This document shows, piece by piece, positions 1-64,000 of a DNA stretch of 64,000 nucleotides (its first letter is position 1; every line of letters starts with the position of its first letter). The stretch spans positions 1 to 64,000 of the forward strand of contig JADCDI010000001.1 in NCBI GenBank assembly GCA_020251025.1, written 5' to 3'. The notes beneath the pieces are model-generated. The model saw only the letters and a program-made list of their open reading frames with translations, searched no databases and was not told the origin of the DNA. The DNA is from Rhodobacter sp. (GTDB lineage: Bacteria; Pseudomonadota; Alphaproteobacteria; Rhodobacterales; Rhodobacteraceae). A program made the position numbers and the translations under genes.

Positions 1-440
1 AAGCGCCCGCCGGGGGCGGGGCGGGCGCTGGCCGGGGGCTTTGGCCCCCGGCCGGTCCTGATCCCGGCGGGACGCTGTGGCAGGGGCGATGGCCCCTGCC
101 ATTGAAGCGTTGAAGGTCCCTTCGCCTCTCCGGGCGGGAACAGGAAACGCATCGCGTTTCCCCCGCCCGCGCGCGACGGTGCCCTGTAGACCGGCAGGTC
201 CAGGAGAAACAGAGGCCAGCGCCCGACCCGGCGGGCGGGAAGCGCCCGCCGGGGGCGGGGCGGGCGCTGGCCGGGGGCTTTGGGCCCCCGGCTGGTCCTG
301 ATGCCGGCGCTTCGCTGTGGCAGGGGCGGTGGCCCCTGCCATTGCAGCGGTGAAACTGTTTTCGCCCCTGCGCGACGGTGCCCCGCAGAACGGCAGGTCT
401 ACGAATAGCAGAAGGCCAGCGCCCGCCGGGGGGGGGCGGG
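1..440 (+). repeat. Tandem GC-rich hairpin repeat, about 1.8 units of 239 bp
   Basis: Position 1 matches position 240, giving a tandem period of 239 bp. Each unit carries several self-complementary segments: a 9-bp stem with a GATG or GGTG loop (79-100, again 319-340), a stem around GGGGGC-TTT(G)-GCCCCC, a GCGCCCGCC/GGCGGGCGC stem, and in the first unit a GAAACGC-ATC-GCGTTTC stem. Related units lie at about 7437-7680 in the same orientation and 11437-11995 inverted. The second unit degenerates after about 430. Short ORFs inside are by-products of the high GC and differ between copies. Function is unknown; it resembles an intergenic palindromic repeat family. Confidence 0.8.
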
Positions 441-687
441 GACGGGCGGGTGAAACAGGCGGCGAGTGGCCGGGACGATGACCCCGGCCAGAGCGCGCGG
501 AGCGCGCAGGATCTTCCCGCGTTCCGGTCAGTCAGCCCGTGGGGCTGGCATTCCCAAGGCACCTTGCCGGGGGCGGATCATTTTTCCCCTTCCGTGCAGG
601 CCGCCCTTTGCCCTTGCGGTCACCACAAGACACGACCGGGTGGCACTTGCGACCCCTTGCTTGCGGGCAAGGGGTGGCTGGCGACCG
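441..687. other. Intergenic, no gene recognised
   Basis: Between the repeat and the end of the acetyltransferase gene. Overlapping reading frames exist in several phases but none shows a recognisable domain or a convincing ribosome binding site. No clear terminator or promoter was found. Confidence 0.5.
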
Positions 688-1152
688 CTATTCTTGCAGG
701 TTTGCCTTTCTTTCGGCCGTACGGTCACGGAAATCCTGCTCCAGAATGGCCATGATCCAGTCATCATGCCATTGACCGCCGACCAGCGCAGACTGCCGCC
801 CGATCCCTTCACGCCTGAAGCCGCAGGCTTCATGGCACCGGATTGCACGGATGTTGAAGGACAGGACCCGCAGATCGACCCGATGCAGGCCTAAGGCACC
901 AAAAGCCCGCTGCAACACCAGGTCTATCGCCTTGCGTCCTATACCCCTGCCAAGATGGCGCTCATGGAACAGCCCGATGGCCAGTCTTGCACGGCTGTCG
1001 GCCTTGTCAGGGTTGTCCAGCCGGACTTCCCCAACCAGCTTGCCGTCTTCTTCGATGACCCGGGCGTTCGGGTGGTTCATGGTCCCTTGAAGCCAGCGTT
1101 CCGCGTGGTCGCCGGTCATGACATCTGGGGTGTCAGAGACAAACCCGTACAT
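688..1152 (-). CDS. GNAT family N-acetyltransferase, RimJ/RimL type, N-terminus uncertain
   Basis: Predicted acetyl-CoA dependent N-acetyltransferase of the GNAT superfamily. The acetyl-CoA pyrophosphate loop is visible as HLGRGIGRKAI (about residues 66-76), followed by the typical ALGLHRVDLRVL strand and RAIRCHEACGF segment. The 154 residues from the ATG at 1152 are short for the family (about 175-185). The same frame stays open upstream to a TGA at 1276-1278 and encodes LSLRTPVPTDAGARAAL, which looks like the missing first strand and helix of a RimJ/RimL protein, yet that stretch holds no ATG, GTG or TTG. The gene may therefore have lost its start, use a rare start, or be shifted. It follows the FMN reductase gene on the same strand. 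Substrate unknown. Confidence 0.75.
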   Translation of the reverse strand: MYGFVSDTPDVMTGDHAERWLQGTMNHPNARVIEEDGKLVGEVRLDNPDKADSRARLAIGLFHERHLGRGIGRKAIDLVLQRAFGALGLHRVDLRVLSFNIRAIRCHEACGFRREGIGRQSALVGGQWHDDWIMAILEQDFRDRTAERKANLQE

Positions 1153-1301
1153 GCGATTGATCGCGGCGGAAATCCCAAGCGCCGCGCGCGCACCGGCATC
1201 AGTGGGAACAGGGGTTCTGAGGGAAAGCTTGCCTGTTTTGGGACCCGTTCGGGATTCCCCTTCGGCCTCAAATGCTCAGCCGGTCAGCACGACGTCTTGC
1301 G

Positions 1302-1862
1302 TCAGGGCCCGGCCGAGCCCCGCTGCCCCGCCTCTGCCCGCAGCAACGCCATCAACTCGGTCAGCGCCCTGACATAGCGCTCGTCCTTCAGCCTGCCGTC
1401 CGGGCCGAAGGCGCTCGATGCCTCTGCCACCATCACTTCCGGTCCCGGCAGCACGCGGGCGCGGAAGGGCACCATCGCAAGGCGCAGCGCGAACTGAGAC
1501 CGGTCGCCGCCGCCGCGCCCGTCGGCGGCGGAAATGATCGCCACGGGTTTGTCCCGCCACGGACCGCCCTTTGTACGGCTGACCCAATCGAGGGCATTCT
1601 TCAGAACGCCGGGAAAGGACTTGTTGTATTCCGGCGTTGCAATCACAACCGCATCCGCCGCCCGGATCTGATCTGCCAGGGCCTGCACCTCGGGCGGGAT
1701 GCCTTGCGCCTTTTCAAGGTCGCCGTCGTACAGCGGCAGGCGCAGGTCGGCTTCGGTCATCACCGCCGGGCCGAAGCTGCGCCGCGCCTCGGCCAGAAGC
1801 AGGCGGTTGGTGGATGCGGCCCGCAGGGCACCCGGTATTCCAAGCAGGGTCAGGTCAGTCAT
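1302..1862 (-). CDS. NADPH-dependent FMN reductase family protein
   Basis: Flavodoxin-like quinone or FMN reductase of 186 residues. The N-terminal strand and FMN-phosphate loop are seen at residues 8-19 (GIPGALRAASTN) and the family motif TPEYNKSFPGVLKNALDW at about 76-93. These match the SsuE/ChrR/YieF-type reductases that reduce FMN, quinones, chromate or azo compounds in the cytoplasm; the substrate cannot be told from sequence. The length is normal. It reads toward the GNAT gene, with which it may be co-transcribed. Confidence 0.88.
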   Translation of the reverse strand: MTDLTLLGIPGALRAASTNRLLLAEARRSFGPAVMTEADLRLPLYDGDLEKAQGIPPEVQALADQIRAADAVVIATPEYNKSFPGVLKNALDWVSRTKGGPWRDKPVAIISAADGRGGGDRSQFALRLAMVPFRARVLPGPEVMVAEASSAFGPDGRLKDERYVRALTELMALLRAEAGQRGSAGP

Positions 1863-1923
1863 CAGGGGCTTTCATGCATGTCGGGTGGAATCTGTTGCGC
1901 CGCGCCGGGGCTTCAAGGCCGCG

Positions 1924-2310
1924 TCATATCTGCGCCAGCCCATCGCACAGAACCACCCAGGGCAGGCGTTCTGCACCGTGGTCATGGGCCGTGGGACGAT
2001 AGCGGGCGGGATCGTCCAGCGTGGCGGCGTAGAAATGCATCTCGGCGGGTGCTGCTGTGCTGCGATAGGCCATCTGGGTGCCGCAGGTGCCGCAAAAGCG
2101 CCGCTCGACCCCGGGCGACGACCGGAACAGCGCCGGTTCCTCTGCCGTCCAGTGCCAGGCCCCATCCGCAATCGCAAAGAACGAGGTAAAGCCGGACGCC
2201 GTGGCGCGCCGGCAGCTTTCGCAATGGCAATGCATCTGCCACAGCGGGGCGGCGATGGCGCGGTAGGCGATGCGGCCGCACAGACATCGCCCGACGATGG
2301 GGGGTGTCAT
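1924..2310 (-). CDS. GFA/CENP-V domain zinc protein
   Basis: A 128-residue protein of the GFA (glutathione-dependent formaldehyde-activating, CENP-V) family. The zinc ligands are visible: CLC at residues 9-11, CHCESC at 28-33 and CGTC at 73-76. The frame is open upstream to an ATG at 2367, but the ATG at 2310 is preferred because AAAGGATCAGG lies just before it and the family domain begins here. Many members are annotated as S-(hydroxymethyl)glutathione synthase without proof, so only the domain assignment is made. It is on the same strand as the FMN reductase, 61 bp upstream of it. Confidence 0.85.
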   Translation of the reverse strand: MTPPIVGRCLCGRIAYRAIAAPLWQMHCHCESCRRATASGFTSFFAIADGAWHWTAEEPALFRSSPGVERRFCGTCGTQMAYRSTAAPAEMHFYAATLDDPARYRPTAHDHGAERLPWVVLCDGLAQI

Positions 2311-3027
2311 CCTGATCCTTTCCTTTGGCGGTATCTGGGCCGACCGGGGTGCTGCGGTCAAGGTCATCGGGTCCGTCCGAGATCACAAAGCGCCCGCGCC
2401 CGGGGAAGGGATTGCGCCCGGCGCATTCGGACCTTGTCCCAAGGGTGTGACAGAAGGCCCGCCACGCCCGCGCAAGGCCGGCCGGCCGGCCAGGTTGCCC
2501 GAGCATTTGGCAGGGGGGCAGAGAAAGCGATGACATCTGCTGACCTTTCCGGCCAGGGGAATGTTGGCGAAAAGGGTGGTGCTGCAAAGCCGGACAACTT
2601 GATGCAAGCAGCTTGATCTGCCACGTCGGGCAAGGCGGCCGGGCAAGGCGGCCTCCGGATCACCGGAGCGGGGCCGCGGCCCGCCGGATTGCGAAGTCTG
2701 AAATGGCGGTTTGCGCGCGCCCCGACCTGCCAGACAAAGGGGGCGGCCAGACCGGGCAAGCCGGTTCCTGCAGAAGGTCCAAGCCGGGTTATCGGCTTCG
2801 TCGGCCACAGGCATGGGCACAGGAAGGCGGCAGGGCACGTCCGGCTGTCGCCGCGCCTTGCGCACGACAGGGGTCATGCGGGAACGTGAAAGCGGTGATC
2901 TGCCGCCTGTTGCGCGGGGCAACCCCGCCAGGGGCAAGTCGGCCCCTTTGCGTTCGGCGCACGGGCCCTGAACGCAGCCCCCGCAGGTGACAGCCGGGTG
3001 CCGGGCACGCGTGCCGTCGGGACCCTG
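2311..3027. other. Gene-free stretch of about 0.7 kb
   Basis: Several overlapping reading frames of 60-200 codons cross this stretch on both strands, but they are rich in Arg, Pro and Gly as expected of GC-rich noncoding DNA, none has a recognisable domain, and they contradict each other. No hairpin-plus-T terminator was identified, although the 3' end of the exporter operon lies at 3028. Confidence 0.5.
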
Positions 3028-4218
3028 TCAGTCGGCAACCCCGGTCGGGCGGACCGAAACGCCGTCGCCAACCCGGTCACCCGGGTGAAGGATCACCTTG
3101 TCGCCGCTTTCAAGTCCGGACAGAACCTGCGCGAAAGCATCGTTGCGTTCGCCGATCCCAAGGGTCTGCAACCGCGCCCTGCCGTCGCGCAGCACGAAGG
3201 TTGCCCAGTCGGATCCCTCGCGGAACAGCGCCCCGACCGGGATCGACAGAACATCCTCGCCCCGCCAGGTGACGATGCGGGCAATGACACGAAAGCCATG
3301 GCCAAGAAGCCTTCGCTCCCTGTCGTCCCCGGTCAGCGCCAGAACGACCTCGACCCGCTGTTCGTCGATCCCAAGCGCGGAAACCCTCGTCACCGCCGAT
3401 GGCTCAACTGTTTCCACCCTGGCGGTGATCGGCGGGCCGCCCCATCCGGTGATCAAGGCATCACTGCCTTCGCGGACGCGCACCGCATCGCGCGAAAGAA
3501 TGTCCACGACGACCTCCATGTTTGCCGGGTCGCCGATTTCGATGATCGGTGTTCCGGGCAAGACGACCTGTTCGTCTTCGGTCAGAACGCGCAGGACCTT
3601 GCCGGACACCGGGGCGACGAGTTCGGCGCAGCAGCGTTCAACACCGCCTGTTTCATCGGAAGACAGCACGGCGCGCGCGCTTTCAAGTTCGCGCTCGCGC
3701 ACGGCAAGGTTGGCACGCGCGCTGTCCAGCGCGGCAAGAGCTGTTTTCTGTTCCAGGAGGATGCTGTCAAGCTGACGCTTGGAGATGGCCGATTTCTGGT
3801 ACAGAAGACGCGAGCGATCCGCCTCGGAGGATTTGAACTCGAGCGAGGCTTGCGCCTGCGCAAGCAGGGCATGCGCAAGCTGGACCGATGCCTCTGCGGC
3901 TGCGGCTGCGGCCTCGGCCACCGCCCTTTGGCGCGCATCAAGCAGGGCCGGGGCAGCCGGCCCGATCAGGGCGACGACCGTCTCGTTCGCCCTTACATCA
4001 TCCCCGGCATGAAGACTGATCCGGTGAAGTTTGCCCCCCATGCCGGCGGAAACCGTGAACACTTCGCGGATGCGCGCCTTGCCTTCTTCCTCGATGGCTG
4101 CATCGATGGTCCGAAGGGCGATCTCACCAAGTTCGACATCGACCGGACGCGGCAGAAAGGCCCAGACACCCAGGCCAAGGGTGGTCACGGCCACAAGCAA
4201 CAGGACCAGGAGGCGCAT
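3028..4218 (-). CDS. Periplasmic adaptor (HlyD/MacA-like) of an ABC exporter
   Basis: Membrane fusion protein of 396 residues that should link an inner-membrane MacB-type ABC exporter to an outer-membrane channel. Residues 1-23 form an N-terminal membrane anchor; a barrel/lipoyl-like segment follows (about 45-90), then an Ala-rich alpha-helical hairpin (about 95-205), then the returning lipoyl half (LVAPVSGKVLRVL) and a C-terminal beta-barrel domain. It is the last gene of a three-gene operon, starting 3 bp after the permease gene ends. No outer-membrane factor is encoded in the window. The exported substrate is unknown. Confidence 0.87.
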   Translation of the reverse strand: MRLLVLLLVAVTTLGLGVWAFLPRPVDVELGEIALRTIDAAIEEEGKARIREVFTVSAGMGGKLHRISLHAGDDVRANETVVALIGPAAPALLDARQRAVAEAAAAAAEASVQLAHALLAQAQASLEFKSSEADRSRLLYQKSAISKRQLDSILLEQKTALAALDSARANLAVRERELESARAVLSSDETGGVERCCAELVAPVSGKVLRVLTEDEQVVLPGTPIIEIGDPANMEVVVDILSRDAVRVREGSDALITGWGGPPITARVETVEPSAVTRVSALGIDEQRVEVVLALTGDDRERRLLGHGFRVIARIVTWRGEDVLSIPVGALFREGSDWATFVLRDGRARLQTLGIGERNDAFAQVLSGLESGDKVILHPGDRVGDGVSVRPTGVAD

Positions 4219-4221
4219 GTC

Positions 4222-6588
4222 TTATTCCCTTGTCTTCAGAACCCTGATCATGTCCAGCCTGTTGATCCGGCCCCTGACCAGCCAGGCCGACCCAAGTGCT
4301 GCGGCAAGCACGGCCAGACTGGCCGTCGCATAGACATCCCGTCCGATCACGAAGGGAACGCGGTAGAGATCAGACGAAAAGGCCGCCACCATCGCACTGG
4401 CGATGCCATAGCCGATCGCCCAGCCAAGCGGCTGTGCCACAATCACGACAATGGCCAGTTCCCCCATGAGAATTCCCGAAACCTCCCGCCGTGTGAAGCC
4501 AAGCACGCGGAGGCTTGCCAGTTCGCGGCCCTGTTCCGAAAGGGCGATCCTGGCGAAGTTGTACACAACGCCCACCGCGATGATCGTGGCCAGACTCACG
4601 TAAACCGTAATCATCACGGTGATGTTTTCGGCCAGCGTTTCCCTGAACCGCGTGACGGTCATGGATTTGAGCGTCACGAACTCTGTCCGGGGTGCCGCCT
4701 TGACGGCGGCAAAGAAGGCGTCTTGCCCGGCGGAATCGATCATCAGGTTCAGGCCCGAAACCAGCATGCCGTCGCCCATGATCCGGTTCAGCCCGGACAG
4801 ATCAATCGCGGCACCGAGGCCCACATAGCCGATCGAGAGGCCGCTGACCGGCAGGGTCACCTTTGGCCGCGCCCCTTCAAGGAATTCCACCGTGACACGG
4901 TCGCCCGGGCGCACGCCAAGTGCCCCGGACAGGGCCTGTGACAGGATCAGGCCCGTTTCCGGCATTGACATCGGGCGCAAGTCAGGTGCCAGAACGCGCG
5001 ACAGCCGCGGCTCCTGCGGCCTGCCCGTGACCGCCACCCGCCTGGACAGGCCGCGATGGCTGATCCGTGCCGGCACGGTGCGGAACGGTTCGGCAACAAG
5101 AACGCCGGGCAGACTGCGTCCGGCAAAGACCGCCCGCACAGGCCGGGGTGTGGCGAAGGCAATCAGCGCGTCCTGCCGTTCCGCCCGAAAGAAGGTGACA
5201 TCGACCATCAGGTTGATCGAAGCTGTCGACCACAGCGACGCCACAAGGATCGCAACCGACATCGCCACGCCGAAGATGCTCAACAGCGTCCGGACAGGCC
5301 GATGGCAGAGATGGCGGGCAATCATGACGCCGGTCTGGCGCAAGCCGGGAAAGGGGCGGAACCGGCCGGGCCTGCTGCGAAAAGCGGGGGGTGCTGAAGG
5401 CAGCATCGCAACCGCAGGCGGCAATCGCGCCACTTGTCCGACGCTTCGCAAGGCACCGCCCACCGCAGACGTGACGGCGACAAGGGCTGCAAGGCCGTAA
5501 ACCTGCGGATCCCTTGTGAAGACCAGAAAGGGGAACGAGAAGAAACGGGCATACATACCGGCAAGCCCCGCCCCAAGCCACGCCCCGGCAACAAGGCCGA
5601 TGACAATGCCGATCAGGCTGATGCACAGGACAAATTCCAGATAATGCACAGACACCGCCCGCGAGGAATAGCCTATGGCCTTGAAAAGGCCGATCTGCTC
5701 GCGCTCCAGCGTGACAAGGCGCGACAGGGTCATGTTCACCAGCATCGCCGCGACCAGAAGGAAGATCGGCGGAAGAACCTTTACCATGGCGCTGAGCTGT
5801 TTCAGTTCTGCGTCAAGAAAGGCATGCGATATCTGATCTTTGCGTGCCGTTGCCCCCGTGCCGCCATAGCGGGCCGTCAGACGGTCAAGGTCTGCGATCA
5901 CCCGGTCGGCCGGGACGCCCGGCAACACCTTCAGCACAACGTTGGAGAAGGCCCCGTCAAGGTTGAAGGCCGCCTCAAGTGACGCGCGCGGTGCCCATGC
6001 GATCCCGAAACGGCGCGGATCAGGCATCATGTCTCCGGGGCCAAGCGCATAGATGAATTCCGGCGAAAGGGCGATGCCCGTCACCAGCATCTGCGTTTTT
6101 CTGCCGTTCATGATCACGGTCAAGGGGGCACCCGGCCCCAAACCATGTGCCAAGGCGAAACCTTCCGAAAGCAGGATCTCGCGGTGCGACCCGGGATCGG
6201 GCATGCGGCCCTGCCGCAGGTACAGACGGTTGATCCCGGCCCCGCCCAGGTCGGGCAGCGAGACAACAAGCAAAGACCCCGGTTCAGCCATCCCGGGCAG
6301 ATCCGGACGGGCAAGCTTCACGATGCGCGCTTCGGCGTCCAGCACCCCGTCAATTGCCTTGATTTCGGCAAGCAGGGCACGCGGGGCGCGGGTGACATCG
6401 GCAAACACATCGGCAAACCGGCTGGTGTCATAATAGCGGGCGCGCGTTTCGGTCAGTGACGAATAGGCCCCGTTTCCCAGGATGAGCGTGGCCACGCCTG
6501 CCGCCAGAACCAGGGCAATTGCCAGAACCTGCGCCCAGAGACGGCGCAGGTCCCTCAGGACCTTCCGGCGCAGGGGCGAAATCACCAT
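4222..6588 (-). CDS. ABC exporter permease, FtsX/MacB superfamily
   Basis: Large permease of 788 residues with one N-terminal membrane helix (about 16-36), a long periplasmic domain, a first FtsX cluster of helices (about 265-420), a second periplasmic portion and a C-terminal FtsX cluster (about 660-775). The duplicated FtsX layout resembles the YbbP/LolC-like permeases rather than the single-domain MacB. A strong ribosome binding site (GGAGG) precedes the ATG, and the start overlaps the 3' end of the ATPase gene by 7 bp, so the three genes form one transcription unit. The role is probably export of a lipophilic compound or lipoprotein-like cargo, inferred from family only. Confidence 0.88.
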
Positions 6589-7358
6589 GTGACCTCCGCC
6601 GGAACTTTCCGCGCGGTGTTGACGGTTTCTTTGGCAATCCGCCCGTCGGCAAAGCGGATGACACGGTCTGCGATTTCGCTGATTGCGGCGTTGTGGGTGA
6701 TGACCAGGGTGGTCGCACCCATGTTCCGGTTGACCTGGGCCAGCGCCTCAAGAACCCGCACACCCGTGGCGCTGTCCAGCGCCCCGGTCGGCTCGTCGCA
6801 AAGAAGCAGTCCGGGATTTTTCGCAATCGCCCGGGCGATGGCCACACGCTGCTGTTCCCCGCCGGACAGTTGGGCCGGGAAGTGATTCTGCCGTTCGGAC
6901 AGGCCGACAAGGGCCAGCGCATCATCGGCCGTCATCGGGTTGCGCGATATCTCGGTCACCAGTTGTACGTTCTCCCGTGCCGTCAGGCTGGGCACGAGAT
7001 TGTAGAACTGGAAGACAAAGCCGACGTGATCGCGCCGGTAGCGCGTCAAGCCCCCCTCGTCCAGCGCGGTCAACTCCATATCCCCGAACCAGACCTGACC
7101 CGAGCTTGCCGTGTCCAGCCCGCCGACGATGTTCAGAAAGGTGGATTTCCCCGAACCCGAAGGCCCCAGGATGACGACGAATTCACCTGCAAAGGCCTGA
7201 AAGTCGACAGACCTCAGCGCCGGGACAACGACGTCGCCGGTCTGATAGACCTTGGAAAGCGCCTTTACACGCAGCACAGTCTTGGTTTCGCCGTCCACCC
7301 GCACACCTCTGCCGTCACTGGCAAGGATGGGGAAGGCTGACGGATGCGTCCATGACAC
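6582..7358 (-). CDS. ABC exporter ATPase, LolD/MacB type
   Basis: Nucleotide-binding subunit of the exporter. Walker A GPSGSGKS is at about residues 65-72, the signature LSGGEQQ at 164-170 and Walker B LLLCDEP at 184-190, followed by TGALD, typical of the LolD/MacB/FtsE branch. The frame begins with GTG at 7358, which gives an N-terminal extension of about 25 residues before the ABC domain; a later GTG (near residues 18-20) is a possible alternative start. It is first in the operon ATPase-permease-adaptor. Confidence 0.9.
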
Positions 7359-7436
7359 AAGTCAAGTGACATTGCATTAAGGCGGGGCGTCAAGGCCGGG
7401 CTGAAACCGCGATCCGCCCGCTGGCCGGACATTGCC

Positions 7437-7680
7437 CTCGTCCCGATCCGGGGACAGGGATTGGCCCTTTGGCCGGGGGAAACGCGACCCGCGTTTCCCC
7501 CGCCCGCGCCGGACATTGCCCCGCAGACCGGCAGGTCCGGGAGACACAGAGGCCAGCGCCCGACCCGGCGGGGGCGAAGCGCCCGCCGGGGGCGGGGCGG
7601 GCGCTGGCCGGGGGCTTTGGCCCCCGGCAGGACAAGGGGCAGTGTGGCGCCGGGACAGGGGCGATGGCCCCTGCCACGAT
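7437..7680 (+). repeat. Single unit of the GC-rich hairpin repeat
   Basis: Same order of hairpins as in 1-440: GAAACGCG-ACC-CGCGTTTC near 7479-7497, GCGCCCGCC/GGCGGGCGC near 7580, CCGGGGGC-TTTG-GCCCCCGG near 7608, and a GGGGCGATGGCCCCTGCC hairpin near 7658-7675. It lies between the exporter promoter region and the IS256-like element, only about 50 bp from the IS end. Confidence 0.75.
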
Positions 7681-7728
7681 GCTCAAGGCGCACGCAGGTG
7701 CACGAGTTTCCGATGCTGTCCCGTGGAG

Positions 7729-9095
7729 TGGTGTAGCTTGCGCTGATCGTCACCGTGATGTTCGGCGCGGGCCCGCTTGATCAGGCTGCCGCTGCGGGCA
7801 AGCTGATCACAGGATCATCGCCCGTTGGCGCGATGGTTTCCAGTGTCATGTAGCGGGCGCGCTGGACAGCCCATTCGTCGTTCTGCTCCAGGCGCAATGC
7901 CCCGACGAGACGGACGATGGCATCGTCATTCGGGAAGATGCCGGCGCCGTGGGTGTGCCGCCTGATCTCGCCATTCAGCCGTTTGATCGGGTTCGTGGAA
8001 TGCAGCCTGGCCTGCTGTTCCTTAGGGAAGGACATTCAGGGCTGCACGTCATGTCCGGCGTCATCCATCAGCGTGGCGAGCTTGTGCACCCAGGGCCATA
8101 TCTGGTCGGCCACGGCATGCCATTGAGCACTGGCGGCCTCGGCGGTGTCTTGGGTGAAGGCGGTGGGGATGAAGGCGGAGACCACGCGGCGCCCGCTCTT
8201 GCCGTCCCGGGCAAGGACGTTGCGCCGGAAGTGGACGCGGCAGCGCCGCCAGGTGGCACCGAGAACCTTGGAGACAGCGGCCTTGATGCCTTCATGTGCC
8301 ACGCTGATTGCCAGCTTCACACCCCGCAGGCCGCGTCGCGTGAGCTTGCAAAGGAACTCTGTCCAGATCGGCTCGGCCTCGGAAGTGCCGATTGCCCAAC
8401 CCGGAACCTCGCGCGGCCCGTTGGTGTTCAGCCCGGTTGCGATGATGACGGCGACGGAGACGATCCGCCCGCCGCGACCGACCTTGAGGCAGGTGGCGTC
8501 GATCCAAAGGCAGGGCCAGCCGCCTTCGAGAGGTCGTTTCAAAAACGCCTTCACCTTGCCATCGATCTCTTTGCACAGCCGCGAGACCTGGCTCCTGCTG
8601 ACCCCCGACATGCCCATCGCCTTGACCAGGTCGTCCAAGGACCGCGTCGGGATTCCCTGAACACAGGCATCCTGAATGACCGCGGTCAGCGTTCGCCCGC
8701 TCTCCCGGACCGTTGGCGTTCGCGGGCTCACTCTCCGCCATTCGGCGCGGCTCGAGGACCCCCGGAAAGCAGCTGCCCTTGCCGAGCTTCGGAAAGCGCA
8801 GCTCGACCGTCCCGGCGCGCCTCTCCCAATCCCTGTCGCGATACCCATTGCGCTGCACCAGGTGCGCCGGCTCCTTCCCGCCACAGGCCGCGCCCGTCAC
8901 AGCGGCAACCTGCGGTTCCATCAGCCGCCCGGCGGCAAAGCCAATCATCCCGCGCAGAAGAGCGGCGCCAGGGGTCTTCCCGACGAGGTCGCGCAGGTTC
9001 ACCATGTCGGTGGTCCTCTCGGTCTTGGGTTGGGGTCAAAAGACAGACCCTAACCGAACATCGCCGGTGACCACCTCACCCAGAAACTACATCAC
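7729..9095 (-). mobile_element. Degenerate IS256-family insertion sequence
   Basis: About 1.37 kb with a transposase relic bracketed by imperfect inverted ends. The left end (7729-7765) begins TGGTGTAGCTTG and ends GTCACCGTGATGTTCGG; the right end read inward begins TGATGTAGTTTC and contains GTCACCGGCGATGTTCGG (9054-9071), so the two ends match with a few substitutions and a small indel. No clear target duplication could be assigned. The transposase is inactivated, so the element cannot move by itself. Confidence 0.75.
7781..9005 (-). pseudogene. IS256-family transposase, frameshifted and with a stop
   Basis: Mutator/IS256 transposase in three pieces. The start at 9005 reads MVNLRDLV and continues to the family segment LEPRRMAE, then the reading frame changes around 8690-8732 where about 40 extra bases with an internal partial duplication are present. 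The second frame carries the bulk ([21 protein letters not shown] with the first catalytic Asp) down to a TGA at 8036-8038. The in-frame remainder ([24 protein letters not shown]) holds the catalytic Glu. The second catalytic Asp, expected in the family motif VISDAHEG, is Val here (AISVAHEG). Three independent lesions show that it is long dead. Confidence 0.9.
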
Positions 9096-9268
9096 GCCCG
9101 AGGACATAATCGGGAATCCTGAATGTCCACAGGCCCCGGAATCCAGTTCCATCGACACCGCGACATCAAATCCCCAAATGCGATTCCCCTGACTGGCCGG
9201 CGCAAAGCCGGGCACTACCCTTGCGGGCAGCGGCTTGGGGCCGCAGATTGTGACGAGGGGGCAGTGGC

Positions 9269-10066
9269 ATGGCCGATGGTGTGATCTACGTGGCAGAGGG
9301 TGGTGATTATCTGGACCTTGCCGTGCAGTCGGCGCGCAGTCTGAAGGCGCTGAATCCGGAAATCCCGATCGATCTTTTCACCGATCAGGCGATGGGCACC
9401 GGGCTTTTCGACAGCGTAAAGCCGATCCCTGGCGGCCCGACAGCAAAACTGGCCAGCCTGCCTGCGACCCGTTTCGACCGGACGCTTTATCTGGATTGCG
9501 ACACCCTGTGCCTTGCGCCCCTGGATGACCTTTTCGAGATTCTGACCCGGTTCGAACTGGCGATTGCCCATGACGTTCGGCGCACGTCGGATCTGATCCG
9601 CGAGGGGGCCACCGAATCTCCGCCCTATGCGTTTCCGCAAATGAACGCCGGGGTGATGCTGTACCGGCGCTCAACAGTCATGCGCGGCTTTCTGCGGGAC
9701 TGGCAGAAGGCCTATGCTGCGGCCGGAAAGCCGCGGGATCAGCCGACCCTTCGCGATCTGCTGTGGTCCAGCGACCTGCGGTTCTATGTTCTTCCGCCTG
9801 AGTTCAACCTGCGGCGCGTGACGGTGCTGGACGCGTGGGAACCGCTGGATGCCCGCCCGACGATCCTGCATTCGCACCGTTTGCTGCAGCACCTGCGCGG
9901 CGCGCCCGACCGGCTGACCACCCTGACCGAGATCTTGCCCGCAGAACGTCTTGCGCGGGCCGAAGAATGGCGCCGCTCCCTTGTGGCTGATCCGGCGCAG
10001 GGCGGCGATGCCGTGGCCGCCTATCACAGCGCGGAGGCTGCCCTGACCCGCCGGGAAAGGCCGTAA
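9269..10066 (+). CDS. GT-A fold glycosyltransferase, GT8-like
   Basis: A 265-residue protein with the fold signature of nucleotide-diphospho-sugar transferases. Residues 71-80 read DRTLYLDCDT, in which D76-x-D78 is the metal-binding DxD motif; the QMNAGVMLYRRS segment and a late HSHR (metal or acceptor histidines) also fit GT8-like enzymes. No signal peptide or membrane helix is seen, so it is cytoplasmic. It stands alone between the dead IS and a LysR gene, without other polysaccharide genes, so donor and acceptor are unknown. Confidence 0.75.
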   Translation: MADGVIYVAEGGDYLDLAVQSARSLKALNPEIPIDLFTDQAMGTGLFDSVKPIPGGPTAKLASLPATRFDRTLYLDCDTLCLAPLDDLFEILTRFELAIAHDVRRTSDLIREGATESPPYAFPQMNAGVMLYRRSTVMRGFLRDWQKAYAAAGKPRDQPTLRDLLWSSDLRFYVLPPEFNLRRVTVLDAWEPLDARPTILHSHRLLQHLRGAPDRLTTLTEILPAERLARAEEWRRSLVADPAQGGDAVAAYHSAEAALTRRERP

Positions 10067-10327
10067 GGGTACGCAAAGACCACGGCCCTGCGCGACGGGG
10101 GCCAAGGCGGCAACCGGCCCGGCGGCCATGCGGGGCACGGTCGCGACGGAAAAGCGGGCCTGCCCCATGACCGCTTTCGATCCGGCATGCCCGGCCTGCC
10201 CCCCTGGCCGCCGGCACGGCCCGCGCAAGGCACCGGCCCGGCGGGTTGCCCTTGCAGTCGGGGCGATTGCGGCTAGCTTCGGCACCGGCGCGCAGGGGCG
10301 CTGGCACCAGCGGGCAAGGGGCCGGGC

Positions 10328-11215
10328 ATGGGGTTCGACAACTGGGATGAAATCCGCACGGCCTTTCATGTGGCCCGCCTTGGCACGGTTTCGGGTGCCG
10401 CCGAAGCGCTGGGCGTGCATCATGCAACCGTGATCCGCCATATCGACGCGCTGGAAAAACGGCTGGGAACAAAGCTGTTTCAGCGCCATGCCCGCGGCTA
10501 CACCCCGACCGAGGCCGGCCGGGACCTGCAGGCGGTCGCCCTGGCCACGGAAGACCAGTTCAGCCAGCTGGCCGGCCGCATCCGGGGCCAGGTCGATACG
10601 GTGACGGGCGAGCTTCTTGTCACCTCCATCGCCGGCGTCGCACCGCTTCTGGCCCCTGTCTTTGTCTCGTTCCAGGCGGCACATCCCGGCGTCAGGGTCT
10701 GCTTCATGGCAGACACCCGGGTGTTCCGGCTGGAATATGGCGAGGCGCATGTCGCCCTGCGTGCGGGGGCCATTCCCGAAGAGCCCGACAATATCGTCCA
10801 GCCGCTGGCGCGGATGCGCGCCGGTCTTTACGCCGCAAGGGCCTATGTCCGGGCCCATGGTGCCCCGGCCGGCGAGGCCGGTTTCGCCGGGCACCGCTTT
10901 GTGACGGTACATGGCGAGGCGCGGCGCGCACCGTTCCACCGCTGGCTGCGCGACCGGGTCAGCGACGAGGCTTTCAGCTTTGTCACTTCGGACAGCACAA
11001 CGATGGCCGCCGCGATCCGCGCCGGGGCGGGGATCGGATTTCTGACCGCTCACGAGGCACAGAACGACCCGGACCTGATCGAGATCATGCCGTCGCGACC
11101 CGAGTGGGACGTCCCGCTTTGGCTGGTGACCCATGTCGATCTTCACCGCACACCCAAGGTGCAGGCCTTTGTCGCGCACATCAAGGAAGCTGCCAGAAGC
11201 TGGGACGCGCCTTGA
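10328..11215 (+). CDS. LysR family transcriptional regulator
   Basis: A 295-residue LysR-type regulator. The N-terminal winged helix-turn-helix covers about residues 5-64 (AFHVARLGTVSGAAEALGVHHATVIRHIDALEKRLGTKLF broken here as a description; key part GAAEALGVHHATV), and the C-terminal periplasmic-binding-like effector domain follows from about residue 90. There is no divergent neighbour that would name its target; the gene before it is the glycosyltransferase on the same strand, 260 bp away. The substitution of the usual SR in the HTH by HH (GVHHATV) is slightly unusual but occurs in the family. Confidence 0.9.
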   Translation: MGFDNWDEIRTAFHVARLGTVSGAAEALGVHHATVIRHIDALEKRLGTKLFQRHARGYTPTEAGRDLQAVALATEDQFSQLAGRIRGQVDTVTGELLVTSIAGVAPLLAPVFVSFQAAHPGVRVCFMADTRVFRLEYGEAHVALRAGAIPEEPDNIVQPLARMRAGLYAARAYVRAHGAPAGEAGFAGHRFVTVHGEARRAPFHRWLRDRVSDEAFSFVTSDSTTMAAAIRAGAGIGFLTAHEAQNDPDLIEIMPSRPEWDVPLWLVTHVDLHRTPKVQAFVAHIKEAARSWDAP

Positions 11216-11436
11216 CCGGCCGGGGTGGGGCCAGGGGCGGGCATCTGGCGATGCGCGCCATTTCGGCGCTGACGCTGCCGGGCGCCGGCCGCTCCGCTTC
11301 GGGCAATGCAATCCGGGTCGGGGCACCGCATCCTCGATACACTGCTTGATGAACAAGGCGACTTGCCTGTCAGAGAGCCGGCCCGGCAGGGCGCTGAAAC
11401 AGCAGCCCGACCGCCTGCCTGCCGGGAAACTCTTCC

Positions 11437-11995
11437 CGGTCCGGGGACAGGGATTGCCCCTTTCGGGCAGGACCCCGGAAACGCAGGTCGCGTTTCCTGT
11501 TCCCGCCCGGAACGGCGAAAGCGTTATCACCGCTTCAATGGCAGGGGCCATCGCCCATGCCACAGTGCAGCGCCGGGATCAGGACCGGCCGGGGGCCCAA
11601 AGCCCCCGGCCAGCGCCCGCCCCGCCCACGGCGGGCGCTTCGCCCCCGCCGGGTCGGGCGCTGGGCTATGTGTTTCCCGGACCGACCGGTCTACGGGGCA
11701 CCGTCGCGCGCGGGCGGGGGAAACGCGATGCGTTTCCTGTTCCCGCCCGGACGGGCGAAGGCGCTGCCCCCGCCTCTCTGGCAGGGGCCATCGCCCCTGC
11801 CACAGCGCTGCGCCGGGATCAGGACCGGCCGGGGGCCTAAAGCCCCCTGCCAGCGCCCGCCCCGCCCCCGGCGGGCGCTTCGCCCCCGCCGGGTCGGGCG
11901 CTGGCCTCTGTCCCTCCCGGACCCGCTGGTCTACAGGGCACCGTCCCGCGCGGGCGGGGTAAACGCGGGTTGCGTTTCCTGATCCCGCCCTGCAG
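11437..11995 (-). repeat. Inverted tandem copies of the GC-rich hairpin repeat
   Basis: Two complete units and a partial third in the orientation opposite to 1-440, with a period of about 240 bp (CCATCGCCC hairpins at 11540-11561 and 11780-11801). The units fill most of the 970-bp gap between the LysR gene and the importer ATPase gene (11216-12188). The remaining flanks, 11216-11436 and 11996-12188, show no recognisable gene. Confidence 0.78.
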
Positions 11996-12188
11996 GCGGA
12001 CCGGCTGCATTTTCTGCACCCTGCCAGATCTGCAAGGCTTCAGCCCGCTGTCTGCGGCCAGAAAGATACGGCCCCCCTGTGCTGCCGCCTGCACGCGCTG
12101 AAGGACATACCGCCTGGCGCACCAGCTTGCCCGACCACACGGATCAATCCGGCAGACCTGCCGCAGCCCAAGCCGCCGGATTTCCGCA

Positions 12189-13259
12189 TCACCTTATCCG
12201 TTGTCCGGCCTGATCGAAGAAAAGCAGGTCTTCTGTCCGGAAGCGCGCTTCAAGCTTTTGGCCAGGGGCCAGTTCGCGTCCATTGTCCACAAGCGCCGTC
12301 AGAAGCCGTGCGGACCCCGCAGGGCGGGCATGGACAAGAGAGTCCGAGCCGAAATGCTCAACGATCTCGACCGTCACTTCCAGTGACTGGTCCCCGGTAC
12401 GCCCCAGGACCTGCGGTCGCAGGCCAACGGTCACCCCGGCCCCTTCGGCAAGGGCCAATCCAGGCTCCGGACATCTGATCTTTTGCCCGTCGCATTCAGA
12501 GAGCATCAGATATCCGCCCTGCAGACGGGCGGTCAGAAAGTTCATCTTCGGGCTGCCGATGAAGCCTGCGACAAATACGGTGTCGGGATCGTCGTAAAGC
12601 TGCAGCGGGCTGCCCATCTGTTCGATCCTGCCGTCACGCAGGACGACGATCTTTGTGGCAAGCGTCATCGCTTCGACCTGGTCATGGGTCACGTAGATGA
12701 TTGTTGCGCCAAGGTTCTTGTGCAACCGGGCAATCTCCACCCGCATGTGGACACGCAGGTCAGCGTCAAGGTTGGACAGGGGTTCGTCAAAAAGAAACAG
12801 CTTCGGGGCTTTCACGATGGCCCGGCCGATGGCGACACGCTGGCGCTGGCCGCCGGACAGCGTTGCGGGTTTGCGGTCAAGCCAGGGTTCAAGCTGCAGG
12901 ATACGGGCGGCTTCGGCGACTTTGGCGGCGACCTCAGGCTCGGGCCGCTTGGCAGTGCGCAGGGCGAAGGCAATGTTGTCGCGCACCGACATATGCGGAT
13001 AAAGCGCATAGGTCTGAAAGACCATCGCCAGATCACGGTCATAGGCCGGGGCATCGGTCACATCCCGGCCATCGACGAAGATGCGGCCTGAATCTGCGGA
13101 TTCCAACCCGGCGATCAACCGCAGAAGGGTGGATTTTCCGCAGCCCGACGGTCCGACGAACACGCAGAATGCGCCGTCATCGACCACCAGCGACACGTCG
13201 CGCGTCACGATCTGTCCGGAAAAGCGCTTGGTCAGGTTTTCGATGCGAAGCTGCGCCAT
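12189..13259 (-). CDS. Sugar ABC importer ATPase, UgpC/MalK family
   Basis: ATPase of 356 residues for a CUT1-type carbohydrate importer. Walker A GPSGCGKS is at 36-43, the signature LSGGQRQ at 135-141, Walker B LFLFDE at 155-160, and a C-terminal TOBE/OB regulatory domain (from about residue 240) is present as in MalK/UgpC. It closes the operon nanE-ROK fusion, binding protein, two permeases, ATPase; 3 bp separate it from the permease gene. Such ATPases can serve several importers. Confidence 0.93.
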   Translation of the reverse strand: MAQLRIENLTKRFSGQIVTRDVSLVVDDGAFCVFVGPSGCGKSTLLRLIAGLESADSGRIFVDGRDVTDAPAYDRDLAMVFQTYALYPHMSVRDNIAFALRTAKRPEPEVAAKVAEAARILQLEPWLDRKPATLSGGQRQRVAIGRAIVKAPKLFLFDEPLSNLDADLRVHMRVEIARLHKNLGATIIYVTHDQVEAMTLATKIVVLRDGRIEQMGSPLQLYDDPDTVFVAGFIGSPKMNFLTARLQGGYLMLSECDGQKIRCPEPGLALAEGAGVTVGLRPQVLGRTGDQSLEVTVEIVEHFGSDSLVHARPAGSARLLTALVDNGRELAPGQKLEARFRTEDLLFFDQAGQRIR

Positions 13260-13262
13260 GTT

Positions 13263-14090
13263 CTATCCCTTGACCGCCCCTGCAACCATCGAGCCGCTGA
13301 TCCGTCGGTACATCACAAGGCCCAGTACCAGCGGGGGCAGCGCGGCCACAACCATCACAGCCGCTGCGGTACCCCATTGGACTCCGCCGCCCGAGGTCGC
13401 AAAGAAGAACGAGGCCCCGACCGTCATCGGCACGGCATCGCGGGTGGTCAGAATCAGGCCGAACAGAAACTCGTTCCATGCCGTGATGAAACCGAAAACG
13501 AAGGTGGTGATCAGCGCGGGACGACACAGCGGCAGGACGACCTTGATCAAAAGCCGCGGCACTCGGGCACCGTCCATATATGCCGCCTCTTCGATCTCGG
13601 CCGGAATTTCGGCCACGGCGTTGACCAGCATCAGCAGCGCAAGAGGCAGATTGACGACGGCCAGGATCAGGCCCAGCCCCAGTCTGGTATCCAGCAGGCC
13701 GATGACCGAGTACATCATGTAAAGCGGGATGGCAAAGATGATCAGCGGCAGCGCGCGCAGGTTCACCACCAGCGGAAACAGCACGCCGCGACCGGTGCCG
13801 CGCCGCACCATCGCCCAGGCCAGCGGAAAGGCCACGATCATCGGCAGCAGGGCCCCGATCAGGGCGGCGACAGAGGAATTCCACAGATAGTGGTAGACAT
13901 TCAAACGGTCGCTGACCGTCAGGACCGTGGCAAAGTTCTCCAGCGTCGGGGCCTTGATCCACAGCGAGGGGTTCCGCGACACCTCGCCCGGCGGCTTGAA
14001 GGCGGTGATCAGGGTGGCCAGCACGGGGAAGTTCATCGCGAAAGCTGCGATGGCAAAGACGATCCAGCGCAGGGTCAGGCGCGGCTTCAT
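13263..14090 (-). CDS. Sugar ABC importer permease, MalG-like
   Basis: Inner-membrane permease of 275 residues with six predicted membrane helices and the EAA loop at EIEEAAYMDGARVPRLLIKV (about residues 180-199), which contacts the ATPase. The start overlaps the preceding permease gene by 4 bp (ATGA). It belongs to the CUT1 family, with its MalF-like partner upstream. Confidence 0.92.
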   Translation of the reverse strand: MKPRLTLRWIVFAIAAFAMNFPVLATLITAFKPPGEVSRNPSLWIKAPTLENFATVLTVSDRLNVYHYLWNSSVAALIGALLPMIVAFPLAWAMVRRGTGRGVLFPLVVNLRALPLIIFAIPLYMMYSVIGLLDTRLGLGLILAVVNLPLALLMLVNAVAEIPAEIEEAAYMDGARVPRLLIKVVLPLCRPALITTFVFGFITAWNEFLFGLILTTRDAVPMTVGASFFFATSGGGVQWGTAAAVMVVAALPPLVLGLVMYRRISGSMVAGAVKG

Positions 14091-14953
14091 GGTGCCCGCC
14101 CCCGCAGCAGCCGCTGCGCAACGGAAAGAAGCACAAAGGCCGTGGCAAAAAGAAGGATGGCGGCCGCCAGTGCCTTGCCGATCTCGCCCCGGCGCAGAAA
14201 GCTTTCATAGATGTAGATCGATATCGAGGTGGTGGACCCGCCCGGACCCGCGCCGACAAGGGTGTAGATGTTGTCGAAAACCCGGAACCCGTCGATGAAT
14301 CTGATGAAAAGCGCCACGAAGACCGTGGGCATCATCAGCGGCAGTTCGATCTTCCAGAACAGCCGCCAGGGCCGGGTGCCGTCAACCGCCGCCGCCTCTC
14401 GCAGGTCTTGCGGGATTGACTGGCAGGCGGTCAGGAACAGAAGGAAAGCGAAGGGAGTCCATTGCAGCGTCTCGGCCACGACAACGGTCTTGAACACGTT
14501 TGCCGGGCCAAGGAACGACGGGGACCAGCCAAACCAGCTGTAAAGGTAATGGGGAACAGGACCTGCGAATTCGTGTAGGACCAGCCGATACATCAGACCC
14601 ATCATCGCCGGGGCCACAATCATCGGGATGATCAGGATGGCAACCGTCCAGCCATGCGCCCGGGCCAGGGGTGCCAGATAGACCGCAAGGGCCAGGCCCA
14701 GCCCGCATTGCAAAAGCGCCGTGATCGCCCCGAAGCGCAGGGAAAACCAGGCCGCCTGCCAGAAAGTCGGGTCGGCAGTAGCATCCCGGAAGTTCTTCAA
14801 CCCCGAGAATTGTGGTGCGGTCAGCGTCTGAAAGCCGGTTTCGGAAAAGCCGTAGACCAGGCTCAGCACGGTCGGAAAACCAAGAACTGCCAGCAGGAAC
14901 AGCACCAGGGGCCCGGCAAGCAGGGCGTTTTCGACAGATCGTCCCGGCGTCAT
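14087..14953 (-). CDS. Sugar ABC importer permease, MalF-like
   Basis: Permease of 288 residues with six membrane helices and an EAA loop (DLREAAAVDGTRPWRLFWKI). The frame is open from 15010, but the ATG at 14953 is chosen because GAGGAG lies 6-7 bases before it and the extension would overlap the preceding gene region. It pairs with the MalG-like permease that follows with a 4-bp overlap. Confidence 0.92.
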   Translation of the reverse strand: MTPGRSVENALLAGPLVLFLLAVLGFPTVLSLVYGFSETGFQTLTAPQFSGLKNFRDATADPTFWQAAWFSLRFGAITALLQCGLGLALAVYLAPLARAHGWTVAILIIPMIVAPAMMGLMYRLVLHEFAGPVPHYLYSWFGWSPSFLGPANVFKTVVVAETLQWTPFAFLLFLTACQSIPQDLREAAAVDGTRPWRLFWKIELPLMMPTVFVALFIRFIDGFRVFDNIYTLVGAGPGGSTTSISIYIYESFLRRGEIGKALAAAILLFATAFVLLSVAQRLLRGRAP

Positions 14954-15006
14954 GTCCACTCCTCGGGTCAGGCACGGGCAGATCATGCCGCCCGTGCCCG
15001 CTGCTG

Positions 15007-16311
15007 TCACTTCAGCAGATCCGTCATCGCTGCGGCGGTGTTCTTCAGCGCCGTGTCCAGATCCTGGGTACCCGCCCAGTAGCCGGTGAACTCCTTGGCC
15101 TGCGCTTCATAGACCGACAGCGCATTTTCCGAAGTGCCGCCGTTCATCACAAAGCCGTAGGTCGAGGCATATTCACCGACCTGAACCAGATCGGGCCGGT
15201 CAGCCACCAGCTTGGCCGCCGTTTCTGACGCAAGGCCCGGCGCACCGCCCGCCTTGGCGTAGGCAAGGGCGGCCTCTTCGGTGGACAGCCACTGCAGGAA
15301 GGCAATCGCACCATCCTTGTTTTCGGCGGCCTTGTTCAGACCAAGGCCCAGCCCATGAATATGGGTAAAGCGCCCGTCCGGACCGGCAGGCGGCGCGGTG
15401 GTCCCCGTCGCGGCCTGCGCCGCGGTCAACTCGCCCGCCGCCGCGTTCCATTGCACCATGGCCGCCACCTGGCCGGATGCATAGGCCGCATTCGCCTCGG
15501 CATATTCATAGGATGTGGAATCGGGCGGGGTCGCGCCAAGGTCAAACAGCATCTTGGCCTGCGACAGCGCGGTGCGGAAGGCCTCGCTGTCGACGGTGAT
15601 CGCGCCCGTGTCATCCATCCAGTTGCCGCCATAGCTGCGCGGCCAGGAATGGAACACCATCATGTTGAACAACAGGTTCTTGGCCTGGATCACCGTGCCA
15701 TAGCGGGTGGGGCTTTCGGGGTTGATCGACTGGGTGAAGTAAAGCGCGTTGGCAACGAAATCCTCCCAGGTCCAGTCGGCGGGGGCTTTGGGTTCCAGCG
15801 CTTTGCCAAGATGTTTCATCGCAATTTCCGAATACTTCGCCTTTGCGGCGTCATCGGCCAGAAGCGCGTCGATCAGGTCGGTGCGATAGTAAAGAAAGTG
15901 CAGCGACAGGTCGGTTGGCACGCCATACTGCTGACCGTCGAACTGCATGGTCTTGAGGACCGTATCGCCAAAGACGGCCCCGGCCTGGTCAGAAAGGGTG
16001 ACCGGTTCCATGAACGGCGCATAGCGCCCGATCGAATAGGTGGCGATCAGGTTGATGTCAAAGGCGGTGCTGCCTGCGGCAAGGTCGACCTGAAGCTTGT
16101 CGAAGAAACCGTCGCGCGAGGTGAACAGCAGTTCAACCTTGTTTTCCTCTGCAAGATCTGCCTTGGCGTTGTAAAGTTCGGTCACGGCACGCAGGGCCGC
16201 TTCTTCGGGGCCGCCGGGCCAGCCGAGTACGGTCACTTCGGCATTGGCGGCACCGCCTGCTGCAAGTGCCAGCGCTGCGGCACCGGCGCGGAGACAGGTC
16301 CTGAAGGTCAT
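15007..16311 (-). CDS. Periplasmic sugar-binding protein, family 1
   Basis: Secreted solute-binding protein of 434 residues. A Sec signal peptide ends near residue 24 (GGAANA-EV). The mature part has the layout of family 1 extracellular sugar-binding proteins ([11 protein letters not shown]-like ligand cleft and a Trp-rich C-terminal half). A strong GAGAGGAAAA site precedes the ATG, which overlaps the stop of the NanE-ROK gene by 4 bp. From the operon, the ligand is probably N-acetylmannosamine, a sialic acid or a related amino sugar; this is inference. Confidence 0.9.
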
Positions 16312-17873
16312 GGGTTTTCCTCTCTGTTTGGTTGTCTTTGTCTTGAAAGATCGGCAATTCCGATGACGCCGGCATCCCTGCCAAGCGCTGCGGAGCGCAG
16401 TGTGGGGCGCACCAAAGGCTGCAGATGCGCCACCGCCCGGGCCACACGATCGATGTAGCCGGAAGCCAACCCGACACCACCGCCGATCACGGTGAAGCGC
16501 GGATCGAACATCAGTTGAAGGTCGTGGGCCAGCCGGGCAACCCGGCGCGCCGACGTCTCGATCACGGCATCGGCGGCGGCATTGCCGGCGGCGGCCGCCG
16601 CAAAGACCGCGCGCGCATCCGGCGGCAGACCAAGCCGCGCCCCCTCGGCAGCAATCCAGCGGCCCGAGGCACCATCTTCGAACCTGGTCCCGTCGCCCTC
16701 CGGCAGGGGCATGACCTGCCCGAAATGGCCCGCCACCCCGCCGCGCCCCTGCAGCAGACGACCGTTGGCAACGACCCCGCCGCCAACCCCTGTCGAGACG
16801 GTCAGGAAGACAACATCCTTGCCCTCGCCGGCGCCATGGGCAAATTCGCCCCAGGCCGCAGCCTGCGCGTCATTTGCCAGCGCCACCGGCACGCCCAAAG
16901 CCGTGCTTGCCGCCCGGTGCAAAGGAAAGCGTCCTTCGAAGGCCAGGGTCCCCGGATTGAGGGCGCGCCAGTGGTTGTCCTTGATCAGGCCGGTGACCGT
17001 CACGCCCGCGCTGGCGAAGCGCCCGGTCCAGGGCCGGGCAAGGTCGGCCATCTGGCGCACCCAGGCCTCGGGTCCGGCATCACGGTCGGTTGCAGCTTCG
17101 ATCCGGTCAAGCACCGTCGCCCCCTGAACCAGGGCCACCAGCAGCTTGGATCCTCCCAGATCAACGGCCAGCGACGGCGCATCCTGCGTTCCTTTTGGCG
17201 CAGCACCTGCTGCCGCGAGGGCATCGGCGAACCATCCGGTCACATGTTCGGTGCGGGTAATGGCGGACCCCACGACAACGGCGTCCGCACCCGCCTGAAC
17301 GGCCCGCGCCGCCAGGGCAGGGCTGTGATAGCGCCCTTCGGCAATCACGAAACCACCGGTCTTGCGCAGGGCTGTCACCAGATGCAGGTCCGGTGCCTCC
17401 GGAACCGGCCCGCCGGTATAGCCGGACAGGGTGGAGCCAAGCACCGCAACCCCCAGCCCATGGGCAGCGATGCCATCCTCGGGAAACGCGCAATCGGCCA
17501 TTGCAAGGCACCCCGCGCCGTGGATCGCCGCCACAAGGCCGGCCCGGGGCACCGGACGATCACGGTCCGTCGCGTCAAAGGCGATGATGTCTGCGCCCGC
17601 CTCCGCCAGGGCCAGCACGTCTTCCTGCAAAGGCGTGATCCGCACGAAACTGCCCGGCACGTCGCGCTTGACCAGGCCGATGATGGGCACCGGGGTCAGC
17701 TTTCGCACCGCCCGCAGGTTTTCGGTACCTTCGATGCGCAATCCGGCAGCCCCGCCGGCCAAAGCGGCCAGAGCGAATGCGGCCACAATCTCGGGCCGGT
17801 CCATCGGCCCTCCGGGCACCGGCTGGCACGAAACGACAAGCCCGCCGCGCAATCTGTCAAGAAGTCCCGGCAT
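16308..17873 (-). CDS. nanEK: Fusion of N-acetylmannosamine-6-phosphate 2-epimerase (NanE) and a ROK-family kinase
   Basis: Bifunctional protein of 521 residues. Residues 1 to about 222 are a NanE TIM barrel ([14 protein letters not shown], the catalytic Lys in GLVKRDVP at 69, AEGRYHSP at 178-185), converting ManNAc-6-P to GlcNAc-6-P. From about 234 a ROK kinase follows (DLGGSK at 238-243, ND at 334-335, STGVGGG at 360-366), expected to phosphorylate ManNAc. The ROK zinc motif CxCGxxGC after GHFGQ is absent: that place reads [11 protein letters not shown]. The ATG at 17873 with AGGGGGAA in front was chosen over the longer frame to 17951. It heads the importer operon. No NanA lyase is in the window. 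Confidence 0.88.
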
Positions 17874-17910
17874 GATTCCCCCTGCTTGCGCAAGGGTGCT
17901 GTCCGGCTGG

Positions 17911-17942
17911 CCGTTATGCAACAGAAACCCAACGGTTATGCA
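17911..17942 (-). promoter_or_regulatory. Pair of 10-bp direct repeats upstream of nanEK, possible operator
   Basis: On the minus strand TGCATAACSG occurs twice with a spacing of exactly 22 bp (17933-17942 and 17911-17920), about 40-70 bases before the nanEK start. Two helical turns between identical half sites suggest a protein-binding site. No regulator gene is adjacent, so the assignment is tentative. Confidence 0.4.
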
Positions 17943-18118
17943 CCGCTTCACCCGGAAAGCCCAAGCGGGCGCAACACATCATCCGGTTCGCACTGGCACC
18001 AGAGGTTGTGGCAGCTTTCTGCGGCATTCCCGCGCGTCACGTTGATGCCGGGCAGGGCGATCCGTTTCCATCCGGCCAGGGCGGGCGGCATGTACCTGGA
18101 TTCCGGCGCGGCTGGCCT

Positions 18119-18326
18119 GCAACGACTTGGCAAGGGCGATGCAACCAGGACGACCTTGGTCACGACACCCTTTTCCTTAAGGCGGATCGTATCTTTCAGC
18201 GCGATCACGCCGAAGGGGTTCATGCCCGTCCCGGCTTTCGCCGGATCAACCCCCCTGCCGGTCTGCCCTGTCGCGCCCCGTCACGTTGCAGCCGATCACC
18301 CGTCTGGCCGGGACCAGGGGTTTTAT
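18119..18326 (-). pseudogene. Relic of the N-terminus of electron transfer flavoprotein beta subunit (etfB)
   Basis: From 18326 the minus strand reads KPLVPARRVIGCNV, close to the EtfB start MKVLVPVKRVIDYNV. The frame ends at a TGA, and after a shift MNPFGVIALKDTIRLKEKG follows from 18223, close to the EtfB segment MNPFDEIAVEEAIRLKEKG, in the right order and at nearly the right distance. After KVVLVAS the resemblance is lost. About 70 residues of a protein normally near 250 remain, with a frame break and no start. The piece lies between the nan operon and an operon that contains an acyl-CoA dehydrogenase, an enzyme class that needs ETF. Confidence 0.6.
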
Positions 18327-18342
18327 CCCCTGTCCCTTGAAG

Positions 18343-19191
18343 TCAGCAAAACTGCCGGAAGCGCCCGGCGATGACATCCAGCACCTCGGCCGGATCGCGC
18401 GTCCACCAATCCCTGGCCGAAAAGATCTCGACCTCGCAAAACCCGTCATAGGTGGCCCCTTCTTCCACGGCCTGCCGGATCGCGCGCAGGTCGGCGACAC
18501 CGTCGCCCATCATGCCCCGGTCTAGCAGCATGTGACGCGTGTTTTCCAGCCAGTCGCAAAGGTGGTAGCCCAGCACCCTGCCCTTCGCGGCGGCCAGGCT
18601 CCCGGCCAGGGTCCTGTCCCACCAGACGTGATAGACATCGACAGCGATCCCGACGTTCGGTGCGCCCACCGCTTCGGCCATCGCCAGCGCATCTGCCACG
18701 GTAAACAGGCAGGTCCGGTTGCCGCCGAACATCGGGTTCAGCGGCTCCAGCGCCAGCGCGACACCCCGTTCGGCGGCATAAGGGGCAAGCCGCGCCACCC
18801 GGTCGGCCAGACGCTTCTGCGTCTCGGCCACCCCCTTTGTGCCGGGCTCGGTGCCGCCTGTGACGATGGTCAGGACCGGCGCGCCAAGACCCGCCGCCAT
18901 GTCGATGCTCGCGCGCGCCTCGTCATCCGTTGCGGGTGCCTCGCGCCCCACGAGGAAGGGCGTGCGACACAGGCCCGCAACCTGCATTCCGGCGGCCCGC
19001 ACGCGATTGCCGATCCCGACCGCCCGCGTTCCGATCTCGCGCCGCCAGAACACGATCCCGCCATAGCCGCGCGCCGCGCAGGCATCGATCACGCGTTCGG
19101 GCGACCATCCGGCCCCGGCCCCGTCCAGGTTGTGGCCCAGGCTTGCCGTGTTCAGGGCCAGGGCCGGGTGGCCCTTCGTGAAATCCCTCAC
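18343..19191 (-). CDS. Sugar phosphate isomerase/epimerase family TIM-barrel protein
   Basis: AP-endonuclease-2-like TIM barrel (xylose isomerase-like) of about 282 residues. Metal-ligand candidates are the Glu of LALEPLNP, the Asp of IAVDVYHVWW, the His of GYHLCDW and the Glu of FCEVEIFS, in the order seen in this family. Members act as isomerases, epimerases or dehydratases on sugars and cyclitol acids. A GTG at 19191, just after the stop of the DUF993 gene, is taken as start; a TTG at 19212 would give a 7-residue longer product overlapping that gene. Last gene of the operon acyl-CoA dehydrogenase, SDR, DUF993, isomerase. Confidence 0.8.
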   Translation of the reverse strand: MRDFTKGHPALALNTASLGHNLDGAGAGWSPERVIDACAARGYGGIVFWRREIGTRAVGIGNRVRAAGMQVAGLCRTPFLVGREAPATDDEARASIDMAAGLGAPVLTIVTGGTEPGTKGVAETQKRLADRVARLAPYAAERGVALALEPLNPMFGGNRTCLFTVADALAMAEAVGAPNVGIAVDVYHVWWDRTLAGSLAAAKGRVLGYHLCDWLENTRHMLLDRGMMGDGVADLRAIRQAVEEGATYDGFCEVEIFSARDWWTRDPAEVLDVIAGRFRQFC

Positions 19192-19192
19192 C

Positions 19193-20341
19193 TTACGCCC
19201 CGTAAAGGGCAAGGAGTGTCTTCATCCGGTGCACCGCAAGGCCGGGGTCGCGCAAAAGGCCGCAGCCATCCGCCAGGCGGAACGCTTCGGTGAAATAAGG
19301 CAGGGGGCGCATGGCCTGCGCGCCCCCCGGCATGATGAAATGATCCTGAAAGCCATTCAGCCAGGCCAGGAAGACGACCCCCGTCTTGTAATACTGCGTC
19401 GGCGCGCGGAAGATCAGGCGGGCCAGCGGCACGGTCGGGTCGAGTGTGGCGCGGAAGCCTGCCACATCCCCCTGCCCCAGCAGGCCCACGGCATGCGCGG
19501 CGGCCGGGGCGAGAGGGTCGAAGATACCAAGCAGCGCGTGACTGTAGCCCTGGTCGTCACCTGCAATCAGTTCGGGATAGTTGAAATCATCGCCCGTATA
19601 CATCTTCACACCCGACGGAAGACGGCGACGCATCAGGATTTCCTTGTCCTTGTCCAGAAGGCTGATCTTGATCCCGTCCACCCTGGCCGCGTTGCGATGG
19701 ATCACCTCCAGCGCCGTTTCCAGCGCATCCCCGAACCGGGGGCTGCCCCAGTAGCCGGCAAGGGCCGGGTCGAACATCTCGCCCAGCCAGTGCAGGATGA
19801 CCGGTCTGTCACAGGCCGCAAGCACCCGGTCATAGACCTGCACATAGTCCGCAGGCCCCTTCGCAACCCGCACCAGCGCACGGCTGGCCATCAGGATGAT
19901 CCGGGCATCCAGCTTCTGGATCGCCTCGATCTGCTCAAGATAGGCGCGGATCACGTCATCGATGCCGCGCGCATCGGCGGGGTCCAGGTGGTCAGTCCCG
20001 CAGCCGTTTGCAACCAGCGCATCCGGCAGGTCTTCCCGCGTGCGGCGGATCAGCTCCAACGCCCCGGACCAGTCCAGCCCCATGCCGCGCTGCGCGGTAT
20101 CCATCGCCTCGGCAATCCCAAGGCCAAGCCCTGCCAGATAGTGGCGAAAGGCCATCGTCTTTGCCCAGTCCAGCGTCGCACGGCCCGACGGGTCGTTCGC
20201 CGTAAAGGGATCGGCAACCACATGCGCCGCAGAAAAGACCACCCGGGACGCATCGCGCCCCAGCCGTCCGGCAGAAATCGGGGTTCCTGTCAGGGTGTAG
20301 TCCGTCCTTCGCCCGCTGGCATCGGGAAGCGCGATCTTCAT
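19193..20341 (-). CDS. DUF993 family protein, DapA-like barrel
   Basis: A 382-residue member of DUF993, a family distantly related to dihydrodipicolinate synthase/N-acetylneuraminate lyase enzymes that use a Schiff-base Lys. Conserved-looking segments are VILHWLGEMFDPALAGYWG, DGIKISLLDK (candidate catalytic Lys) and SGVKMYTGDDFNYPEL. By analogy it may perform an aldol or retro-aldol step; no activity is established as far as I know. The ATG at 20341 with AGAGGA in front is preferred to a TTG 6 bases upstream. It lies 11 bp after the SDR gene and almost abuts the isomerase gene. Confidence 0.8.
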   Translation of the reverse strand: MKIALPDASGRRTDYTLTGTPISAGRLGRDASRVVFSAAHVVADPFTANDPSGRATLDWAKTMAFRHYLAGLGLGIAEAMDTAQRGMGLDWSGALELIRRTREDLPDALVANGCGTDHLDPADARGIDDVIRAYLEQIEAIQKLDARIILMASRALVRVAKGPADYVQVYDRVLAACDRPVILHWLGEMFDPALAGYWGSPRFGDALETALEVIHRNAARVDGIKISLLDKDKEILMRRRLPSGVKMYTGDDFNYPELIAGDDQGYSHALLGIFDPLAPAAAHAVGLLGQGDVAGFRATLDPTVPLARLIFRAPTQYYKTGVVFLAWLNGFQDHFIMPGGAQAMRPLPYFTEAFRLADGCGLLRDPGLAVHRMKTLLALYGA

Positions 20342-20352
20342 GACCAATCCTC

Positions 20353-21114
20353 TCAGAAACGCGGAACCAGAAGCCCGCCATCGGCGGCAATCACCTGGCC
20401 CGTCGTATAGGGAAGCCGCCCGGCGGCAAGGCTTGCGATGATGGTACCCATTTCCCCGGGCGTGCCGACGCGCGGCAGCAGCGTCAGCCCGGCTTCGGCC
20501 CGGGCGCGGTAGCTGTCGATGACCGGCGCGGTCATATCCGTGGCGATCAGGCCCGGCTGCACGTCGTAGACGTGAATCCCCTCGCGCGCCAGACGCACCG
20601 CCCAGGCTTTCGACACCATCGCTGCGGCAGCCTTGGACACGGCGTATTCCACGCGGGGTTCGGCCACGGCAACAGCATTCGACGACGTGATGTTGACGAC
20701 GGCATGGAACACCTTCCGTTCCCGTCCGATCACCCGGCGTGCGAAGGCCTGGGTCAGAAAAAACGGCGCCTTGGCGTTCACCGCCTGACAGCGATCATAG
20801 CTCGCCTCCGTCACCTCCAGCGGGTCGCCCCGGCTCATCACGCCAACGCCCGCGTTGTTGACCAGCGTCGTCAGCGGACCCAGCTTTGCCTCGACCCGTT
20901 CAAGCGCCCCGGCATGGGCCGAAATGTCGGCAACATTCATCGGAACGGCCAAGGCATCGACCCCAAGGGCACGCACCCTTTCGACTGCGTCTGCCAGATC
21001 TGCATCATCGGGCAAGCCGTTCAGTGCGACCGCAAAGCCTTCGCGGGCAAGGGCCAGCGCCGCGCCAAGCCCGATCCCGCGCGAGGCACCGGTGACAAGC
21101 GCGACGGGCGTCAT
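20353..21114 (-). CDS. Short-chain dehydrogenase/reductase
   Basis: Classical SDR of 253 residues: cofactor motif TGASRGIG at 8-15, NNAG at 86-89, catalytic Ser at 144-145, Tyr157 and Lys161 (YAVSK). It is most like 3-oxoacyl-ACP/3-hydroxyacyl-CoA type reductases but SDR substrates cannot be read from sequence. The Asn after the second strand region (ALNGLP) may favour NADP(H). Its ATG overlaps the acyl-CoA dehydrogenase stop by 4 bp, which indicates translational coupling and a role in the same pathway, possibly oxidation of a 3-hydroxyacyl-CoA. Confidence 0.9.
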   Translation of the reverse strand: MTPVALVTGASRGIGLGAALALAREGFAVALNGLPDDADLADAVERVRALGVDALAVPMNVADISAHAGALERVEAKLGPLTTLVNNAGVGVMSRGDPLEVTEASYDRCQAVNAKAPFFLTQAFARRVIGRERKVFHAVVNITSSNAVAVAEPRVEYAVSKAAAAMVSKAWAVRLAREGIHVYDVQPGLIATDMTAPVIDSYRARAEAGLTLLPRVGTPGEMGTIIASLAAGRLPYTTGQVIAADGGLLVPRF

Positions 21115-22253
21115 GCCCGCGCACCTTTCTTCAGCAATTCGCGTGCGATGATCATGCGTTGAATCTGCTGTGTGCCTTCGTAGATCTGGGTGATCTTGGC
21201 ATCACGATAGAGCCGCTCCACCTCAAAGCCGCGGATATAGCCCGAACCGCCAAAGACCTGCACGGCATCCGCCGTCCGGGCAACGGCCATGTCGCCGGCA
21301 AAACACTTGGCCATGGAACAGGCTTTGGTCGCATCCTGCCCGAGATCGATCTTCGTGGCCGCTGAACGGACGAGCAGCCGTGCGGCCTCGATATCCTTTG
21401 CCATATCGGCCAGAAGCCACTGCACGCCCTGGAATTCGGCAATCGACTTGCCGAACTGCTTGCGGGTTCCCGCGTATTCAACCGCCGCCTCCAGCCCCGC
21501 CTGAGCAATCCCGACGGCAAGCGATGCGATGCCGACGCGGCCCTTGTCCAGAACGCTCATCATCATGTGAAATCCGCGACCGGCCTGGCCCAGCAGGGCA
21601 TCGGCACCAAGCCGCACGTCGGTGAAGGTAAGCGCCCCGACCTGGGAAGCGCGCTGGCCCATCTTGTGTTCCTTCGGGCCGCGCTCGACACCCTGCGCGT
21701 GCAGGTCGACGATGAAGATCGACATGCCTCGGTTCCCGGCTTCTTTGTCGGTCTTTACCAGAACGAAGCCCAGGTCCGCAATGGGAGCGTTGTGAATCCA
21801 GATCTTGCCACCGTTCAGCCGCCAGCCGTCACCATCCCGTTGTGCCGTTGTGCGTATGCCCGAAACATCCGTCCCCGCCTCGGGTTCGGTGATGCAGTAG
21901 GCAACCTTCGTCTCCATCGCCAGGATCGGCGCCAGAAGCTTGCGCTGCACCTCGGTGCCGTGCTGCACGAGAAGGGTCGAGATCAGCTCGACCAGCCCGC
22001 ACTGGTCTGCGACCGAAGCATAACCGCGCGACAGCTCCTCCATGACCACGGCATAGGTCAGCGTGTCGAAGCCCGGACCACCCATCGACTCCGGCACCCC
22101 GATCCCGAAGAGACCCAGTTTGGCCATTTCCAGGTAAAGCTCTTGCGGGAAACGTTCGTCGCGATCCAGCGCCTCGGCCATGGGGCGGATCACCCCGTCG
22201 GCGAAGCCGCGCGCCATGTCCCGCACCTGGACCTGTATTTCGGTCAAAACCAT
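21111..22253 (-). CDS. Acyl-CoA dehydrogenase
   Basis: FAD-dependent acyl-CoA dehydrogenase of 380 residues, normal length. Family signatures are CITEPEAGTDVSGI (FAD and substrate contacts), KIWIHNA, and C-terminal QIYEGTQQIQR whose Glu is at the position of the catalytic base of short/medium-chain enzymes. It introduces an alpha,beta double bond in an acyl-CoA and passes electrons to ETF. First gene of a four-gene operon; an operator-like site lies 14 bp upstream of the start. Confidence 0.93.
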   Translation of the reverse strand: MVLTEIQVQVRDMARGFADGVIRPMAEALDRDERFPQELYLEMAKLGLFGIGVPESMGGPGFDTLTYAVVMEELSRGYASVADQCGLVELISTLLVQHGTEVQRKLLAPILAMETKVAYCITEPEAGTDVSGIRTTAQRDGDGWRLNGGKIWIHNAPIADLGFVLVKTDKEAGNRGMSIFIVDLHAQGVERGPKEHKMGQRASQVGALTFTDVRLGADALLGQAGRGFHMMMSVLDKGRVGIASLAVGIAQAGLEAAVEYAGTRKQFGKSIAEFQGVQWLLADMAKDIEAARLLVRSAATKIDLGQDATKACSMAKCFAGDMAVARTADAVQVFGGSGYIRGFEVERLYRDAKITQIYEGTQQIQRMIIARELLKKGARA

Positions 22254-22266
22254 CTTCGCGCCCCTT

Positions 22267-22284
22267 AGTAACTATATGGTTACG
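22267..22284 (-). promoter_or_regulatory. Operator a of the catabolic regulon
   Basis: AGTAACTATATGGTTACG, an inverted repeat GTAAC-N6-GTTAC. It lies 14 bases before the acyl-CoA dehydrogenase start. Five similar sites occur at 22360, 26169, 30296, 36092 and 38928, each before a transcription unit of this locus. The TetR protein encoded at 36247-36915 is the likely binder. Confidence 0.7.
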
Positions 22285-22359
22285 TAATGGCGGGCCATTT
22301 CCCGGTCAAGCGATTCCTCTGATCATTTCCCTTGCCAGACCAAGGCACACCTGACAGTA

Positions 22360-22377
22360 ATGCACTGATTGGTTACT
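22360..22377 (+). promoter_or_regulatory. Operator b of the catabolic regulon
   Basis: ATGCACTGATTGGTTACT, 15 bases before the aldo/keto reductase start at 22392. The right half GGTTACT is identical to that of sites d, e and f; the left half is TGCAC rather than GTAAC, a variant shared with sites e and f. Confidence 0.68.
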
Positions 22378-22391
22378 TATGGGGGGGATGC

Positions 22392-23408
22392 ATGCAGCCA
22401 AGCGGACTTCGCACCTTTGGCCGGTCGGGGCTGAAGGTTACAACCTTTGCTTTCGGCACGGCACCGGTCGGCAACCTGTTCCGGCCCATTGACGATGCAA
22501 CGTCGGATGCGATGTTCCAAACCTCGTGGGACGCCGGAATCCGCTTTTACGACACCGCTCCGATGTACGGGCACGGACTGGCCGAGTTGCGCACCAGCGA
22601 GAACCTGCGCTGGAAGCGGCGTGACGATTTCGTGCTGTCGTCCAAGGTCGGGCGGCGTCTGGTCCCGGCAAGGCGCGAGACGATCGATTTTGCGCCCTGG
22701 ACGCAAGGCGCGCCGTTCAGGATGGAGTTCGACTATACCTACGATGGCACGATGCGCACGTTCGAGGACAGTCTTCAGCGGCTGGCGCTGGAACGGATGG
22801 ACATCGTTTTCATCCACGACATCGACGTTTTCACGCGCGGCAAGGACCAGCCAGAGGTCTTCAGGCAGGCCATGGACGGCTGCTACAAGGCGCTGGAGCG
22901 GCTGCGCGGCGAAAAGGTGGTCACCGCCATCGGTGTGGGCGTCAATGAATGGGAGGTCTGCCATGAGGCGCTGAAGCAGCGGGATTTCGACTGCTTCCTG
23001 CTGGCGGGTCGCTATACCCTTTTGGAACAGGAGGCGCTGGATAAGTTCCTGCCGCTTTGTGAACAGCGCGGTGCGGCCGTTCTGGTCGGGGGCGGGTTCA
23101 ACTCGGGCATCCTGGCGACGGGGGCAAAGCCCGGGGCGAAGTACAACTATGCCCCGGCACCGGCGCATGTGATGGAGAAGGTCGCCAGGATCGAGGCGGT
23201 CTGCACCGAGTACGGCGTTCCGCTTCCGGCGGCGGCCTTGCAGTTCGTGGTGGCCCATCCGGCGGTGCCGTCGTTCTGTGCCGGCACGCGGACGGTGGAA
23301 CAGCTCAAGCAGAACCTGGCCTGGTTCAGCCAGCCGATCCCGGCAGAGTTCTGGGCGGCCCTGAAACAGAAGGGCCTGCTGCGCGAGGATGCGCCGGTTC
23401 CGTCATAA
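22392..23408 (+). CDS. Aldo/keto reductase, aldose 1-dehydrogenase-like
   Basis: NAD(P)-dependent oxidoreductase of 338 residues with the AKR barrel. RTFGRSGLKVTTFAFGTAP at the N-terminus, FYDTAPMYGHG (active-site Asp and Tyr), VLSSKVGR (Lys) and FIHDID (His) mark the catalytic tetrad. The type resembles D-threo-aldose 1-dehydrogenase/L-fucose dehydrogenase, which oxidise sugars to lactones. The frame is open from 22332, but the ATG at 22392 follows a G-rich site and starts at the family's usual place. Divergent from the acyl-CoA dehydrogenase operon; the promoter region holds operators a and b. Confidence 0.9.
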   Translation: MQPSGLRTFGRSGLKVTTFAFGTAPVGNLFRPIDDATSDAMFQTSWDAGIRFYDTAPMYGHGLAELRTSENLRWKRRDDFVLSSKVGRRLVPARRETIDFAPWTQGAPFRMEFDYTYDGTMRTFEDSLQRLALERMDIVFIHDIDVFTRGKDQPEVFRQAMDGCYKALERLRGEKVVTAIGVGVNEWEVCHEALKQRDFDCFLLAGRYTLLEQEALDKFLPLCEQRGAAVLVGGGFNSGILATGAKPGAKYNYAPAPAHVMEKVARIEAVCTEYGVPLPAAALQFVVAHPAVPSFCAGTRTVEQLKQNLAWFSQPIPAEFWAALKQKGLLREDAPVPS

Positions 23409-23805
23409 CCGGATGTTGCCTGCCGGCCGGCCTTCATGGCCCGGCCGCGCCGGGGCGGACAAGTGTTCCCAAGGGTCATGGCGTGATCGACCGCCTGCAC
23501 GGCGGCGCAAAACAGCGACAGCAGAAACGGCCGATCCCCCGGCATCAAGGTGCGACATCCGCTTGGGCGACGCCATCGATCCCGCCTTTCGGTGCGCCAA
23601 CCGCCCAGCCGCCAACCACCTTGTGCCGGGGATCGTCCAGGCCGGCATGCCGGACCTGGGACCCGCAAAGGTGGAACTGCAAGATACTGTTGAACCCCGG
23701 TGCAGCGGGGTTCCGGCAGACAGATTGTCAAAGTGCCGCAAGTTTTGCGCCGCGGCCCCGGCGCGCAAGCGCAGCGCCACATTCTGGCGGATCATCCCAA
23801 TCCCT
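23409..23805. other. Gene-free stretch between convergent genes
   Basis: About 400 bp between the convergent aldo/keto reductase and enoyl-CoA hydratase genes. The only structure noticed is a hairpin AACCCCG-N6-CGGGGTT at 23693-23712, which could help terminate leftward transcription but has no T-run. The reading frames here show no domain. Confidence 0.5.
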
Positions 23806-24573
23806 TCAGAAATCGGGTTTGCGCTTGTCGCGGAAGGCGGCAAGCCCCTTGGCCAGATCGGGCGAGGCTGCGGCGATGGTTCCGGCCAGCGCCTCGATCA
23901 CGCGTTCCCGTTCCTCTGCCTCGGCGGCGTTGATCAGCATCTTGGTCAGTTCGGTGGCGCGGGGCGCGCGCGCGCGAAGCCGCCCGATAACCTGATCTGC
24001 GGCCGCAAGTCCCTGGCCCTGCGGCACAACCTGATCGACGATCCCCAGTGCCAGGGCCTGGTCGGCGGTAAAGACCTCTCCCATCAGGGCCATGCGGCGG
24101 ACGACCTGCGCGCCAAAGCGGCGGACGGCGCGCTGAGTGCCGGACCAACCGGGAATAACCCCGAGGCCGGTTTCCGGCAAGCCAAGCTTCACATGCGCCT
24201 CGGCGATGCGCAGGTCGGCACAGGCGGCAAGCTCCAGCCCCCCGCCCAGGCAATGGCCGTTCAGCACCGCAATCACCGGTACCGTCAGGCGGGCGAGCGC
24301 ATCAAAGGCGAGGTGACCGTCGCGCAGCCAATGACGGCCGAAGTCGTCCGGCGACAGGCTGGACCAGCTGGCGATGTCGCCTCCGGCGCAGAAGGACTTG
24401 CTGCCCTCGCCGGTCAGGACGACCGCGCAGACCCCGGCGCGTTCGATCTGGCGACATAAGGCAAGCAGCGCGTCGACCATCCCGGCATCAAGCGCGTTGT
24501 GCCTGTCGGCCCTGCGGATCGTCAGACGCGCCACCTTTTCCGAGATGGCAAGGTCAAGCCGGGGGTCGGTCAC
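23806..24573 (-). CDS. Enoyl-CoA hydratase/isomerase (crotonase) family protein
   Basis: Crotonase-fold protein of 255 residues. The CoA-binding CAGGD is at 62-66, the oxyanion-hole segment GHCLGGGLEL at 106-115 with Glu114, and the second acidic residue Glu134 in GLPETGLGVIPG. Both glutamates of classic hydratases are present, so hydration of an enoyl-CoA is likely. Its ATG overlaps the CoA-transferase stop by 4 bp; the two form one unit controlled from operator c. Confidence 0.92.
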   Translation of the reverse strand: MTDPRLDLAISEKVARLTIRRADRHNALDAGMVDALLALCRQIERAGVCAVVLTGEGSKSFCAGGDIASWSSLSPDDFGRHWLRDGHLAFDALARLTVPVIAVLNGHCLGGGLELAACADLRIAEAHVKLGLPETGLGVIPGWSGTQRAVRRFGAQVVRRMALMGEVFTADQALALGIVDQVVPQGQGLAAADQVIGRLRARAPRATELTKMLINAAEAEERERVIEALAGTIAAASPDLAKGLAAFRDKRKPDF

Positions 24574-26141
24574 AGTTCAAGGCCCATCGGTTCGGGCCGG
24601 AACAGTCGCGCGTCCATTGTCTTGAGGTCCTTCGCAACGGCAAGCGGCGTTGCGGCCTGATCCAGCACATCGCGTTGCAGGTCAAGGCCGGGGGCGATTT
24701 CGGTGACCATCAGCCCGCCTTCCAAAAGCCGCAGCACACAGCGTTCGGTGACATAGGTGATGTCCTGGCCCTGCATCCGCGCGCGTTTCCCCGAAAAGCT
24801 GACCTGATCGACCCGTGGCACGATCTTGGCGATCCTGCCTTCTGCGTCGATGACCAGCTTGCCATCCCCGATATGCATTTTTGCCCCGGCATTGAAGCTG
24901 CCCGAGAAGACGATCTTGCGCGCGCGCGCGGTGATGTCGACGAAACCTCCGGCACCGGCGGTTCGGTGCGGTGTGGCTGACAGGCGGCTGACATTCACAG
25001 AACCTTCGGCGTCGATTTCAAGAAAGGACAGCAGCGAACAGTCAAAGCCGCCCGCCTGAAAGTAGATGAACTGGTGGGGAGAGGCGACGAAAGCCTCCGC
25101 ATTCGCGGCGCAGCCGAACTTGAAATCCAAAAGCGGCACGCCGCCAACCGCACCCTGTTCGATGACCCAGGTGACCTTGCCGTGGTGGCCTTCCTCCAGC
25201 AGAATGCGGGGGACGTTGGCCGAAATGCCGAAACCGATGTTGACCGCCCAGCCGGGCCGCATCTCCTTCGCCACGCGGCGCGCGATGACTTTGCCGACAT
25301 TGAATTCGGCCATGCGGAAGGTGTGAAGCGGCCGGAACAGCTCGCCCGAGATCGCCGGGTCGTAGGGTGTTGCGGTGGTCTGCAACTGGTCGGGCGCTTC
25401 GACAATGACGTCAACGAGGATGCCGGGGACGCGGACATCGTGCGGGCGGAAGGTGCCGGCGGCGGCGATGCGCTTGACCTGGGCGATGACGATACCGCCG
25501 GAATTACGCGCCGAGAGGGCCATCTCCATCGCGCCAAGGGTGGCCCCTTCGTGTTCGAAGGTAAGGTTGCCGTTCTCGTCCGCAGTCGTGGCGCGGATGA
25601 TCGCCACATCCGGGCGCAGCGCCGGGAAGTGCAGCCAGGTGTCGCCGTCAAATTCCACCCGCCGGACCAGCGGGCTTTGGCGGGCCAAGGCGTTCATGGC
25701 GCAGCCGTCCTGTTCAGGATCAACGAAAGTGTCCATCCCGACCGTGGTAAGCACGCCGGGCCGTTTGGCCGCCCCTTCGCGCAGCATGTCGAAAATGATG
25801 CCCGAAGGCACGTTCCACGCCGCCACATCCCCGGCCAGGATGCGCTGCCAGATCAGCGGCGGATCGGCGTTGGTGGGACCCGAAGGGTAGGAACCGCCGA
25901 TGATGCGCGTGATCATCCCCTTGTGGGCGATGTGGTCGACGCCCCTCGTGCCAAACATGTCGCCCGCAGCGATGGGATGGATGGTGGTCAACCCCCGGGG
26001 GGCACCTTCGGCAAGGAAGCGTTGGCCAAGCGCCTTGAGCACGTCATCAGGGCACAGAAGACCCGAGGACGAGTTCACAGCCACCACCGCCCCGTCCTTG
26101 ACCAGGCGCGCCGCCCCGGCGGCAGACTTTACTTTGGACAC
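24570..26141 (-). CDS. Family I acyl-CoA:acetate/propionate CoA-transferase (YdiF-like)
   Basis: Fused alpha/beta CoA-transferase of 523 residues. SSGLLCPDDVLKALG and GGSYPSGPTNADPP mark the first half, and TWVIEQGAVGGVP (about 325-337) contains the Glu that forms the gamma-glutamyl-CoA thioester in this family (Glu328). It would activate an organic acid with CoA from acetyl- or propionyl-CoA without ATP. The start is GTG at 26141, with AAGGAG 7-8 bases before it; the longer frame to 26216 would cross the operator. First gene of the pair with the hydratase. Confidence 0.9.
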   Translation of the reverse strand: MSKVKSAAGAARLVKDGAVVAVNSSSGLLCPDDVLKALGQRFLAEGAPRGLTTIHPIAAGDMFGTRGVDHIAHKGMITRIIGGSYPSGPTNADPPLIWQRILAGDVAAWNVPSGIIFDMLREGAAKRPGVLTTVGMDTFVDPEQDGCAMNALARQSPLVRRVEFDGDTWLHFPALRPDVAIIRATTADENGNLTFEHEGATLGAMEMALSARNSGGIVIAQVKRIAAAGTFRPHDVRVPGILVDVIVEAPDQLQTTATPYDPAISGELFRPLHTFRMAEFNVGKVIARRVAKEMRPGWAVNIGFGISANVPRILLEEGHHGKVTWVIEQGAVGGVPLLDFKFGCAANAEAFVASPHQFIYFQAGGFDCSLLSFLEIDAEGSVNVSRLSATPHRTAGAGGFVDITARARKIVFSGSFNAGAKMHIGDGKLVIDAEGRIAKIVPRVDQVSFSGKRARMQGQDITYVTERCVLRLLEGGLMVTEIAPGLDLQRDVLDQAATPLAVAKDLKTMDARLFRPEPMGLEL

Positions 26142-26168
26142 GGGCTGTCTCCTTCCCGGTTGGCTTTT

Positions 26169-26186
26169 AGTAACTAACCGGTTATT
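26169..26186. promoter_or_regulatory. Operator c of the catabolic regulon
   Basis: AGTAACTAACCGGTTATT, containing both GTAAC-N6-GTTAt and the perfect inner palindrome TAACCGGTTA. A single site serves the divergent CoA-transferase and aldo/keto reductase genes; it ends 27 bases before the CoA-transferase GTG. Confidence 0.68.
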
Positions 26187-26276
26187 AAGATAGCGAAGAT
26201 GGCGGCCCGGGATCAAGCCACTAATACCCGGTCGCAGGAACGAATTTCAAGGACTTGGACAGAAGGAGCGCCACCG

Positions 26277-27095
26277 GTGAACATCACTTTCCAGAAGACC
26301 CACCAACGCGCATTCGGTACGTTCCCGCTGAAGGGCGACGTTCTGCGTCAGGCGGTCCGCGATGCGGCAGAGGCCGGCTATCGCGCCTTCGACACAGCCC
26401 AGATGTACCAGAACGAGGCGGACACCGGCCTTGCGCTGGCCGGCTGCGGGCTGACGCGCGACGAGCTTTGCATCACCACGAAAGTCGGGGTCGAAAACTT
26501 CACCAAGGCCAGGTTCATGCCCTCGGTCGAGCGGTCGCTGAAGGAGCTGCGGGTCGATCATGTGGACATCCTTCTGCTGCACTGGCCGACGCCCGGCGGG
26601 GATATCCGGGAATCGCTGGAGCTCTTGCAAACGGCCAGGGATCGCGGGCATGCCCGGCATATCGGCGTGTCGAATTACACCGCCGCGATGATGGCCTTTG
26701 CCAAGACCGTGGTGTCGGACCCGCTGGTGACGAACCAGGTCGAGTTCCATCCGCTGCTGGATCAGACAAAGCTGTTGAAGGCGGCGAATGACACCGGCAT
26801 TCCCTTGTCCGCCTACTCCTCGGTCGCGCGGGGCGAGGTGTTCAGGTATCCGCTTTTTGCCGAAATCGGCGCGGGCTACGGCAAGTCGGCGGGTCAGGTC
26901 GTGCTGCGCTGGATCCTGCAGAAGGGTGTGGCGATCAACACCATGTCGACAAAGGCGGCGAACATCCGTGCAAACTTTGACGTCATGGATTTCACCCTGT
27001 CATCGATCGACATGGCGCGGATCGACGCGATGACGGCCATGAACTGCCGGATCATCGGCAAGAACCGGATCCCCTACGCCCCCGACTTCGACTGA
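26277..27095 (+). CDS. Aldo/keto reductase, 2,5-diketogluconate reductase-like
   Basis: AKR of 272 residues. FDTAQMYQNE carries the Asp and Tyr, CITTKVGVENF the Lys and LLLHWPTP the His of the catalytic tetrad. It belongs to the AKR branch with 2,5-diketo-D-gluconate reductases, different from the enzyme at 22392. The start is GTG at 26277, with GAAGGAG 8 bases before it; the upstream frame to 26199 has no such site. Divergent from the CoA-transferase operon and sharing its operator region. Confidence 0.88.
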   Translation: MNITFQKTHQRAFGTFPLKGDVLRQAVRDAAEAGYRAFDTAQMYQNEADTGLALAGCGLTRDELCITTKVGVENFTKARFMPSVERSLKELRVDHVDILLLHWPTPGGDIRESLELLQTARDRGHARHIGVSNYTAAMMAFAKTVVSDPLVTNQVEFHPLLDQTKLLKAANDTGIPLSAYSSVARGEVFRYPLFAEIGAGYGKSAGQVVLRWILQKGVAINTMSTKAANIRANFDVMDFTLSSIDMARIDAMTAMNCRIIGKNRIPYAPDFD

Positions 27096-27154
27096 GGCGA
27101 AATCGGGGCGGCCTTCGGGGACCGCCCCAGGTCACGCATCGGCCGGGAGGTGGC

Positions 27155-28756
27155 CTAGCGGTTGCCGCGGATCAGATCTGCGGCCCGCTCGCCGATCATG
27201 ATCGACGGCGCGTTGGTGTTCGATCCCACCAGCGAGGGCATGACCGAACTGTCGCAGATGCGCAGCCCGTCGATGCCCCGCACGCGCAACTGCGGATCGA
27301 CGACGGCCATGTCATCCTTGCCCATGCGGCAGGTGCTGACCGGATGATATGAGGTGCGGCCGTACTGGCGGGCATAGGCCTCAAGGTCGGCCTGGGTCCG
27401 CACATCCCGGTCGGGAAAGCGGATGTCCTTGATGAATTTCTGCAAGGAGGGCTGGCTGAAAATCTCGCGGCTGATCTTCACGCCCGTGGCGGACATCCGC
27501 AGGTCATCGGCGTGGCCAAGGAAGTTCGGGTCCACAATGGGCGTGGCTGCCGGATCGGCGCTGCGCAGCGTGACAGAGCCGCGCGCCCTGGGGCGCAGGT
27601 TATAGCTGTTCAAAGTGATGCCCGACGCACCTTTCGGTACCGAAGGCACCCCCGCCTCGGCCCCCGCGCCACAAAGGAAATGGAACTGCAAGTCTGGGCA
27701 AGGTGCCGAACCGGGGCCGTTCGCATACCAGAAGGCACCACCTTCGACCACGTTCGAGGTGATGGGGCCGGAATTGAACAGGACATATTGCGCACCCGCC
27801 CATGCGGCCCAAAGCGGCCTGTTGTACTTGTCCAGGCTGTCGTGGCCCTTGAGTTCGGCCACAATGTCGATCCCGAAATGGTCGGTCAGGTTCTGACCGA
27901 CGCCGGGCAGGTCCTGGACAACGGTGATCCCGTGGCTTTTCAGATGCGCCGCCGGGCCGATCCCCGAAAGCATCATCAGCTTGGGGCTGCCGATGGCACC
28001 CGAAGTCACGATCACCCCGGACCCGGCGCGGACGGTGACGGGTGCGCCACCGGTGGAATATTCGGCGCCGACGGCCCGGCCCTTTTCGATCAACAGCCGC
28101 CGCACCAGGGCACCTGTGATCAGTGTCAGGTTCGGCCGTCTCAACGCGGGGCGCAGATAGCCCACAGCGGCCGAGCAGCGCCGGTTGCCGCGGATGGTCG
28201 TCTGGTAGATGCCTGCACCTTCCTGCTGCGGACCATTGAAGTCCGGGTTGTAGGGCATGCCGTATTCCTGGCAGCTTTGCACGAAGGCGCGGCTGGTCGG
28301 ATTGGGGTTGGGCAGGTTCGAAACACCCAAAGGCCCGTCCGTGCCATGCCAGCCGCCCGACAGGATCGTGTTGCCCTCGGACCGCAGGAAATACTTCTGA
28401 ATGTCCTGAAAGCCCCAGCCCTCGGCCCCTTCCGCGACCCAGCGGTCGTAGTCCGAGGGGTGGCCACGCGTGAAAATCTCGGCGTTGATCGAAGAGCCGC
28501 CGCCCAGGACCCTGGCCTGCGCATAGGGGATTTCGCGGTTGTTGGCGTGCTTCTGCGGCGCAGTGACCAGTCCCCAGGTCAGCGGGCCGGTGGTCATCCT
28601 GGCAAAGCCCACCGGCATATGGATGAGCGGGTTCCTGTCCGGACCTCCGGCCTCGATCAGACAGACCCTGGCCGAAGCGTCTTCGGTCAGTCGTGCAGCC
28701 AGAACGCAGCCTGCAGAGCCACCGCCGACAATCACATAGTCGAAGCCCTGCGCCAT
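27155..28756 (-). CDS. GMC family FAD-dependent alcohol oxidoreductase
   Basis: Glucose-methanol-choline oxidoreductase of 533 residues. The N-terminal FAD motif YVIVGGGSAGCVLAARL, the GMC signature around GGGSSINAEIFTRG, and the C-terminal active-site segment SYHPVSTCRMG (catalytic His) with VGSNTNAPSIMIGERAADLI are present. It oxidises a primary alcohol, probably to the aldehyde taken by the adjacent aldehyde dehydrogenase. No signal peptide, so cytoplasmic. The ATG at 28756 with AGGTGA in front is chosen over 28795; it starts 1 bp past the aldehyde dehydrogenase stop. Confidence 0.92.
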   Translation of the reverse strand: MAQGFDYVIVGGGSAGCVLAARLTEDASARVCLIEAGGPDRNPLIHMPVGFARMTTGPLTWGLVTAPQKHANNREIPYAQARVLGGGSSINAEIFTRGHPSDYDRWVAEGAEGWGFQDIQKYFLRSEGNTILSGGWHGTDGPLGVSNLPNPNPTSRAFVQSCQEYGMPYNPDFNGPQQEGAGIYQTTIRGNRRCSAAVGYLRPALRRPNLTLITGALVRRLLIEKGRAVGAEYSTGGAPVTVRAGSGVIVTSGAIGSPKLMMLSGIGPAAHLKSHGITVVQDLPGVGQNLTDHFGIDIVAELKGHDSLDKYNRPLWAAWAGAQYVLFNSGPITSNVVEGGAFWYANGPGSAPCPDLQFHFLCGAGAEAGVPSVPKGASGITLNSYNLRPRARGSVTLRSADPAATPIVDPNFLGHADDLRMSATGVKISREIFSQPSLQKFIKDIRFPDRDVRTQADLEAYARQYGRTSYHPVSTCRMGKDDMAVVDPQLRVRGIDGLRICDSSVMPSLVGSNTNAPSIMIGERAADLIRGNR

Positions 28757-28757
28757 G

Positions 28758-30254
28758 TCACCTGATCCAGTGGCTGCGCTTGCCGATCTCCACATGCACC
28801 GACTTGACCTGCGTGTATTCCTCGACGCCGTAGGTCCCTGCCTCGCGGCCCCAGCCGGATTGCCTGAACCCGCCCAGCGGCATTTCGGGACCGCCCGCCA
28901 TGATGCAATTGACCCAGAACCGTCCGGCCCGCACGCGGCGCGTTACAGTCAGCGCGGTGTCGATGTTCTTTGACCAAACGCTGGCGGCCAGCCCGTAGAC
29001 GGTATCGTTGGCCAGACGGATCGCCTCGTCCACCGAGTTGAAGGTGAACGAGGACAGCACGGGACCGAAGATCTCATTCCGCGCGATGGCCATGTCCGGC
29101 GTAACACCCGAGAAAAGCGTGGGCGCGATATAGCTGCCCTGCCCGAAATCCATCGCGGCCCCGCCCGTCAGGATCCTGGCCCCCTCGGCCTTGCCCTTCT
29201 CGATGTAGGACAGGATCGTTTCGTTCTGCGCATCGGTCGTGATTGCGCCCACCTGCGTGGCCTCGTCCAGCGGGTCGCCCACCACGATCTTCTTCATCTT
29301 CTGGACCAGGATCGCCTCGAACTCGTCTGCCACGCGGGCATCGACGATCAGGCGGCTGGAGGAGACGCAGCATTGCCCGGTGTTGAAGCTGTTCCCGAAC
29401 GCCGCACCATCGGCGGCATCTTCCAGATCGGCATCAGAAAAGACGATGATCGGGTTCTTGCCGCCAAGTTCCAGCCCCAGCTTCTTGAAATTGCTGTCAG
29501 CAGCCGCATGAACGACCGAACGGCCCACGGCGGTTGATCCGGTGAAGGACAGCATGTCCACGTCGGGATGTTCGCTCAGCGCCTGACCGATGCTGCGGCC
29601 CGACCCGGTGACGACGTTGTAGACACCCTTGGGCAAACCGGCCTCGGCCAGGATTTCGCCCAGGATCAGCGTGGTGGCGCTGGTCACCTCAGAGGGTTTT
29701 ACCACCATCGTGCAACCGGAAGCGAGGATGAAGGGGACACGTTCGCACAGGATCAGGAAGGGGAAGTTCCAGGGCGTAATCAGGCCGACGACGCCCACGG
29801 GTTCGCGCAGGACCATGCCGAAAAGGCCGTCGCCAAGGGAGTTGAAGCTGTCGCCGTGCAAAAGGCGCGCGGCCCCGGCGCCGACCTCGAAGCAGGCGAT
29901 GCAGTGTTCGATCTCGCCCCGGGCCTGCGAGATGGGCTTGCCGTTTTCCAGCACTTCCCAATAGGCGATCTCGTCGCGGCGGCGGCGAAGGATTTCGGCG
30001 GTGCGCAGAAGGACGCCCGCCCGTTCTGCCCCGGACAGCCCGGCCCAGCCGCGGTCCTCGAACGCGCGGCGGGCGGCGGCGACGGCGGCATCAAGGTCGG
30101 CCACCGTGCATCTGGGAATGCGCGTGACGGCGACGCCGTGACCGGGAGAGCTGCGTTCAAAAAGGTCGCGCCCGCCGTGCCAGCCACCATCCATCCAGAA
30201 GCCGAACTCACGCGGGGCAGGGGGCAAGCTGTGAAGTCTGGTCCGCTGATCCAT
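28758..30254 (-). CDS. NAD(P)-dependent aldehyde dehydrogenase
   Basis: ALDH superfamily enzyme of 498 residues: TPWNFPF at 160-166, SFTGSTAVGR (cofactor loop) at 236-245, catalytic base Glu262 in LELGGKNP and nucleophile Cys296 in NTGQCC, plus EIFGPVL. Length and motifs are complete. GGAGG precedes the ATG. It is the first gene of a two-gene unit with the GMC oxidoreductase, expected to convert alcohol to aldehyde to carboxylate. Operator d lies 42 bp upstream. Confidence 0.93.
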   Translation of the reverse strand: MDQRTRLHSLPPAPREFGFWMDGGWHGGRDLFERSSPGHGVAVTRIPRCTVADLDAAVAAARRAFEDRGWAGLSGAERAGVLLRTAEILRRRRDEIAYWEVLENGKPISQARGEIEHCIACFEVGAGAARLLHGDSFNSLGDGLFGMVLREPVGVVGLITPWNFPFLILCERVPFILASGCTMVVKPSEVTSATTLILGEILAEAGLPKGVYNVVTGSGRSIGQALSEHPDVDMLSFTGSTAVGRSVVHAAADSNFKKLGLELGGKNPIIVFSDADLEDAADGAAFGNSFNTGQCCVSSSRLIVDARVADEFEAILVQKMKKIVVGDPLDEATQVGAITTDAQNETILSYIEKGKAEGARILTGGAAMDFGQGSYIAPTLFSGVTPDMAIARNEIFGPVLSSFTFNSVDEAIRLANDTVYGLAASVWSKNIDTALTVTRRVRAGRFWVNCIMAGGPEMPLGGFRQSGWGREAGTYGVEEYTQVKSVHVEIGKRSHWIR

Positions 30255-30295
30255 GGGAACCTCCGGCGGAAAGGACGGTTGACAGGCTGCAATCG

Positions 30296-30313
30296 TGTAA
30301 CCGTGCGGTTACT
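30296..30313 (-). promoter_or_regulatory. Operator d of the catabolic regulon
   Basis: TGTAACCGTGCGGTTACT, with the strongest symmetry of the six: GTAACC-GTGC-GGTTAC. It lies between the end of the zinc alcohol dehydrogenase gene and the aldehyde dehydrogenase start, showing that the aldehyde dehydrogenase-GMC pair has its own promoter. Confidence 0.72.
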
Positions 30314-30319
30314 TTCTTG

Positions 30320-31366
30320 TCAATGGCCCGCCGCTTGAAGGATGCGGATCTGGGTCTTCAGATCACCCGGTCGGTCGGCAAGGCTGTCGAAGGCAGACTG
30401 GATATCGGCCAGCGCGAAGGTGCAGCCGGTGAAGGCTTCGGTACGGAAGCGGCCATGCGCGAGGAGGGTCAGGGCATCGTGCATGTCCTCGCCCATGCCG
30501 GCCACGCTGCCTTTCAGGCTGTTTTCCTCCAGCACGGTGCGCAGGATATCGACGGGAACGGTGTCGCCCGGTCCGGTGATGCCAAAGAAGGCGACATGGC
30601 CGCCCTTGCGGATCAGGTCGAAGGCCAGGGCGTATAGCCGGGGCGAGCCGGCGCTTTCGATCACCAGGTCCGCCCCGCGCCCCCCGGTGCGGGCCAGAAC
30701 CTCGGCCTTCAGGGCGGCGGGGTCGCTGATTGCAGCATCTGCGCCGACCGCAAGCGCCATTTGGCAACGCGCAGCGCTCAGGTCGGCCACGATGATCGGG
30801 GCCGCCCCGCACAGGCGCAGCATCTGCACATGCAGGTTGCCGATGGGCCCGACACCCAGCACCACGACCGACTGGCCGAATGACAGGCGCGCCTTGCGCG
30901 CGGCGCGTATCACGCAGGCGACAGGCTCGGCCAGCGCCTGCAGTTCGGGTGCCATACCGTCGGGAACCGGGATGACCAGGCGCGCGGGCACCACGACATA
31001 TTCGGCAAAGGCCCCGTCGCGGCCGATGCCCACCTGCGTCATCAGGGGGCAGTTCAGAATCTCGTTGCGGCGGCACCAATAGCAGGTGCCGCAGCCGATG
31101 TTGATATCGGCCACCACAGCCTGACCTTCCGTCAGGTGGCGAACATCCCTGCCGACAACCGCCACCGTGCCGCAGAATTCGTGTCCCGGCACCAGCGGCA
31201 GGCGGTCCGCCGCGTAGTGGCCGCTGAAGATATGCACATCCGTCCCGCAGATGCCGGTCCTGGTCACCCGGATCAGAACCTCGTCCCGGCCTGCGGCGGG
31301 GATGTCGACCTGTCGCAGGTCGAACTTGCGGGGTTCGACAAGGACGGCGGCCAGCATCTTGCCCAC
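30320..31366 (-). CDS. Zinc-dependent alcohol dehydrogenase, sorbitol dehydrogenase-like
   Basis: MDR-type dehydrogenase of up to 348 residues. Catalytic zinc ligands are seen in GICGTDVH (Cys) and PGHEFCG (His-Glu), the structural zinc site in CGTCYWCRRNEILNC, and the cofactor fold in VVLGVGPIGNL. It oxidises a sugar alcohol or similar secondary alcohol with NAD(P). The frame begins with GTG at 31366; ATG at 31357 is an equally possible start. It is the last gene of the importer operon, abutting a permease gene. Confidence 0.9.
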   Translation of the reverse strand: MGKMLAAVLVEPRKFDLRQVDIPAAGRDEVLIRVTRTGICGTDVHIFSGHYAADRLPLVPGHEFCGTVAVVGRDVRHLTEGQAVVADINIGCGTCYWCRRNEILNCPLMTQVGIGRDGAFAEYVVVPARLVIPVPDGMAPELQALAEPVACVIRAARKARLSFGQSVVVLGVGPIGNLHVQMLRLCGAAPIIVADLSAARCQMALAVGADAAISDPAALKAEVLARTGGRGADLVIESAGSPRLYALAFDLIRKGGHVAFFGITGPGDTVPVDILRTVLEENSLKGSVAGMGEDMHDALTLLAHGRFRTEAFTGCTFALADIQSAFDSLADRPGDLKTQIRILQAAGH

Positions 31367-31367
31367 G

Positions 31368-32309
31368 TCACTTCACCGTGCGCAGCTTGGACCGGTCGAT
31401 GGTCAGCGCGATGGCCACGATCAGCACCAGCCCGAAGACCATCTGCTGCTGTGTGGCCTGCACCCCGAAGTACAGCATCGAGGCGCGGATGACGGCCACG
31501 ATCATCGTGCCGATGGCGGTGTTGAGCACGCCCCCCACCCCGCCGGTCAGGGGTGTGCCGCCCACCAGCACGGCCACGATGGCCGGCAAGAGAAAGCCGT
31601 TGGCGATGGTCGGGGCACCACCGGACAGCTTGACGCTGAAGAGCAGGCCCGCGATGGCGGCCAGCGCGCCCGAGACCGCGAAGGCCAGCATCTTGTAGCG
31701 CGTGACATTCAGACCCGATGCGGCGGCGGCCAGTTCCCCTGCACCGACGGCCTTCAGCGCCCGGCCCAGCGTGGTGCGCCGTTCGATGAACAGGCAAACC
31801 GCAAGCAGTGCTGCGGCGATGAAAAGCTCGTTCGGGATGATGCCCGTGCGCCCGATCATCCAGCCGAACAGCGCATCGCGCTGGTCGGCATCCATGTTCA
31901 GCGCCCGGTTGCCCGACAGCCACTGCGCGGCCGAAAAGCACACGCCCCCCACCGCAAGCGTGGAGATGAACGACGGCACGAAAAGCCGTGTCGTTATGAA
32001 CCCCGACAGAAGGCCCAGGCCAAAGCCCAGGACCACGCAGAGTGCCGCCACCCAGAGCCCAAGACTGGCCAGATAGGCCGAAGCCACGACGGTAATCATG
32101 TTGGCCATGGACTGCGCCGAAAGGTCGATCCCGCCGATGTAGATGGCAAAGGTCAGACCAAGCGCCATGATGAACAGGGGCACGATGTCGCCCGCCAGCG
32201 ACAGAAGGTTTGCGGGCCTCAGGAAGTTCGGGTCGGTCATGCCGACAAAGGCCACCAGGACCAGAAGCGTGATCCAGGGGAAGTGCGGCTTGAGGCGTTG
32301 CAGGTCCAT
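31368..32309 (-). CDS. Sugar ABC importer permease, RbsC-like
   Basis: Permease of 313 residues of the CUT2 (ribose/xylose/autoinducer-2) type with 8-10 hydrophobic helices and the typical GGIDLSAQSM segment (about residues 52-61) and TPLTGGVGGVLNT near the C-terminus. Second of two permeases flanking the ATPase gene. Neighbouring genes suggest that its substrate is the carbon source of the regulon. Confidence 0.92.
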   Translation of the reverse strand: MDLQRLKPHFPWITLLVLVAFVGMTDPNFLRPANLLSLAGDIVPLFIMALGLTFAIYIGGIDLSAQSMANMITVVASAYLASLGLWVAALCVVLGFGLGLLSGFITTRLFVPSFISTLAVGGVCFSAAQWLSGNRALNMDADQRDALFGWMIGRTGIIPNELFIAAALLAVCLFIERRTTLGRALKAVGAGELAAAASGLNVTRYKMLAFAVSGALAAIAGLLFSVKLSGGAPTIANGFLLPAIVAVLVGGTPLTGGVGGVLNTAIGTMIVAVIRASMLYFGVQATQQQMVFGLVLIVAIALTIDRSKLRTVK

Positions 32310-32320
32310 CTTCTTGCCCG

Positions 32321-33826
32321 TCAGATCATGAAGTGCAGCAGGTCATAAAGCGTCGGCTTTGCCCCGGGCTTGCAATCAAACCGCTGCTGGATGGTGCCGT
32401 CCTTCAGGACGATGATGCTGTGGGAAAGACCGATCGCTTCTTCCAGGGTGTCGGCCACAAGGATCACGCCCACACCGTCATCCGACATGTCGCGGATCAT
32501 TTCGTAGACGTCTTCCTTGGCCCCGATGTCGAGACCCCGCGTCGGATGGTCCAGCAGCATGATGTCCGACCCGCCCGAGCGCCATTTCGACAATACGACC
32601 TTCTGCTGGTTGCCGCCCGACAGGTTGCCGCAATCGGCATATTCGGAATGGGCCTTGATCGACAGCCTGGCGATCCAGTCGCGCGCCAGCGCCTTTTCTG
32701 CCGCCACATTCAGAACCCCGGCGCGCGAATAGCGCCCCATCTGCGACAGCGTCATGTTCTCGTAGACGGTCATGCCCGCGACAATTCCCTCGACCTTGCG
32801 CTCACGCGGGACATAGCCGACACCAGCCGCCACGGCTGCCTGCGGATTGAACGTGCGGATCACGTTCCCCTTGATCTTCAGCGTCCCCGAAACCGGGGTC
32901 CGCATTCCGTAGATCGTGCGCAGGATCGCCTCGCGTCCCGCGCCTTCGGTTCCCACAAGGCACAGCACTTCGCCCGCGTGCAGCGTCAGGCTGATGTCCC
33001 TGATCCGCCCGGGAAGCGCGATCCCGTCCATCTCCAGAAGCACGTTCGCGGCATCGTAGGGTTTCTGGCGCTGCTCGCGGTAATACTCGCGGTCGACACT
33101 GCGGCCGACCATCTTGTGCTGGATCTGCCCGACCGTCGCTGCGCCGTGGGCGACGACATCCACCACCGCGCCATCCTTCATGACATAGATGCGGTCGGAA
33201 AGTTCCATCACCTCGTCCATCCGGTGGCTGACGAAGATGAAGGAGGCGCGCTTGGTCAGGTCGCGGACGATGGTGAAAAGCATTTTCACCTCATCCTCGG
33301 CCAGCACGCTGGTGGGCTCGTCCAGCAGGATCACCAGATCGCCGTCGACACGTTCTTCCAGCGTCAGGACTTTGGCCAGTTCCACCAGTTGGCGCTGCGC
33401 AAAGGACAGGGCCGAGGTGACGGTGGCCGGGTCGATATCAAGCTTGACCTTGGCAAGTTGCTGCCTTGCAGCGCTGGACATGGCTTGCCAGTTGATGACG
33501 CCAAGCCGCACGAACTGCTGTTCGTAGCCAAGAAAGATGTTCTCCATCACCGTCAGGTTCGGGATCAGCGACTGTTCCTGAAACACCATGCCGATGCCCT
33601 TTTCCATCGCCTGGCGCGGGTTCTGGAAGCGGACAGACTTGCCGTCGACAGAGATGGTGCCAGCGTCGGGCTGATAGGCACCGTAGATCACCTTCATCAG
33701 GGTGGACTTTCCGGCACCGTTTTCGCCGACAAGGCCGACGATCTCGCCACGCCTGATCTCGAAGTCCACGGCCTTCAGGGCATGGACCCCGGGGAATTTC
33801 TTGTCGACTGCCCTCAGTTGATACAT
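32321..33826 (-). CDS. Sugar ABC importer ATPase with two nucleotide-binding domains, RbsA-like
   Basis: CUT2 ATPase of 501 residues with two ABC domains. The first has a full Walker A GENGAGKS (about 35-42) and an unusual signature SFAQRQ; the second has a degenerate Walker A (GTEGAGREA), as usual in this family, and a good signature LSGGNQQK. It energises the two RbsC-like permeases on either side. It lies 10 bp after the first permease gene. Confidence 0.93.
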
Positions 33827-33836
33827 GGCAGCGCCC

Positions 33837-34802
33837 TCATTTCACGAAGCTGACCGACCGGCGATCGGTCGACAGCACGACCGCCACGATCACAAGAAGG
33901 CCCAGCATGCCGTCCTGCAGGTAATCGGGCAGGCCGATCACCACCATGCCGTTGTTGATAACGTTCACGATCAGCACACCGACGACCGTGTTCCAGACCC
34001 CGCCGATGCCGCCCCACAGCGCCACACCGCCGACCACAACCGAGGTGATCGAGATGAACATGAAATTCGCGCCCGAAACTGACTCGGCCTGCCCCAGCTT
34101 GGCGACCTGCAGGATCCCGGCCACGGCGTAGAAGACGCCCGCCAGAACAAACCCCAGGATCCGGACGCGGCGGACGTTCAAGCCCGAGGCATGGGCCAAC
34201 TCCTCGCCCCCGCCCACGGCATAGAAGTTGCGGCCAAGTGTCGTGTATGACTGGATGAACGAGGCCAGCAGGGTCAGAACGGCCACGACATAGACCATCA
34301 GCGGAAAGCCCGCGATGCGCCAGGTCAGAAGGGCGCGGAAGGTGTCGTCCTCGATCTTGACGATGTTGCCGCCCGTGAGCAGCACCGCGGCACCCGTACC
34401 CACAAAGCCCAGCGCCAGCGAGGCCATGAAGGAAGGGATGCGCAGGCGGACGTGGATCAAGCCGTTGACAAGGCCGATGAGCGCGCCAACCAGCAGAATG
34501 GCGGGAATGGCGAGCCAGCCACCGGTGGCCAGCGTGCCGCCGGTGGCAAGAAAGATGAAGCAGAACAGCACGGCTGTCAGGCCCACCGTTCCCTCCATCG
34601 ACAGGTCGATCGACCCCATGATGATGATAAAGGTCACGCCGATGGCAACCATCAGGGCCGGGGCGGCGGCGATGGCGATGCGGGCAAAGTTTCTTTGTGA
34701 CAGGAAGGCCGGGTTGACCAGCGCGAACAGGATCACAAGACCGACAAGAACCAGCAGGGGCGCCCAGCGGATCAGGCGGTCCCTGTCCAGAAGTTGTGAC
34801 AC
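33837..34802 (-). CDS. Sugar ABC importer permease, RbsC-like
   Basis: CUT2 permease of 321 residues, with the conserved [10 protein letters not shown] segment and a Gly-rich C-terminal [18 protein letters not shown]. The GTG at 34802 preceded by GGGGGGAGG is chosen; the longer frame to 34865 would have an uncharged, unlikely N-terminus. Together with the permease at 31368 it forms a heterodimeric channel. Confidence 0.9.
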
Positions 34803-34883
34803 GCCTCCCCCCTTGGCGGCCCCTGCCGCCCTTTGGCAAAAGGGGCGGCCGACAGCGCCGGCCACCCCCGTTTGTGTGGTGAC

Positions 34884-35996
34884 TTACCTGTAAACGATGC
34901 CGCCGGCCGACAGACCCCAGCGGTCGTTCCAGTCGTACTTCGGCGTCGAGTCAAGATAGCTCTTCTTGAAGGCCTCGGCATCGGCCGGGGTGACGAGGAT
35001 CGAGGGGCCGTAGAACTCGCGGTGTTCTTTGGGCTCTTCAGAGGGCTTGAAGGCACCGATGGCGGCCTGGTGGGCAAGCGCCAGCGCAATGCCCCCGCCC
35101 CAATGCGGGTTGGTGAAGACCGTGGCCAGAAGCTCGCCCTTCATCACCAGATCCACCGCCTCGGGGTTGCCGTCGAAGGCGGTGATCGGCATGCCGGTTA
35201 TGCCTTCGGCCTTCAGGGCCTCGATCACGCCATAGGCCATGTTGTCGTTGGCGCAATGCACGCCCTTGATCTTGTCGCCATAGCGGGTGAGGTAGCTGGC
35301 CATCAGTTCAGCCGCCTTGGTCGTGTCCCAGTCGGCAGGCTGGGCATCCAGCAGTTCGATATTGGGATAATCCTTCAGCGCGTTCTTCAGGCCGTTCAGG
35401 CGCTCGATCGCCGGGATGTTGGCCGGGATGCCGCCAAGGTGCACAACGCCGCCCTCGCCGCCCATCTTGTCGAACAGGATGCGCGCCGCCTGCTCCGAGG
35501 GGGCCTCGCCCGACCAGGAGATATGGGCCACATAATTGTCGCCGATATCCCAGGGATGCAGGTCGTCGGTCTTGTTCCAGATCGTCGAGATATAGCCGCC
35601 CGCCTCGCGCACCGCTTCCACCACGGGGCGGGCGTTGGGGCTGTCGTTGGGGTCGCAGGCTATGGCACCCTTGCCCGAGTTCTTGGCAAGGAAGGCCTTG
35701 ATGTCGGCCAGCGACTTTTCCGACGAACCTTCGTTGATAAGGTTCGTCATGTCGTCCCTGCTCAGCCCGAGGCTTTCAACATAGGCCTCGCCGCCCGAAA
35801 CGATCGCGTTCCAGTAGGCCGAAGCGCGGTCACGGTAAGACCAGGCCAACGCCCAGCCACCCGAATCCGCCATGGCCGCACCGCGCCCGAACACGCCAGG
35901 CACCGCAGCCGTGGTCAGACCGGCCGCAGAGGCGAACAGGAAGTTCCGGCGGCTGATGGTTTCGCGTTGGATGAAATCCTTGATGAACGTGGACAT
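34884..35996 (-). CDS. Periplasmic sugar-binding protein (LacI/ribose-binding type) with Tat signal
   Basis: Solute-binding protein of 370 residues. The N-terminus carries the twin-arginine motif SRRNFLF (about residues 16-22) followed by a hydrophobic stretch and a likely cleavage after AMA, so it is probably exported folded by the Tat route. The mature domain is of the periplasmic-binding/LacI type (GIPANIPAIERLNGL, GVHCANDNMAYGVIEAL, AFDGNPEAVDL). First gene of the operon binding protein, permease, ATPase, permease, zinc alcohol dehydrogenase. GGGAGGAAA precedes the ATG and operator e lies about 95 bp upstream. Ligand unknown. Confidence 0.92.
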   Translation of the reverse strand: MSTFIKDFIQRETISRRNFLFASAAGLTTAAVPGVFGRGAAMADSGGWALAWSYRDRASAYWNAIVSGGEAYVESLGLSRDDMTNLINEGSSEKSLADIKAFLAKNSGKGAIACDPNDSPNARPVVEAVREAGGYISTIWNKTDDLHPWDIGDNYVAHISWSGEAPSEQAARILFDKMGGEGGVVHLGGIPANIPAIERLNGLKNALKDYPNIELLDAQPADWDTTKAAELMASYLTRYGDKIKGVHCANDNMAYGVIEALKAEGITGMPITAFDGNPEAVDLVMKGELLATVFTNPHWGGGIALALAHQAAIGAFKPSEEPKEHREFYGPSILVTPADAEAFKKSYLDSTPKYDWNDRWGLSAGGIVYR

Positions 35997-36091
35997 TGGT
36001 TTCCTCCCGGTTTTTCCAGATCTGTGCCACCCATTCGTGGCCGAGGCTTCAGCGTTACGAGAAGGGTCAGCGACCCCGTCCGCTCTCGATA

Positions 36092-36109
36092 ATGCACTAA
36101 CTGGTTACT
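36092..36109. promoter_or_regulatory. Operator e of the catabolic regulon
   Basis: ATGCACTAACTGGTTACT in the region between the divergent binding-protein gene and tetR gene. It contains the palindrome TAAC-TG-GTTA. A site here could control both the importer operon and tetR itself. Confidence 0.7.
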
Positions 36110-36246
36110 TTTCTGGCAAGGTGTGAGTCAAGAGAATTCTTCGGGCGCTGCTGCACAGTTTCCGCGCAGATTCTGTTTTGACGAACTTGCGAAGGTGCGT
36201 GTAAGCAGGTTGAACGCCTTTGTCAGAACGCCGCAGCCGGAAGACC

Positions 36247-36915
36247 ATGGACCAAGCGACAGACGCACCGACTGAGCCTGCCGGAGCCAGGGCAAAACCG
36301 CGCGTGCGCGATGCCGAGGCGACGAAGGCACGCATCCTTGACGCCGCCAAGCGTGAGTTCGCCAAGAACGGACTGGGCGGGGCGCGCGTTGACGTGATCG
36401 CCGAAAAGGCCCGTGCCAACAAGCGGATGATCTACCACTACTTCGGATCGAAGGAGGGTCTGTTCCAGACGATCCTGGAGAACGCCTATGTCGACATCCG
36501 CACCGCCGAGCAAAAGCTGAATCTGGATCATCTGGCCCCCAGGGAGGCGCTGGAGCGTCTGGTACGCTTTACCTGGGACTACTACCTGAAAAACCCCGAA
36601 TTCATTACCCTGGTCAACAGTGAGAACCTGCACCGCGCCAGGCACCTGAAGAAATCCGAGGTGATCAAGATCGTAAGCCGCAAACTCGTCTCGATGGTGG
36701 GCAGCATCCTGGAGCGCGGCGTCGCCTCGGGCGATTTCCGCGCCGGGATCGATCCGGTCCAGTTGAACATCACCATCGCTGCAATCGGATATTACTACCT
36801 GACCAACCGCTTTACCGGGTCGATCGTTTTCGAACGTGATCTGATGGCAAAACCGGCGCTGGAAGAGCGTCTTCGCTTCAACATCGATACGATCCTGCGG
36901 CTGGTCGCGGCCTGA
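36247..36915 (+). CDS. TetR family transcriptional regulator, likely regulator of the catabolic locus
   Basis: TetR-type repressor of 222 residues. The N-terminal helix-turn-helix domain spans roughly residues 20-70 (ATKARILDAAKREFA, then MIYHYFGSKEGLF, the recognition-helix region), and the C-terminal ligand domain follows. The frame can be read from a TTG at 36220, but ATG 36247 after GGAAG is preferred. It is the only regulator gene within 18-39 kb and lies in the middle of units that share the 18-bp operator, so control by it is likely, with an intermediate (perhaps an acyl-CoA) as inducer; that is inference. Confidence 0.9.
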   Translation: MDQATDAPTEPAGARAKPRVRDAEATKARILDAAKREFAKNGLGGARVDVIAEKARANKRMIYHYFGSKEGLFQTILENAYVDIRTAEQKLNLDHLAPREALERLVRFTWDYYLKNPEFITLVNSENLHRARHLKKSEVIKIVSRKLVSMVGSILERGVASGDFRAGIDPVQLNITIAAIGYYYLTNRFTGSIVFERDLMAKPALEERLRFNIDTILRLVAA

Positions 36916-36919
36916 AGAC

Positions 36920-37348
36920 TCAAACGTCCCAGCCAAGGCCAAGCGCCCGCAGTCCGGCTTCGGCGCAGGCAACATCTTCGGGCTCCTGCGCGCCGGACGC
37001 GCCGATACCGCCCACCACCTTGCCGTCATGCACGATGGGCAACCCTCCGCCCCAGGGCAGCAGCCGCTGCCGCGTGGACAAGCCAAGGGTCAGCGACGGA
37101 CGCGCTGCCATGCGCTCGGCATAGGCCGCAGTGGCGCGCCGCATCGTCGCGGCGGTATAGGCCTTGTCTTCGGCAAAGGTCAGGATCGGCGGCGTTGCCC
37201 CCTCCATCCGGGCCGAGGCCAGCGTGTGGCCCTGTGCATCGACCACGCAGACAGCAACGCAAAAGCCCTGCCGCGCCGCCTCGGCCAGTGCCGCCCCGAC
37301 GATCCGCAGCGCCGATGTGCTGGAAAGGCTTGCCATGTGAACGATCAT
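36920..37348 (-). CDS. HbpS-like / GlcG family protein (DUF336)
   Basis: A 142-residue protein of the heme-binding HbpS/GlcG family, seen in SALRIVGAALAEAARQGFCVAVCVVDAQGHTL and the C-terminal GGLPIVHDGKVVGGIGASGA. Members occur in glycolate, propanediol and aromatic catabolic operons; their biochemical role is often unknown. The start overlaps the stop of the preceding dehydrogenase gene (ATGA). Convergent with tetR, with only 4 bp between the two stops. Confidence 0.85.
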   Translation of the reverse strand: MIVHMASLSSTSALRIVGAALAEAARQGFCVAVCVVDAQGHTLASARMEGATPPILTFAEDKAYTAATMRRATAAYAERMAARPSLTLGLSTRQRLLPWGGGLPIVHDGKVVGGIGASGAQEPEDVACAEAGLRALGLGWDV

Positions 37349-38343
37349 GGTGCCGTCGCCCCCCAGTCGATCAAAACGAATGGCTCGGCGATCTGCCTGG
37401 CCTGGATCGCGGCATAAAGGGCCGCCGGATCGTCGGGCGTGGCGCGATGGATCAGACCCGCAAGCGGGATGCGCCCTTCCGCCAGCCAGCGCATCGCCCG
37501 CTCGAACCCGCCGAAGATGGAGTGGGCAGCGTTGTTGTAGCCTTCCAGCAGCTCGTCCCATTCGAAGCTGCGGCCGTGCACCGGCAATTCCCACTCCCAG
37601 CCAGAGCGCAACAGGACATGGTTGAAGAAGACCGCCTGCATGACATCATGCGCCGAATGGTCCGACAGCTTGCGCCAGGGGACGCCCACCAGAACGACTT
37701 CGCCCCTTCGCTGCACAATCCGGCACCCTTCCAGAACGGCACCCTCATGGCCGGAACAATCGACGATCAGTGCCACCTTGCCCTGATAGGGGGCCTGACC
37801 CAAGGGCATGGCGGACAGCGCCGGAAGGCCGCTGCCCGCCACCTGCGCCCGGCGGACGGGGTCGGGGTCCACCACCGTCACGCGGTAGCCCGAAAGGTTG
37901 AACAGATGGGCCGCCAGAAAGCCGACAGGACCGGCTCCGGTCACGATCACCTGATCTCCGGGCCGCGCCCGCGTCGTCATCAACGTGGTCATCGACACGC
38001 CCATCAGCCGGGCAAGGACCGCCGCCGCCGGGTCCAGCCCTTGCGGCAGGGCCAGGGTATGCCGCGCATCATGCGTCTGGGTCGCACGGTGGCAGCCCAT
38101 CGCAAAGCGCAGCTCTTTGCAGGCGACGCCGGTCGTGCCCTCGCCGATCTCGTCAACCCGGAAGATGGCAGCGTAGCCCGGACGGATCGGGAAGTTATCG
38201 CCATTGGCCCAGCCGATTTCGGTGCCCTGGCTGATCAGGGTGAACAAGGTCGGGCCACGGACCTGACCGGGTTGCAAGGGTGCGTCCTGATAGCTGTCCA
38301 GCACAAAGGTCTGGCGGGCAGGGATGACGATTTCCTGGGGCAT
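37345..38343 (-). CDS. MDR-family dehydrogenase without obvious zinc sites
   Basis: Medium-chain dehydrogenase/reductase fold of 332 residues: a GroES-like N-terminal domain (SQGTEIGW, RPGYAAIFRVDEIG) and a Rossmann domain with VIVTGAGPVGFLAAHLF at about 150-166. Neither the GxCGTD/GHE catalytic zinc motif nor the four-Cys structural zinc motif is present, which sets it apart from the enzyme at 30320; it resembles zinc-independent MDR members such as the BchC-like group. The ATG at 38343 with AAGGGA in front is preferred over the frame start at 38391, which would overlap the VOC gene. Middle gene of VOC-MDR-HbpS. Confidence 0.82.
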   Translation of the reverse strand: MPQEIVIPARQTFVLDSYQDAPLQPGQVRGPTLFTLISQGTEIGWANGDNFPIRPGYAAIFRVDEIGEGTTGVACKELRFAMGCHRATQTHDARHTLALPQGLDPAAAVLARLMGVSMTTLMTTRARPGDQVIVTGAGPVGFLAAHLFNLSGYRVTVVDPDPVRRAQVAGSGLPALSAMPLGQAPYQGKVALIVDCSGHEGAVLEGCRIVQRRGEVVLVGVPWRKLSDHSAHDVMQAVFFNHVLLRSGWEWELPVHGRSFEWDELLEGYNNAAHSIFGGFERAMRWLAEGRIPLAGLIHRATPDDPAALYAAIQARQIAEPFVLIDWGATAP

Positions 38344-38366
38344 GACCGGGTCCCTTGCCTTGGGCC

Positions 38367-38885
38367 TTAACGGTTCGTGACCGGAGACCACTGCGGCGGC
38401 TGCCCTGCGCGTTCGGCACCCAGCGGGCCATCCATGCTGACAATCTCAAGGAACTGGCCCCAGGGGGCCTTCAGGTAGCACCAGGTCAGACCGGCCATCG
38501 CACCGGCATCGACGCAATTGGGGCCGTCAAGCACCTCGACCCCGGCGGCCCGCAACCTGTCGGCGGCTGCATTGCAATCGTCGACCTGGAACGCCAGGTG
38601 AAAGCCGCCCGGCTGACTGTTGCGCTTCGGCCCGGCCGTCGGATCGGGGTCGCCGGAGTACTGGAAGAGTTCCAGGTTGGTGCCCTGCCCCACGCGCAGG
38701 ACCCTTATGTCGTCGATCCGGGCAGAGCCGGGAACACCCAGGCGACGGCGCATGTAGGTGTCATCCACATCGATCGGTCCCGTGGACAGGCATTCCACCG
38801 CGCCGAAATGCACCTTGAAGAAGCTGACCGCCTGGTCCAGGTCGGGCACCGTAAAGCCGATGTGCTGCATGCCGTAGATGGTCAT
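38367..38885 (-). CDS. VOC superfamily protein (glyoxalase/dioxygenase fold)
   Basis: A 172-residue VOC protein with two beta-alpha-beta-beta-beta modules. The four metal-ligand positions are filled: His in MQHIGFTV (residue 8), Glu in NLELFQY, His in GFHLAFQV and Glu in FLEIVS. It may be an epimerase (methylmalonyl-CoA type), lyase or isomerase; a methylmalonyl-CoA epimerase-like role would suit an acyl-CoA pathway but is not shown. First gene of its operon, with operator f 43 bp upstream. Confidence 0.87.
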   Translation of the reverse strand: MTIYGMQHIGFTVPDLDQAVSFFKVHFGAVECLSTGPIDVDDTYMRRRLGVPGSARIDDIRVLRVGQGTNLELFQYSGDPDPTAGPKRNSQPGGFHLAFQVDDCNAAADRLRAAGVEVLDGPNCVDAGAMAGLTWCYLKAPWGQFLEIVSMDGPLGAERAGQPPQWSPVTNR

Positions 38886-38927
38886 CGAAATCGTCCTGCC
38901 AGAAATCGCAGCCCAGCCGCCCCGTGT

Positions 38928-38945
38928 AGTAACCAGTCAGTGCGT
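38928..38945 (-). promoter_or_regulatory. Operator f of the catabolic regulon
   Basis: On the minus strand ACGCACTGACTGGTTACT, nearly identical to sites b and e. It precedes the VOC-MDR-HbpS operon and marks the right border of the regulon. Confidence 0.7.
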
Positions 38946-39548
38946 TAATCGATACACGAATGCGTCGGCCCGTCAAACCGTTCGTCACGACGATTGCATC
39001 GAAATCGCGAAGTGCAGGCGTCCTGTCTTCGCGAAGACGCATCGCGATCCTCTTGCAGGCATTTGATTTGACGCCGCCATAGCAGATCCGGGCCATGTCG
39101 GACGCAATATATGGCAGCGCGATAATTCCGTTGGTTGGACACCGCGCGACCTTCCCGTGTGTTTTGCGTTTGCGGCCAGCGGCTGGACAGTCCGCATCGC
39201 GGGCAGCGATCTGCCGAACCGCATCAGACTTGGCGCGGCGGCGCGCGACAGGTTCCTCATGCGTCGATTCTGCGCCGTCATCCTTCACCGGCCCGGTCTG
39301 CGGACCTTCCAGCGGAAGGTCCGCCGGGCCGTTGCCAGACCGCGCGAGCGCTTTGGCAAGGGGCACACCGCTGGCGCGGGGGCCGGGACATCGGGCCGCG
39401 CCTGCCGCAGGGGGCAAGGCCACCCGGAAGCACCGTGCGCGGATACGCGGCAAAGGCCGGTCCTTCATGACCGCCGGCCTGCAGATGCGCCCCCAATGTG
39501 CATCACAGGCCGAACCGGCAGGAAACCCTCCGGCGTTCTGCCCCGCTG
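38946..39548. other. Gene-free stretch with a strong hairpin at 39290-39330
   Basis: About 600 bp separating the regulon from the amino-sugar locus. A long imperfect palindrome (GGCCCGG-N3-GCGGACCTTCC-AGC-GGAAGGTCCGC-CGGGCC) occupies 39290-39330, downstream of the importer ATPase gene; it has no T-run. The part around 38980-39130 is less GC-rich than its surroundings. The reading frames present show no domain. Confidence 0.5.
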
Positions 39549-40556
39549 TCACCCGCCTTCGCGTATCCGCAGCCCGCCGGCATCGAAATGAAAGGCCCGC
39601 GCCGGATCGAGGGTCAGGAAAGCGGTTTCGTCCACGGCATAGTCATGCTCGCCGAACAAACGGACGGTCAGCAGGCCCTGGGCAGGCGTGTTGACATAGA
39701 CCAGTGTCTCGCCGCCCAGCTTTTCCACATGCGACACCGTGCCTGCGATCTGGCCCGAATCGCGGGACAGGGCGATGTGTTCGGGGCGCACACCCAGGGT
39801 GTCTGACCGCAAGCCCAGCGCGCCCGCTTTCAGAAAGTTCATCTGCGGGCTGCCGATGAAGCCCGCAACAAAGGTATTGGCGGGATTGTTGTACAGTTCC
39901 ATCGGCGCGCCGACCTGTTCCACCTTGCCGGCGCGCAACACCACGATGCGGTCGGCCAGCGTCATCGCCTCGATCTGGTCATGGGTCACGTAGATCATGG
40001 TCGCGCCAAGCTGCCGGTGAAGGCGCGCAATCTCGATCCGGGTCGCCACCCGCAGGGCCGCGTCCAGGTTCGACAGGGGTTCGTCGAACAGAAACAGCCT
40101 TGGCCTGCGCACGATGGCCCGGCCTATCGCCACGCGCTGCCTTTGGCCGCCCGAAAGCTCTGCCGGACGGCGGTCCAGCAGCGGTCCCAGCGCCAGCATA
40201 TCCGCCGCCCGGTCCACCGAGGCGGTGATGTCGGCCCGGGCAACCCCCGCCTGCTTCAGCGCCAGCCCCATGTTGTCGCGCACGGTCAGGTGCGGGTAAA
40301 GCGCATAGCTTTGAAAGACCATGGCGATTTCCCGCCTGGCCGGGGCAACCTCGTTCACGCGCCGCCCGTTGATGGCCACCTCGCCCGCCGTGGCATCTTC
40401 CAGCCCGGCAATGATTCGCAGCAGGGTGGATTTGCCGCAGCCCGACGGGCCGACGAAGACGCAGAACTCGCCTTCCTGCACCGTCAGGTCGACCCCCTTG
40501 ATGACATCGACGGTCCCGAAGGATTTCGTCACACCTCTCAGCGTCAGCGCGCCCAT
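39549..40556 (-). CDS. Sugar ABC importer ATPase, UgpC/MsmK family
   Basis: CUT1 ATPase of 335 residues with Walker A GPSGCGKS (about 37-44), signature LSGGQRQ, Walker B LFLFDEPLSNLD and a C-terminal TOBE domain. Last gene of the leftward amino-sugar operon; its start overlaps the Gfo/Idh/MocA gene by 13 bp. About 40 percent different in detail from the ATPase at 12189, so it belongs to a separate importer. Confidence 0.93.
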   Translation of the reverse strand: MGALTLRGVTKSFGTVDVIKGVDLTVQEGEFCVFVGPSGCGKSTLLRIIAGLEDATAGEVAINGRRVNEVAPARREIAMVFQSYALYPHLTVRDNMGLALKQAGVARADITASVDRAADMLALGPLLDRRPAELSGGQRQRVAIGRAIVRRPRLFLFDEPLSNLDAALRVATRIEIARLHRQLGATMIYVTHDQIEAMTLADRIVVLRAGKVEQVGAPMELYNNPANTFVAGFIGSPQMNFLKAGALGLRSDTLGVRPEHIALSRDSGQIAGTVSHVEKLGGETLVYVNTPAQGLLTVRLFGEHDYAVDETAFLTLDPARAFHFDAGGLRIREGG

Positions 40557-41587
40557 GGCGACTCCTGCAGTTTCACGGGCTGGCCGGACCGCACGCTTTC
40601 ATCCGCCGCAAGGCAGATCGCCAGCGACTGGACGGCGTCCGACATGTGGCGCGTCAGATCCAGATTTCCGGTGATTGCACGGGCGACATAGGCCGCCTCA
40701 CGGTCGCACAGCGCCTGGTGGCCGGGTTCGTCCGCCATGCTGATGTCGGTATCCCCCGACGCCACCTTATGCACCCGCAGCAGCGAGGTTCTGGTATGTG
40801 TGTCAATGTCATCCGACCGCGCCGAATCCGGCATGCGGATGGAAACCGCCCCGTTCGGGCTGACCACATCCTTCACGAAAAAGGCCGTATCGCTCATCAT
40901 CGGGCCCCAGCCGGCCTCGTACCAGCCCAGGCTGCCGTCGGCGAAGATCACCTGGAAATGGCCGTAGTTATACATTCCGGGGGCGATTTCACTGGACAGG
41001 CGCAGGCCCATGCCGCGCACCTCGACCGGTGGGGCATCGGTGATCTGGCACATCACATCGACATAATGCACCCCGCAATCGACAATGGGCGGTGTGGTCT
41101 GCATCAGGGCCTTGTGCACCTCCCATGTCGGGCCGCTGCTTTGCTGGTTCAGGTTCAGCCGGAACACATAAGGCCCGCCCAGTGCGCGCGCCTCTTCGAT
41201 CAGGCGCTGCCATGAGGGGTGGTGGCGCAGGATGTAGCCCACCACCACCTTGCGGCCCAGCCTTGTGGCAACATCCACCACCCGGCGCGCATCGGCCACC
41301 GTGGTTGCCAGCGGCTTTTCCACGAACACATCCGCCCCCGCCTGCATCGCCGCCACGGCATAGTCCGCGTGGCTGTCGGAATAGGTGGCGATGCAGGCCA
41401 GATCGGGCTTCAGCCTGTGCAGCGCCTCGGGGAAATCCGCTGTCAGCGGATAGCCCTGCAGTTCTGGCGGCAAATCCACGGCAGACCGGTTCACAAGCCC
41501 CACGATCTGGAACGCGGGGTCGTGATGATAGGCCAGCGTATGGCTGCGCCCCATGTTGCCCAGGCCTGCAACCAGAACACGGATCAT
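40544..41587 (-). CDS. Gfo/Idh/MocA family oxidoreductase
   Basis: NAD(P)-dependent oxidoreductase of 347 residues: Rossmann motif VLVAGLGNMGRSH (about 4-16), the family EKPLATT segment with catalytic-site Lys (about 94-100) and DCGVHYVDVM in the substrate domain. It acts on a sugar or cyclitol in this family; its place between importer genes suggests modification of an imported amino sugar or anhydrosugar. ATG 41587 overlaps the permease stop by 4 bp and is chosen over the longer frame to 41782. Confidence 0.9.
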   Translation of the reverse strand: MIRVLVAGLGNMGRSHTLAYHHDPAFQIVGLVNRSAVDLPPELQGYPLTADFPEALHRLKPDLACIATYSDSHADYAVAAMQAGADVFVEKPLATTVADARRVVDVATRLGRKVVVGYILRHHPSWQRLIEEARALGGPYVFRLNLNQQSSGPTWEVHKALMQTTPPIVDCGVHYVDVMCQITDAPPVEVRGMGLRLSSEIAPGMYNYGHFQVIFADGSLGWYEAGWGPMMSDTAFFVKDVVSPNGAVSIRMPDSARSDDIDTHTRTSLLRVHKVASGDTDISMADEPGHQALCDREAAYVARAITGNLDLTRHMSDAVQSLAICLAADESVRSGQPVKLQESPWAR

Positions 41588-42423
41588 TTGACAGCTCCTG
41601 CGGTGATGCCCCGGATCAACTGGCGCGAGAAGATCAGATACAGCACCAGCACCGGCAGAATGGCCAGCGACAGTGCGGCAAGGACCGCATTCCAGTTGGT
41701 CACGAATTGCCCGATGAAGACCTGGCTGCCCAGCGTGATCGTCTTGACCGATTCCGCCGGGGCCAGGATCAGCGGAAACCACAGGTCGTTCCAGATCGGG
41801 ATCATGGTGAAGACCGCCACTGTCGCCATGGCGGGGCGCACCAGCGGCAGCACCAGGCGAAAGAAGATGGTGTATTCGCTCAACCCGTCGACGCGGCCCG
41901 CGTTCTTCAGATCATCCGAAACCTGTTTCATGAATTCCGACAGGATGAACACCGCCAGCGGCAGGCCCTGCGCGGTGTAGACAAGGATCAGCGCCATCAG
42001 CGTGTTCACCAGACCGCTGGCCACCATCAGTTCCAGGATCGCCACCGTGCCCAGGCGGATCGGAATCATGATGCCCAGCGCCAGATAAAGCCCGGTCAAA
42101 AGGTTGCCCCTGAACCGGTATTCCGACAGCGCAAAGGCCGCCATCGCCCCGAAAATCAGCACGAAGAACAGCGAGGCGACAGTGACGATCATCGAATTCT
42201 GGAAATAGCCGAAGAAATCGCCCTGCTTCAGCACGGTCGTATAGCCGATCAGATCGAAAGTGTCGCGCGTGGGCAGGGCCAGGGGTTCGGCGAAGATCGC
42301 CTTGCGCGACTTGAAGCTGTTGATGAGGATGACGAAAACCGGGAACAGCGCGATCAGCGTATAGGTGATCAGCACCGCATGGGCGGCGATGGATTGACCG
42401 GCGGAGATGCGGGCCTGTGCCAT
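41584..42423 (-). CDS. Sugar ABC importer permease, MalG-like
   Basis: CUT1 permease of 279 residues with six membrane helices and an EAA loop (DLKNAGRVDGLSEYTIFFRLVLP cut here: key residues Gly-Leu after VD). Partner of the permease at 42431. Its stop overlaps the oxidoreductase start by 4 bp. Confidence 0.92.
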   Translation of the reverse strand: MAQARISAGQSIAAHAVLITYTLIALFPVFVILINSFKSRKAIFAEPLALPTRDTFDLIGYTTVLKQGDFFGYFQNSMIVTVASLFFVLIFGAMAAFALSEYRFRGNLLTGLYLALGIMIPIRLGTVAILELMVASGLVNTLMALILVYTAQGLPLAVFILSEFMKQVSDDLKNAGRVDGLSEYTIFFRLVLPLVRPAMATVAVFTMIPIWNDLWFPLILAPAESVKTITLGSQVFIGQFVTNWNAVLAALSLAILPVLVLYLIFSRQLIRGITAGAVK

Positions 42424-42430
42424 GGACCCC

Positions 42431-43351
42431 TCAGAACTGATAGCGGCGCAGCCGCGTCTGGATGCCGAACAGATAGATGCATACCCCGATCAGGATGATG
42501 CCGAACATCGCCGTTGCAATCGTGGCCCCCATATGCGGATCGCCCAGTTGCAGCTGAAAGCCAAAGAAGGTGCGGTACAGAAAGGTGCCCAGGATATCGG
42601 TGGAAAAATCCGGCCCCGCCAGCGCCCCCTGGGCCACATAGATCAGGTCAAAGGCATTGAAATTGCCGACAAAGGTCAGGATCGAGATGATGCCGACGGA
42701 CGGCAGGATCAGCGGCAGCTTGATCTTCCAGAACTGGCTCATGCCCGTGATCCCGTCCATCTCGGCGGCTTCCAGCACCTCGTCGGGAATGGTCAGAAGG
42801 GCGGCATAGATCAGCATCATCGGGATGCCGACAAACTGCCAGACCGAGACCAGGGCAAGCGCGGTCAGGGCATAGTCTTCTTTTCCCAGCCAGGGCGCGA
42901 ACAGCGATTTGAGGCCAACAACATCCAGCATCCCGGGTGCTATGCCCCAGATCGGCGACAGGATCAGCTTCCAGACAAAGCCGACGATCACGAAAGACAG
43001 GATCGTGGGAATGAAGATCGCCGTGCGGTAGAAGGCCGCCATGCGCAGCCGGGGCGAAGACAAAAGCGCGGCCAGCAGGATGCCGATGGGGTTCTGCACC
43101 AGCATGTGCACCACGAAAAACCAGGCGTTGTTGCCCAGCGCGTTCCAGAACGCGCCGGACCAGCGCGGATCGCCGAACAGGGTTCGGAAATTGGACAGCC
43201 CGACGAATTCCTTCGTCCGCTCGGGCGTCTGGTTGAACAACGACAGGTTCAGCGTGCCAAACAGCGGCACGATCATGATGGCGGTATAGACCAGCACCGC
43301 CGGGGCCAGAAACACGGCGATGTGCCAGCGGATCTGCCGTCTGCCAGACAC
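42431..43351 (-). CDS. Sugar ABC importer permease, MalF-like
   Basis: CUT1 permease of about 306 residues with six membrane helices and an EAA loop (EVLEAAEMDGITGMSQFWKI). GTG at 43351, 9-10 bases after AAGGAG, is proposed as start; an ATG at 43411 would add 20 charged residues without a visible binding site. It follows the binding-protein gene after 110 bp and precedes the second permease by 7 bp. Confidence 0.87.
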   Translation of the reverse strand: MSGRRQIRWHIAVFLAPAVLVYTAIMIVPLFGTLNLSLFNQTPERTKEFVGLSNFRTLFGDPRWSGAFWNALGNNAWFFVVHMLVQNPIGILLAALLSSPRLRMAAFYRTAIFIPTILSFVIVGFVWKLILSPIWGIAPGMLDVVGLKSLFAPWLGKEDYALTALALVSVWQFVGIPMMLIYAALLTIPDEVLEAAEMDGITGMSQFWKIKLPLILPSVGIISILTFVGNFNAFDLIYVAQGALAGPDFSTDILGTFLYRTFFGFQLQLGDPHMGATIATAMFGIILIGVCIYLFGIQTRLRRYQF

Positions 43352-43461
43352 TGGGGCTGCTCCTTCCCTGACCTTCGGGCTTTGTCTTCTTTTCGGGGAA
43401 AACACCGGCAAGAGGGGGGGGTGCGGGGGGCGGCAGGCCCCCCGCTTTGCGCGCCTGGCGC

Positions 43462-44715
43462 TTACTGCTGCGGCGCGTACCAGCTTGCCAGACCGGCCTG
43501 CAGGCGTTCGGCCGCCGCTTCCGGCGTTTCGGTGCCCTTGATCACATTGGCGCTGGCGTTCCAGGTTTCGTTTTCAAGGTTCGGGGTGCCGCGCGACAGG
43601 ATCTGATAGGTTGACCGGATGGTGGACTGGCACTTGTCACGCCAGCTTACGAATTCCTGCGCCAGCGGATCGGCCATTTCGACCGGTGTCGAATTGAGCG
43701 AGAAGAAACCCGGCAGGGCGTTAGCATAAAGCGTCGCGAATTCCGGCGAGCCGACCCATTCGAGGAACACCTTGGCTTGTTCTGCATTCGGGCTGGCCGC
43801 GTTCAGGCCCAGCGCGATGTCGGTATGGTCCGAGATATAGCAGGTGTCGCCTTCGGCGGCGACCGGCGGCGGGAAAGCCCCCATCTTGAACTGCGCCTGG
43901 GCGTTGAAGCCCGAGATTTCCCACGATCCGGCGGGATAGATCGCGGCGCGGCCCAGGGTGAAAAGGTTCTGGCTGTCGGGATAGGTCTGCGCCTCGAACC
44001 CGTCGCCAAGATAGTCCTTCCACTTGGCCAGTTGCGTGAAGGGGGCGACCCATTGCGGATCGGTCAGCTTCTGTTCGCCCTTGATCAGCGCCAGACGGCC
44101 CTCTTCGCCCTTCCAGTAGTTCGGCCCGATGTTGTTGTAGCCCATCGTGGCCGCTTCCCACTGGTCATTGGTGCCCATGGCCATCGGGATATAGGTGCCG
44201 TCGGCCTTGATCTTGTCGAGCGCTGCGAAAAACTCCGCCTCGGTCCTGGGCACTTCGATGCCCAGTTGGGCAAAGGCATCGGCGTTGTAGATGAAGCCGT
44301 GGATCACCGAGGCCATCGGCACGCAGAAGGTGGCGGCACCGTCATCGGTCTGCCAGGCGGATTTCGCCACCGGCGAGAAGTTGGCCATCGCCGCCAGCGG
44401 GGTCAGATCGGCCAGCTTGCCCTTGTTGTAAAGCTCCAGCGAGGCGTCGAAGGGCCGGCAGGTGATCAGATCGCCGGCCGAGCCTGCATCAAGCTTGGAG
44501 TTCAGCACGGCATTGTATTCCGCCGGGGCCGAAGGGGCGAAAACCACCTTGATGCCGGGATTCTGCGCCTCGAAAGCGGGGATGATGGTGTCCTGCCAGA
44601 TGGTCAGGTCATCGTTGCGCCAGCTTTCGATGGTCAGCGTCACGTCCTGGGCCTGCGCGGCCCCGGCAAGAAGCGTGCTTGTCAGAAGGGCGATGCGAAG
44701 CGTTCTGGTGGTCAT
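43462..44715 (-). CDS. Periplasmic sugar-binding protein, family 1
   Basis: Secreted solute-binding protein of 417 residues. The Sec signal peptide ends about residue 22 (AGAAQA-QD). The mature protein has the family 1 layout (LTIESWRNDDLTIWQDTIIPAF; AAIYPAGSWEISGF). It sits between murQ and the permease genes, so it probably binds N-acetylmuramic acid, N-acetylglucosamine or a muropeptide sugar; the ligand is inferred from the neighbours. Confidence 0.9.
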   Translation of the reverse strand: MTTRTLRIALLTSTLLAGAAQAQDVTLTIESWRNDDLTIWQDTIIPAFEAQNPGIKVVFAPSAPAEYNAVLNSKLDAGSAGDLITCRPFDASLELYNKGKLADLTPLAAMANFSPVAKSAWQTDDGAATFCVPMASVIHGFIYNADAFAQLGIEVPRTEAEFFAALDKIKADGTYIPMAMGTNDQWEAATMGYNNIGPNYWKGEEGRLALIKGEQKLTDPQWVAPFTQLAKWKDYLGDGFEAQTYPDSQNLFTLGRAAIYPAGSWEISGFNAQAQFKMGAFPPPVAAEGDTCYISDHTDIALGLNAASPNAEQAKVFLEWVGSPEFATLYANALPGFFSLNSTPVEMADPLAQEFVSWRDKCQSTIRSTYQILSRGTPNLENETWNASANVIKGTETPEAAAERLQAGLASWYAPQQ

Positions 44716-44754
44716 GGTCGTCTCCCTGTTGGCGGGCTTTGCCCGGTGGCTTGA

Positions 44755-45651
44755 TCATTTGGTCTTCAATGCGGCCAGGGCGGGGCCCAGATGGCCGTGG
44801 TGGGTTTCAAGGGCGGTCCGCGCCGCATCGGGCGTGGCCCCGGCGGCGATCAGCGTGGCGGGCTTTACCGCACCCCCGGCAAGGGTCAGGGCCGCTGCGG
44901 CCCGGGCCGGGTCGGTGCCCGACAGCGCCGCCACGATCCGGGCGGCCCGGTCAACCAGCTTGGCATTGTCGGCGATCACGTTGACCATGTAACCCTCATG
45001 CACATGGCCAAGTTGCAGCCCGACCAGCACTGACAGCATGTTGAGCGCAATCTTCTGCGCCGTGCCAGCCCCCATGCGCGTTGACCCGGCAACAACTTCG
45101 GGCCCGGTGTCAAGCAGGACGGGAATATCCGCCAGCGACAGCAGCGCCGAGCCTTCGGCATTCGCCAGCCCGACGATGACGGCCCCGCGGGCCTTTGCAC
45201 CTGCCGCAACAGCCAGCGTGTAGGGGGTGGACCCCGAAGCGGACAGGCACAGCAGCACGTCACCCGGCTGCGGGTCCAGACCCGCCAGATCGGCGGCGGC
45301 CAGGGAAGGATCATCTTCGACGGCACCGGTCATGGTCAGAAGGGCCCCGGCACCGCCTGCAAACAGCATCGGGGTGCGCTGCGGCGGAATGCCGAAGGTA
45401 CCGAACAGTTCCAGACAATCGGCCAGCGCCATCAGGCCCGAGCTGCCCGCGCCGACATAGACCAGCCTGTGCCCGGCGCGCAGCGCGTCGGCTGCGGCGC
45501 GGGCGGCCCGTTCAAGGGCGGGAAATGCCGGAACGACGGCACCCGCGGCAGACATCTGGGCCGCATGAAGCCGCCCCAGAACATCGTGCAACGGCACGTC
45601 CTGCAGACCTGCGGCAGATGGATGAACGCCTTCGGTACGACGGAGTGCCAT
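44755..45651 (-). CDS. murQ: N-acetylmuramic acid 6-phosphate etherase
   Basis: MurQ cleaves the D-lactyl ether of MurNAc-6-P to give GlcNAc-6-P and lactate. The protein has 298 residues, the usual length. The SIS domain shows VYVGAGSSGLMALADCLE and LCLSASGSTPYTL, and the acidic catalytic segment is near DDPSLAAAD. The later STRMGAGTAQKIALNMLSV signature is characteristic of MurQ. ATG 45651 is chosen (AGGGAA upstream), since the much longer frame to 46257 would cross the divergent promoter. It heads the leftward operon with the importer and oxidoreductase. Confidence 0.93.
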   Translation of the reverse strand: MALRRTEGVHPSAAGLQDVPLHDVLGRLHAAQMSAAGAVVPAFPALERAARAAADALRAGHRLVYVGAGSSGLMALADCLELFGTFGIPPQRTPMLFAGGAGALLTMTGAVEDDPSLAAADLAGLDPQPGDVLLCLSASGSTPYTLAVAAGAKARGAVIVGLANAEGSALLSLADIPVLLDTGPEVVAGSTRMGAGTAQKIALNMLSVLVGLQLGHVHEGYMVNVIADNAKLVDRAARIVAALSGTDPARAAAALTLAGGAVKPATLIAAGATPDAARTALETHHGHLGPALAALKTK

Positions 45652-45675
45652 GCGATTCCCTGTGCTTGAGAAACA

Positions 45676-45693
45676 ATGCCAAACTAATACCAA
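45676..45693 (-). promoter_or_regulatory. Putative GntR operator before murQ
   Basis: On the minus strand TTGGTATTAGTTTGGCAT, 25 bases before the murQ start. It is a repeat of TGGyAT elements 11 bp apart. An equivalent copy in the opposite direction (45765-45782) stands before the divergent kinase gene. The likely binder is the GntR regulator at 46627. Confidence 0.62.
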
Positions 45694-45764
45694 TTGTAAA
45701 GGGGGTTTGTGAATTCTTGCCAAAGCGGCGACAAAGAACGTCGATGCGAGAATCCTCTTCCCAT

Positions 45765-45782
45765 CTGGTATTGTTTTGGTAT
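45765..45782 (+). promoter_or_regulatory. Putative GntR operator before the amino-sugar kinase gene
   Basis: CTGGTATTGTTTTGGTAT, a direct repeat of TGGTAT with 11-bp period, 20 bases before the kinase ATG at 45803. It aligns over the whole 18 bp with the minus-strand site before murQ. Confidence 0.62.
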
Positions 45783-45802
45783 CTTCGACGGGGTGAGGTG
45801 CC

Positions 45803-46630
45803 ATGGCGTTGTTTCTTGGGATCGATGGGGGGGGAACGGGCTGCCGCGCGGCGGTCTGCGATGACGCGGGCCGGATCCTTGGCGAAGGCCGGGCCGGGCC
45901 ATCGAACATCGCCTCGGACCCGGACGGGGCGCGGGCCAATGTCCTGGCCGCAGCAACACGGGCACTGCCGGCCGGTGCCACGCTGGGCCAGCTTTGCTCG
46001 GTCATGGGGCTGGCGGGGGCGAACGTGGCGCAAAGTGTGGCGCGGTTTTCGGCGGGCCTGCCCTTTGCCCGGTTGCGGGTGGAAAGCGATGCGCTGATCG
46101 CGGTGAAGGGGGCGCTGCACGACAGCGATGGCGTGGTCGCAGCAATCGGCACCGGGTCTGTCTTTGCATCGCAGCGCGCGGGCAGTGTCGTGCAGATCGG
46201 GGGGTGGGGCCTGGTCCTGGGCGACGAGGCATCGGGTGCTTGGATCGGGCGCAGCATCCTGTCACGGAGCCTGCGGGCAGCCGACGGGATGGGGGCGATG
46301 ACACCCCTTCTGTCCGGTCTGCTGGCCGATTACGGCGGGGCAGATGGCATCATCGCCTTTGCGCAATCCGCACGCCCCGGTGACATGGCGGCGCTGGCCC
46401 CAGGGGTCGTGGACGCGGACGATCCGGCGGCGCGGGCTGTGATGGCCTTAGCCGACGCGCATGTCAGGGCCTGTGTGACCCGGCTGCGGGGCGATTCGGA
46501 TCTGCCCGTGGTGTTCCTGGGCGGGCTTGGGCCGGTATTTGCGGCACGTCTGCAAGGTCTCTGGACGGTGCGTCAGGCATCGGGCACGGCGCTGGACGGG
46601 GCCCTGTGGCTGGCACGGCAGGCCGGATGA
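45803..46630 (+). CDS. BadF/BadG-family amino-sugar kinase (GlcNAc/MurNAc kinase-like)
   Basis: ATPase of 275 residues of the BadF/BadG/BcrA/BcrD family, which includes GlcNAc kinases and the dual MurNAc/GlcNAc kinase MurK. LGIDGGGTGCRAAV (residues 5-18) binds phosphate, VVAAIGTGSVFA and GGWGLVLGDEASGAWIG are further family motifs. It probably makes MurNAc-6-P (substrate of the adjacent murQ) and/or GlcNAc-6-P (substrate of nagA downstream). First gene of the rightward operon; its stop overlaps the GntR start. Confidence 0.87.
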   Translation: MALFLGIDGGGTGCRAAVCDDAGRILGEGRAGPSNIASDPDGARANVLAAATRALPAGATLGQLCSVMGLAGANVAQSVARFSAGLPFARLRVESDALIAVKGALHDSDGVVAAIGTGSVFASQRAGSVVQIGGWGLVLGDEASGAWIGRSILSRSLRAADGMGAMTPLLSGLLADYGGADGIIAFAQSARPGDMAALAPGVVDADDPAARAVMALADAHVRACVTRLRGDSDLPVVFLGGLGPVFAARLQGLWTVRQASGTALDGALWLARQAG

Positions 46631-47406
46631 TGGACCGGCTCTTTTCCCCCGACGGCTTTGATGCGGCGGGTGCGGGGCCCTTGTACCTGCAACTGCAGCG
46701 GCGGATTTCCGAAGCCATCGGTGCCGGACGTCTTGCACCGGGCGACAGCCTGCCGCCGGAACGCGATATGGCGGTGATGACGGGCCTGTCGCGCGTGACG
46801 GTGCGAAAGGCCGTTCAGGCGCTTGTCGGTTCGGGACAATTGCTGCAACGGCGCGGATCGGGCACCTTTGTGGCCCCGAAGACCGAGAAGGTCGAGCGGC
46901 TGGAACAGGCTCTGTCCCTGCTCACATCCTTTACCGAAGACATGAAACGGCGCGGCCGGTCGGTTGAATCGGTCTGGCTTGGCCGGGCGCTGCATGTGCC
47001 CGCCCCGGAAGAGGTGATGGCGCTGGGGCTGGGTGCGGGGGACCGGGTGGCGCGCCTGGACCGTGTCCGGCGCAGCGATGGCGTGCCGCTGGCGATCGAA
47101 CGCGCGGCCCTGTCGTCATTGATCCTGCCAGACCCCGAAACGGTGGACGGATCGCTTTATGCCGTGCTGGAAACGCGCGGCTTTCGTCCGACACGGGCCG
47201 TGCAGCGCATTTCGGCGGCCAACCTTGGGGCGCGCGATGCAGACCTTCTGGGTGTCTGCGAAGGCGCGGCAGGGCTGAGGATTGAACGGGTCAGCTACCT
47301 GCCCTCGGGGCGGGTGGTGGAATTCACCCGGTCACTTTATCGCGGCGACGCCTATGATTTTGCAGTTGAGCTGACGCTTGCGCCAGACAGGGAAAGGACA
47401 GCCTGA
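46627..47406 (+). CDS. GntR family regulator with UTRA domain, amino-sugar type
   Basis: HutC-subfamily GntR protein of about 259 residues: winged helix at residues about 12-80 (LYLQLQRRISEAIGAGRL, GLSRVTVRKAVQALVG) and a C-terminal UTRA ligand domain as in NagR/YvoA, which sense GlcNAc-6-P or GlcN-6-P. ATG 46627 overlaps the kinase stop (ATGA); a second ATG follows directly at 46630. Its position suggests that it represses both divergent amino-sugar operons. Confidence 0.9.
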   Translation: MMDRLFSPDGFDAAGAGPLYLQLQRRISEAIGAGRLAPGDSLPPERDMAVMTGLSRVTVRKAVQALVGSGQLLQRRGSGTFVAPKTEKVERLEQALSLLTSFTEDMKRRGRSVESVWLGRALHVPAPEEVMALGLGAGDRVARLDRVRRSDGVPLAIERAALSSLILPDPETVDGSLYAVLETRGFRPTRAVQRISAANLGARDADLLGVCEGAAGLRIERVSYLPSGRVVEFTRSLYRGDAYDFAVELTLAPDRERTA

Positions 47407-48431
47407 TGACCCCCAGTTTCATGGCCGATGAGGTTGCAGAAATACCCCAGGCCGCAGCGCGGTTTCTTGACCGGTCTGCCGGGGCCGTAACCGGGGCCGC
47501 CGATGCCCTTCGCGCGCTGGATCCGGCCTTGTTGGTGACGGTTGCGCGGGGATCGTCCGACCACGCCGCGACCTATCTGAAATATGCCTCGGAACTTCTG
47601 GCGGGGGTTCCCGTGGCCTCTGTCGGGCCTTCGGTCGCCTCGATCTACGGGCGGCCGCTGCGGCTGGACCGTGCGGCCTGCATCGGGATTTCGCAGTCGG
47701 GCCGCAGTCCCGACATTGTGGAAATGATGCGCGCAGCCGGGAAGGGCGGGGCGCTGACCATTGCGATCACCAACTTTGCCGACGCGCCGATGGCCCAGGC
47801 CTCGGCCCACTGCCTTGCCCTGCAGGCGGGAGAGGAGAAAAGTGTCGCCGCGACGAAGACCTTTGTGACCAGTGTGCTGGCCGCCCTTGCCCTGCTGGCC
47901 GAATGGCAGCAGGACGCGGCGCTGAGGGCCGCCGTCGCCGGGCTGCCAGAGGCTTTTGCCAGGGCGCTGACGCTGGACTGGTCGCCGCTGTCGGGGCGGC
48001 TGTCGCGGGCGCAGTCACTTTATGTGCTGGGGCGGGGGCCAGGCTTTGCCATCGCCAGCGAGGCGGCGCTGAAATTCAAGGAAACCTGCGGTCTGCACGC
48101 CGAAGCCTATTCCGCAGCCGAAGTGCTGCACGGCCCCAGCGCCCTTGTGCAGGCCCGCTTTCCGGTTTTCGCCATGGGGGTCGGGGATGCCGCCCTGCCC
48201 CATGTGGTGGCAACGGCCGAACGGCTGGCCGCGCAGGGTGCCGATGTCTATGTCACCGGCGGGGCGGCCAAAGGGGCAGTCACACTGCCTTCGGTGCCCG
48301 GCCTGCATCCGCTGGTGGCCCCGCTGGTGCTTGCGGTCAGCTTCTATGCCTTTATCGAAGGTCTGGCGCGCAGGCGCGGGTTCGATCCCGACACGCCGCC
48401 GCACCTGCGCAAGGTGACGGAGACGATGTGA
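47406..48431 (+). CDS. SIS-domain sugar isomerase, NagB-II/glucosamine-6-phosphate deaminase-like
   Basis: A 341-residue protein equal to the C-terminal half of GlmS: two SIS domains (VARGSSDHAATYLKYASE; ISQSGRSPDIVEMM; GEEKSVAATKTFVTSV; GLHAEAYSAAEVLHGP). Without the glutaminase domain such proteins act as GlcN-6-P deaminases (NagB-II) yielding fructose-6-P and ammonia. Between gntR and nagA with one-base overlaps on both sides, which fits the step after NagA. Confidence 0.9.
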   Translation: MTPSFMADEVAEIPQAAARFLDRSAGAVTGAADALRALDPALLVTVARGSSDHAATYLKYASELLAGVPVASVGPSVASIYGRPLRLDRAACIGISQSGRSPDIVEMMRAAGKGGALTIAITNFADAPMAQASAHCLALQAGEEKSVAATKTFVTSVLAALALLAEWQQDAALRAAVAGLPEAFARALTLDWSPLSGRLSRAQSLYVLGRGPGFAIASEAALKFKETCGLHAEAYSAAEVLHGPSALVQARFPVFAMGVGDAALPHVVATAERLAAQGADVYVTGGAAKGAVTLPSVPGLHPLVAPLVLAVSFYAFIEGLARRRGFDPDTPPHLRKVTETM

Positions 48432-49567
48432 TGCGCCAATCCTTCACGGGGGCCGCGATTTTCGACGGAACACGGCTGCACCACGGTGCGGCCCTTGTCG
48501 TGGAGAACGGTCAGGTCGTGGCGCTGGGCGCAGCCGACGGGCCCGGGGTGACGCTGGAGGGGGGCATCCTTGCGCCGGGGCTGATCGACCTGCAGGTGAA
48601 CGGCGGCGGCGGGGTGGCGGTAGACGGCACCACCGATGTGGATGCCCTTGCCCATATCTGCGCCACCCATGCCGGGCTTGGCGCGACCGGCCTGTTGCCG
48701 ACGCTGATCACCGACACGCCGGAGGCGACGGAACAGGTCATCGCTGCGGGGATGGCAGCCGGACGGCAGGGCGTGCCGGGGTTCTTGGGCCTGCACCTCG
48801 AGGGGCCGCATCTGGACCCGCGCCGCAAGGGCGCCCATGAGGCGGGCCTGATCCGGCCGATGACAGAGGGCGATCTGGCACTGTTGTGCGACGCGGCGCA
48901 GAGCCTGCCTGCGCTGATAGTGACAGTTGCGCCCTGCGCGGTCACGCCGGAACAGATCCGGCGGCTGTGCGCGGCGGGGATCGTCGTAAGCCTGGGTCAT
49001 GCCGATTGCACCCTGCACGAGGCCAATGCCGCGATTGCCGCAGGCGCGCGCTGCGTCACCCATCTGTTCAACGCGATGAGCCAGCTGGGCAACCGCGAAC
49101 CGGGGCTGGTGGGCGCTGTCCTGAGCGGAACGATTGCCGCCGGGCTGATCGCGGACGGCATCCATGTGGCGCCAGAGGTGCTGCGCATTGCCCTGGCCGC
49201 GCGGCCCGAAGGGCTGTTCCTGGTGTCTGACGCGATGTGCGTGGCAGGAACGGATCAGACCGAATTCCGCTTGGGCGGGCGGCGCATTCTGCGCAATCAG
49301 GGTCGATTGACGCTGCAAGACGGCACCCTGGCCGGGGCCGATCTGAACTTGCCACAGGCCCTGCGGGTGATGGTCCGGACGGTGGGGATCAGCGCCGAAC
49401 GGGCGCTTGCGATGGCCACGTCCGTGCCCGCGCAGCTGATCGGGGCGCAGGCAGGGCGGCTGGTGCCGGGGGGGGCGGCTGATTTCATCCACCTCGATGA
49501 CGACTGGCAGCTTCGCCAGGTCTGGCGCGGCGGCAGGCCGCTGCGCGCGCAGCGCCTTATCTGTTGA
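48431..49567 (+). CDS. nagA: N-acetylglucosamine-6-phosphate deacetylase
   Basis: Amidohydrolase of 378 residues: LAPGLIDLQVNGGGG, GLHLEGPHLDP (Glu ligand), VSLGHADC (His), THLFNAMSQL (His) and LVSDAM (catalytic Asp) are all in place. It removes acetate from GlcNAc-6-P to give GlcN-6-P for the SIS protein encoded before it. ATG 48431 overlaps the previous stop by one base (TGATG). The 3' end overlaps the convergent hydrolase gene by 11 bp. Confidence 0.94.
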   Translation: MRQSFTGAAIFDGTRLHHGAALVVENGQVVALGAADGPGVTLEGGILAPGLIDLQVNGGGGVAVDGTTDVDALAHICATHAGLGATGLLPTLITDTPEATEQVIAAGMAAGRQGVPGFLGLHLEGPHLDPRRKGAHEAGLIRPMTEGDLALLCDAAQSLPALIVTVAPCAVTPEQIRRLCAAGIVVSLGHADCTLHEANAAIAAGARCVTHLFNAMSQLGNREPGLVGAVLSGTIAAGLIADGIHVAPEVLRIALAARPEGLFLVSDAMCVAGTDQTEFRLGGRRILRNQGRLTLQDGTLAGADLNLPQALRVMVRTVGISAERALAMATSVPAQLIGAQAGRLVPGGAADFIHLDDDWQLRQVWRGGRPLRAQRLIC

Positions 49568-50201
49568 TCCGCGCGCGCAGCGCCGCCAGATCATCCGTCA
49601 GCACGCCATGTCCCCCGCCTGGATAGACGCGGGTTTCCACCGTGGCACCCATGGCAGTCAGGGTCGCAGCGCTGTCCTGCACGCGTTGCAGCGGGATATG
49701 GGGATCGTGCTGATGCACGCTGATCCAGACCTGTGCCCCGTCGCGCCGGCCCGGATAGTCAAGCCGTTTCGGCATGTGGCCATACAGGGCCGGTTGCGGG
49801 CCACCGGGGGCATCCGCCAGCCCGACCAGCCCGCCGGACATCCCGAAAACCCCGGCAAGCCCGGCACCGTCGCGGGCAAAGGATTCCAGCGCCAGGCAGG
49901 CCCCCTGGCTGAACCCGGCCAGCCAGATGCGGTCGCGCGGCAGACCTTCCGCTTCCAGCCGGGCCACGGCACCGCGCAGGTCCGCAAGACCCGCATCGAC
50001 ATAAGGCTGCATCCGGGCCATCGGTGCCAGAAAACTGGTTGGCCACCAGCTTCGGCCCGGTGCCTCGGGGGCGATGGCGGCGACATCGGGCAGGGCGGCA
50101 TGGGCCAGCAGGCCCAGAATATCTGCCGCCGAACCGCCGCGCCCGTGGGCCAGCACAATGCCCGCACGGGCGCGGCCTGCCGGGGGGCCGGCGCGCTGCA
50201 T
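49557..50201 (-). CDS. Alpha/beta hydrolase, carboxylesterase/phospholipase (MhqD-like)
   Basis: Serine hydrolase of 214 residues: GIVLAHGRGGSA near the N-terminus, nucleophile elbow GFSQGA (about 110-115), Asp in HQHDPHI, and His in GGGHGVL. It belongs to the PHB depolymerase/carboxylesterase-2 group that includes Bacillus MhqD. Its start overlaps the stop of the ring-cleaving dioxygenase-like gene by one base, the same pairing seen in quinone-detoxification loci. Confidence 0.87.
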   Translation of the reverse strand: MQRAGPPAGRARAGIVLAHGRGGSAADILGLLAHAALPDVAAIAPEAPGRSWWPTSFLAPMARMQPYVDAGLADLRGAVARLEAEGLPRDRIWLAGFSQGACLALESFARDGAGLAGVFGMSGGLVGLADAPGGPQPALYGHMPKRLDYPGRRDGAQVWISVHQHDPHIPLQRVQDSAATLTAMGATVETRVYPGGGHGVLTDDLAALRARINR

Positions 50202-51121
50202 CAGGCCACCTTCAGGGGCGGCAGGATCTGCGTGATGCGATCGCGCATCGCTTCGTATTTCGGCGGCAGCTTCAGCGCCTGGCCCAGGGTCGCAACCGGT
50301 TCATCCACGGCAAAGCCCGGCGGATCGGTGGCGATTTCAAACAGCACGCCGCCCGGTTCGCGGAAGTAGATCGCGTTGAAATACTGGCGGTCGATCACCG
50401 GGGTGGCCGGATGCCCATGGGCCGCCAACAGCTCTTGCCAATCCCGCTGTTCCATGTCGCTGCGGGCGCGGAAGGCGATGTGATGGATCGTGCCCGCACC
50501 GGGGCGCGCCTTTGCAGGGGTTTCGGTGCGAATCACGTCGATGATGTTGCCGCGCTCGGACCCCGGTGCGACAAGGCGCAGCCGTTCGACGCCGTGACCG
50601 CTTTCCTGGCCCTGCTCGCGATAGCCGAAAACTTCGGTCAGAAGCCGCACCGTCGGGCCGGGATCGCGTTCCCACAGGGTCACCGAATGAAAGCCGTCCA
50701 GCGGCGCAGCGCCTGCGCGGTCTGTTTCCACCAGCTCCACCGGGGCACCATCGGAATCGCGCAGCGTGATCACACGCTGTCCGAACCGTTCGGACGGGCC
50801 TTCGCAATCTTCGGCGTGCTGCGCAAGCCGGTCCATCCAGGCCTGAAAACCGCCCTTCGGCACGGCATAGGCAAAGGCGCTGGCCATGCCCGGACCGGCG
50901 CGGCCAGGGGCGGCATCGGCAAAGGGAAAGAAGGTCAGGATCGTGCCGGGCGAGCCGATGTCGTCGCCGTAGTAAAGGTGATAGGTATCGGGCGCATCGA
51001 AGTTGACCGTCCTTTTCACCAGCCGCTGGCGAAGCGTGCGGGTATAGAAATCGACATTGGCCTGGGCCGGGCCGGAAATGGCCGTCACATGGTGAATGCC
51101 GGGAATTGCGGGTTTTGTCAT
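50201..51121 (-). CDS. VOC-family ring-cleaving dioxygenase-like protein (MhqO-like)
   Basis: A 306-residue protein with two VOC repeats: GIHHVTAISGPAQANVDFYT at the N-terminus and HHIAFRARSDMEQ in the second half, with FREPGGVLFEIATDPPGF. This is the group of MhqO/MhqA/YkcA-like putative extradiol dioxygenases for hydroquinones. The ATG at 51121 has GGAGGG in front. It forms an operon with the hydrolase and diverges from pstS. Confidence 0.88.
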   Translation of the reverse strand: MTKPAIPGIHHVTAISGPAQANVDFYTRTLRQRLVKRTVNFDAPDTYHLYYGDDIGSPGTILTFFPFADAAPGRAGPGMASAFAYAVPKGGFQAWMDRLAQHAEDCEGPSERFGQRVITLRDSDGAPVELVETDRAGAAPLDGFHSVTLWERDPGPTVRLLTEVFGYREQGQESGHGVERLRLVAPGSERGNIIDVIRTETPAKARPGAGTIHHIAFRARSDMEQRDWQELLAAHGHPATPVIDRQYFNAIYFREPGGVLFEIATDPPGFAVDEPVATLGQALKLPPKYEAMRDRITQILPPLKVA

Positions 51122-51238
51122 GCTGCCCTCCAACAGGCCGCATCCGGTGCGGCGTTGCGCAGCAGATGGGGCAAACAGGCACCGCTGTCACCCCCGCAGC
51201 GCCGCACCCTGTCTGTGCAGGGCCGCGCCGCCGCAGGC

Positions 51239-51278
51239 CGTCACATCTCTGTTACAAAAACGTCGCATACCTGTCGCC
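51239..51278 (+). promoter_or_regulatory. Double Pho box before pstS
   Basis: Four 7-bp repeats with a strict 11-bp period: CGTCACA, TGTTACA, CGTCGCA, TGTCGCC, each separated by 4 bases. This is the layout of two adjacent PhoB sites (consensus like TGTCATA with 4-bp spacers). It ends 62 bases before the pstS ATG and probably replaces a -35 element. Confidence 0.78.
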
Positions 51279-51340
51279 GGACTGGCCTAGGGGAAAGGCG
51301 CAGGCCCCTTGGCCGGCACATGCATTCACAGGAGATTGCC

Positions 51341-52396
51341 ATGAAATCCGTCAAACTCGGCGCATCCATCGTTGCGGTGGCCGCCGTGGCTGCCACGACC
51401 GGGTACGCGCGCGACAATATTCAGACTGCAGGGTCTTCGACCGTGCTTCCCTATGCCACGATCGTGGCCGAAGCCTTCGGCGAAAACTTTGACTTCAAGA
51501 CGCCGGTTGTCGAATCTGGCGGGTCGGGTGCCGGCCGCAAGAAGCTGTGTGAAGGTGTGGGCGAAAACACCATCGACATTGCCAACTCTTCCAGCCGCAT
51601 CACCCAGAAGGATCTTGATCTGTGCGCCTCGAACGGTGTGACCGAGATCATGGAAGTCCGCTTCGGATATGATGGCATTGTCTTCGCGTCCGACATCGCC
51701 GGCCCGTCCTATGCCTTTACCCCTCTTGACTGGTTCAACGCGCTGGGCGCGCAGGTTGTCCGGGACGGTGCCCTGGTGGCCAACACGAACAGGACCTGGG
51801 CCGAAGTGAACCCCGCCCTGGCCGACAAGCCGATCCTGGCCTTCATTCCCGGCACCAAGCACGGCACGCGCGAGGTGTTCGACACCAAGGTGATCGAGGC
51901 GGGCTGCAAGGAAGCCGGGGCCTATGATCTTTTCTTCGCCGCCTCTGCCGGTGCGGATGAAGCCGCCAAGAAATCAGACGCCGCCAAGGCCTGCATGACA
52001 CTGCGCACCGACGGCGTTGCCGTGGATATTGACGGTGACTACACCGAAACCCTGTCGCGCATCGCCGCGAACAGGGACGCCATCGGCGTGTTCGGCCTGT
52101 CGTTCTACCAGAACAACACCGACAAGCTGCAGGTTGCCACGATCAACGGCGTTGTGCCGACGGTTGAATCGGTTGCCGCCGGGGACTATCCCGTGTCGCG
52201 CCCGCTGTATTTCTACGTCAAGAAGGCCCACCTCGGCGTGATCCCCGGGCTGCAGGAATACATCGACTTCTTCGTGTCCGACGATATGGCGGGCCCGGAC
52301 GGCCCGCTGGCCGCCTATGGCCTGGTCCCCGATCCGGAACTGGCGGCAACCCAGGCCGCCGTTGCGGCCGGAACCGTGATGGGTCCGCTTGAGTGA
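51341..52396 (+). CDS. pstS: Phosphate ABC importer, periplasmic phosphate-binding protein
   Basis: PstS of 351 residues with a Sec signal peptide (cleavage near TGYA-RD, residue 23). The phosphate-binding loop appears as AGSSTVLPYA and ESGGSGAGRKKLCEG. Sequence type is that of alphaproteobacterial PstS. ATG 51341 follows CAGGAGATTGCC; the long upstream frame is not used. First gene of pstSCAB-phoU-phoB, behind the Pho box. Confidence 0.94.
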   Translation: MKSVKLGASIVAVAAVAATTGYARDNIQTAGSSTVLPYATIVAEAFGENFDFKTPVVESGGSGAGRKKLCEGVGENTIDIANSSSRITQKDLDLCASNGVTEIMEVRFGYDGIVFASDIAGPSYAFTPLDWFNALGAQVVRDGALVANTNRTWAEVNPALADKPILAFIPGTKHGTREVFDTKVIEAGCKEAGAYDLFFAASAGADEAAKKSDAAKACMTLRTDGVAVDIDGDYTETLSRIAANRDAIGVFGLSFYQNNTDKLQVATINGVVPTVESVAAGDYPVSRPLYFYVKKAHLGVIPGLQEYIDFFVSDDMAGPDGPLAAYGLVPDPELAATQAAVAAGTVMGPLE

Positions 52397-52406
52397 CATG
52401 ACCCCC

Positions 52407-52428
52407 GGGTGGCACCCCGGTGCCACCC
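52407..52428 (+). other. Hairpin between pstS and pstC
   Basis: GGGTGGCAC-CCCG-GTGCCACCC, a 9-bp perfect stem with a 4-base loop, 10 bases after the pstS stop and without a T-run. Such structures often stabilise the 5' mRNA or partly stop transcription so that the binding protein is made in excess over the permeases. Confidence 0.65.
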
Positions 52429-52468
52429 GAACCCTTTCTGCGCGACCCTTTCCTGAAACGGATATGCC

Positions 52469-53929
52469 ATGAGCGCCGGACTTCTTTCGCTGACAGTTCT
52501 TGCCGTGGCGATTGCCGGATACATCCTGGGCCGCAGGCGGGCGGTCTCGGTCGCCGGCGGGGATGCCCGCAAGCTGCATTCGCTGCCGTCCTACCACGGA
52601 CAATCGGTGTTTCTGTTTACCGCCGTTCCCGCGTTTGTCCTGATGATTTTCTGGCTCTTGGCGCAGCCGGTCTATATCGAGAACAGGGTCACAGCCCTGA
52701 TCCCGAACATTGAAGCTGATGATGCGGCCGCGCGCGAACTGGCCATGGCAGATGTGCGGCGCGTTGCCTCGGGTTTGGACCTGGCCATCGCGCAGGGCGC
52801 GTTGCGGCAGGCCGACCTCGACACATTGCAGGCCGGTGCCACGGATCTGCGCGGCAAGCTGGCCGGTGTCGGCGTGGCCCTGGGTGCGGACGTTTCGCAG
52901 TACACCTTTGAGGCCGCACGCGAATACCGGGCGCTGAAAGGCAGCCTGGGCATCGGCATGGCCCTTGCCGTGCTGGCCGCTGCCGCCGTCGGCTTTGTCT
53001 TTGCCCGGTCGCGCATTTCTGTGGCCTTCCGGGCGCGCAATGTTTCGGAAAGTTTCGTGATCGCGATGCTGATCGGGGCTTCCCTTGTTGCGGTTCTGAC
53101 CACCTTCGGCATCATCTTTTCGCTGGTCTTCGAAACCTGGCATTTCTTCGAGCTGTACCCGGCGAGGGATTTCTTCTTCAGCACCACATGGAGCCCGAGG
53201 TTCGGCGGCGGGTCCAGCCTGGGCATCCTGCCGCTGCTGTGGGGCACGCTTTATGTGTCGGTCATTGCGTTGCTGGTTGCTGTGCCGATCGGGCTTCTGT
53301 CTGCGATCTACCTGTCGGAATATGCCTCGCGCCGGTTCCGCACCTTTGTGAAACCGCTGATCGAGATTCTGGCCGGCATCCCGACCATCGTCTACGGCCT
53401 GTTCGCGCTGATCACGGTGGGGCCGCTGCTGCGCGACTGGTTCGCCCAGCCGATGGGGCTGGGCAACAGCTCATCTTCGGTGATGACGGCGGGTATTGTC
53501 ATGGGAATCATGGTCATACCCTTTGTCTCCTCGCTGTCGGACGACATCATCAACGCGGTACCGCAAAGCATGCGCGACGGGTCGCTTGGCCTTGGGGCCA
53601 CCCCGTCGGAGACGATCCGCAAGGTCGTGCTGCCCGCCGCCCTGCCGGGCGTGGTCGGGGCCATCCTGCTGGCCGCCAGCCGGGCCATCGGTGAAACCAT
53701 GATCGTGGTGATGGGGGCGGGCGCCGCAGCGCGTCTGAGCATGAACCCCTTCGAAGCCATGACAACGGTCACGGTGAAGATCGTCAGCCAGTTGACCGGC
53801 GATACCGAATTCGGGTCGCCTGAAACGCTTGTCGCCTTTGCGCTTGGTCTGACGCTGTTCATCATCACCCTTGGTCTGAATGTCATCGCGCTTGCCATCG
53901 TCCGAAAGTACCGGGAGCAATACGAATGA
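52469..53929 (+). CDS. pstC: Phosphate ABC importer permease PstC
   Basis: Permease of 486 residues, longer than E. coli PstC (319) because of an N-terminal extension with two membrane helices (about 1-20, 48-70) and a soluble part, as usual in alphaproteobacteria. The C-terminal transporter domain shows GTLYVSVIALLVAVPIGLLSAIYLSEYA and the EAA loop near SLGLGATPSETIRKVVLPAALPG. It pairs with PstA, whose gene overlaps by 4 bp. Confidence 0.94.
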   Translation: MSAGLLSLTVLAVAIAGYILGRRRAVSVAGGDARKLHSLPSYHGQSVFLFTAVPAFVLMIFWLLAQPVYIENRVTALIPNIEADDAAARELAMADVRRVASGLDLAIAQGALRQADLDTLQAGATDLRGKLAGVGVALGADVSQYTFEAAREYRALKGSLGIGMALAVLAAAAVGFVFARSRISVAFRARNVSESFVIAMLIGASLVAVLTTFGIIFSLVFETWHFFELYPARDFFFSTTWSPRFGGGSSLGILPLLWGTLYVSVIALLVAVPIGLLSAIYLSEYASRRFRTFVKPLIEILAGIPTIVYGLFALITVGPLLRDWFAQPMGLGNSSSSVMTAGIVMGIMVIPFVSSLSDDIINAVPQSMRDGSLGLGATPSETIRKVVLPAALPGVVGAILLAASRAIGETMIVVMGAGAAARLSMNPFEAMTTVTVKIVSQLTGDTEFGSPETLVAFALGLTLFIITLGLNVIALAIVRKYREQYE

Positions 53930-55287
53930 CCGACGTTTCCGGCGGCCCTGCCGCCTTGCCGGTGTCGAAACCGCGTCGCGGATCGCTGCTGACGCAGGAT
54001 GCGCTTACAAGACGCCGGAACGCCGCCGAAGCGCGCTTCAAGGCCTGTGGTGCCGTGGCGATCACGCTGTCGATGCTGGCGCTGGTCTGGCTGCTGTTCT
54101 CGATCATCAGTATCGGCAGCCCGGCCTTCCGACAGACTTTCCTGACGATCCCGATCGAACTTCCCGAAGCGAAGCTGGACAAGTCGGGCACGCGTGATCC
54201 CGCCGCCATGGCAAAGGTAACGACAGTCGGCTATGCCGCCGTGATCCAGGCGGCACTGACGAAAGCGATCAAGGAAAAGGGCATCTCCACCGACGGCCTG
54301 ACCCCAAAGGACATTGCCGGGATCGTGTCGTTGGAGGCACCTGCACAGCTTCGCAACCATGTTCTGGCCAATCCGGATCTTGTCGGCCAGACCATCGATT
54401 TCGAAATTCTGGCCAATGGCCGCGTTGACGGTTTCTTCAAGGGCCGCGTGACGATGGAAAGCGCCAGGCTGGACAGCAACATCAAGCCCGGGCAGCTTGT
54501 GCTTGCACAACAACTGGTAGAGGCGGGCATCATGGCCCAGCGCTTCAACTGGGGCTTCATCACCTTCCCCGACGCCTCTGACCAGCGCCCCGAGGCTGCG
54601 GGCCTGGGCGTGGCGATCATCGGATCATTTTACATGATGATCGTGGTGCTGGTGCTGTCGCTGCCCATCGGCGTGGCGGCTTCGGTCTATCTGGAAGAAT
54701 TCGCCCCCAAGAATCGCCTGACGGACCTGATCGAGGTGAACATCGCCAATCTTGCCGCGGTGCCGTCGATTGTGTTCGGCATCCTTGGCCTTGCGGTCTT
54801 CATCAACTTTGCCGGTCTGCCGCAATCGGCCCCCATCGTCGGCGGCCTGGTGCTGACGCTGATGACCCTGCCCCGGATCATCATTCCGGCACGGGCCGCG
54901 CTGAAATCCGTGCCCCCCTCGATCCGCGATGCGGCATTGGGCGTGGGTGCATCCAGGCTGCAATCGGTGTTCCACCATGTTCTGCCGCTGGCTGCGCCCG
55001 GCATCCTGACGGGCATGATCATCGGTCTGGCCCAGGCGCTGGGCGAAACGGCACCGCTGCTGCTCATCGGCATGGTCGCCTTCGTGCGCGACTATCCCGG
55101 CATGCCGATTGACGGCTTTTTCGACCCTGCCTCGGCCCTGCCCGTACAGGTCTTCAGTTGGACCGTGCGCGGCGACCCCGGTTTTGTCGAGCGGGCCTCT
55201 GGCGCGATCATCGTGCTGCTTGTCTTTCTTCTTGTCATGAACGCGGTCGCCATCATCCTGCGCCGCCGTTTCGAACGCCGCTGGTAG
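53926..55287 (+). CDS. pstA: Phosphate ABC importer permease PstA
   Basis: Permease of 453 residues with an alphaproteobacterial N-terminal extension (DUF3333-like, one helix at about 43-65 and a periplasmic part) before the usual PstA domain ([21 protein letters not shown] loop near [21 protein letters not shown]). ATG overlaps the pstC stop by 4 bp. Confidence 0.94.
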
Positions 55288-55298
55288 GTACCCCAGCC

Positions 55299-56096
55299 AT
55301 GAACGATATGAGAATAGCGGAGAGAGTCGTGGACAGCATGGAAAGCAAGATCACGGCCCGTGGGGTTCAGGTCTTTTACGGCCAGAACCACGCCCTGAAG
55401 GATGTGGATGTCGATATTCTGGACAAGACCGTCACAGCCTTTATCGGGCCGTCGGGCTGCGGCAAATCCACTTTCCTGCGCTGCCTGAACCGGATGAACG
55501 ACACAATTGACGGCTGTGTTGTCAAAGGATCGATCAAGATCGATTCCGAAGACATCTATGATCCGAAGGTTGACCCGGTGCAGCTGCGCGCCAAGGTCGG
55601 CATGGTCTTTCAAAAGCCCAATCCCTTTCCGAAGTCGATCTACGACAATGTGGCCTATGGCCCGAAGATTCATGGCCTGACCCGCAACAAGGCCGAACTG
55701 GACGAGGTTGTCGAAACATCGCTGCGCCGGGCGGCCCTTTGGAACGAGGCGAAGGACCGTCTGAAATCGCCGGGTACCGGCCTGTCGGGTGGCCAGCAGC
55801 AGCGGCTGTGCATCGCGCGCGCCATCGCCACCTCGCCCGAGGTGCTGCTGATGGACGAACCCTGCTCGGCGCTGGACCCCATTGCAACGGCACAGATCGA
55901 AGAGCTGATCGACGAGCTGCGCAGCCAGTTTTCTGTGGTGATCGTCACCCATTCGATGCAGCAGGCCGCCCGCGTCAGCCAGCGCACCGCGTTCTTTCAC
56001 CTGGGCTATCTTGTTGAATTCGGCGAGACCGGCCAGATCTTCACAAACCCGAAGGACCCGCGGACAGAGTCCTACATCACCGGCCGGATCGGCTGA
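55299..56096 (+). CDS. pstB: Phosphate ABC importer ATPase PstB
   Basis: ATPase of 265 residues: Walker A GPSGCGKS (about 49-56), the PstB-specific Q-loop segment [15 protein letters not shown], signature LSGGQQQR and Walker [15 protein letters not shown] 55299, shortly after the pstA stop; the longer frame from 55158 lies within pstA. It energises PstC-PstA. Confidence 0.96.
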
Positions 56097-56107
56097 GGGA
56101 GAGTCTG

Positions 56108-56827
56108 ATGCAATCCGAAAAGCACATCGCTTCGGCCTTTGACCGTGACCTGGAGGCGATCCAGGCCATGATCATGAAAATGGGCGGGCTGGTAGAGGCG
56201 GCCATCCTTGACGCGTCCCGCGCACTGGAAAGCCGGGATGAGGAGTTGGCCGAACGTGTCCGCGCCGCAGACAAGGCGGTGGATGCGCTGGAAGACCAGA
56301 TCAACACCGAAGCCGCCCGGCTGATCGCGCTGCGCTCGCCCACAGCGGGCGATCTGCGCACGGCGCTGACGGTAATGAAAATCGCCGCCAGTCTGGAACG
56401 CTGCGGCGATTATGCCAAGAACCTGGCAAAGCGGTCCACGGTGCTGGCCCATATGTCGCCCATCGGCGATACGGCGGGCGGCATCAATCGCATGGCAAAG
56501 GCGGTGGAACTGCTGCTGAAAGATGCGCTGGATGCCTATATCCAGCGCGACGTCGAACTGGCCGAAGAGGTGCGGCGGCGTGACCGTGACGTCGATCAGA
56601 TGTACAATTCGCTGTTCCGGGTGTTTCTGACCCATATGCTGGAAGACCCGCGCAACATCACCGCCTGCATGCATCTGCATTTCATCGCCAAGAACATCGA
56701 GCGTATGGGCGACCATGCCACCGGGATCGCCGAACAGGTGATCTATCTGGTCAACGGGGCGATGCCGGAAGAGCCGCGCGTGAAGGGCGATATCACATCC
56801 GTCACCCTGCTTGACGGAAGCCAGTGA
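56108..56827 (+). CDS. phoU: Phosphate signalling regulator PhoU
   Basis: PhoU of 239 residues with two repeated three-helix bundles; the metal-binding motifs appear as AADKAVDALEDQIN and RRRDRDVDQMYNSLF. It links PstB activity to PhoR signalling and restrains phosphate uptake. Starts 11 bp after pstB; GAGGGAGAG precedes the ATG. Confidence 0.95.
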   Translation: MQSEKHIASAFDRDLEAIQAMIMKMGGLVEAAILDASRALESRDEELAERVRAADKAVDALEDQINTEAARLIALRSPTAGDLRTALTVMKIAASLERCGDYAKNLAKRSTVLAHMSPIGDTAGGINRMAKAVELLLKDALDAYIQRDVELAEEVRRRDRDVDQMYNSLFRVFLTHMLEDPRNITACMHLHFIAKNIERMGDHATGIAEQVIYLVNGAMPEEPRVKGDITSVTLLDGSQ

Positions 56828-57519
56828 TGGCACCGGCCGATCAGCCTTGTGTCCTTGTGGTCGAAGATGAACCGGCCCAGCGCGAAGTTCTGTCCTATAA
56901 CTTCGAGGCAGAGGGCTTTCGCGTAACGCAGGCCAGCAATGGCGAAGAGGCGCTGATGCTGGTCGAAGAAGCCGCCCCGGATGTCATCGTGCTGGACTGG
57001 ATGCTTCCCAACGTATCGGGGATCGAGGTGTGCCGCCGACTGAAGATGCGCCCCGAAACCCGGGGCGTTCCGATCATCATGCTGTCAGCGCGGTCCGAAG
57101 AGGTGGACCGGGTGCGCGGGCTGGAGACGGGCGCGGATGATTACATGATCAAGCCCTATTCGCTGGCCGAACTGGTCGCGCGGGTGCGCACCCAGTTGCG
57201 GCGCACCCGGCCGTCGGTGGTGGGGCTGGTTCTGAGCTATGACGACATCCGCCTGGATTCAGAGACCCATCGGGTCTATCGCGGCGACAAGGTGCTGAAG
57301 CTGGGTCCGACAGAGTTCCGCCTGCTGACAACCTTCATGGAAAAGCCTGGCCGGGTCTGGAGCCGCGAGCAACTGCTGGACCGGGTCTGGGGCCGCGACA
57401 TCTATGTCGATACGCGCACCGTGGATGTGCATATCGGCCGGCTGCGCAAGGCCTTGTGTGCCTTTGGCGGCAATGATCCGCTGCGCACCGTGCGCGGCGC
57501 GGGCTATGCGCTGGGCTGA
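56827..57519 (+). CDS. phoB: Phosphate regulon response regulator PhoB
   Basis: OmpR-family response regulator of 230 residues. Receiver domain with VVEDE at 11-15 and the phosphorylation site Asp57 (VIVLDWMLPN), Lys in MIKPYS, then a winged-helix DNA-binding domain (LGPTEFRLLTTFMEKPGRVWSREQLLDRVW; DVHIGRLRKAL). ATG 56827 overlaps the phoU stop; GTG 56824 is also possible. It should bind the Pho boxes at 51239-51278. Its partner kinase phoR is not in the window. Confidence 0.94.
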   Translation: MAPADQPCVLVVEDEPAQREVLSYNFEAEGFRVTQASNGEEALMLVEEAAPDVIVLDWMLPNVSGIEVCRRLKMRPETRGVPIIMLSARSEEVDRVRGLETGADDYMIKPYSLAELVARVRTQLRRTRPSVVGLVLSYDDIRLDSETHRVYRGDKVLKLGPTEFRLLTTFMEKPGRVWSREQLLDRVWGRDIYVDTRTVDVHIGRLRKALCAFGGNDPLRTVRGAGYALG

Positions 57520-57710
57520 GATCTGCCGGGGGCCGCGCGCGCGCCGAAGCTTTGGCGTGAAAATCGGACAGCGGGGCGGTGGGAGCGCCGTTCGTGGCCT
57601 TGCGCGCCGGGTGCACACCCGTCCCGCGATCTTTGCCATGCGCGGTGGGTGGTTGCGCCCGGGATCGGGCCTGCATAGGCTGGCGCGCGCGGCCAGGCAG
57701 GAGAGTGTTC

Positions 57711-59864
57711 ATGGCAGACCGGAAGACACTGCACGGGCTGCAGGTTGACACCACCTTGGCCAGATTTGTCGAAGACCGGGCGCTGCCGGGCACCGGTGTT
57801 GCGCCCGATGCTTTCTGGGCGGGTCTGTCGGCACTGATCCACGATCTTGGCCCCGAAAACCGCGCGCTTCTGGCGCGGCGCGAAGACCTGCAGGCAAAGA
57901 TCGACGCCTGGCATATCGCGCATCGCGCCCGCCCGCATGACCACGAAGCCTATAAGGCGTTCTTGCAGGAAATCGGCTATCTGCTGCCCGAAGGGCCGGA
58001 TTTTCAGATCGCGACCGGCCCCGCAGACCCTGAAATCGCCCTGGTGCCGGGGCCCCAGCTGGTGGTGCCGGTCACCAATGCGCGCTATGCGCTGAATGCC
58101 GCCAATGCCCGCTGGGGCAGCCTGTTCGACGCGCTTTACGGCACCGATGCCATGGGCAGCGCGCCACCAAAGGGCGGGTATGACCGGGGCTGCGGCGCGC
58201 GGGTTGTGGCGCGCGTCCGGGTCTTTCTGGACGAGGCTTTTCCCATCGCCGGCGGCAGCCATGCCGATGCCCGCCGCTACCATGTGCACAACGGCGCGCT
58301 GTTGGTCGACGATATGCCGCTGATGTCGCCGGAGAAATTCGTGGGCTATCGCGGGCACCCCAAGGCCCCCGATGCGGTGCTGCTGGTGAACAACGGGCTG
58401 CATGTGGACCTGGTCTTCGACCGCACCCATCCCATCGGCAGCCGCGACCAGGCGGGCCTGGCGGATGTGCAGATGGAAAGCGCCATCTCCGCGATCATGG
58501 ACTGCGAGGATTCGGTGGCCTGTGTGGATGCCGAAGACAAGGTTCTGGCCTATGGCAACTGGCTTGGTCTGATGACCGGCACGCTGGAGGCCGATGTTGA
58601 AAAAGCCGGGCGCGTGATCCGCCGGAAACTGAACGAAGACCGCCGTTACACCGCGCCGGACGGCGGCGCGGTGACGCTGAAGGGCCGCGCACTTATGCTG
58701 GTGCGCAATGTGGGCCATCTGATGACCAATCCGGCGATCCTGGACCGGGACGGCAACGAGGTGTTCGAAGGCCTGATGGACGCAGCAATCACTACGCTGA
58801 TCGCCCTGCATGATCTTGCGCGCGACGGGGGCAATTCGGTGACAGGGTCCATCTATGTCGTGAAACCGAAGATGCACGGGCCGGACGAGGTGGCCTTTGC
58901 CGACCGGACTTTCACGCGGGTCGAGCGTTTTCTGGGCCTGCCGCAGCACACGGTCAAGCTGGGCATCATGGACGAGGAACGCCGCACCTCGGTCAACCTG
59001 AAGGAATGCCTTCGGGCGGCGCGGCACCGGGTTGCCTTCATCAACACCGGCTTTCTGGACCGGACGGGCGACGAGATTCACACCTCGATGGAAGCAGGCC
59101 CCTTCAGCCGCAAGGATTTCATAAAGCGCAAGGCCTGGATCACCGCCTATGAAAACCAGAATGTCGATATCGGGCTGGAATGCGGGCTGCAGGGCCGCGC
59201 GCAGATTGGCAAGGGCATGTGGGCGATGCCCGACCTGATGGCAGCCATGCTGGAACAGAAGATCGAGCATCCCAAGGCCGGGGCCACCTGCGCCTGGGTT
59301 CCCAGCCCGACGGCAGCCACCCTGCACGCGCTGCATTACCACAGGATCGATGTCTTCGCCGTGCAGACCCGGCTGAAGGCCGGCGGACGGCGTGCCTATG
59401 TCGATACGGTGCTGGACATACCGCTGGCCGCCTATCGCAAGTGGACCGATGAGCAGCGCCTGCGCGAGGTCGAGAACAATGCCCAGGGCATCCTGGGCTA
59501 TGTGGTGCGCTGGATCGATCAGGGGGTGGGCTGTTCCAAGGTGCCCGACCTGCAGAACGTCGCGCTGATGGAAGACCGCGCGACCTGCCGGATCTCCGCC
59601 CAGCACATCGCCAACTGGCTGCACCATGACATTGTCACCGCGCAGGAAGTGATGGGCGTGATGCGCAAGATGGCGGCGGTCGTCGATGCGCAGAACGCAG
59701 CCGATCCGGCCTACAGGCCGATGGCACCGGGGTTCGACGGGCTGGCGTTTCAGGCCGCCTGTGATCTGGTGTTCAAGGGCCGCGTCCAGCCTTCGGGCTA
59801 TACCGAGCCCATCCTGCATGCGCGGCGCCTGCAACTGAAGGCGCAGCAAGGCACCGCGCCCTGA
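57711..59864 (+). CDS. glcB: Malate synthase G
   Basis: Malate synthase of 717 residues (E. coli GlcB 723), condensing glyoxylate with acetyl-CoA to malate. The N-terminal helical clasp is followed by the TIM barrel with [22 protein letters not shown] near the C-terminus, and [14 protein letters not shown] with catalytic acidic residues; the family [18 protein letters not shown] is clear. ATG 57711 with CAGGAGAG upstream; the earlier frame from 57579 has no such site. It stands alone between phoB and glmS. Confidence 0.95.
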
Positions 59865-60118
59865 TGCGCGGGGCGGCATCGCGGCAGGTTCCGCCGCCGC
59901 CCTGCCGGGGCGGGAAACGGGCCCTGCCCTGCGCCCCCGCCCCCCTGTCCGCACGGTGCCGTAAGTGCCGCGCAGGGTGCTGCTGACCTGAAACGCGGCG
60001 TAAGGTCTTGTGAACAGGCCGCCCTTGCAGCGGATTGTCCCGCAGGTACAACGGCCCCGGGGCCGTGCGGCAGGCCCGGTTCTGCCTCGCATACGCAAGG
60101 CATGGCAAGGTGGCATTC

Positions 60119-61936
60119 ATGTGCGGAATTGTCGGCATCCTGGGCAGGAACGAGGTTGCCCCCCTTCTGGTCGAGGCCCTGAAGCGGCTCGAATACCGCG
60201 GATATGACTCGGCGGGGATTGCCACGGTCAATGCCGGGCGGCTGGACCGGCGCCGCGCGGTGGGCAAGCTGATGAACCTGTCAGACCTGCTGGTCCATGC
60301 GCCGCTTGCGGGCAAATCCGGCATCGGCCACACCCGTTGGGCCACGCATGGCGCGGCCACGCTGGCCAATGCCCATCCGCAGAAGGCGGGCGGCGTGGCC
60401 GTGGTGCATAACGGGATCATCGAGAATTTCCGCGAACTGCGCAGCGAACTTGCCGCCGCAGGCTGCGGCTTTGAATCCGAGACCGATACCGAGACCGTGG
60501 CCCTTCTGACCCGGATGCATCTGGACCGGGGCCTGTCGCCGGTCGAGGCGGCAAAACAGACCCTGACACGCCTGCACGGGGCCTTTGCCTTGTGCTTTCT
60601 GTTCGACGGTCAGGATGATCTGATGATCGCGGCCCGCAAAGGCAGCCCGCTGGCCATCGGGCACGGCGCGGGGGAGATGTACCTGGGCAGCGATGCCATT
60701 GCCCTTGCCCCGATGACGGATCAGATCACCTATCTGCAAGAGGGTGACTGGGCGGTGCTCACCCGCGCCGGGGCCGAGATTTTTGATGCCGAAGGACGCC
60801 CCACCCAACGGGCCGCGACCACCATCCAGATCGATGCCACCCGGATCGAAAAAGGCGGCTACAAGCATTTCATGGCCAAGGAAATTGCCGAACAGCCGGT
60901 TGTTCTGGCCGATGCCCTGCGCCATTACCTGACAGCCGACGGACAGGCCCTGAACCTGCCGCAGGTGGACTTTGCCGGGGTGGACCGCCTGACGCTGGTG
61001 GCCTGCGGCACCGCCAGCTATGCCTGCCAAGTGGCGAAATACTGGTTCGAGCAGATCGCCGGCCTTCCGGTCGCGGTCGATATCGCGTCGGAATTCCGCT
61101 ATCGTGAACCGCCGCTGTCCCCCGCGTCCTGGGCGGTGTTTGTCAGCCAGTCGGGCGAGACGGCCGATACGCTGGCCGCCCTGCGCCATACCCGCGGCAA
61201 GGTGGCAAGGGTGGTCGGCGTGGTCAATGTGCCGACCTCATCCATCGCCCGTGAAAGCGACCTTGTGCTGCCGATCCTGGCCGGGGTGGAGGTGGGTGTC
61301 GCCTCGACCAAGGCCTTTACCTGCCAGCTTCTGGTGCTGGGCCTTCTGGCGCTGAAGGCTGCGGCGGACCGGGGCCGGCTTGGCCCGGCTGCCCTGGCCG
61401 CGCACCTCAAGGCGCTGCGCCTGGTGCCCGGCCTGATGAACCACGCGCTGGGTCTGGCAGGCGATGTGGCCGCGATCGCCGAGGATTTGGCCAAGGCGCA
61501 GGATGTGCTGTTTCTGGGGCGGGGGGCGATGTATCCGCTGGCCCTGGAAGGCGCGCTGAAGCTGAAAGAGATCAGCTATATCCATGCCGAGGGCTATGCG
61601 GGCGGCGAATTGAAACACGGTCCCATTGCGCTGGTCGACGCCCGCGTGCCGGTGATCGTGATGGCCCCGCGTGACGCCCTGTTCGACAAGACCGTGTCCA
61701 ACATGCAGGAAGTGATGGCCCGTCACGGCCCGGTGCTGCTGATCTCGGACGCCCGGGGCGTGGCCGAGGCCGGATCGGGTGTGTGGCGCAGCCTGACCCT
61801 GCCCGAAGTCGCGCCTCTTTGGGCCCCGATCCTTTACGCCATACCCGCCCAGCTTCTGGCCTACCACACCGCCACCGCCAAGGGCACCGATGTGGACCAG
61901 CCGCGCAACCTGGCGAAATCAGTGACGGTGGAATAG
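60119..61936 (+). CDS. glmS: Glutamine:fructose-6-phosphate aminotransferase (isomerising)
   Basis: GlmS of 605 residues, normal length. The start MCGIVGILGR exposes the catalytic Cys after Met removal, which fixes the start at 60119. The glutaminase domain (to about 235: HTRWATHG, HNGIIENF) is followed by two SIS domains (ACGTASYAC, VSQSGETADT, ASTKAFTCQL) and the C-terminal DQPRNLAKSVTVE, conserved in GlmS. It makes glucosamine-6-P for cell-wall synthesis, the reverse direction of the NagA/SIS pathway upstream. Last core gene before the tRNA fragment. Confidence 0.96.
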   Translation: MCGIVGILGRNEVAPLLVEALKRLEYRGYDSAGIATVNAGRLDRRRAVGKLMNLSDLLVHAPLAGKSGIGHTRWATHGAATLANAHPQKAGGVAVVHNGIIENFRELRSELAAAGCGFESETDTETVALLTRMHLDRGLSPVEAAKQTLTRLHGAFALCFLFDGQDDLMIAARKGSPLAIGHGAGEMYLGSDAIALAPMTDQITYLQEGDWAVLTRAGAEIFDAEGRPTQRAATTIQIDATRIEKGGYKHFMAKEIAEQPVVLADALRHYLTADGQALNLPQVDFAGVDRLTLVACGTASYACQVAKYWFEQIAGLPVAVDIASEFRYREPPLSPASWAVFVSQSGETADTLAALRHTRGKVARVVGVVNVPTSSIARESDLVLPILAGVEVGVASTKAFTCQLLVLGLLALKAAADRGRLGPAALAAHLKALRLVPGLMNHALGLAGDVAAIAEDLAKAQDVLFLGRGAMYPLALEGALKLKEISYIHAEGYAGGELKHGPIALVDARVPVIVMAPRDALFDKTVSNMQEVMARHGPVLLISDARGVAEAGSGVWRSLTLPEVAPLWAPILYAIPAQLLAYHTATAKGTDVDQPRNLAKSVTVE

Positions 61937-62099
61937 GGCGGGGCTATCGCGTTCATTCTGAAAGAAACGGCAACTGCGGCAAGACCCGGCTTCTTTCCAT
62001 CCCATCGTGCGACCCGCATCCCGCTGGCGATACGGGCATCAAGGCCGCCGACAGGGTTTGTCGCGATGTGATGAGCCGGGATGGCACACATTCAGCGCG

Positions 62100-62143
62100 T
62101 GCCCCAATCCGGATTCGAACCGAAGACCCCTTCATTACGAATG
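62100..62143 (-). pseudogene. 3' fragment of tRNA-Thr(CGT), probable attachment site
   Basis: The minus strand can be folded as tRNA positions 30-73: anticodon loop TTCGTAA (anticodon CGT) at 62135-62141, 3' anticodon stem TGAAG, variable loop GGGTC, a perfect T-arm TTCGG-TTCGAAT-CCGGA at 62108-62124, acceptor strand TTGGGGC at 62101-62107 and discriminator A. The part that would complete the anticodon stem and everything 5' of it is missing and replaced by AT-rich DNA. No CCA is encoded. This is the typical scar left beside an element integrated by a tyrosine recombinase in the 3' half of a tRNA gene. Confidence 0.85.
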
Positions 62144-62272
62144 TTATAGACTGTTATCTAAAACAATACGTTAGGTGCATTTTTGTATAGTTTGTTGTAT
62201 AGTGAAGTTCCAGAAATAGACTGCAAGTACCTGAATTCACTTACATACTTGCAGCCTATTTCACGAAGTACA

Positions 62273-62677
62273 TCATGCCTTGCGCCCGACAGCAAGCAGT
62301 TCGTCGAGCTCACCCGATTTGGTCGCAGCGATCAGCGTATCGATGACTTTGACCAAACCGTCTTTGCCGACAGCCGCGATTGCGGGCTTGCCCTTCTCGA
62401 ACTCGATGGGCTTCGTACCGTAGCGGACAACGAGGACGTAGTTGTTGTCACCCGTTTCCTGCCACCAGCGCCGCAGGCGTTTCGGGGTTTCCTTGCGGAC
62501 CTTGGCTCCGGCTTCATCCTTGGCCCACTTGACCTGCATGACCGTGAAGGCCGGGTCAGTCAGCATCTGCTTTTGTTGCTCAAGTTGAGCAGCCAACTTT
62601 TGGCGACGTTGCTCGCGGGGATCGGCCTTGTTCAGATTGGGCGCTTCGATGAACTTGAGTGTCTTAAGTACCGTCAT
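62273..62677 (-). CDS. DUF6641-like small protein
   Basis: A basic 134-residue protein. The N-terminus MTVLKTLKFIEAPN, the helix with EQRRQKLAAQLEQQKQML, PKRLRRWWQETGDN and VVRYGTKPIEFEKGKPAIAV-like core resemble the DUF6641 family, found on plasmids, phages and islands; I rate that recall as fair. Function unknown. ATG 62677 with GAGAGG in front is preferred over 62740. No membrane segments. Confidence 0.65.
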   Translation of the reverse strand: MTVLKTLKFIEAPNLNKADPREQRRQKLAAQLEQQKQMLTDPAFTVMQVKWAKDEAGAKVRKETPKRLRRWWQETGDNNYVLVVRYGTKPIEFEKGKPAIAAVGKDGLVKVIDTLIAATKSGELDELLAVGRKA

Positions 62678-62950
62678 GTTTGCCTCTCGCTGCATGTCAC
62701 GCACATGCTTTGCGGCCAAACATCTGTAATTCCTAGACAATTCTCATGATAGCTACCTGAAAATCTGTCCCAACCACGAACAGCACGTTCATCATCTTAA
62801 TGCGGTTCGTTGACAGCGATGCGTCTTGCGCATGCACAGCGCCGAAATTGGCTAGTCGCACCATGAGTAGCGGCCCATCCCCTGACACCCACTGTAGGCG
62901 CTGCTGCGTGCGTCGTTGACGCCAACACAGCAGCAGTGGTTGTTCTTCGA

Positions 62951-63259
62951 TCAGATCGCCAAATCGTCCGGGGTCTTACCTGCCGCGATAGCCGCCGCGA
63001 ACCATGCGGGCTTGCGGCCACGCCCGCTCCAGGTCTCAGCCGAGTTAGCGGGGTTCGCATACTTGGCAGCAGCAGGTGCACGTTTGCGCGGTGCTTCAAC
63101 GCCTACAAGTTCTGCGAGGCTAAAACCCATGGCGCGAGCTTGGGCTTCCAGTTCCGCACGGGCCTTGGATTTCACACGATCTTCGAAGTTGGCGATGGCC
63201 GCTGCCACATCCTTGTGCAGCTTTTTAAGTTCAGCCAGCGAAAGCGAATTCAGGTCCAT
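62951..63259 (-). CDS. H-NS family nucleoid protein
   Basis: A 102-residue H-NS-like protein: an N-terminal coiled-coil dimerisation half (LSLAELKKLHKDVAAAI, continuing to about residue 45) and the C-terminal DNA-binding motif TWSGRGRKPAWF, which binds AT-rich minor grooves. Such proteins silence foreign DNA; relatives in Rhodobacter (HvrA/Spb type) are chromosomal, so this one could be of the host type or carried by the element. ATG 63259 with GGAGAC in front is chosen over the longer frame to 63346. Confidence 0.87.
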   Translation of the reverse strand: MDLNSLSLAELKKLHKDVAAAIANFEDRVKSKARAELEAQARAMGFSLAELVGVEAPRKRAPAAAKYANPANSAETWSGRGRKPAWFAAAIAAGKTPDDLAI

Positions 63260-63391
63260 GTCGTCTCCAAAGCACCCATGGTGCGTTTCCTTGTCTTCCT
63301 TGGAACGACATCCAGCCCATGTACAGCGCCCGTCGTTCGCCTTCACGCAGAAGTGGGCGCACGTTATGCGGTGGCGCTGCGTGTCGCCAAG

Positions 63392-64000
63392 TTAATACAG
63401 ATCGTCGGCGTTGTCCGCTGCCAACACGCTGATCAGTTCCGGGCTCAATCGTGCATCATAGCCCGGTGCCAGTTCCGTAATTCCGCGAAGGCGCAGCAAG
63501 TCCACGATGTCACGACGATGGCGCAGACTGACGGGGCGGTTGTCATAACCGTGGATGCCTTGCAGAACCCAGATGGCTTTTCCTGCCATGCGATGCTGCA
63601 CAAGTTCCACGATCAGGTCCGGGTTATCTTTGACCAAGTAAAACGCCACGCGGCCCATCGCCGCCCGCAGGACATGCGAAGACAGGCAATTGCGGAACCT
63701 CTGCCCGATCTCGGCGAACTGCCTGGCATCGTTGAGGGGCTTAAAGTCCGGATGATCTTCCAGTGGCCCCGCTGGCAACAGGTCGGCCTTGCGGGCCACC
63801 AACTTCGCTGCCCACAGTTGAAACCGCATCGACCTTGCGCCCTTGGACACTTGGATCAGGTCATCTGTGGTGATCGGGGTTGAAGACAGCCGCTCGACAT
63901 AACGCAGGATGGCATTGGCGGTGTCCGCAGTTGCTTCGCCATCAAACAGCTTTGCCAAGATCGGATGCACCAACTCGCGGTCAAGTCTTGCCAGTGCCGT
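63392..64000 (-). CDS. Hypothetical protein, 5' end beyond the window
   Basis: The frame stays open to the last base of the window (ELVHPILAKLF continues upstream as ALARLDRELV), so the gene probably begins outside; the GTG at 63973 is only a possible start. At least 193 residues. The segment GQRFRNCLSSH with VELVQHRMAGKAIWVLQGIHGYDN slightly recalls PcfJ-like proteins of mobile elements, but I do not recognise it with confidence. It lies in the AT-richer part next to the tRNA fragment and reads toward the H-NS gene. Confidence 0.55.
   Translation of the reverse strand, partial: TALARLDRELVHPILAKLFDGEATADTANAILRYVERLSSTPITTDDLIQVSKGARSMRFQLWAAKLVARKADLLPAGPLEDHPDFKPLNDARQFAEIGQRFRNCLSSHVLRAAMGRVAFYLVKDNPDLIVELVQHRMAGKAIWVLQGIHGYDNRPVSLRHRRDIVDLLRLRGITELAPGYDARLSPELISVLAADNADDLY

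Follow-up and report, generated by a model that had tools for sequence, protein, structure and literature searches.

Enzymes of the DHDPS/NAL superfamily, such as DapA, NanA, KdgA, HOGA, YagE and PhdJ, are built on a class I (beta/alpha)8 fold with typical C-terminal helices. In NanA, Tyr133 is the catalytic tyrosine and GxxGE is a substrate-binding motif (PMC6213981); in the L-2-keto-3-deoxyarabinonate dehydratase KdaD, the conserved superfamily tyrosine is replaced by glutamate (PMC13398020). Proteins of the DUF993 family (Pfam PF06187) already carry the NCBI label "dihydrodipicolinate synthase family protein," so that the family assignment itself is not new. One family member has a solved structure, 4dnh, whose title names SMc04132 of Sinorhizobium meliloti and which is a structural-genomics entry without an assigned function. 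A literature search on DUF993, 4DNH, the S. meliloti locus tags and gene-name combinations returned no functional data; one published expression table includes SMc04132 and SMc04133, without function.

The closest logical parallel to the pathway proposed here for DUF993 is found in the oxidative 2-deoxyribonate routes, in which an aldose is oxidized to its acid, 3-dehydrogenation and cleavage follow, and glyceryl-CoA or glycerate is formed and handled by a glycerate kinase (PMC6365646). The Klebsiella route uses CoA esters; cleavage in these pathways is by a BKACE enzyme or a thiolase, and neither DUF993 nor an acyl-CoA dehydrogenase appears in that work (PMC6365646). Here we describe a DUF993 locus in a window of 64,000 nucleotides from Rhodobacter sp. 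(contig JADCDI010000001.1, positions 1 to 64,000). What is new is the replacement of the catalytic tyrosine by histidine as a family signature, a fixed dehydrogenase-DUF993-barrel triad, a CoA pathway that lacks a thiolase and a link to glycerate kinase.

Results

The DUF993 gene (19193 to 20341, reverse strand) encodes 382 amino acids from an ATG start and is present in a single copy in the source genome. Its product matched the PF06187 profile over positions 1 to 381 of 382 (E = 1e-175, with 585 bits where the cut-off is 24 bits). Directly downstream on the same strand lies a gene for a PF01261 TIM-barrel isomerase/epimerase-like protein (18343 to 19191; E = 4e-32, 112 bits), which likely starts at the GTG at 19191 and not at the upstream TTG at 19212 given in the open reading frame table. 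Upstream, again on the reverse strand, are genes for a PRK12745-type SDR dehydrogenase with its catalytic YxxxK (20353 to 21114) and for an acyl-CoA dehydrogenase (ACAD) with the catalytic-base motif YEGT (21111 to 22253). The initial annotation had DUF993 and the barrel tightly coupled to these two genes, and the junctions bear this out: the ACAD and SDR genes overlap as ATGA, 11 nt including GAGG separate the SDR stop from the DUF993 ATG, and DUF993 joins the barrel gene as TAA-G-GTG, with 1 nt between them.

The same annotation placed the feature at 18343 to 20341. Both genes within these limits were correctly positioned, but they are only the last two of a conserved block that extends from 18343 to about 38391. 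Beyond the ACAD gene, it holds a syntenic aldo/keto reductase (AKR1; 22392 to 23408, forward strand), followed on the reverse strand by a crotonase-type enoyl-CoA hydratase/isomerase (ECH; 23806 to 24573) and a single-chain family I CoA-transferase with an EQGAVGG motif (24570 to 26216). A second, DkgB-like aldo/keto reductase (26199 to 27095) is on the forward strand. The reverse strand then encodes a GMC-family FAD alcohol dehydrogenase (27155 to 28795), an aldehyde dehydrogenase (ALDH; 28758 to 30254), a zinc-type alcohol/polyol dehydrogenase (30320 to 31366), a syntenic ribose-type (CUT2, rbs-type) ABC importer made up of permease, ATPase (32321 to 33826) and permease genes (31368 to 34865) and a periplasmic sugar-binding protein of the Peripla_BP_4, D-allose/ribose-like type (34884 to 35996). 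A TetR regulator with a PF17938 C-terminal domain, of a kind that recurs near DUF993, is encoded on the forward strand (36220 to 36915) and is followed on the reverse strand by an HbpS/GlcG-like gene with a predicted start (36920 to 37342). Heme-binding-type proteins are also encoded near the DUF993 loci of Paracoccus, Rhodococcus and Microvirga (L158, L160 and L165). The last syntenic gene of the block encodes a zinc-dehydrogenase-like protein (37345 to 38391, reverse strand) that is 65% identical in S. meliloti pSymA. The catalytic motifs of the ACAD, SDR, CoA-transferase, ECH and ALDH of the window are intact.

Synteny of this block of approximately 20 kb (18343 to 38391) extends to S. meliloti pSymA (near 767 kb), Paracoccus ferrooxidans pFER3 and a Roseateles plasmid, with most genes 64 to 89% identical across these replicons. 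Moreover, the gene order ACAD-SDR-DUF993-TIM recurs in many genera, and the arrangement in the window is therefore not due to chance. The cluster probably serves to break down a sugar-like compound. Blocks in relatives add a glycerate kinase and ETF-beta/alpha(-QO) genes, both of which have been lost from the locus in the window. Where relatives carry glycerate 2-kinase, between the ECH and AKR1 genes, the window has a gene-free gap (23409 to 23805), and of ETF only a decayed 5' fragment of ETF beta in two frames is left directly after the barrel gene (18140 to 18326, reverse strand; tblastn 1.4e-10), where the gene is intact in same-genus relatives (L179 and L187). Elsewhere, the source genome has one MOFRL glycerate kinase (G000:C45) and a housekeeping ETF. 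One same-genus genome (G400) carries, besides a copy of the window type, a second DUF993 gene (L180) that is linked to LacI and GMC genes and is 51% identical. Adjoining the block in the window are an open reading frame for a NanE-NanK fusion (16308 to 17951) and a CUT1 sugar ABC transporter (12189 to 16311), probably for the use of N-acetylmannosamine or sialic acid. The NanE-NanK gene and CUT1 transporter (12189 to 17951) were rejected as parts of the DUF993 system because the syntenic blocks do not contain them.

A sequence search of solved structures with DUF993 returned 4dnh (473 bits). The AlphaFold model of DUF993 (pLDDT 89, pTM 0.89) likewise matched 4dnh best in Foldseek (TM 0.95), followed by DHDPS, PhdJ and hydratase-aldolases at E values of about 1e-8 to 1e-10. 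The 4dnh protein belongs to the same family (57 to 59% identity in the structural alignment; 1.3 Å over 378 residues), but SMc04132 differs from the window-like copy on pSymA. When the model was aligned with DHDPS, HOGA and YagE by VIA, Z scores of 28 to 29 were obtained with an rmsd of 2.4 Å over about 284 residues. The model thus confirmed the proposed DapA-like fold: DUF993 has the superfamily barrel and its C-terminal helices and represents a divergent form of the DHDPS/NAL class I fold, with 11 to 19% identity to the superfamily enzymes and approximately 30 extra N-terminal residues as well as other insertions. The PF00701 (DHDPS) profile gave no match to the DUF993 family up to E = 10. 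Kinship of DUF993 with its partner barrel was also considered and rejected, since comparison of DUF993 with the profile of the barrel revealed no relation (P 0.16).

The candidate Schiff-base lysine named in the initial annotation is Lys225, in the motif DGIKIS (codon at 19667 to 19669, reverse strand). Residues 221 to 227 form strand beta6 of the model, and K225 is placed on that strand by strand order. In a local profile alignment (E = 5e-4), VDGIKIS of DUF993 paired with VGIKEA of DapA, K225 falling at the Schiff-base lysine, and YTGDD paired with LSGDD, so that (S/T)GDD after beta7 is common to both. This alignment scored 35.8, whereas none of 100 column shuffles scored above 27.3. With hhalign, the global mode was uninformative and the local mode was weak when only four DapA sequences were used; it improved with 31 sequences and distant DUF993 members. 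Profile alignment and strand order are also the basis on which K225 is equated with Lys161 of DapA. Together, these comparisons support the placement of Lys225 in the Schiff-base register of the DHDPS/NAL enzymes. All 123 aligned members carry the lysine. Because the first sample of members had been drawn by peptide patterns, one of which (DKDKEILM) adjoins K225, the subset drawn by HMM alone is the unbiased one; in its 42 members, K225 and H184 were invariant, as they were in actinobacterial members with as little as 41% identity. Hence, the lysine was found to be both conserved in the family and located on the barrel strand at which it was expected. More than 90 DUF993 positions are at least 98% conserved, K225, H184 and the GDD motif among them. 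Lys319, a further candidate, is as invariant as K225, which we counted against the explanation favored below.

Two other features depart from the superfamily. Where ILYNVP of DapA carries the catalytic beta5 tyrosine, DUF993 has ILHWLG, with His184 (codon at 19790 to 19792, reverse strand) in its place in every member checked. GxxGE, the carboxylate-binding motif after beta2, was absent from that position in all members checked, and the 3 matches among 135 sequences were chance matches elsewhere, near residue 196. The tyrosine-to-histidine change and the missing GxxGE suggest from sequence that the chemistry may differ from that of the superfamily. Given these two features and the missing PF00701 match, the chemistry of DUF993 cannot simply be read off the superfamily.

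The model of the partner barrel (pLDDT 94) matched 3ju2/3qc0 (SMc04130) and 7vpf, which are 37 to 39% identical to it (TM 0.86 to 0.90) and are all without an established physiological reaction, and then IolI-like proteins and ketose 3-epimerases. Acidic and histidine metal ligands are expected of a metal-dependent isomerase/epimerase family, and the invariant E149, D185, H188, H210, E253 and E255 of the partner fit the predicted metal site of such a family.

DUF993 was detected in approximately 9% of the sampled genomes of the phylum (36/398) and in actinobacteria. Operon statistics across the family, suggested as a check in the initial annotation, upheld the coupling: in an 80-locus sample, a dehydrogenase was encoded directly upstream in 71 of 78 assessable loci (SDR in 32, Gfo/Idh/MocA [GFO] in 39) and a TIM barrel directly downstream in 68 of 79. 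The assignment to an acyl-CoA dehydrogenase operon held for the clade of the window, but not for the sister clade and most of the actinobacterial members read, in which the partner is GFO and ACAD is missing; GFO and ACAD occurred together in only 4 of 80 loci. A quick tree grouped the proteobacterial ACAD-type members in one clade without GFO-only rows (SH-aLRT 99), and a distant Rhodococcus locus also has ACAD and SDR. Other settings are LacI-divided loci with GMC, ALDH, ECH, CoA-transferase and GFO genes. Gfo-type DUF993 operons that include NMT1 or TctC transporters repeatedly encode an uncharacterized enolase-superfamily protein of approximately 470 amino acids with a weak MR_MLE_C match (29 of 80 loci; L049:5397-6812 and relatives). 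In Enemella evansiae (Actinomycetota; L019), DUF993 and its neighbor genes branch beside the window within the alphaproteobacterial clade, which suggests horizontal transfer or contamination.

Glycerate kinase recurs near DUF993 from Proteobacteria to actinobacteria, and in Glaciihabitans and Embleya the genes are arranged as a GFO-DUF993-TIM-GlyK cassette. In the main sample, in which many flanks are short, only 8 of the 80 loci showed the kinase gene. Thiolase, searched with two good query sequences, and BKACE were each found within 8 kb of DUF993 in 0 of 80 loci, in contrast to the 2-deoxyribonate routes, which cleave by one or the other. A control on the neighbors of DapA loci had flanks of only 1.5 kb, so that its zeros are a weak control. 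Thiolases are present elsewhere in the source genome, and a thiolase could act from there, which was likewise counted against the favored explanation.

Discussion

DUF993 is most likely a lysine-dependent lyase whose substrate is a keto intermediate in the breakdown of polyols or sugar acids. According to the scheme that we propose, the upstream dehydrogenase (the SDR here, GFO elsewhere) would introduce a keto group into a polyhydroxy acid, either free or as the CoA ester, and the carbonyl would be captured by Lys225 as a Schiff base. Standing where the superfamily has its tyrosine, His184 would relay a proton for cleavage of the bond adjoining the imine, most likely a C-C bond, and the cotranslated metal-type barrel would isomerize or epimerize either the substrate or one of the fragments released. 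A likely exit product is glycerate, to be phosphorylated by glycerate kinase; the case for it is circumstantial, since the kinase gene was found in so few loci and is missing from the block of the window. In the clade of the window, a sugar- or polyol-like compound would be imported, oxidized by the GMC and aldehyde dehydrogenases and loaded on CoA, then desaturated, hydrated and oxidized, and the DUF993 step would end the route, in the position that one would normally assign to a thiolase. Because SDR/ACAD alternates with GFO, the common substrate would be a keto polyhydroxy acid and not a fatty 3-oxoacyl-CoA. On balance, we lean toward this scheme taken whole, with C-C cleavage through a Schiff base, a keto substrate made by the dehydrogenase, isomerization by the barrel and exit through glycerate.

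The Schiff-base aldolase of the initial annotation thus survives as a good working hypothesis insofar as the lysine is conserved and in register, but its reaction may not be a retro-aldol cleavage: histidine stands for tyrosine, GxxGE is missing and dehydratases and decarboxylases have the same fold. Dehydration is a serious rival because members of the fold carry it out: DUF993 might work through a Schiff base as a dehydratase or dehydratase/decarboxylase, in the manner of KdgD or KdaD, and take water, and perhaps CO2, out of the keto intermediate, with cleavage taking place elsewhere. Both of those enzymes share the fold, and KdaD, like DUF993, is a superfamily member in which the tyrosine is replaced. 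However, the substitution in KdaD, which is set beside DUF993 here by description only, is to glutamate and not histidine, and its reaction is dehydration. A separate crotonase-type hydratase in the block of the window, together with glycerate kinase and the missing thiolase, which point to cleavage, speak against a dehydratase without being decisive, and we regard it as unlikely, though the strongest of the alternatives.

LsrF is a lysine-dependent thiolase, and by analogy DUF993 might replace a thiolase on 3-oxoacyl-CoA. The clustering of CoA-transferase, ACAD, hydratase and SDR genes without a thiolase within 8 kb, and the position of the SDR gene directly upstream of DUF993, fit this reading. 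CoA esters are nevertheless unlikely to be the common denominator, because half of the assessable loci (39/78) pair DUF993 with GFO and few combine GFO with ACAD. As a substrate for the whole family, 3-oxoacyl-CoA, which had been suggested at the outset, was rejected because the GFO clade mostly lacks ACAD; it is not obligatory for the family, and a thiolase substitute appears improbable. Slightly less probable still is a conventional pyruvate aldolase of the KDG/KDO type in which the carboxylate-binding and proton-relay residues have been swapped and the reaction is unchanged. Among the best structural matches, every neighbor that carries a functional name is a pyruvate or 2-keto-acid enzyme, but the invariant His184 for tyrosine and the absence of GxxGE from its usual place make an ordinary pyruvate aldolase unlikely, and the lack of a PF00701 match up to E = 10 counts against it as well. 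A noncatalytic or regulatory relative, or a hitchhiker in an ordinary fatty-acid operon, is scarcely credible in view of the conservation of its residues and of strict synteny across phyla.

We return to the lysine-dependent lyase that we favor. A bolder form of this proposal, which we put forward only tentatively and consider rather doubtful, is that DUF993 represents a C-C lyase of a new, lysine-dependent type that has histidine for tyrosine and acts on polyhydroxy acids other than pyruvate compounds (e.g., 3-keto acids), or on the corresponding CoA esters, in an undescribed polyol or sugar route with glycerate as a product. If this were true, enzymes in the style of beta-oxidation would deliver their product to an enzyme with an aldolase fold and not to a thiolase, and the DHDPS active site would be shown to be workable with histidine instead of tyrosine. 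Should DUF993 prove to be a Schiff-base lyase for a new class of substrates, a testable role would be given to the DUF993 family, to the 4dnh structure and to the block of approximately 20 kb.
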